Shown: positions 1-21,923 of the stretch, in pieces | Numbering within the stretch: the first letter of the stretch is position 1 | Layout: every line of letters starts with the position of its first letter | IMG/VR virus record: IMGVR_UViG_3300021964_000626 | Coordinates: 1 to 21,923 of that record | Source of the DNA: a virus | Direction: 5' to 3' (one strand) | Length of the DNA stretch: 21,923 nt | Position numbers and translations under genes: made by a program | The notes under the pieces: model-generated | What the model was told of the DNA's origin: nothing | Databases searched by the model: none | What the model saw: the letters and a program-made list of their open reading frames with translations, nothing else

Positions 1-243
1 TGGCATTTCGCCTTGGTCTGCGTTTCTCATTCTAGCAATACCTAGTTGACCTAGTTTAGATTCCATCTGAGCAACAGCGGCATTTGGGTTTAAAAATTCT
101 GTTACTGCTACGTGACCTAATATTGCGTTGATTGAGTTTTTAACTTCAGAGTCATCGACATCATAAGGAGTGTGATGTGATGTTCTTAAATCTATTCCTA
201 GACCTAATCCTGATTCTGTTATGTATTCTTTAAAACTTTTCAT
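1..243 (-). CDS. Putative head-internal protein with T4-like capsid-targeting N-terminus (3' part cut by window edge)
   Basis: Only the first 81 residues are inside the window; the reading frame stays open to base 1. The N-terminus MKSFKEYITE|S has the length and pattern of the T4 capsid-targeting sequence MKTYQEFIAE|A, with Ile8, Glu10 and a small residue at 11. This is the I-x-E motif that the T4 prohead protease gp21 cuts. The rest of the visible part is mixed helix and loop (e.g. NSINAILGHVAVTEF) with no recognised domain. The ATG at 243 follows a GGA ribosome-binding core and lies 8 nt after the previous gene. Known for the family: such tags direct internal proteins into the T4 prohead core and are then removed. 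Inference: this is a packaged head protein. It could equally be another structural protein with a cleaved propeptide. Confidence 0.7.
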   Translation of the reverse strand, partial: MKSFKEYITESGLGLGIDLRTSHHTPYDVDDSEVKNSINAILGHVAVTEFLNPNAAVAQMESKLGQLGIARMRNADQGEMP

Positions 244-251
244 AATTTTTC

Positions 252-509
252 CTATGTTAATGCTACTGGAGTTGCAAATACAACTCCCCCATCAGTCAAT
301 AATGTGTCTGAAGGGTCTTTTTGAATGTCAATAGATTGACCAAAATTCAGATGAATATCTCCAATCAATACACCTGCACTAGTTTGTACAGTAATGATTT
401 GAAATCCGCTTGTCTCTGCGTTAAACACACGAGAACATGATGATGAACTTACGTTATCACCAGTTACGTTGTTTAATGCAGAATGAGCTCCAATAATATG
501 ATATTTCAT
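252..509 (-). CDS. Small conserved phage protein, probably structural
   Basis: This 85-residue protein is rich in Ser, Thr, Val and Ile and is probably mostly beta strand (QIITVQTSAGVLIGDIHLNF, then a K-D-P-S-D-T turn and VVFATPVALT). I recognise this layout as that of short conserved proteins in marine T4-like phages that often sit among virion genes. I know no assigned activity. It has no signal peptide and no membrane segment. The ATG at 509 is 10 nt after the stop of the 96-residue gene, and no strong Shine-Dalgarno sequence is visible, so expression may rely on coupling. A decoration-type or minor virion protein fits the context but is inference. Confidence 0.7.
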   Translation of the reverse strand: MKYHIIGAHSALNNVTGDNVSSSSCSRVFNAETSGFQIITVQTSAGVLIGDIHLNFGQSIDIQKDPSDTLLTDGGVVFATPVALT

Positions 510-519
510 GTTCTACTTA

Positions 520-810
520 TTAACTATCTGCTAGTACTGAATCGTCATCAACATCAGGTGTTAGTGGGTCTGAATCGTCATCGAAATCGGCAACGTCTGC
601 ACCCATTGAACCTGAAGACATTGCGACTAATGTCTCCCACTGAACTCTTGAACCAACTTCTTTCCTTAATGCCCAACCTTCTGAGTTAACACCTGCATCT
701 GCGTTTGCAGCTTGTTCTGCTGTGTCTACACCGTAAGTGTTTGCCTTATCAGCGTCATTTAGGTATTTTGGTTTTGATGCTTCATCGTCTAATAATCCCC
801 ATAATGCCAT
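520..810 (-). CDS. Conserved acidic marine-phage protein, possibly structural
   Basis: The 96-residue protein begins MALWGLLDDEASKPKYLN, a start I recognise from short conserved proteins in marine T4-like phages. It continues with an aromatic middle (EGWALRKE, GSRVQWETLVAMSSGSMG) and ends in an Asp-rich tail of about 25 residues. A perfect AAGGAG ribosome-binding site at 818-823, 7 nt before the ATG, is the best in the left part of the window. That suggests independent and probably strong translation, in contrast to the coupled genes around it. No enzymatic motif is visible. A minor virion or assembly role is inferred from the neighbours only. Confidence 0.75.
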   Translation of the reverse strand: MALWGLLDDEASKPKYLNDADKANTYGVDTAEQAANADAGVNSEGWALRKEVGSRVQWETLVAMSSGSMGADVADFDDDSDPLTPDVDDDSVLADS

Positions 811-827
811 TTTATTTCTCCTTAATT

Positions 828-1382
828 TTATGCAACCTTTAACTTTGCGATTGCATTAAAAACCTTTTTAAAGTTTTTAGTATCTTTTTGTAATAGTTGT
901 AAGTATTTAGCACGTACAGGTCCTTTAACCTTCATTAAAATGTCATAAACTTTGACTGCATCGTCTCTTTTGACTTTAGTCTTTTTCATGTCATCTGTAC
1001 GAACTTCACCATCTTTAGTAACATCTTTGAACTTTTTTAACTGCATTAAGATGTTAGCATCTGGTCTGTTTTGCACACCTTTAGCAACTGAATGAAATGC
1101 ATCTAATGCCCTTTGATAGACATTATCTTCACCTGCTTCAGCATACTTACCACCAGCCATTGTAGAAATCTTTTCTAATTTCTTCTTTAGGTCTGCTTCA
1201 GATTTTGCTTGTGCTACAGCACGGGCAATTTTTTTATTACCAGCATCTGACATCATTTCAAAATCAGAAATCTTCTCCATAATCTTCTTGATTTTTAGAG
1301 CTTCTTTTTTGACATAACCCAACTTCTTCAGTTTTTCTCTGAAGATTTTATATCTTGCATCTGCTGTTAATACTTTTTCCAT
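828..1382 (-). CDS. Lysine-rich helical hypothetical protein (184 aa)
   Basis: Almost entirely predicted helix and very rich in Lys (EKLKKLGYVKKEALKIKKI near the start and KDTKNFKKVFNAIAKLKVA at the end), so strongly basic. No catalytic or metal-binding motif is visible. The ATG overlaps the upstream stop by one base in TAATG, a sign of translational coupling to the 108-residue gene. A basic, helical, internal protein in a string of capsid-tag genes could be a DNA-binding head protein packaged with the genome, comparable in character to T4 internal proteins, but that is inference. I do not recognise a named family. Confidence 0.75.
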   Translation of the reverse strand: MEKVLTADARYKIFREKLKKLGYVKKEALKIKKIMEKISDFEMMSDAGNKKIARAVAQAKSEADLKKKLEKISTMAGGKYAEAGEDNVYQRALDAFHSVAKGVQNRPDANILMQLKKFKDVTKDGEVRTDDMKKTKVKRDDAVKVYDILMKVKGPVRAKYLQLLQKDTKNFKKVFNAIAKLKVA

Positions 1383-1708
1383 TAGTCTCTATCCATATCG
1401 ATAGTTCCGTCCCATTTACCTCTTTCGATACCACCCATGTATGCAAATAATGCCCATTCAGCTTCGACTAGACTTTGATAAATTGCATTTGGATTTCCAT
1501 CTTTACTAGTTCCACCCGTTTCAGCAGTGTATTGAAAATCGTCTTGCATCTTTGCGAGTTTATGAAGTGCCTTTTGCATATTCTTACAATTTTTAATTTC
1601 TTTCTTTCTATCGAACTCTTTACCTTCAAACTTTGTAGGTTTATACTGAGGTATTCTTGCCTCTTCTAATTGATGCATTTCCCTATATGTTTCTAATAAG
1701 TTTTTCAT
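1382..1708 (-). CDS. Hypothetical protein with possible cleavable N-terminus (108 aa)
   Basis: The protein starts MKNLLETYREMHQLEE|AR, a helical N-terminus ending in L-E-E followed by Ala at residue 17. This fits the T4 gp21 prohead-protease consensus (L/I-x-E), though it is longer than the classic 10-residue tag. The rest contains a basic segment (GKEFDRKKEIKNCKNMQKAL) and an aromatic C-terminal part (VEAEWALFAYMGG). No enzyme motif is seen. It is joined to the genes on both sides by 1-nt TAATG overlaps, so it belongs to one coupled translation unit. Virion-internal protein is an inference from the N-terminus and neighbours. Confidence 0.72.
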   Translation of the reverse strand: MKNLLETYREMHQLEEARIPQYKPTKFEGKEFDRKKEIKNCKNMQKALHKLAKMQDDFQYTAETGGTSKDGNPNAIYQSLVEAEWALFAYMGGIERGKWDGTIDMDRD

Positions 1709-1956
1709 TATGCTTTTTTACCTTTTCCGTCCCAATCTACTATCTGATACAATTTCCATTTATTCTTCTTAGCAAGTTTACCATCGATAACTGCCTTTGG
1801 TGTCTTTGCAAAGATATCTTTCATTCTCTGCTTTGCCGTTTTTAAATCATCTTCTTGGTCGTTTAACTTCCACATGCCATCTGTAACTTGTGTAGCAATA
1901 ACGAACTTCTGGTGTATAGTTGCACCTTCTTCCAAAAAGTCTTTAAAACTTTTCAT
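1708..1956 (-). CDS. Putative head-internal protein with T4-like capsid-targeting sequence (82 aa)
   Basis: MKSFKDFLEE|GA aligns residue for residue with the T4 capsid-targeting sequence MKTYQEFIAE|A: basic residue at 2, aromatic at 4, acidic at 6, Phe7, Leu8, Glu10 and a small residue at 11. Glu10 is preceded by L-x, the gp21-type cut motif. After removal of the tag a roughly 72-residue basic protein would remain, ending in KLYQIVDWDGKGKKA. The start at 1956 sits in a TAATG overlap with the 491-residue gene. Known: in T4 this tag is enough to bring a protein into the prohead. Inference: this small protein is packaged, and perhaps injected with the DNA. Confidence 0.75.
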   Translation of the reverse strand: MKSFKDFLEEGATIHQKFVIATQVTDGMWKLNDQEDDLKTAKQRMKDIFAKTPKAVIDGKLAKKNKWKLYQIVDWDGKGKKA

Positions 1957-3431
1957 TACTTTTTATTGTTTAAATTCTGAACAATCTTTCTGATATTATC
2001 ACCAGGTTTGTAATTCATGACTGCTTTACCAACATCTGTAAGTTTACCTTTCTTATCATACATCATGTCAATCATTTTTAAGTCTGCTTTTGATAACTTT
2101 TCTTCAAGTGATTCTCTGTTCATCATTTTTTGATTTGAAAGTTTACCAATCAATGACAATACTGCTTGTTGCATATCTAAAATTGCTTGGTATTCTTTAT
2201 TATACTTTTTATCTTTAAGTTCTTTGTCACCTGCTTTTACAATTAAATGATAATTCTTTTTAAGTTTTTCTGCATCTTTAGATAACTTCTTCATTAAGTT
2301 GATTTCTACATCGGTGACTTCTACTAAATCAGGTGCATACTTTTGTCCATCTTCCCACATTGCTCTGTAGGCATCTTCTACTCTCATTTGTGATGGTGTC
2401 TTTGCTTTCTTTCTGAAGTCTCTCATGTCTTTTGGTAATCTCTCATCTTCGAAACCTTTATGTGGGTGTTGAGAGAACCCTAATGCTTTAAATTTATGCT
2501 TTGGTGCTTTATCAACATCTTGCATGTCTGATTCTTGCATTGATTCCTTTTCTCTTGTCTGCTTATCTTTGAGTTTTTTCATGTCTTGTGCATGTTTTAA
2601 GGCAAGTTTTGCCTTTGCTTCAGCATCTTCATCAATCATACTGTAAGAAGACATACCAAATTGTTTATGTATTCTATCGAGTAATTTCTTTTGGTCTTTT
2701 GGTGCAACTCCTAAAATAATGAGTGCGTTTCTACCGTCTTTTTTATATTTTATACCCTCGTCATCAAGCATCTTCATTACTTTTGCTCTATACCTAGGGT
2801 CTTGTGAAATACCAAATATTTCATTTACAGGTTTCTCACCTTTCTCTTTTTTAGAGATTGCAATAGCAGCTTGTTGAGCAGGAGAGACTGCTTCTTTTTG
2901 TACAGAATTCTTTTGCATCATTCTCTGTGCAATGTCAACAAGTGTAGAGATGTTTGATTTCTCCATTCTCTTCTTGTTTTGGTCGTTTACTTTATTGTAG
3001 ATTTGGTTAATCATTGATGCTGTAAACATATCAACCATTATGCCACCAACTTTCTTTGCACCTTTAGTGTCAACAATCTTTTGAATATCAGGCATAAGAT
3101 TCTTTTCAGTGAGATTTTCTTCTGCTATTTGATTTAATGATTGATTGTAAGTGAAAGATTCGTTTGCATATTTCAATGCGTTCTGAACTTCTTTTGATTT
3201 GAGAACTTTATCACCGTAAAACTTTTTGATTTCTTGACGTGCAATACTATCTGCACCACCTAAATCAAGTGCAACTTCTACTGCTTTTTTGATTGTAGCA
3301 TCATTGACTTTATTTCTACGAAAATAAGTAGATATTTCTCTGCCAGTTAGTTTTTGTTTACCATAAGGACCAAGGGGATTGACCTTACCGTCTTTATCTA
3401 ATATTTTTTTTGCTTCTGAAAATAAGTTCAT
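1956..3431 (-). CDS. Large lysine-rich helical protein, probable virion component (491 aa)
   Basis: A 491-residue, strongly helical and basic protein without a recognised catalytic motif. Visible parts are an N-terminal segment with GREISTYFRRNKVNDATIK (about 30-48), a Met-rich middle, a linker AAIAISKKEKGEKP of a type I have seen repeatedly in marine T4-like virion proteins, and a compact segment around PRYRAKVMKMLDDEGIKYK to APKDQKKLLDRIHKQFG. A charged coiled-coil-like stretch (KHAQDMKKLKDKQTREKES) follows, then a helical C-terminus. Several I/L-x-E sites (IAE, LTE near residues 100-110; LEE later) could be prohead-protease targets. It is coupled by TAATG to the genes on both sides. Scaffold/core protein or injected head protein are both possible; the evidence does not separate them. 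Confidence 0.78.
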   Translation of the reverse strand: MNLFSEAKKILDKDGKVNPLGPYGKQKLTGREISTYFRRNKVNDATIKKAVEVALDLGGADSIARQEIKKFYGDKVLKSKEVQNALKYANESFTYNQSLNQIAEENLTEKNLMPDIQKIVDTKGAKKVGGIMVDMFTASMINQIYNKVNDQNKKRMEKSNISTLVDIAQRMMQKNSVQKEAVSPAQQAAIAISKKEKGEKPVNEIFGISQDPRYRAKVMKMLDDEGIKYKKDGRNALIILGVAPKDQKKLLDRIHKQFGMSSYSMIDEDAEAKAKLALKHAQDMKKLKDKQTREKESMQESDMQDVDKAPKHKFKALGFSQHPHKGFEDERLPKDMRDFRKKAKTPSQMRVEDAYRAMWEDGQKYAPDLVEVTDVEINLMKKLSKDAEKLKKNYHLIVKAGDKELKDKKYNKEYQAILDMQQAVLSLIGKLSNQKMMNRESLEEKLSKADLKMIDMMYDKKGKLTDVGKAVMNYKPGDNIRKIVQNLNNKK

Positions 3432-3880
3432 TATCCTGATACCTTTTGTGCTAAATCTTTATCTGCTTTGCCCCATGTTCCTGATGATTTAGTTACGAAA
3501 CTATTGACTCTTGCCAATCCCCACTGTTGTGGATTAGTTCCTGGTCTATGTCCAGTTCTCCATGCGGCAACACCTCTATCATAAACTTTCTTTAAAATAC
3601 CGAGTGGCATTCCACTCTTGTCTGCCTTCTTCTGAAGTGCGGCATTTGATTCTTCTAAATTCTCTTCTGGTAATTCTTCGACTGCTTCTTTAAGATGAAC
3701 TTCGAACTCTTCGTTGTATGGAAATCCTTTTAAAGGATTATCAAATACTTGAGAGAAAAACTTTTTAGAATTTTCTTTTTTAGTCTTTTGGTCTTTTTGT
3801 ATGTAACTATCGACCATTTGACCTGGAGTATCTTTCTTATATTCCTTTTTCATCTTGTCTGTACCTATCTCTAAGGGCAT
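3431..3880 (-). CDS. Conserved phage protein with DUF5824-like C-terminal module (149 aa)
   Basis: The first half is charged and probably disordered (KKEYKKDTPGQ, DQKTKKENSKKFFSQVF, then an acidic ELPEENLEES stretch with L-E-E). The second half, about residues 85-149, is a compact module with KKVYDRGVAAWRTGHRPG and PQQWGLARVNSF followed by GTWGKADKDLAQKV. This VY.RG.AAW..GHRPG..P.QW...RV.SF signature is shared by many marine phage proteins, and I associate it with DUF5824. Its biochemical role is unknown to me. The ATG at 3880 comes 2 nt after the previous stop, and the gene ends in a TAATG overlap with the 491-residue gene. The placement suggests a virion or assembly protein. Confidence 0.75.
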   Translation of the reverse strand: MPLEIGTDKMKKEYKKDTPGQMVDSYIQKDQKTKKENSKKFFSQVFDNPLKGFPYNEEFEVHLKEAVEELPEENLEESNAALQKKADKSGMPLGILKKVYDRGVAAWRTGHRPGTNPQQWGLARVNSFVTKSSGTWGKADKDLAQKVSG

Positions 3881-3882
3881 TA

Positions 3883-4206
3883 TTATGTCTTTTCTTTAAT
3901 GTCTTTTTTCTTTTGGTCTTTTTCGTATTCTTCTACTTCGTTACAAGTATATTTCTTACCAGAAACTACGAACTCTTTATCTCCATTTTTTCTAGCAGCC
4001 ATCAATGCTTTTGTAAATGCGTTACCTTCGTCTTTCATTGCTTTACCGATTGCTTTACGTCTTTTGTGAAGATATTCATCAGAATCATCTACATCACCAT
4101 CGTTATCGATATCTGCATCTGCTTTGCCGACAGGGTCTAATTTCTTTTCTTCTAGACTTTCTATCATGAATGAACGAATGTCTTCTAATACATTTCTAGT
4201 TGTCAT
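3883..4206 (-). CDS. Small basic protein with an EF-hand/dockerin-type Ca-binding loop (107 aa)
   Basis: An N-terminal helical stretch (NVLEDIRSFMIESLEEKK) holds two possible I/L-x-E cleavage sites (MIE|S, LEE|K). It is followed by the loop D32-I-D-N-D-G-D-V-D-D-S-D43, which places Asp at positions 1, 3, 5, 7, 9 and 12 with Gly at 6, the ligand pattern of EF-hand or dockerin-type Ca2+ loops. A basic helix (YLHKRRKAIGKA) comes next, then a Lys-rich C-terminus. One loop alone gives weak or structural Ca binding. The start codon overlaps the upstream stop in ATGA, indicating coupling. Known: acidic Ca-loop proteins of this kind are frequent in marine T4-like phages. The role (head assembly or internal protein) is inference. 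Confidence 0.75.
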   Translation of the reverse strand: MTTRNVLEDIRSFMIESLEEKKLDPVGKADADIDNDGDVDDSDEYLHKRRKAIGKAMKDEGNAFTKALMAARKNGDKEFVVSGKKYTCNEVEEYEKDQKKKDIKEKT

Positions 4207-4775
4207 TGTTTGAGTTCCCCTTTTTCGAAGTAGTCAAACATCTTTTGTTTACCTTCTTCATTGAGTTTTAATTGTTTTGCAAGACGACCTAACATATTTC
4301 TTTCTGTTAGTTTCTCGACTGTTTTTTCTACTGTTACTTCTTCTTCTACTACTGGAGTTTCTTCGATTTCGACTTCGTCTTTGAGTGGTTTTACACCAGC
4401 ATCTTTGAACATTTTCATCAATGCATTGTTTGTAGCAAGTTTGATTTTGTTATCTTTGCCTAATGACTTTACGGTTTTTAAAAATCCTTGTGGATTTTGT
4501 TTCTGCATTCCTTGAACAACTTTAACACCAGTCATGTTTAACATCTTTGCGACACCATAACCAGCATCTTTATCGCCTTTTAGATTGAATAATTTATCAA
4601 TCATATCTCCAGCAGATGCCTCTAGTATTACTTCTTCTTCGAAAGATTGTAACTCTAGCTCGATTTCTTCGTCTAAAATCTCGTCCGCACTTTTTTCGAC
4701 ACTACCTTCTTTCAAAGTAATGTGATTACGCACTTCTTCGAGTTTATCTCTCCAGTTTTCTGATTTGTAACTCAT
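4203..4775 (-). CDS. Acidic helical protein, probable prohead-core or internal protein (190 aa)
   Basis: The first 55 residues are highly acidic and helical (ADEILDEEIELELQSFEEE) and contain several L/I-x-E motifs before small residues (LKE|G, ILE|A). From there a Lys-rich helical part follows (GDMIDKLFNLKGDKDAGYG, then LKTVKSLGKDNKIKLATNN), then an acidic Val/Glu repeat (ETPVVEEEVTVEKTVEKL) and a short helical C-terminus. An acidic propeptide ending in prohead-protease-type sites is typical of T4 core proteins. The gene is directly preceded by the late-type box TATAAATA at 4783-4790, only 7 nt before the ATG, so it probably opens a late transcription unit running left. No family name is assigned. 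Confidence 0.75.
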   Translation of the reverse strand: MSYKSENWRDKLEEVRNHITLKEGSVEKSADEILDEEIELELQSFEEEVILEASAGDMIDKLFNLKGDKDAGYGVAKMLNMTGVKVVQGMQKQNPQGFLKTVKSLGKDNKIKLATNNALMKMFKDAGVKPLKDEVEIEETPVVEEEVTVEKTVEKLTERNMLGRLAKQLKLNEEGKQKMFDYFEKGELKQ

Positions 4776-4782
4776 AGTCTAT

Positions 4783-4790
4783 TATTTATA
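4783..4790 (-). promoter_or_regulatory. T4-late-type promoter box TATAAATA before the 190-residue gene
   Basis: Exact TATAAATA on the minus strand with 7 nt to the ATG at 4775. The TAA in the box is the stop codon of the 94-residue gene. It is the only exact T4 late consensus found by eye in the window and stands at the head of the head-internal-protein cluster, which fits late expression. Confidence 0.7.
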
Positions 4791-5070
4791 TTTCCATTAT
4801 TCTTACTACTAGTTCACCGTTACCTTTAATTAGTCTATGATACGTGTTTTTATGTATCATTATTTCTTTTCCGACCTCTAAAGATTCTGGAAGACAATCT
4901 TCTTTTTGAAATTGCCAACCATTTGCAGTAAGTGTTGTTACTTTTCTTGTTCTTTTATCACGGTGCCAAACAAGTTCTTCTTCTAAAACGTCTTTATCAA
5001 ACGTTCTTATTATATAGTGCTGATTTGTACCTTCTTGTACAAGATGCTTTTCAGTATAAGGTTTAGTCAT
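4786..5070 (-). CDS. Conserved marine-phage protein, possibly cupin-like (94 aa)
   Basis: Short beta-rich protein with a WHRDKRTRKV segment, NGWQFQKEDCLPESL, and a C-terminal GKEIMIHKNTYHRLIKG followed by ELVVRIMEI. The pattern of a Trp-His-Arg-Asp block, a WQFQ strand and a hydrophobic-His-Arg-hydrophobic-Lys-Gly turn is one I recognise from conserved small proteins of marine T4-like phages. The C-terminal half resembles one strand pair of a small cupin-type barrel, but the classic cupin metal ligands are not complete, so I claim no enzymatic role. The start overlaps the 84-residue gene by 8 nt. Its stop codon TAA forms the middle of the late promoter box for the next gene. Confidence 0.7.
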   Translation of the reverse strand: MTKPYTEKHLVQEGTNQHYIIRTFDKDVLEEELVWHRDKRTRKVTTLTANGWQFQKEDCLPESLEVGKEIMIHKNTYHRLIKGNGELVVRIMEI

Positions 5071-5317
5071 CTACTTCGGGGTCGTAGTTGTTGGTTTTCT
5101 CTTTATAACCATAAAAACTGCCTTCTTTTTCTATATTAAACAATTTTTGTACGTAATTCTCTGCAACATCTTCTGCATATGACTCAGAATGATTGTGTAC
5201 TTTACGTGTCTCTACAAGAAGTTGGTCTAAATATAAATCAACTTCGAACCCTTCTTTTGCTTTTCTGATGATTGCTCTTCTGTCATCACCCATGTATTCA
5301 CTTATCACATTACTCAT
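5063..5317 (-). CDS. Conserved small hypothetical protein (84 aa)
   Basis: Reads as a small alpha/beta protein: MSNVISEYMGDDRRAIIRKA, a strand pair around EGFEVDLYLDQLLVETRKVH, then an acidic helix (ESYAEDVAENYVQKLFN) and a polar tail. The strand pair followed by an A-E-N-(W/Y)-V helix looks like short conserved proteins found in marine T4-like phages. I know no function. The ATG at 5317 has a good AGGAG site six bases upstream, so it is probably translated on its own, and it overlaps the next gene by 8 nt. There is no membrane segment and no cleavage tag. Confidence 0.72.
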   Translation of the reverse strand: MSNVISEYMGDDRRAIIRKAKEGFEVDLYLDQLLVETRKVHNHSESYAEDVAENYVQKLFNIEKEGSFYGYKEKTNNYDPEVDD

Positions 5318-5330
5318 TATATACTCCTAT

Positions 5331-5906
5331 TTACATTATTATTCCAATATATGGTATCAATATTACTGCCCAAAAAAAACTTCCACCCCCACTTAGACCT
5401 ACCTGTTTCGCAAATCTAGGAAGTCGACAACTCCAGTAACTTGCAGAGGTTTTATCATTTGCTGTATCACAATTATGCCTTGAAACAAATGATGCTCTTG
5501 CACTTGGGTCATCAAACTTAACTTTCAAACCTGTGGTATCGCCAAAAGTAACTTTCTTAATGTTTTTTGTTGACGGGTCACGAACATAAACGTAATATTT
5601 TTTCGGACCACCTGCTTTAGGTTTGTTGAGCTCTGGCTCATCTTCTTCTGCTATTTGCATCATTGGTGAATCCAATGGTACAAGTTCGTTTTCATAGATA
5701 TCGTATTCACCTATGTCTGTTTCTAATATCTCTCTGTTGATTTCAGATAAACGTAATTTACCCTCTAAAAGTCTGCTTCTTGCTTCTTTGAATACTTCAT
5801 AGTACATCTGAGAACCAACTCTGTATGGATTATCGTATAGTGATACTCCTGATTCTACAATCTCGTCTAATACTGTATCAATTGCTTGTTCTTTAAATGT
5901 TTTCAT
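5331..5906 (-). CDS. Conserved phage protein with Cys/His module and hydrophobic C-terminal tail (191 aa)
   Basis: The N-terminal half is helical and acidic (MKTFKEQAID..., then LDE and IVE|S cleavage-like sites). After a linker comes a compact module at about residues 102-175: KKYYVYVRDPSTKNIKKVTF, a Gly-rich turn, RASFVSRHNC and SASYWSCRLPRF. The RH.C ... YWSC arrangement is characteristic of a conserved marine-phage module and might bind a metal, but only two Cys and one His are evident. Homologues as I remember them finish soon after a G-rich stretch and an aromatic pair. Here the frame continues through SFFWAVILIPYIGIIM, a 15-residue hydrophobic tail. A run of eight T residues just before it is a possible slippage site. 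The start is coupled by TAATG. Confidence 0.72.
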   Translation of the reverse strand: MKTFKEQAIDTVLDEIVESGVSLYDNPYRVGSQMYYEVFKEARSRLLEGKLRLSEINREILETDIGEYDIYENELVPLDSPMMQIAEEDEPELNKPKAGGPKKYYVYVRDPSTKNIKKVTFGDTTGLKVKFDDPSARASFVSRHNCDTANDKTSASYWSCRLPRFAKQVGLSGGGSFFWAVILIPYIGIIM

Positions 5907-6715
5907 TATAAGTATGTATTGTCGACTAAAATAAAGTTAAATGATGCAGCTGCAACTACACCACCTGTTCCTGCAGTTGCACGTAAATCTATGTCTGACT
6001 TTTCTGTAAGTTTCAATGGTATATCAAACTTTTTGATGTATTGACTACCGTATGCAGAACCTGCCTGTTGTATTCTGAAGACGTTATCAAACGGTCTAAA
6101 GTATAAATCCATTTCTAATTCTGCGTTTTTAGGTGAAGAGAACTCAACGTCTGTAATAAATGCAGTATGACCTGAAGGAACTGTATAAACACTCATAAGT
6201 GTTTGGTTATTACCTGTAAGAATCTTTGCAACGACTGTTCCTGTTCCTGAACTATAGTGTGCAGAAATATCACCAGCAAAATCTGTTGAACTTGCATTAT
6301 ACATTCTGAATAATCTTCTGTAAGTGTTTTGTGATACGACTGCTGTTGTTCCTGTAAGTGTAATTGTTTCTGAAGTAAGAACCCAATCTTGATTTAGACC
6401 TTGTATAAAAACATCTTGTGTGTCTGTTGTAGTTGATTTGAGGTATACATTGTCTGCACCACTATCCCATGTAGACCATGGGTATAAACTTGAACCATCC
6501 CATATAGTTTCTTCACTACCATTTGCAAGGTCGGGGTTTTTACCAAATTTATGAACCGATGAATATCCTTGAACATCACCGTTTGCGATAGGAACATTAG
6601 ATGCCGCACCAAACGTATTGATGATATTACCATCTTTGTCTGCAAGTCCTACTACCTCAAATAGTGTTGTATGTTGAGGAAGATAACTTTGACTATCTTT
6701 GTTCCATTGTGCCAT
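5906..6715 (-). CDS. Beta-rich putative virion protein (head decoration or fibre-like, 269 aa)
   Basis: A Ser/Thr/Val-rich protein with alternating beta-strand pattern and no catalytic motif. The N-terminal third is Trp/Gly/Asn-rich (TIWDGSSLYPWSTWDSG). The rest has a segment FRMYNASSTDFAGDISAHYS, then TVVAKILTGNNQTLMSVYTV followed by PSGHTAFITDVEFSS. This 'GDGQTLMAIYTVPAGKTAY' type of segment is widespread in marine phage structural proteins, where it forms a beta-sandwich thought to belong to decoration or fibre proteins. The C-terminus continues as strands (FDIPLKLTEKSDIDLRAT). The start overlaps the HNH-containing gene in TAATG, and the gene is expected to be late. The exact position in the virion cannot be told. 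Confidence 0.75.
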   Translation of the reverse strand: MAQWNKDSQSYLPQHTTLFEVVGLADKDGNIINTFGAASNVPIANGDVQGYSSVHKFGKNPDLANGSEETIWDGSSLYPWSTWDSGADNVYLKSTTTDTQDVFIQGLNQDWVLTSETITLTGTTAVVSQNTYRRLFRMYNASSTDFAGDISAHYSSGTGTVVAKILTGNNQTLMSVYTVPSGHTAFITDVEFSSPKNAELEMDLYFRPFDNVFRIQQAGSAYGSQYIKKFDIPLKLTEKSDIDLRATAGTGGVVAAASFNFILVDNTYL

Positions 6716-8142
6716 TATTTTTCCTTTGCAAGTAAATCTGCTATCTTAAGTAATGTTGCTTTATCTTTTTTTGAAATATTTTTAAGTTGCCTATCTAATG
6801 CAATCTTTCTGAGTGACTTACCATATTCTTTAGTAGACTCATTCTTGCTCAAGTAAGCTGCAATTGCCATGTCTCTAATCTTTTTATCTGATTTGCCTTT
6901 AAATTGTGGTGCATCTGACTTTCTAAAGTCATCGATATAATCTTGTTGACTTGCATTTTTATCTAAAACTTCTCTCAATCTTGGTTCTTTTCTATTATAG
7001 TTTTGTGATACGATTGATAGATTAGACTTGTCGTTATTCATAGGATTGTTATCCTTATGATGGACATCTTTACCCTTGATATCTTTAAAATTCTTTAGAC
7101 TTCTACGTGCTTCGTTTCTTTTCTGCCTTCTTTTGACTTGCTCTGGTTTAGAATGATAATTTGCATACTCTTTTTTGTAATCTCTCTCTTCCTCAACATC
7201 TTCTTTCTTATTTCTTTTATCATAGTCTTTGATAGATTTTCTTGCAATTTTCATCATTGCCTTTTGATGTGCTTTCTGTTGAGACTTAGTTTTTTCTCTC
7301 TGTCTGTCTGCAAATCTTTCTTCTATTTCTTCACCCATAGCGAGTGTTGATAATTGATTGATAATAATTTGTAGTGTGCTTGGACTCATTGCAGATAGAG
7401 TTGTAAGTTGGTCTTTTGTAAGACCTTTTATTTTGGATAGTTTTTGTTTAATTGCTTTCTTATCAAGTTTTGCTTCTGCTAACTCATCGCCCATTTTTAA
7501 GAATAGGGTTCCTTTCTGTTGCTTCTTATCTGATACAGTCATTCCGACCATTCTAGCAAATTGATTGATAAGACTCACACCATCACCTGGTCTTCTGCTA
7601 TACATGTCTTGCATTTTCTTTTGAACTTCCTTTGCAATTGTTTTGATGACTTGATGAGCAGGTGCTACAAGTTTACCTTCTTCTAACTCTTCATCTATTT
7701 GCTCTGATTGAGAAAGTTCTGACATGAGATAGTCATGACATACGTCTAAGTAATCGTCTGCTTTTGTAAGTTTGCTATTCCACCATGCTGGATAATCACC
7801 GTCTTCTTTGACAACTCTCTTAAGATTGTTTGCGTTTCTAACGATGTTTTCTAATGAATTTTGTGCCATATCACCATCATAGTTTTCACCAAACATTTGT
7901 TTGAATTTCTTTGTATGTTGAGAAGGTCTGGTCTTTGCACCAGCATCACCTGGTGCTGGTTTGTATGCCGCAGGATTATCATCGTCCATTTTGGCACCCT
8001 TTTTAAAGTGTCTGTCTCGTGCTTCTTTTGATTTTTTACTTACACCTGAGAAGTATTTTGAAGGTTGAGTTCCTTCACGGTCTTTGATATCTTTATCTTG
8101 TGCGACCTTTTTAGTTTCTAATATTTTCTGTAATAAGTCCAT
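6715..8142 (-). CDS. Probable virion protein with embedded HNH endonuclease motif (475 aa)
   Basis: A large basic, mostly helical protein. The N-terminal region has a short helix MDLLQKILE|T (I-x-E type motif), then a Lys/Arg-rich segment with RDRHFKKGAKMDDDNPAAYK and KHTKKF-type repeats known from marine T4-like structural proteins. Around 115-145 is YPAWWNSKLTKADDYLDV; around 150-156 ELEE|G is another possible processing site. At about 320-390 a HNH-type module is visible: a basic helix, then DVHHKDNNPMNNDKSNLSIV, with the H361-H362 pair and Asn369/370 and Asn374 fitting the HH-N-N core, followed by NYNRKEPR. The C-terminus is helical. The late-type box CATAAATA at 8148-8155 lies 5 nt before the ATG. 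Inference: a virion nuclease perhaps injected or acting in packaging; alternatively a homing-type HNH insertion. Confidence 0.78.
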   Translation of the reverse strand: MDLLQKILETKKVAQDKDIKDREGTQPSKYFSGVSKKSKEARDRHFKKGAKMDDDNPAAYKPAPGDAGAKTRPSQHTKKFKQMFGENYDGDMAQNSLENIVRNANNLKRVVKEDGDYPAWWNSKLTKADDYLDVCHDYLMSELSQSEQIDEELEEGKLVAPAHQVIKTIAKEVQKKMQDMYSRRPGDGVSLINQFARMVGMTVSDKKQQKGTLFLKMGDELAEAKLDKKAIKQKLSKIKGLTKDQLTTLSAMSPSTLQIIINQLSTLAMGEEIEERFADRQREKTKSQQKAHQKAMMKIARKSIKDYDKRNKKEDVEEERDYKKEYANYHSKPEQVKRRQKRNEARRSLKNFKDIKGKDVHHKDNNPMNNDKSNLSIVSQNYNRKEPRLREVLDKNASQQDYIDDFRKSDAPQFKGKSDKKIRDMAIAAYLSKNESTKEYGKSLRKIALDRQLKNISKKDKATLLKIADLLAKEK

Positions 8143-8147
8143 GATAC

Positions 8148-8155
8148 TATTTATG
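8148..8155 (-). promoter_or_regulatory. T4-late-type promoter box CATAAATA before the HNH-containing gene
   Basis: CATAAATA on the minus strand, with 5 nt (GTATC) to the ATG at 8142. The T4 late promoter is TATAAATA, and marine T4-like phages also use CATAAATA. The TAA inside the box is the stop codon of the nucleotidyltransferase-kinase gene. Initiation a few bases downstream of the box would make an mRNA that begins at or next to the ATG, and no Shine-Dalgarno sequence is present. Confidence 0.65.
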
Positions 8156-9395
8156 ATTTTTTACTTAGTAACTCTTGCTCTTTCCATTTAGTGGCAAGTT
8201 TGTTACCAGGAAATGCTGAAGACCATGTGAGTAGTTTACTATAGATTTTAGTTGCTTTGGTTTCAAGTGACTTTAAATCATCGTCATTTTTTACTTCGAC
8301 AAAATCTTTACCGAATATCTTTTTAAGATTTTTTGCATTTTCTTGTGCTTTTTCCCAATCTTTTTGCACAATGTTATGTGGTAATTTTCTTGCTCTCTTG
8401 TTATTTCTGTTTAATGCATTTTGTAAACTTGCATTGACAAATATCATTTTTGACTCATATCCTATCTTATCTAACATATCTTTATACAATTTAACTTTTT
8501 TAAGGTCTGCACTTGTGGTATCGAATATTAAACCAAGTCTACCATCTATATAAATGTCCATATTTTTTGCAGTAATCTTTTTTGCTTTTGCTCGAATTGG
8601 GTCAATTATTGAAAAATCTGCACCTCTTAAGTCAAGTGTAAGTCCTGCTTTTTTCAATCCGTTTTCAAATGCTTTATCTGTATTAACTAATTTTAGTCCT
8701 AATGCTTTCAAAGATAGTTTGTCTACAACAGTTGATTTACCACTTCCTGGACCACCTGAAAGGAATACTGCTTTGAAAATACCAGGGTCATATACACCTT
8801 CAGTGATTAAGTCTTCAATCATGTAATTAGGCAAAGTTTCTTCAACTATTCCCATGCCTTTTTTAACTGCTTTGAATAGTTTAAGTTTGTCTGCATTGCT
8901 TCGAGAAGGCACACCTTCTTTAAAATTATCATAATCATTCTTCTCTGCATATGCTCTCATCTTAGATGCTGACATTCCTGAAACGTCATCAGAATCTGGG
9001 TCACGTTCTCCTGCAGAGATTACATTAATCTCTTTGAAGTCATAAAATCCATGTCTTGCTTTTACACCATTATATTTCTTTAATAGATTATCAAACTCTC
9101 TGACTCTATCTGAGCCAACCATCATGTTAACCTTTTCGTAACCTTGATTTTGTAATTCGTTTGCGATATCGAATACTGTTCTTGCACTGACATCAGGCAC
9201 ACCAACTTTTTTACCAAAGAACTTTCTAAGAAATGATATCTTTTGTTTGTGATTAAGTGGATTCTTTAACTTATCGTTAGAATGTGATGTGAATAGAAGT
9301 TTATCTCCACTTAATTTTGCGAGTTTGTTAACAAGTAACTGATGACCTGTTGTAGGTGGATTAAATCTTCCAAATGTAAAACTTGCTTCTTTCAT
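8151..9395 (-). CDS. Bifunctional nucleotidyltransferase / P-loop kinase (PNK- or NadR-like fusion, 414 aa)
   Basis: Two domains. Residues 1-160: nucleotidyltransferase of the HxGH superfamily with FGRFNPPTTGH at 8-18 (T-x-G-H variant), MVGSDR near 92-97 and SGMSASKMR near 139-147, corresponding to the ISxTxIR-type motif. Residues 205-370: P-loop kinase with GGPGSGKST at 214-222, VNTD at 237-240, LIFDTTSAD near 289-297 and RNNKRARKLP at 330-339. These match the Walker A, acid, 'DTN' and lid positions of T4 polynucleotide kinase. ATG 9395 is chosen over a TTG four codons upstream because it sits in a TAATG overlap with the ligase-like gene. Known: NadR joins an NMN adenylyltransferase of this type to a ribosylnicotinamide kinase; T4 Pnk phosphorylates 5' ends. 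Which activity applies here is not decided by sequence, but the ligase and 3' phosphatase nearby favour end repair. Confidence 0.85.
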   Translation of the reverse strand: MKEASFTFGRFNPPTTGHQLLVNKLAKLSGDKLLFTSHSNDKLKNPLNHKQKISFLRKFFGKKVGVPDVSARTVFDIANELQNQGYEKVNMMVGSDRVREFDNLLKKYNGVKARHGFYDFKEINVISAGERDPDSDDVSGMSASKMRAYAEKNDYDNFKEGVPSRSNADKLKLFKAVKKGMGIVEETLPNYMIEDLITEGVYDPGIFKAVFLSGGPGSGKSTVVDKLSLKALGLKLVNTDKAFENGLKKAGLTLDLRGADFSIIDPIRAKAKKITAKNMDIYIDGRLGLIFDTTSADLKKVKLYKDMLDKIGYESKMIFVNASLQNALNRNNKRARKLPHNIVQKDWEKAQENAKNLKKIFGKDFVEVKNDDDLKSLETKATKIYSKLLTWSSAFPGNKLATKWKEQELLSKKS

Positions 9396-10594
9396 TATTT
9401 GTCCCAATCTTTGGCAACTGTAAAGTTATTTAAACTGAACTCCATTCTGTCTACTAATTTCACTGCTTTACCTTCTTTATCAATTGCTACATAACCCTCT
9501 GGGTTCACTGTTTTGAATCCTGTATCTGTTTTTTGGAATGTACCAATACTTTTAACTCTGTTTAATGAATCAACAATTATCTTTTTAGATTCTATCAGTC
9601 CTCTTTGAAAAATTGTCAATGCATCGATTGTTGTTTTAAGACTTCTCAACTCTCTGAGTGTTTGCTCTTTGATTTCTGTCTTAAGTTGTTTGTGTTTATC
9701 TGTCTTTAACTTTGCAATTACTTTCTCGTCAAAGTATTTATCGACATGATTTAGGTAGTCTTTGTACGATGGGTCGAATGTGCCTGACCTAATCTTTGTA
9801 TTTGCATATGTTTTATAAGTGGCACCTGCCGCCTTTGTTTGTAGCATCTTATTGATATCATTGAATGTTTGTAAATTCTTTTTAGTAATCTTTCTAAATG
9901 TTTTACCAACTACCGATAATGCTCTCGATAATTTAACTGCCTCTTTTGCAGTCATTTTTCCTGTACCAGATACATCTTTGTATGATGCATCGTCTACCCA
10001 TACTTCTGAACTATTGCCTAGTGATGATGTATCAACTCCAAACTTTGCTGACATATCTTGTAATGTACTACCTGAATACGATGTATGAAATACTATGCCT
10101 AGTTTTGCATTCTCTATCTGATTGCCTAGTTGTGAACCTTTGAGTGCGGCATACGTAATTGTGTTTGGGGTAAAGGTAACGTAATCTTCCCCACTAATCT
10201 TCTTGTCTTTTTTATCTGAATCAGTGAACATCAAATCACCTTGAATGATGCCTGAATAGTTTAACTTAGATAGATATTTGAATGATTCGACAAACTTATC
10301 CTGTAAATCACCAGATAAATCGTCTTTGATTTCTTGTTCTGTTGTATAGAATTTTGGCTCTTTATTGAATAAAGATTTCTTTGCGATGATAAATTGATTC
10401 GTTTCTGGGTGTTTGCCAACAAATAAAGCAGGAGCACCGTCCCATTTTACAGTCATGTTGACACTTTTAGATACATTGCCTTTGAGCATATCTCTCAGTG
10501 ACCTGAGAAAGTTTATAGATGCACGTCCACCATCAATACCATTGTTGATGATTTCGTCTTCTAAATGTTCTAAATGTAGATTTTTAACTGCCAT
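9395..10594 (-). CDS. Ligase-like covalent nucleotidyltransferase (RNA/DNA ligase superfamily, 399 aa)
   Basis: Motifs occur in the order of covalent nucleotidyltransferases. Motif I is K50-W-D-G-A-P, where the Lys would carry the AMP. A motif III-like IIQGDLMF lies at 116-123. A IIIa-like LGIVFHTSYSG lies at 165-175. Motif IV is EGYV at 366-369 and motif V is KAVKLVDR at 376-383. The stretch between IIIa and IV (about 190 residues, mostly helical and basic) is much longer than in compact RNA ligases and looks like an inserted domain. Motif III has GDL in place of the usual GEL. Inferred activity: sealing or adenylating RNA or DNA ends, in the same operon as a 3' phosphatase and a kinase. The ATG at 10594 follows a sigma70-like promoter by 8 nt with no ribosome-binding site. 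mRNA-capping enzymes share the fold and are a less likely alternative. Confidence 0.8.
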   Translation of the reverse strand: MAVKNLHLEHLEDEIINNGIDGGRASINFLRSLRDMLKGNVSKSVNMTVKWDGAPALFVGKHPETNQFIIAKKSLFNKEPKFYTTEQEIKDDLSGDLQDKFVESFKYLSKLNYSGIIQGDLMFTDSDKKDKKISGEDYVTFTPNTITYAALKGSQLGNQIENAKLGIVFHTSYSGSTLQDMSAKFGVDTSSLGNSSEVWVDDASYKDVSGTGKMTAKEAVKLSRALSVVGKTFRKITKKNLQTFNDINKMLQTKAAGATYKTYANTKIRSGTFDPSYKDYLNHVDKYFDEKVIAKLKTDKHKQLKTEIKEQTLRELRSLKTTIDALTIFQRGLIESKKIIVDSLNRVKSIGTFQKTDTGFKTVNPEGYVAIDKEGKAVKLVDRMEFSLNNFTVAKDWDK

Positions 10595-10602
10595 AGTACT
10601 GT

Positions 10603-10631
10603 ATTATAACATTTCCAAAATGAAATGTAAA
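10603..10631 (-). promoter_or_regulatory. Sigma70-like promoter with palindromic spacer before the ligase-like gene
   Basis: On the minus strand: TTTACA (10626-10631), 17-nt spacer, TATAAT (10603-10608), then 8 nt to the ATG. A perfect inverted repeat ACATTTC-N6-GAAATGT (10609-10628) fills the spacer and overlaps the -35 box, so it could be an operator or bind a regulator. With initiation about 7 nt after the -10 the mRNA would be leaderless or nearly so. Confidence 0.7.
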
Positions 10632-10640
10632 GCTCAGTAC

Positions 10641-10648
10641 TATTTATG
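10641..10648 (-). promoter_or_regulatory. T4-late-type promoter box CATAAATA upstream of the ligase-like gene
   Basis: CATAAATA on the minus strand, 46 nt before the ATG at 10594 and upstream of the sigma70-like promoter. The preceding bases AAAAAT and following GTA are also shared with the box at 8148-8155. If real, the ligase and kinase genes would have both an early and a late start site. Unlike the other three boxes it does not overlap a stop codon. Confidence 0.5.
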
Positions 10649-10661
10649 ATTTTTAAAAGAC

Positions 10662-11117
10662 TTATTCTGAAGGTTCAGATGAATCAGATTCTGCGGCAAT
10701 CATTAAGTCACATTGTGCAATCTCGTCTACCATTTTTTGAATCATTTCTGCTTTAGTTTTTGCTACACCATCAGATGTAAAGTTTTCATTTACAAAATCT
10801 TGCCAGAGAGAGTGAACATGATTTTCGACTGAATTACCATTTGAACCATCTAAAGATGAGTTATTAGACCTCCAATCTGCCCAAAATGCTGATGCACCAC
10901 CTGTTCCTGTCCATGAGTGAGTGTGATTTAGATTAGGAGTTACGGTATCGTCTGTTACGTTAACTTCGAGTGTCAATGTATCAGAAGTATCTTCTAAACA
11001 TCTTTTATAAAAGTCTGCAATATCCTTTCTTTCTGTAAGAGAATATGTTAGTAACTCTGAACCATCTATTGTTTGAACTGTTCCAGAAGGAAAATCTGCT
11101 ATGTTATTAAAAGGCAT
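10662..11117 (-). CDS. Hypothetical protein between repair-type genes (151 aa)
   Basis: I do not recognise this family. The protein has an N-terminal MPFNNIADFPSGTVQTIDGS, a helical LTERKDIADFYKRCLED, a beta part (TLTLEVNVTDDTVTP) and a His/Trp-rich central stretch (LNHTHSWTG, FWADWRSNN, ENHVHSLWQDF). The C-terminal half is helical (TKAEMIQKMVDEIAQCDLMI) with a Ser/Glu-rich end. The repeated H-x-H elements (HTH, HVH) might bind metal, but no known motif is complete. The ATG at 11117 has a CGGAG ribosome-binding site 5 nt upstream. It lies in the same direction between the phosphatase/57-residue pair and the ligase-like gene. A structural protein is also possible. Confidence 0.72.
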   Translation of the reverse strand: MPFNNIADFPSGTVQTIDGSELLTYSLTERKDIADFYKRCLEDTSDTLTLEVNVTDDTVTPNLNHTHSWTGTGGASAFWADWRSNNSSLDGSNGNSVENHVHSLWQDFVNENFTSDGVAKTKAEMIQKMVDEIAQCDLMIAAESDSSEPSE

Positions 11118-11147
11118 AAAAACTCCGTTATAATTTTATACTATTAT

Positions 11148-11321
11148 TTAGTTTTTTGCTAACGTGTGACCTGATATTTTTGTTTCTATTCTGTAAATTT
11201 TTAATTTTAGATTGAGTGCGAGTTTTTCGTCCTTTTCTTTTTTGGCAACTCTTAACTCTCTTTTAAGTCTGACCTTCTCTGTAAGAAGGTCGATAACTTC
11301 GTTTGGTTTCAATGCTTTCAT
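11148..11321 (-). CDS. Small basic helical protein (57 aa)
   Basis: Starts at ATG 11321, which overlaps the stop of the phosphatase gene in TAATG. A longer in-frame start upstream would run back into the phosphatase gene and is not needed. The protein reads MKALKPNEVIDLLTEKVRLK and continues with Lys/Arg/Glu-rich heptad-like helix (KRELRVAKKEKDEKLALNL), so it may form a short coiled coil, and it ends GHTLAKN. No catalytic motif. Coupling to the phosphatase suggests a partner or accessory subunit, but this is inference from position only. Confidence 0.65.
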   Translation of the reverse strand: MKALKPNEVIDLLTEKVRLKRELRVAKKEKDEKLALNLKLKIYRIETKISGHTLAKN

Positions 11322-11764
11322 TAGAAGTCGCCCTCTGCAACTTGAACACATGTAGTTCCTCTGTTTCTCCACATGTCAACAACTTTGTTTCTGTCATCGA
11401 AGACAACATCAATCTTACCACCAAGTTCTTCAAACTTGTCTGCAAGTTCTGATTTGAATTCTGCATCGCATCTGAAATCGCCATTAGGTCTAAGAAAGAC
11501 TCCTTTATGACCATCACCAATCCATTCTGAAATCTGTTTCTCAGTAACTTCTCTTTCTGATTCGTTTCTTGCAGAAAAGAATGCAACGTCATCACCTTGC
11601 TTAATGAATCTTTTTGCGATATCACAAACCCATTGAACAGGAGTGTCGTTTACTGTTTCTTTTCTGAACATAGACCAATCTTTACTATCGCCGGACACAA
11701 AATGTCTTCTATGTTCGACATCTGCGATTGTTCCGTCTACATCAAAAATTATTGTCTTTTTCAT
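11321..11764 (-). CDS. Stand-alone polynucleotide 3'-phosphatase (PseT C-terminal-like HAD, 147 aa)
   Basis: HAD-superfamily motifs are complete: motif I D8-V-D10-G-T; motif II Ser64 in FFSARNE; motif III Lys104 in AEFKSELADKF; motif IV D123-D124 in VVFDDRNKVV. The ending MWRNRG..CVQVAEGDF is nearly the same as the end of the T4 polynucleotide kinase 3'-phosphatase domain (MWRRIG..CWQVASGDF), as I remember it. This marks it as a PseT-type phosphatase that removes 3'-phosphate or 2',3'-cyclic phosphate from RNA or DNA ends. The 5'-kinase half of T4 PseT is absent here; a kinase domain lies three genes downstream. The ATG at 11764 is 6 nt after a TATAAT box with no ribosome-binding site. A free nucleotide phosphatase of the same fold is a less likely alternative. 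Confidence 0.88.
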   Translation of the reverse strand: MKKTIIFDVDGTIADVEHRRHFVSGDSKDWSMFRKETVNDTPVQWVCDIAKRFIKQGDDVAFFSARNESEREVTEKQISEWIGDGHKGVFLRPNGDFRCDAEFKSELADKFEELGGKIDVVFDDRNKVVDMWRNRGTTCVQVAEGDF

Positions 11765-11770
11765 ACTATT

Positions 11771-11800
11771 ATTATACTAAAAAATGGCTGTTTCTGTCAA
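11771..11800 (-). promoter_or_regulatory. Consensus sigma70-like promoter before the 3'-phosphatase gene
   Basis: On the minus strand: TTGACA (11795-11800), 18-nt spacer, TATAAT (11771-11776). Both hexamers match the bacterial consensus fully. The ATG at 11764 is only 6 nt after the -10 box, so transcription should begin at or beside the start codon and give a leaderless mRNA. The sequence CTTGACAGAA is shared with the lipoprotein promoter at 13256-13285. Confidence 0.82.
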
Positions 11801-11802
11801 GC

Positions 11803-13227
11803 TCATTCTAGATATTCTAAACATATTTGATATGCTTCTGTTCCAGTGTAAGTTTGTGAATTGCTTCTACATTCCTGTGTGGTTGTTGTTATGCTAAACA
11901 CCCATTCATCATTATAAAGTCTTTGATAATCACCACTATAGAGATAAGTGGTATTATAATCTACGTACTGCATTGTAGTTTCAAACGAAACTAAATCATC
12001 ATAGATGTTTTGAAAGGTCGTTGTATCTCTAAACTCAAAGAGATTCTCTAAGTCATGGTCAAAGTTATAATTAGTTTCATTTGTAAAAAAGATATCAAAC
12101 CTTTGTGTTGCTGAGAAGTTACTATAAAATCTGCCTACATCACCTTCAGTGTATGCTTTTCTACCTTCACCTAAAAATACAACCATATAAGAAATACTAT
12201 TGTCTTCAGTAACCTGTTCTATTGTAACTGGCATACCTTCTACAATATTATCCTTTGAAAGATACGTTATCGATGTTTGAAAGTTTGCATATGTCTGAAT
12301 GTTTTCAAAAGTTGCAGTGTATAAATCACCGTTACTATCTATTAGATTACCGTTTGTATCTACTACTAAATCTTGGACTCTGAATATCTCTTCTCTAATA
12401 AAATTATCTGTTTCTGTTTGTCTGTCAACACCGATAACATTGATTGCAAGACTATCAAACTGAGTGTTTGTCATAATATAGTCTACGATACCAGCATCTA
12501 TCTGTATTCTGAGTGTCGTATTGTATTGATTTTCTATCGTTGCTAATACATCAAAACCTGTTTGCATGAAATCAACAAGTCTTTCTGCAATTGCTTGTTT
12601 TGTTGCATCACCTGACTCAATGTAGTCTTCATAGAAATAAGTTATATTAACATTAAATTTGTTTTGAAGTTCACCTATGAGACTATTGAATCTGAACTTC
12701 ACGTCTTCTTCAACTACTTCTCCTTGTTGACCACAACCTTCACTTACGGTCATTTCTGGAGTTGCTATATCATTTAAATACGATGCAATGATTGTCGTAA
12801 ATGGTGTGACATTTGCACTTCTATCATCAAAAGGAATGAAATACAGGTCGTATGCTTCTTCTACATAACCTCTGTCTTCATCGTAAGCACCGACAGGTAC
12901 TTCTGCAATTTTAGGTCGATTATAAAAACAACTTGCATCATAGGTTTCTATATCAGAGAACTGACTAGTCTCCCAATAATAAGTGTTTGTTTCATTGTCA
13001 TACAATGCACTAGGTTCTTCTGCATCTTGAATGAAGTTGTAGTTCATATCTACAAATACATTTGCACCTGAAATGTAACCATCAATAACTTTTGTGTTAC
13101 CGATTGTCGTACTAGTTTGAGGTGGTGGTGTTGATGAGTTGAACTCTAAATTACCAAGACTTGCACCTGAACTTCCGCCACATGATGTAAGTAGAATCGT
13201 AAATGTTGTTATTAAAAAATATCTCAT
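11803..13227 (-). CDS. Phage-encoded lipoprotein (474 aa)
   Basis: The N-terminus MRYFLITTFTILLTSC is a short signal peptide with one Arg, a hydrophobic core and the lipobox L13-T-S-C16, followed by GGSSG. This predicts export, lipid attachment at Cys16 and anchoring in the host envelope. Next comes a short Ser/Pro linker and VIDGYISGANVFVDMNYNFI followed by D-A-E-E-P-S, a segment type common in bacterial surface lipoproteins. The remaining about 350 residues are acidic and Tyr/Phe/Asn-rich with a mixed strand/helix pattern and few Cys; I see no enzyme motif. It has its own full-consensus promoter and a GGAGA ribosome-binding site. Known: phage lipoproteins can block superinfection by masking receptors or inhibiting DNA entry. 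That role is inference here; acquisition from a bacterial host is plausible. Confidence 0.82.
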   Translation of the reverse strand: MRYFLITTFTILLTSCGGSSGASLGNLEFNSSTPPPQTSTTIGNTKVIDGYISGANVFVDMNYNFIQDAEEPSALYDNETNTYYWETSQFSDIETYDASCFYNRPKIAEVPVGAYDEDRGYVEEAYDLYFIPFDDRSANVTPFTTIIASYLNDIATPEMTVSEGCGQQGEVVEEDVKFRFNSLIGELQNKFNVNITYFYEDYIESGDATKQAIAERLVDFMQTGFDVLATIENQYNTTLRIQIDAGIVDYIMTNTQFDSLAINVIGVDRQTETDNFIREEIFRVQDLVVDTNGNLIDSNGDLYTATFENIQTYANFQTSITYLSKDNIVEGMPVTIEQVTEDNSISYMVVFLGEGRKAYTEGDVGRFYSNFSATQRFDIFFTNETNYNFDHDLENLFEFRDTTTFQNIYDDLVSFETTMQYVDYNTTYLYSGDYQRLYNDEWVFSITTTTQECRSNSQTYTGTEAYQICLEYLE

Positions 13228-13255
13228 ATAGTCTCCATAAAATAATCTCGACTAT

Positions 13256-13285
13256 ATTATACCAAATAAACTTGTGTTCTGTCAA
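13256..13285 (-). promoter_or_regulatory. Consensus sigma70-like promoter before the lipoprotein gene
   Basis: On the minus strand: TTGACA (13280-13285), 18-nt spacer, TATAAT (13256-13261), both perfect. The TGA in TTGACA is also the stop codon of the glycosyltransferase gene. The ATG at 13227 is 28 nt downstream of the -10 box and preceded by GGAGAC, so this mRNA has a normal short leader. Full consensus boxes predict use by the unmodified host polymerase, i.e. early expression. Confidence 0.85.
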
Positions 13286-14784
13286 GTACTTTCTGTATAA
13301 TCTGTTATTAACTCCATTCCGTAATCGTTGTTACCTTCTGGTATTTCTATTCCTTCTTTGAAGATAAGTCTATTAGACTTAAATGGTTCGTAGTCAACAA
13401 AGTGATGCCATCTTCCATATTTCCAAACAACTCTTGCTACGTCTGGGTGCATATCTGCCAACATCTGACTCTTGTTAATTGTTCCATCAGTGTTGTAACC
13501 TTCTTTGTTTATCTTGTCTGAGTTTTCTGCATGATAAAACTCTGCTGTATTACCACCTGCAACTGTTTGTGTAGCAGTTTTACCTTGAAGAAATGCATTG
13601 AACTGAACAGTGCAATCACCATCTTTCAATACTCTCAAACATAAATCAGTATCTTCGTTATATCTACCTCTCCATCTATGCTTACAATCATTTCTAATTA
13701 AAAGGGCAGAATAGATTCTTGTGTTTGCTACGTAAGGTGGTCTGTATAAATCTGATGGCACAAAGAATCTGTATTGAGGACCAGCAACAGGAATGTTTTC
13801 ATATCTATCAACAAAGTCTTCCATTGCTTTGAAACCTACACCACTTTCAAATCGTATTCTTTGATTGTTATGTAATCTGTAGAAGTCTGCGATGTTATCA
13901 TCAAAGACCCAATGTGAAGTTGCACCAAGTTCAATACTATGGTCCCATGCCCAATTTCTGGCACGACCAGGTCCGTCACCATGATTACTGAATGGGGCAA
14001 CTAATAGTTCAGCATAAGTGAGGCCAAACTTTTCAAGTGCCTTTTCATACAGTTCTTTCTCTTGTGGTTCAATCACAATATAATGAGGTATCTTCATACG
14101 ATTGAATGATTTAGAAGTAATCATTGAATCATATCTTGTCTTTGATACAATATACATTGGATATTTTGGTAAATCATGTCTGTCTGGTTGAATCCATCTC
14201 AGATTGAAATTTTTAGGGAATACTTTTCTTGGGTGCCAGATTGCTTTTGTTTTATCATTGTATGATTCACCAAGTCTATTCTGTAGTTCTTTGTATGCCT
14301 CTTCAGTTCTTATCTTAATTGTAATTGACCTGTAAGATTCTATCTGAGGTTGATTGAACGATGGCATATTTTGCCAATGAAGACTGTATCTATTCTCTCT
14401 CGACAAATCAGTTCTTGGTTGTGGTTGTCGTTTTGGTTTAGCAACCATTCGTGATGTGTCTGCGATTGTAATAGGTTGCTCGTAAGTATCACCGAAAAAG
14501 TTTGTGTTAGGGTCTGCGAGTGGAAAGTAAGTTGATGTTTGTTTTGTATCAATATACTGACCTAGTTTCTCACAAAGGTCTTTGAATGAATCTAAGTCTT
14601 GTATATGGACAATTAAATGTTTGTAATTACCTTCTAGTTCAGCATCTGATTTAGGTATCTCAGGCAAAACTGAAGCAAACTCTTCACCGTCTTCTGTAAA
14701 TTTATCCAGTGTTGCTTTGTATTCGTCTTTGATTCTACCTTCTTTATCTAGGTAGTTATCATATTGTGCTGATTCTTTTACCAT
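13282..14784 (-). CDS. TAGT-type glycosyltransferase, probably for DNA base hypermodification (500 aa)
   Basis: Residues about 208-420 form a GT-A-like glycosyltransferase: YPMYIVSKTRYDSMITSK, a PHYIVIEP strand, LVAPFSNHGDGPGRARNWAW, then HWVFDDNI with D295-D296-N297 as the likely metal/sugar-nucleotide site. RYNEDTDLCLRVL (E377-D378) and EFYHAE follow. This pattern fits the TET/JBP-associated glycosyltransferase (TAGT) family described in phages that decorate modified bases. The N-terminal part holds two copies of a roughly 35-residue module (54-88 and 151-185), both with a K-Q-T or K-T-K segment ending in an aromatic residue and Pro. The start follows the helicase stop by 2 nt with TTTTAAGG upstream. 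The oxygenase or hydroxymethylase that would make its acceptor is not in this window. Cell-surface sugar transfer is the main alternative. Confidence 0.78.
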   Translation of the reverse strand: MVKESAQYDNYLDKEGRIKDEYKATLDKFTEDGEEFASVLPEIPKSDAELEGNYKHLIVHIQDLDSFKDLCEKLGQYIDTKQTSTYFPLADPNTNFFGDTYEQPITIADTSRMVAKPKRQPQPRTDLSRENRYSLHWQNMPSFNQPQIESYRSITIKIRTEEAYKELQNRLGESYNDKTKAIWHPRKVFPKNFNLRWIQPDRHDLPKYPMYIVSKTRYDSMITSKSFNRMKIPHYIVIEPQEKELYEKALEKFGLTYAELLVAPFSNHGDGPGRARNWAWDHSIELGATSHWVFDDNIADFYRLHNNQRIRFESGVGFKAMEDFVDRYENIPVAGPQYRFFVPSDLYRPPYVANTRIYSALLIRNDCKHRWRGRYNEDTDLCLRVLKDGDCTVQFNAFLQGKTATQTVAGGNTAEFYHAENSDKINKEGYNTDGTINKSQMLADMHPDVARVVWKYGRWHHFVDYEPFKSNRLIFKEGIEIPEGNNDYGMELITDYTEST

Positions 14785-14786
14785 AA

Positions 14787-16166
14787 TTATACCTTAAAAT
14801 CACTAAATTTAGAATGCTGACCTTTATCAAAGATAGGTGTATCAGTATTGTCACTACTGTCGATGAGTTCTTCTTGTGCATCTTGTTCAACATCATAGAA
14901 TTTCATTCTGCTTCTGTCGACACCGATAACAAATCGTTTGAAGATTGTAGGGTCATTATATCTGTTCTTCAATTGTTTTACGACCATCTGGTCAAGTTCT
15001 TCAAGTTCTTCACTTGTAATCAATGCAAACATTAAGTCTGCTGTTGCTGGTAGACCAAATGATTCTGAAGTATCTTCAAGACCAATGTCTGTAGAACCAT
15101 AACCACTTCTTGTAGTTTGTGTTGCACTAACAATAGGCACATCAAACTCAACTGCAAGACCACGAAGTTCTTCAGCAATACTCTTAACGAGTGTGTAAGA
15201 GTTTGCACCAGAACCAGGTCTTACTCTATGACTTGCACATATGTTTAGATAATCAATAAAAATCATATCTGGTCTGAAATCTTTTTTGATATCAAGTTCT
15301 TGCAATAGATGTCTGAAATGTCCAACATGAGCTGATGCAGTTGGGTATTCTTTGACAATTAATTTACCACTTGTTTTGTTTTTCAGTCTTTCAATCTTCG
15401 TTGAAAATTGTTTCTTAGATAGACTAGGTATATCTTTGATTGGAATGTTCAGAGTATTCGCATCGATTCTCTCTGCAATCTTTTCTTCTGACATTTCAAG
15501 TGTAAGATATAATACGTTTTTACCCATGAGTAAACATGATGAAGCATGATGACACATAAACATAGATTTACCAACACCTGTGCCAGCAAGTAAAATGTTG
15601 AGTGTCTTGTTAGGAAGACCACCTTTCGTAATCTTGTTGAAGTATTCTAAATCAAATGGTATCTTTTCTTCTTCTGTATTGTAGAATTCAAATCTCTCAT
15701 CTGCATCTTCAATAACATCATGACCGATGTGAGTATCAAAAGATACTGACAATGCATCTTTGAGAAGTTCTGGTATTTCACCAGTAGACCTTTGTGACTT
15801 CTTATCAATGACTTCAATAGAATCCATGACTGCAATATAGATTGCTCTGTCTTTACACCATTGTTCTGTTTCATCTACTAACCATTCTTGTGGTGTATCA
15901 TCTGTTAATGAAAACGAGTCCAACAGTTTCTTTGATGAAGCAACTATGTTATCACTAACAGTAGTCACTTTATCAAGGTTGATAAGAAGTGCTTCAACTG
16001 TTGGACTCTTGGTGTAATTGTCGAAATAATCTTTTGTAAGATTAAATACTAATTTATCTGTTTGGTCTGTAAAGTATTCTTCTTTAAGAAAGGGTATTAC
16101 CTTTCGTGTGAATTCTTCATTCTGAATCAGATTCTTCAGTATCGTCTGTTCTATTCTTGTTTCCAT
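14787..16166 (-). CDS. 41: Replicative DNA helicase, T4 gp41 / DnaB-like (459 aa)
   Basis: A RecA-fold helicase of the DnaB/gp41 group that unwinds the lagging-strand template at the phage fork. N-terminal helical domain about 1-110; linker; then ATPase with Walker A AGTGVGKS at 194-201, LYLTLEMS after it (DnaB motif 1a), Walker B MIFIDYLN at 301-308, and [12 protein letters not shown] as the sensor-like motif 3. The length is close to T4 gp41 (475 residues). ATG 16166 is preferred to a CTG seven codons upstream; it gives a 50-nt overlap with uvsX, so translation is coupled. Order pol, uvsX, gp41 agrees with marine T4-like replication modules. The C-terminus is acidic (DSSDNTDTP). Confidence 0.93.
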
Positions 16167-17169
16167 ATTTAAAATAATCCTGTACAACTGTTTCTAATCT
16201 TTCCATAACTTCTGGTGTGAAGTATTTTTCTGGATTGTTATTGATTGTTTTACCGAACTCTGTTTTGCCATTCGGTAATTCAACTCTCGTTGATGCCTTC
16301 TTAAAGACACCACTTGCTAATGCAAGGTCAAGTAAACCATAATATCTGTCTAGACCTTTATCGTATGTCAATCTGACATCTACGATTCTGTTCTCTACAG
16401 TCAATCTACTTTTTGCATTCTTACAGTGTATTATATTTCCAATAATTTCTGTACCCTCTTTTTCTTTTTTCTTCGACAAATAGATAATTGATGATGCGGC
16501 ATATTTAAGACCTGACCCACCACCCATTTCTTTTTGAGGGAACATTGAACCAATCACATCATAAGTATGATTCGTTACTATCATTGGCACACCAGCACGA
16601 CCTAACTTAAGAGTAAGAACTCTGAATGCACCTTTTGTGATTTGGGCACGAGTCATATCTTTAGTTTCTTTACCTTCTGCTGTATCTTCGATTTCTTTTG
16701 TAGTTGATAACATACCAAGTGAATCTAAGACAAACATCATTTTAGGTCTATCTTTCTCTGGTGTTTCAAGATATCTATCAAGAATATTGATTGCCTGATT
16801 TCTGAATTCTTGAACTGTTACTACAGGCACGATAACAATTCTACTTGAATCGATTCCTCTTTCTTCAATCATATCTCTTGTGATTGCAGATTCAGATTCG
16901 AAATACATTACTGCCGCCTCAGGATTATCTTCTAAGAACTGTTTGACCATTCCTAATGCAAAGAATGTTTTACCAGTTGCAGATTCACCTGCGATTGCTG
17001 TAATCTTGTTTGAAGGTAGTCCACCATGTAGTGAACCACTTAATAAAGCATTGAAGATGTAGGAACCTGTATCAACAAAGGCATCTACATCACCTGCGGC
17101 AACACCATCTGCAACAACATTTGCATATTCGTTGCCTGTTGCTTTTACTAAATCATCTATAAATTTCAT
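16117..17169 (-). CDS. uvsX: UvsX-like recombinase (RecA family, 350 aa)
   Basis: T4 UvsX-type strand-exchange protein acting in recombination-dependent replication and repair. Visible are Walker A GESATGKT at 61-68, [10 protein letters not shown] after it, Walker B MFVLD at 145-149 followed by SLGMLST, the DNA-binding-loop region ENTAEG-like [16 protein letters not shown], and MIVTNHTYD. The acidic C-terminus (DDTEESDSE) is typical of RecA-type proteins. Start: ATG at 17169 has GAGG five bases upstream; the in-frame GTG two codons earlier overlaps that site and is not used here. A promoter with TTGAAT-N17-TATACT lies upstream. Length is near that of T4 UvsX (391) but shorter at the ends. Confidence 0.95.
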
Positions 17170-17199
17170 AAGCACCTCGTTTCATAATTTATCTATTCC

Positions 17200-17228
17200 A
17201 GTATACTACCGAACTAGAAATTATTCAA
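17200..17228 (-). promoter_or_regulatory. Sigma70-like promoter before uvsX
   Basis: On the minus strand: TTGAAT (17223-17228), 17-nt spacer, TATACT (17200-17205); 4/6 and 5/6 matches to consensus with ideal spacing. The ATG at 17169 is 30 nt after the -10 box and has GAGG as ribosome-binding site. The sequence GTAGTATACT recurs directly before the DNA polymerase gene. Confidence 0.6.
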
Positions 17229-17236
17229 GAGGGTTT

Positions 17237-17392
17237 TTATTCTTCTTTTGTTAAATCTTGTATTGAATCGCACTTGACATGCTCTTTCATCATTTCTAAT
17301 AAGATTTTGATATTGGTTTCTATATGAATTATGAAACCGAAAACAATAACAAACATTATAATATAGAAACAATCTAGTGTAGTTATTGTCAT
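17237..17392 (-). CDS. Small single-span membrane protein (51 aa)
   Basis: Opens with MTITTLDCFYIIMFVIVFGF, of which about residues 7-23 form one hydrophobic membrane helix. It ends in a charged, helical cytoplasm-type tail containing LLEMMKEHVKCDSIQDLTKE. The ATG lies inside an ATGA overlap with the stop of the nuclease gene, strong evidence that it is translated. Without this gene the space from 17176 to 17388 would be the longest gap in the window. Small membrane proteins of unknown role are frequent among T4 early/middle genes. Function cannot be told; a host-membrane or anti-superinfection role is only a guess. Confidence 0.72.
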   Translation of the reverse strand: MTITTLDCFYIIMFVIVFGFIIHIETNIKILLEMMKEHVKCDSIQDLTKEE

Positions 17393-17829
17393 AGTTCTAC
17401 CGTTCCGTTTGCAACTAGAACATTTCTATTCTTTAAATGTTGTTCTACTATCTCTTCTTTGTTACCACCACCGTAATCGACTGCATGATGGTCATCAATC
17501 ATTTGCTGATTGATTGATATTTCTGTTTCGTAAACTGGATGTCCTTCGGCATAATGAGCGAATATTTCACCAAGAATTCTACCAAATTTGCCTTTGTCGT
17601 GTGATACTAGAGATAATCTCTCTGCACCACCTAAAAGTTTTTTTAAATGATTCTTAGATGCTTTACCGAATTTCTTTTCTACTAAGTCTCTTGTTCTGGA
17701 TTCTGGTGTATCGATTCCCATCATTCTGACCCTTTGCTTTTTGTAGGTCATTCCAAATCCCAAATCAATGTCTACGTCAACTGTATCACCGTCAACTACT
17801 TTGACGATTGTAATATTATATTCATACAT
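17389..17829 (-). CDS. Staphylococcal-nuclease-like endonuclease (146 aa)
   Basis: An SNase-fold, Ca-dependent nuclease. The sequence VVDGDTVDVDIDLGFG carries the metal-ligand Asp region, RMMGIDTPESR gives R35, D40, T41 and E43 (the same spacing as Arg35, Asp40, Thr41 and Glu43 of the staphylococcal enzyme), and GKFGRILGEI gives the second Arg (R84, equivalent to Arg87). So the catalytic set looks complete. There is no signal peptide, so it should act inside the cell, for example in host DNA breakdown or DNA processing. It follows the polymerase stop by 8 nt, and the late-type box CATAAATA lies just before it. A second ATG at 17825 in another frame does not fit the protein. Confidence 0.88.
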   Translation of the reverse strand: MYEYNITIVKVVDGDTVDVDIDLGFGMTYKKQRVRMMGIDTPESRTRDLVEKKFGKASKNHLKKLLGGAERLSLVSHDKGKFGRILGEIFAHYAEGHPVYETEISINQQMIDDHHAVDYGGGNKEEIVEQHLKNRNVLVANGTVEL

Positions 17830-17834
17830 AGTTT

Positions 17835-17842
17835 TATTTATG
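17835..17842 (-). promoter_or_regulatory. T4-late-type promoter box CATAAATA before the nuclease gene
   Basis: CATAAATA on the minus strand with 5 nt (AAACT) to the ATG at 17829, the same spacing as at 8148-8155. The TAA in the box is the stop codon of the DNA polymerase gene. No Shine-Dalgarno sequence is present between box and ATG, again suggesting a leaderless transcript. Confidence 0.55.
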
Positions 17843-20351
17843 CAAAGAAGGAATCTAAACTTGCAACTGGTTCTACGTTCCAGTCAATCAGGTTGACAAT
17901 ATTCTTTAATGGTTCTGTAAATGATTTATCAAACTGCATATCATAATCTATGAATCTATGTAAATCAAATTCTCTTGGTAAACTTGTAGTGAATGAAATA
18001 ACATTCTCATTGATTGGATTTGGCAATGTAAGATATGTGAAATGAACTTTGTCTGAGTTCTTAATCATTTCATATCTCATGTCTAAGTTCTTTGAAGTCA
18101 AAAGATTATTGTATAATAGAGAACCTCTGACATGAATCGGTGTCCCTTTCGCATAGATTGAATTAGGGTCTGAGTATTGAGCCAGACCTTTGCAACCTCT
18201 AGGGAATGCAACTTCTTCTGGTGGTAGATTTCTAAATTCTTTTCGTGCTGTCTCTACGAATTCCCACAAGTCTTGTTCAGTCTGAGTCATAACAACATTC
18301 AATGCTTCAGTAAGTTTATTACGAACCCATTGTGGTGTTGATGACTTTGCAGTTTCGATACCCATCATTTTAAGTTTTGGTTTTGCTAAACGAACACCTT
18401 CGTTATCATAAACATTCAGAATGTATCTTTTCTTTGCAGTCCAGATACCTTTGTCTGCTATGACTTCTCTGCCCATTTGCATCTTCTGTTGAAATGCGTT
18501 TGTGTATTCTGCAAGTTCATCAAAACCTTGTGCAAGAACTTTCTCTATTTCAACTTCTACTTTTGTTAGAAAGTCAATCACTTTATCTTTTGGTGCATCA
18601 GGCATAATTTGATTTACAAATTTGTCCATTGTGATATAAACTGAATCAGTGTCCATTGCAATGACATAATCTTCATTGTCTGTTTTAAGAATTTTGTTCA
18701 GATATTCATTAATTGTTTTCTCTGACCATTTGATAATCATTTGACCTGATGTTGTAATTGCTTCTGCTAAATCAATACTAAAGAATGCGAAGTATTGATT
18801 TGCCATAGCACCATAGGCAGAGTTCAATGCAATCTTACGAACCATCTGATTATTGAATGCACGTTTGATAAGTGTATCAAGTTCTTTTTTACGTTTTGGG
18901 TCATCACATTTCTGAAGTTCCTTTTGATACCCTATCATCTTACCTTTCCATTCTTTACGTTCTTCGTAGAATGTTTCCATCAGTTCTGGGAACATACCTT
19001 GCTTATCACGTGAGAATAGAACACCGTTTGGTGCAACTGTTGTATTAGTTTGTTTACAGTAAGATAAATCACATTCTTTGTTGAGCAGTCTATCAACATT
19101 CACATCTTCTCTATGACCTCGAACAAGTTTCTCAGGTGAGATATTGTATTGCATAATGATATGTGGATATAGAGAGTTCAAATCAAAAGACATAACCCAA
19201 TCATGACCACCAACTTGTGGTTCTTTGACATATGCACCTACGATAGGTTTCATCTTATCATTGCCAGATTTCAATCTCTGAGGTGGGGTTTGAATACCTT
19301 GGTCTTTTAAGAAGTTGTATATGATTGTTTCCCAATACTTCACCGTGCCGAACGTATCTTCATAGTTACACTTGGCAGTATATGCCTGTGACATCACAAG
19401 TTCCATGAATCCTAGTTTGTCATCAAGTTCTTCAACAAGAACTACATCACGGACATTGTATTCTAAAAACTTTGCATAGTCTTGTTTGTATAATGTATGA
19501 AGTGAGCCATACTCTGAGTAATCTAGTTTACCTTTGCCAAGCTCAACTTGAGCAATGTGTTCTAATCTATATGACTCTTGGTTAACGAATGTTTTCTTTC
19601 TGTAGATTTCAAGATAGTCGAGGACATTTATACCAACTAGGTCATAGACTTGTTGCTTCTGATAACCCATTGTAGTAAACTCACGAACATTCGTTTGATT
19701 CCATGGAGAAAGTTTTTTGTGTTCACCTTCACCTATAATTCTATCAATACGATTGCAAAGATAGGTGATATCAAAACTGTTTACATTCCAACCTGTGATA
19801 ACATCAAAGTTTGATGTTCTCCAATACTTGATAAATTTTGTAAGTAAATCGAATTCATTTGTGCAATCAACATAGATAACATCTGTTTTATTATGTTCCC
19901 ATGGACCGATGCCAAAAACTACAGTTTCTTTTTTAAATGGTTTAATTGAGATTGCATTGACTTTTTCAGATGCCAACATTGGTTCTGGAAAACCATTTTC
20001 ACATTCACATTCTATATCAAGTGTTGCTATTCTAATTTTATTAAAGTCCCAATCAACATCACCTTGAAATCTATCTGATATGTAAGTGTAAAGATATTTG
20101 TCGTAACCATGAATTTCGAAACCTTCAACACCATCATACTTCTCTCTGAACTTTCTTGCACCACCCATTGAGTTGAGTTCTACAACTTCTAAGTATCTGC
20201 CGTCTAGAGATTTGTAAGGTGTTTCACCTTTCTTTGAGGGAATAAAATGCTTTGGTCGATAACTGACCTGCAATTTCTGTTTCTTGTTTCCTTGATAACC
20301 TGTGACTAGAATCTTGTCACGAGTCCGTGCAACGTTAGTATAAAAATCCAT
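17838..20351 (-). CDS. 43: Family B DNA polymerase, T4 gp43-like (837 aa)
   Basis: Replicative polymerase with 3'-5' proofreading. Exonuclease motifs: D112-I-E114 (Exo I), GWNVNSFD with D194 (Exo II), YNVRD with Y298 and D302 (Exo III). Polymerase motifs: A, SFDLNSLYP with D390; B, RKIALNSAYG at 505-514; C, MDTDS with D567 and D569. The C-terminus ASLDSFFA resembles the sliding-clamp-binding tail of the RB69 and T4 enzymes. It is slightly shorter than T4 gp43 (898). All catalytic residues are present and no intein or frameshift is seen. The ATG at 20351 has no Shine-Dalgarno sequence; a perfect inverted repeat ends directly at it, so translation may be regulated, as it is for T4 gp43. Confidence 0.97.
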   Translation of the reverse strand: MDFYTNVARTRDKILVTGYQGNKKQKLQVSYRPKHFIPSKKGETPYKSLDGRYLEVVELNSMGGARKFREKYDGVEGFEIHGYDKYLYTYISDRFQGDVDWDFNKIRIATLDIECECENGFPEPMLASEKVNAISIKPFKKETVVFGIGPWEHNKTDVIYVDCTNEFDLLTKFIKYWRTSNFDVITGWNVNSFDITYLCNRIDRIIGEGEHKKLSPWNQTNVREFTTMGYQKQQVYDLVGINVLDYLEIYRKKTFVNQESYRLEHIAQVELGKGKLDYSEYGSLHTLYKQDYAKFLEYNVRDVVLVEELDDKLGFMELVMSQAYTAKCNYEDTFGTVKYWETIIYNFLKDQGIQTPPQRLKSGNDKMKPIVGAYVKEPQVGGHDWVMSFDLNSLYPHIIMQYNISPEKLVRGHREDVNVDRLLNKECDLSYCKQTNTTVAPNGVLFSRDKQGMFPELMETFYEERKEWKGKMIGYQKELQKCDDPKRKKELDTLIKRAFNNQMVRKIALNSAYGAMANQYFAFFSIDLAEAITTSGQMIIKWSEKTINEYLNKILKTDNEDYVIAMDTDSVYITMDKFVNQIMPDAPKDKVIDFLTKVEVEIEKVLAQGFDELAEYTNAFQQKMQMGREVIADKGIWTAKKRYILNVYDNEGVRLAKPKLKMMGIETAKSSTPQWVRNKLTEALNVVMTQTEQDLWEFVETARKEFRNLPPEEVAFPRGCKGLAQYSDPNSIYAKGTPIHVRGSLLYNNLLTSKNLDMRYEMIKNSDKVHFTYLTLPNPINENVISFTTSLPREFDLHRFIDYDMQFDKSFTEPLKNIVNLIDWNVEPVASLDSFFA

Positions 20352-20367
20352 GTAGTAAGTATACTAC
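20352..20367 (-). promoter_or_regulatory. Inverted repeat abutting the DNA polymerase start codon
   Basis: Minus strand GTAGTA-TACT-TACTAC, a perfect 6-bp stem with a 4-nt loop, followed at once by the ATG. It replaces the usual ribosome-binding site. T4 gp43 represses its own translation by binding a hairpin that covers its ribosome-binding site, so an equivalent operator is possible. The TATACT inside could also be a -10 box; no good -35 is seen at 16-18 nt. Confidence 0.5.
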
Positions 20368-20372
20368 AAATT

Positions 20373-20612
20373 CTATTCGTTTAATAGTGACTTTTCTGTG
20401 TAATCTGAAAAATGTTTTGCAACCATATCTTTGATATCTTGATAGTGTGCAATTTGTTCTAGTTCCTTTTCGATGGTTTCAATGTGGTCACCATGTTCGG
20501 CAACACCCACTGAGTTTTTGCAATGAACTAAGATGTTAGTTCTGTGTTTTGCAATGTGTCCGTCTGCATGTGCAACAACACTTGATAGAATTTCATTCGT
20601 CATATCTTTCAT
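20373..20612 (-). CDS. Conserved small helical protein upstream of DNA polymerase (79 aa)
   Basis: Nearly all helix: MTNEILSSVVAHADGHIAKH, then RTNILVHCKNSVGVAEHGDH, then ETIEKELEQIAHYQDIKDMV. His is unusually frequent (7 or more) but not in a recognised metal-binding motif. I recognise the general look of a small conserved protein seen beside gp43 in marine T4-like phages, but know no function. ATG 20612 with AAAGG 7 nt upstream is preferred; an in-frame ATG at codon 4 is possible. It ends 21 nt before the polymerase start, so the two are probably cotranscribed from the promoter-like sequence at 20633-20660. Confidence 0.75.
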   Translation of the reverse strand: MKDMTNEILSSVVAHADGHIAKHRTNILVHCKNSVGVAEHGDHIETIEKELEQIAHYQDIKDMVAKHFSDYTEKSLLNE

Positions 20613-20632
20613 TAGTTTACCTTTAGTTTAAA

Positions 20633-20660
20633 ATTATATTACACATTCACAGGAAGCAAG
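20633..20660 (-). promoter_or_regulatory. Possible middle-type promoter (MotA-box-like plus -10)
   Basis: Minus strand CTTGCTTCC (20652-20660), 13 nt, TATAAT (20633-20638). T4 middle promoters have a MotA box of the form wwTGCTTyA about 12 nt before a TATAAT box; this site matches the TGCTTC core with two flank mismatches. It lies before the 79-residue gene and the polymerase, and T4 gene 43 is a middle gene. As a plain sigma70 site the -35 would be poor. Confidence 0.4.
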
Positions 20661-20662
20661 AA

Positions 20663-20764
20663 TCATTTTTTATTATTAAAGTGATTGGTTATGCATACAT
20701 ATGCATACCATGATAGGACAAGAATGACAAATACAGGAATACCAAATAATTCTAATTCATTCAT
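20663..20764 (-). CDS. Very small membrane protein (33 aa)
   Basis: The peptide starts MNELELFGIPVFVILVLSWY, continues AYVCITNHFNNKK and then stops. Residues about 7-25 form one hydrophobic helix with a short acidic N-terminus and basic C-terminus. The ATG lies 2 nt after the stop of the preceding gene, and GAGG lies 9 nt upstream. It fills most of an otherwise empty 154-nt gap. Spacing, ribosome-binding site and the clear membrane pattern support a real gene; an alternative start at codon 2 (second Met is at codon 1 of a shorter form, 20760, out of this frame) is not needed. Role unknown. Confidence 0.55.
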   Translation of the reverse strand: MNELELFGIPVFVILVLSWYAYVCITNHFNNKK

Positions 20765-20766
20765 AA

Positions 20767-21063
20767 TTAAGAACCTCGTTTTTTGTTGCCTGTTGCAACT
20801 TTAAAATTTGTTTCCAATTGTGGTTTAGGTTCAAAAATAGTTTGTATCTGGTTTGCTTCGATTATGAACTCATAGTCTTTTGCATATGGAATCCATGGTG
20901 CGAAGTTAACGTTCATCTGTCCATCAGCGGCATCTGTAATCATGATTTGTGGTTCTATAATCTCAACTGAACCATCATCTAACTCTTTACAAAAACCCAT
21001 TAACACTTCTCTTGATGCAAGTCTTACACATTGCACTTTATAATCATCGTATACACTAAGCAT
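20767..21063 (-). CDS. Putative Sm-like phage protein (98 aa)
   Basis: The N-terminal 75 residues have the pattern of a small Sm/LSm-type barrel: a strand YKVQCVRLASREVLMGFCKE, an acidic turn (LDDGS), EIIEPQIMIT, then NFAPWIPYAKDYEFIIEANQ and the strand IQTIFEP. A crystal structure of a metagenomic 'Sm-like protein of putative cyanophage origin' has been published, and the sequence style (VRL.S.E.L.G, APW.PYA) agrees with my memory of that family. The tail (KVATGNKKRGS) is basic. Inference: an RNA-binding, perhaps Hfq-like ring protein. It overlaps the lysozyme gene by 8 nt and is coupled to it. Moderate confidence in the fold, low in the role. Confidence 0.7.
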   Translation of the reverse strand: MLSVYDDYKVQCVRLASREVLMGFCKELDDGSVEIIEPQIMITDAADGQMNVNFAPWIPYAKDYEFIIEANQIQTIFEPKPQLETNFKVATGNKKRGS

Positions 21064-21511
21064 TTCTTACCATCTCCTGAAGTTCTACTGAACGTCTACC
21101 TACTTGTTTAAACCAACGTGAGTCTTCCATTTCAACTGCAACTTTTTCCCAATCGTTTTCAATAACACCTTTCCACATATTGTTAAACTTTGCAAATCTA
21201 GTTCCTCCTAGATTGAAAGTCATGTTTATAAGAACGTGTTGTATATCTTCAGGAAGTGCATAGAAGTCTTCTCCACCTTTTGACTCAAACAAATGAATTG
21301 TTTCTTCTACGTGTTTGTCGAAGTCATGTTCGTAAACTTCATCTACTCTTTCTTGAGTGACTGGTGTTCCTTCTGGTTGACCAAACTCTGGGTCATCTTC
21401 TCTGACTAAATGCCCTACACCAAAGGTAAGATAACCAAGTGAATCTTTGTATATTTCTAATACTTCACCTTCGTGTCTTTTAATCTGTTCTTTCAGTACT
21501 TCCTTGTTCAT
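21056..21511 (-). CDS. e: T4-type lysozyme / endolysin (GH24, 151 aa)
   Basis: Muramidase that cleaves peptidoglycan between N-acetylmuramic acid and N-acetylglucosamine. The catalytic set is E14, D23, T29 in KRHEG...YKDSLGYLTFGVGHL, with the same 9- and 6-residue spacing as Glu11, Asp20, Thr26 of T4 lysozyme. Conserved C-terminal features also appear: INMTFNLGGTRFAKF and DSRWFKQVGRRS. The length (151) is close to T4 lysozyme (164). No signal peptide or membrane anchor is seen, so it needs a holin (none is identified here) or acts as a virion lysozyme. The first 32 nt overlap the preceding gene in another frame. Confidence 0.93.
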   Translation of the reverse strand: MNKEVLKEQIKRHEGEVLEIYKDSLGYLTFGVGHLVREDDPEFGQPEGTPVTQERVDEVYEHDFDKHVEETIHLFESKGGEDFYALPEDIQHVLINMTFNLGGTRFAKFNNMWKGVIENDWEKVAVEMEDSRWFKQVGRRSVELQEMVRNA

Positions 21512-21809
21512 CGTTTATTTGTTCCTTAGATAATTGTTCTTTGAGTATCTCTTGTAAGATATCACCCATAAGTTCTTGTAAGTTACTATTATTTAGTAGT
21601 TCATTTATTGCATCTTCAGATGGCTCAGTGCTTTCAGGTAGTCTTCTTATTGTTCTTTCGAAGTTTATTTGCGGCTCACCTTCTACGAACTGAAGTTTAC
21701 CATATTGATAAACTAGACCTTTGTATTCACCTGATATGATTTCTATACCAGCATCTTTCTCAAATGGATTTTCTACAACTTGATATACTTTACCAAATAA
21801 TCTATCCAT
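21480..21809 (-). CDS. Conserved hypothetical protein (109 aa)
   Basis: The N-terminal half looks like a small beta barrel (RLFGKVYQVVENPFEK, IEIISGEYKGLVYQYGKLQF) with a KOW/SH3-like feel; then FERTIRRLPEST leads to an acidic, helical C-terminal half (AINELLNNSNLQELMGDILQ) rich in Leu, Glu and Gln. I do not recognise an assigned family. The ATG at 21809 overlaps the stop region of the acetyltransferase gene by 8 nt, and its own end overlaps the lysozyme start by 32 nt, so expression is tightly linked to both. No lysis-type membrane segment is present, so it is not a holin. Confidence 0.75.
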   Translation of the reverse strand: MDRLFGKVYQVVENPFEKDAGIEIISGEYKGLVYQYGKLQFVEGEPQINFERTIRRLPESTEPSEDAINELLNNSNLQELMGDILQEILKEQLSKEQINDEQGSTERTD

Positions 21810-21923
21810 ATTTCCAAACCTTGCCTTTCATGTTACCTTGTGACCAATTACAATAACCTATCTCTTTCATACCAATCTTTTTATAAAAGGCATTTGCTCT
21901 TGTGTTTTCTGCTCTGACTGTAA
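21802..21923 (-). CDS. GNAT-family acetyltransferase, C-terminal end only
   Basis: The last 39 residues of a gene that starts beyond the right edge: TVRAENTRANAFYKKIGMKE, then IGYCNWSQGNMKGKVWKYG and stop. The N-x-R-A-x-x-F-Y-x-K-x-G-hydrophobic pattern is the acetyl-CoA-site helix and following strand (motif B region) typical of GNAT N-acetyltransferases. The stop TAG lies inside the start of the next gene (8-nt overlap). The substrate cannot be inferred from this fragment. Confidence 0.78.
   Translation of the reverse strand, partial: TVRAENTRANAFYKKIGMKEIGYCNWSQGNMKGKVWKYG

Follow-up and report, generated by a model that had tools for sequence, protein, structure and literature searches.

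Does a phage locus that combines a PNKP-type 3' phosphatase, a KxDG ligase-like protein and a nucleotidyltransferase (NTase) joined to a P-loop kinase represent a rearranged T4-type repair system, as a preliminary description had proposed, or something else? The locus lies in IMG/VR virus record IMGVR_UViG_3300021964_000626, positions 1 to 21,923, a stretch of 21,923 nucleotides referred to here as the window.

Layout of the locus and its phosphatase

The three genes are all on the minus strand, arranged as first described, with two small genes between those of the phosphatase and the KxDG protein (Table 1). The KxDG protein belongs to Pfam DUF6267, a family with no annotated function. Homologues of the 74-residue product often precede DUF6267 in related phages, and those of the 151-residue product do so in some relatives. 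The start of the NTase-kinase gene, better placed at ATG 9395 than at TTG 9407, overlaps the DUF6267 stop codon by one base. The sigma70-like promoters hold as individual sites, two perfect 12/12 matches and one 11/12 match lying directly upstream of genes, but not as an enrichment, since the window scan gave 18 sites overall versus 22.6 in shuffled sequences. Only 7-9 bases separate the -10 boxes from the start codons of the phosphatase and DUF6267 genes. The T4-like late promoter motif CATAAATAGTA occurs at two sites, which is chance level.

Table 1. Features of the locus and its surroundings in the window
Feature	Position	Strand	Evidence
HAD PNKP-type 3' phosphatase, stand-alone, 147 aa, optional accessory	11321..11764	-	HAD_PNKP E 6e-27; 4xrp/1ltq alignment
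Small ORF, 74 aa, GTG start, overlaps HAD gene	11148..11372	-	no family
Small ORF, 151 aa	10662..11117	-	no family
DUF6267 ligase-like protein	9395..10594	-	PF19782 E 9e-100; invariant motif columns; AF2 model
HIGH-type nucleotidyltransferase + P-loop kinase fusion, NadR-like architecture	8151..9395	-	Pfam, Foldseek
Sigma70-type promoter, perfect 12/12, spacer 18, before HAD gene	11771..11800	-	promoter scan
Sigma70-type promoter, 11/12, spacer 17, TG-extended, before DUF6267	10603..10631	-	promoter scan
Sigma70 site, perfect 12/12, before lipoprotein gene	13285-13256	-	promoter scan
TET-associated glycosyltransferase (TAGT)	13282-14784		Pfam E 4e-43

The lone PseT-type phosphatase was borne out: residues D8, D10, S64, K104, D123 and D124 and the terminal GDF are all present, and the protein can be aligned over its full length to the phosphatase domains found in Pnkp1 (4xrp) and T4 Pnk (1ltq). 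The proposed three-gene module was not. The phosphatase is optional, being found in 17 of 58 window-type loci and 7/17 genomes, often elsewhere in the genome, and HTVC008M, Melnitz and all the cyanophages tested lack it. A conserved trio was thus rejected, and what is conserved is a pair, DUF6267 and the NTase.

Motifs and predicted fold of DUF6267

At the level of sequence, DUF6267 bears the signature of the ligase superfamily, kept across very divergent relatives. The motifs are I (K50xD52G53, invariant), Ia (K73), III (Q118G119D120), IV (E366G367xV) and V (K379), and the five positions are invariant or nearly so among 67 (A1) and among 74 non-redundant homologues. K50xDG, K73, D120, EG and K379 are retained even where identity falls to 25-28%, including in relatives whose helical insertion (residues 216-345, ahead of motif IV) is mostly gone. 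The ordered motif set was found in 281 of 290 DUF6267 ORFs, the misses being mostly fragments, in 33 of 89 known phage ligases and in 1 of 1453 other ORFs at least 250 aa long.

In the AlphaFold2 model (pLDDT 84.8), K50 is placed at a strand end, D120 within a strand, EG before a strand and K379 within one, and motif order and strand context appear to match those of the covalent nucleotidyltransferase superfamily of ligases and mRNA capping enzymes. The protein departs from that superfamily in having GD instead of GE at motif III (AD in some distant forms), Lys at Ia, a single Lys in motif V rather than hKhK, the large helical insertion and no evident OB-fold domain. The predicted fold weakly resembles ligases, which were the only coherent class among the Foldseek matches in the PDB (6wbo, probability 0.54; 3rr5, 0.33; 9n82, 0.33; 5tt6; 6dt1); none reached E 1e-3 and the best-ranked matches were spurious. 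Against viral models, significant matches were limited to DUF6267 relatives.

The ligase-like character first assigned to the KxDG protein stands as a motif signature in divergent relatives and not as membership in the Rnl1 and Rnl2 families (PF09511, PF09414): the Pfam scan gave, beyond DUF6267, only a chance-level DUF2884 match, and the LigA adenylation domain (PF01653) did not match the window's protein either. Comparison by hhalign with phage RNA-ligase and DNA-ligase families gave no signal, the ligase-versus-ligase positive control being weak too. Searches of PDB sequences with the DUF6267 sequence and profile returned zero ligases, and an Rnl2-type query against viral contigs yielded no usable family. 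DUF6267 was unmentioned in the literature searched.

The nucleotidyltransferase partner and its phage hosts

The fusion of a nucleotidyltransferase to a kinase was confirmed, with CTP_transf_like at residues 11-106 and Zeta_toxin/AAA_33 at 212-377. The first domain contains GRFNPPTTGH, GSDR and GMSASKMR, and the protein thus combines, as NadR does, a HIGH NTase bearing (I/M)SxSxxR with a P-loop kinase. NadR structures were the top three whole-length matches in Foldseek (8x7f, E 1e-7, then 1lw7 and 6gzo), in the same domain order, NMN adenylyltransferase followed by nicotinamide riboside kinase. The likeness to NadR holds for structure but not for family assignment: the protein scores 23 bits for TIGR01526 (NCBIfam) versus a 341-bit cut-off, its kinase is nearer to Zeta_toxin/AAA_33, and its NTase is tied to DUF6267. 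For three of four NTases the best NTase-family match in NCBIfam was an NMN/NaMN adenylyltransferase, with scores far under cut-off in every case. In T4 Pnk the kinase residues are Asp35 and Arg38, the latter being essential. The kinase of the window has Asp240, but three positions further on, in the place of Arg38, it carries an invariant Phe. Because of this Phe and of an architecture closest to NadR, 5'-end polynucleotide kinase activity is doubtful.

The NTase is found in all 20 genomes with DUF6267, usually adjacent, and lies downstream of it in 80/80 window-type loci, within 600 bp in 69; in S-PM2 the two are fused. DUF6267 is near-universal in T4-like cyanophages, with 371 Synechococcus-named and 61 Cyanophage records (376 and 61 for gp41). 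Its gene is located beside that of the gp41 helicase. The DUF6267 proteins of S-PM2 and P-SSM7 are labelled T4-GC71 and the P-SSM7 NTase T4-GC190, annotated until now as hypothetical and possible cytidyltransferase. The T4 g30 DNA ligase has been reported absent from cyanomyoviruses (PMC2984593). A known DNA ligase was found alongside DUF6267 in four of 17 genomes, and an NAD+ ligase (LigA, PF01653) in none of 20. The presence of a normal DNA ligase beside DUF6267 in these four weakens the idea that DUF6267 simply replaces gp30.

One member of the pair often carries at its N-terminus a T4-type capsid targeting sequence, ten residues with an aromatic at 4 and 7, Leu/Ile at 8 and Glu at 10, the same pattern as in the T4 internal head proteins (IPI-IPIII, Alt). 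The strict 10-mer is found on DUF6267 in 71 of 80 cases in one clade and on the NTase in 65 of 107 in the window's clade. It thus shifts between partners, and it is lost in the window's subclade, being absent from the window's own DUF6267 and NTase-kinase. Unlike the T4 internal head proteins, the tagged proteins are enzyme families and the tag is mobile between them. The NTase has been detected in published proteomes of cyanophage virions, a repeated detection for which a plausible packaging signal is now at hand. The virion table of S-CREM2 does not list DUF6267, and the S-SZBM1 paper does not name its gene number. Piggy-back packaging of the untagged partner is unsupported by the published virion lists, which are themselves shallow.

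Possible functions of the pair

We tentatively favour, at somewhat less than even probability, a divergent nucleic-acid ligase (DUF6267) working with an NMN-adenylyltransferase-like partner, a pair conserved in marine T4-like phages and joined by accessories. DUF6267 would then be a diverged representative of the superfamily that unites polynucleotide ligases and capping enzymes. Its Lys50 would become adenylylated and the AMP be transferred to a 5'-phosphate end, after which the enzyme would close the nick or break in the nucleic acid. The partner would be a HIGH-superfamily enzyme of NMN-adenylyltransferase type, here joined to a P-loop kinase in the same way as in NadR, a combination that would lead from nicotinamide riboside to NMN and on to NAD+. 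The partner may supply the adenylyl cofactor or recycle it, for instance by returning the NMN from an NAD+-using ligase to NAD+; the resemblance of the partner is what suggests NAD+ use. The phosphatase would be an optional helper that renders 3'-phosphate ends ligatable. Because one partner is tagged in several lineages, the system could be packaged in the head and take effect upon entry.

In the reading proposed originally, the phosphatase would clear 3' phosphates, the kinase would act on 5'-OH ends and DUF6267 would ligate RNA, countering anticodon nucleases. The locus does share with T4 Pnk (PseT) and Rnl1/Rnl2 a PNKP-type phosphatase, a P-loop kinase (a Zeta_toxin/AAA_33 match, with a weak match to polynucleotide kinases in PHROG at E 1e-7) and a KxDG protein, and the phosphatase, DUF6267 and NTase-kinase occur together in all five large contigs tested of the window's clade. 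However, the phosphatase is here a separate protein that many relatives lack, the kinase sits on a HIGH NTase, the constant partner of DUF6267 is the NTase and not the phosphatase, and DUF6267 lies outside all Rnl families. Vibrio phage EniLVp02 encodes, besides DUF6267 and the NTase, a complete Pnk of T4 type and also RNA ligases, and the pair therefore differs from the RNA-repair set of T4. The kinase looks NadR-like and lacks the Arg38 position, so the data are better explained by something other than a rearranged T4 tRNA-repair kit, which we consider unlikely.

NAD+ salvage, in which the NTase(-kinase) would rebuild NAD+ against depletion and DUF6267 would be no ligase but a modifier of protein or RNA that uses an adenylyl group or NAD (AMPylation, capping), is rather unlikely. 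The NadR-like architecture speaks for it, and phages are known to encode NadR and to rebuild NAD+ (PMC9503650), but the NTase falls far under the NadR cut-off and both the motifs and the gp41-helicase neighbourhood of DUF6267 suit nucleic-acid work. That DUF6267 is an enzymatically inactive head or core protein, its motifs coincidental to a conserved fold, appears very unlikely: despite the capsid targeting sequences of one clade and the weakness of the structural matches to ligases, its invariant residues are few and of catalytic type, and the motif set turned up in a single control ORF. Least probable is nucleobase or DNA hypermodification, with kinase and NTase activating a group that DUF6267 would transfer. 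The TAGT glycosyltransferase neighbour (Table 1) points that way, as do 2OG-Fe oxygenases encoded close to the locus in Melnitz, syn9 and S-SZBM1, but among the fetched loci no others than the two closest relatives (L085, L086) have the glycosyltransferase, and the DUF6267-NTase pair occurs without it.

A bolder form of the favoured ligase-and-partner reading, to which we assign a low probability, is that DUF6267 is an unrecognised ligase whose dedicated NMN-adenylyltransferase recycles its cofactor, that the pair is packaged and injected in several lineages, and that it fills the place of the ligase that marine T4-like phages apparently lack. Whether cyanomyoviruses encode distant ligase homologues or use the host enzyme has been asked before (PMC2984593). 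DUF6267 provides a concrete ligase candidate in almost every cyanomyovirus genome, with named putative catalytic residues and a constant partner, and the missing-ligase question is therefore directly testable.

The DUF6267 protein and its relation to ligases

The KxDG protein of the window belongs to Pfam family DUF6267 (E 9e-100) and also to PHROG 455, which is listed as of unknown function; a literature search found no mention of the name DUF6267. Searching with the window protein gave 414 phage records containing it; searching with the syn9 form gave 469. By organism name, DUF6267 is present in 371 Synechococcus-named and 61 "Cyanophage" records, compared with 376 and 61 for the gp41 helicase, so that almost all T4-like cyanophages have DUF6267. 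Stenotrophomonas phage DLP_6 and Vibrio phage EniLVp02 carry relatives as well. The family also occurs on a 188-kb contig of a bacterial isolate genome (Nonlabens xiamenensis 1Q3; L422), possibly from a co-sequenced phage or a prophage.

The invariant columns of 67–74 non-redundant homologues include K50, D52, G53, K73, D120, E366, G367, K379, and R383; K50xDG, K73, D120, E366-G367, and K379 are kept in relatives at 25–28% identity, in some of which the helical insertion is largely missing. The ordered ligase-type motif set, written as a regular expression, matched 281 of 290 DUF6267 ORFs, 33 of 89 known phage ligases, and one of 1453 other ORFs at least 250 aa long, a long nucleotidyltransferase (NTase) polyprotein. 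In the confident AF2 model (pLDDT 84.8), the K follows a strand, the D lies inside a strand, EG precedes a strand, and the further K is inside a strand, positions as in ligases. A Foldseek search of the PDB gave no match with E below 1e-3, and the only coherent group among the weak matches comprised DNA ligases, Lig4, T4 Rnl1, and T4 DNA ligase. Profile comparison with ligases was negative, its positive control being weak too. We judge, rather than calculate, that DUF6267 is quite probably a member of the ligase-type superfamily.

In the genomes tested, DNA ligase PF01068 was found in 4/17 and the RNA ligases PF09414 and PF09511 in 2/17 and 3/20, respectively; the NAD+ ligase PF01653 was found in 0/20. 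None of the four was detected in cyanophages, HTVC008M, Melnitz, or contigs of the window's clade, where tested. T4 gene g30 has been described as missing from cyanomyoviruses, the existence of distant homologues being left open (PMC2984593). DLP_6, EniLVp02, and two metagenomic phages keep a DNA ligase beside DUF6267, which speaks against a role as a mere DNA-ligase substitute.

Organization of the locus

Related phages are listed under Kyanoviridae: Pelagibacter phage HTVC008M, Methylophilales phage Melnitz, and cyanophages. Transcription on the minus strand of the window, a 21.9-kb virus fragment from IMG/VR, runs from a glycosyltransferase through a lipoprotein, the HAD phosphatase, two small ORFs, the KxDG protein, and the NTase-kinase to more phage genes. 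The sigma70-like promoters proposed in the preliminary description hold as two perfect sites and one near-perfect site immediately upstream of genes; the total number of promoter-like sites did not exceed that in shuffled sequences. The sigma70-like -10 boxes within 11764-11800 and 10594-10631 end 7–9 bases before the start codons, so transcripts would be leaderless or almost so.

Additional features of the window
Position	Feature	Remarks
1-243 and 1708-1956	Two genes with exact capsid-targeting 10-mers	MKSFKEYITE, MKSFKDFLEE
11803-13227	474-aa protein, lipobox-like N-terminus (LLTSCGG)	Own perfect sigma70 promoter
13282-14784	TET-associated glycosyltransferase (TAGT)	Between gp41 and the locus; E 4e-43
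17389-17829	SNase-type nuclease gene	
21056-21511	Phage lysozyme gene	

Among the fetched loci, the TAGT gene is present only in the two closest relatives and may be a sign of glycosylated DNA bases. The 474-aa protein, frequent in relatives, matched no Pfam family.

The NTase lies downstream of DUF6267 in all 80 window-type loci (within 600 bp in 69), is present in 20/20 DUF6267 genomes or records tested, and forms a single protein with DUF6267 in S-PM2. In EniLVp02, the gene directly after DUF6267 (L306:7056-7943), annotated "DNA helicase", is a misannotated HIGH-type NTase homologue. NadR ranks first in a whole-length Foldseek search with the NTase-kinase. In NCBIfam, three of the four NTases had an NMN/NaMN adenylyltransferase as their best NTase-family match, each time with a score far under the cut-off. 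In about 104 of the examined loci, the kinase and the NTase form one protein; in HTVC008M, the kinase has a gene of its own. The kinase has a P-loop, an Asp of the catalytic type, and a basic lid that is conserved, but the residue corresponding to Arg38 of T4 Pnk is an invariant Phe. SKYFSG..PAAYKPAPGD, DUF5824, and EAVSPAQ modules, separate genes at 1956-8142 of the window, are fused after the NTase into long polyproteins in relatives (L297:9281, L002:10377, L003:9592), with LxEA-like sites between the modules.

Capsid targeting sequences

Internal head proteins of T4 carry a 10-residue capsid targeting sequence, with residues 4 and 7 serving targeting and 8 and 10 processing (PMC9026906). 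In the DLP_6-type clade, 71/80 DUF6267 ORFs matched a strict pattern for it, as did 65/107 NTase ORFs in the window's clade, compared with 0/489, 19/1567, and 60/679 other ORFs of three locus sets, many of the 60 being further tagged genes of the same region. NTases are published virion proteins in S-CREM2 (N-terminus MKNFSSFLTEA) and S-SCSM1 (MKSFLQFLKEA); that of S-SZBM1 begins MRFRQFIIEA. The cyanophage "citidylyltransferase" T4-GC190 was detected in S-SM1 virions (PMC3037559). The available text of the virion-NTase papers proposes NAD+ synthesis on entry and makes no mention of a capsid tag on the NTase (PMC10665884, PMC9602691).

DUF6267 is absent from the S-CREM2 virion table, the S-SZBM1 paper does not refer to it by gene number, and the DUF6267 proteins of both phages lack the tag, as do the window NTase (MKEASFTFGRF) and the window DUF6267 (MAVKNLHLEH). 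In L085 and L090, the closest relatives, the NTase is likewise untagged. In DLP_6-type loci (L225-L304), more genes with T4-type capsid-targeting N-termini lie upstream of DUF6267; one encodes a P-loop kinase (L301:4153), another a HAD-like protein (L272:4713), and several encode proteins of unknown family. This region has the appearance of a variable cassette that encodes head-packaged proteins. The two exact 10-mers in the window likewise suggest packaged internal head proteins.

Possible roles of the conserved pair

The preliminary description had proposed a rearranged T4-type tRNA-repair system. All the phosphatase residues it named are there, and Pfam and PDB searches group this HAD protein with polynucleotide-kinase phosphatase domains. 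The phosphatase was found in 7/17 of the tested genomes, among them each of the five large contigs from the window's clade, and lies between gp41 and DUF6267 in 17/58 complete intervals; 45 of 75 phosphatase-centred loci have no DUF6267 nearby, and in one genome having both, the two are about 35–40 kb apart. For phages also carrying the phosphatase, tRNA repair may apply, at a lower probability than the reading centred on DUF6267 and the NTase.

The steady unit is the ligase-like enzyme with the NMNAT-like enzyme, the kinase and 3' phosphatase being additions in the window's lineage. In the simplest mechanism, DUF6267 would seal nicks or ends, and its NTase partner would provide or recycle the adenylyl cofactor. 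We infer that NAD+ may link the two; if so, the pairing of DUF6267 with the NTase and their fusion in S-PM2 would be explained.
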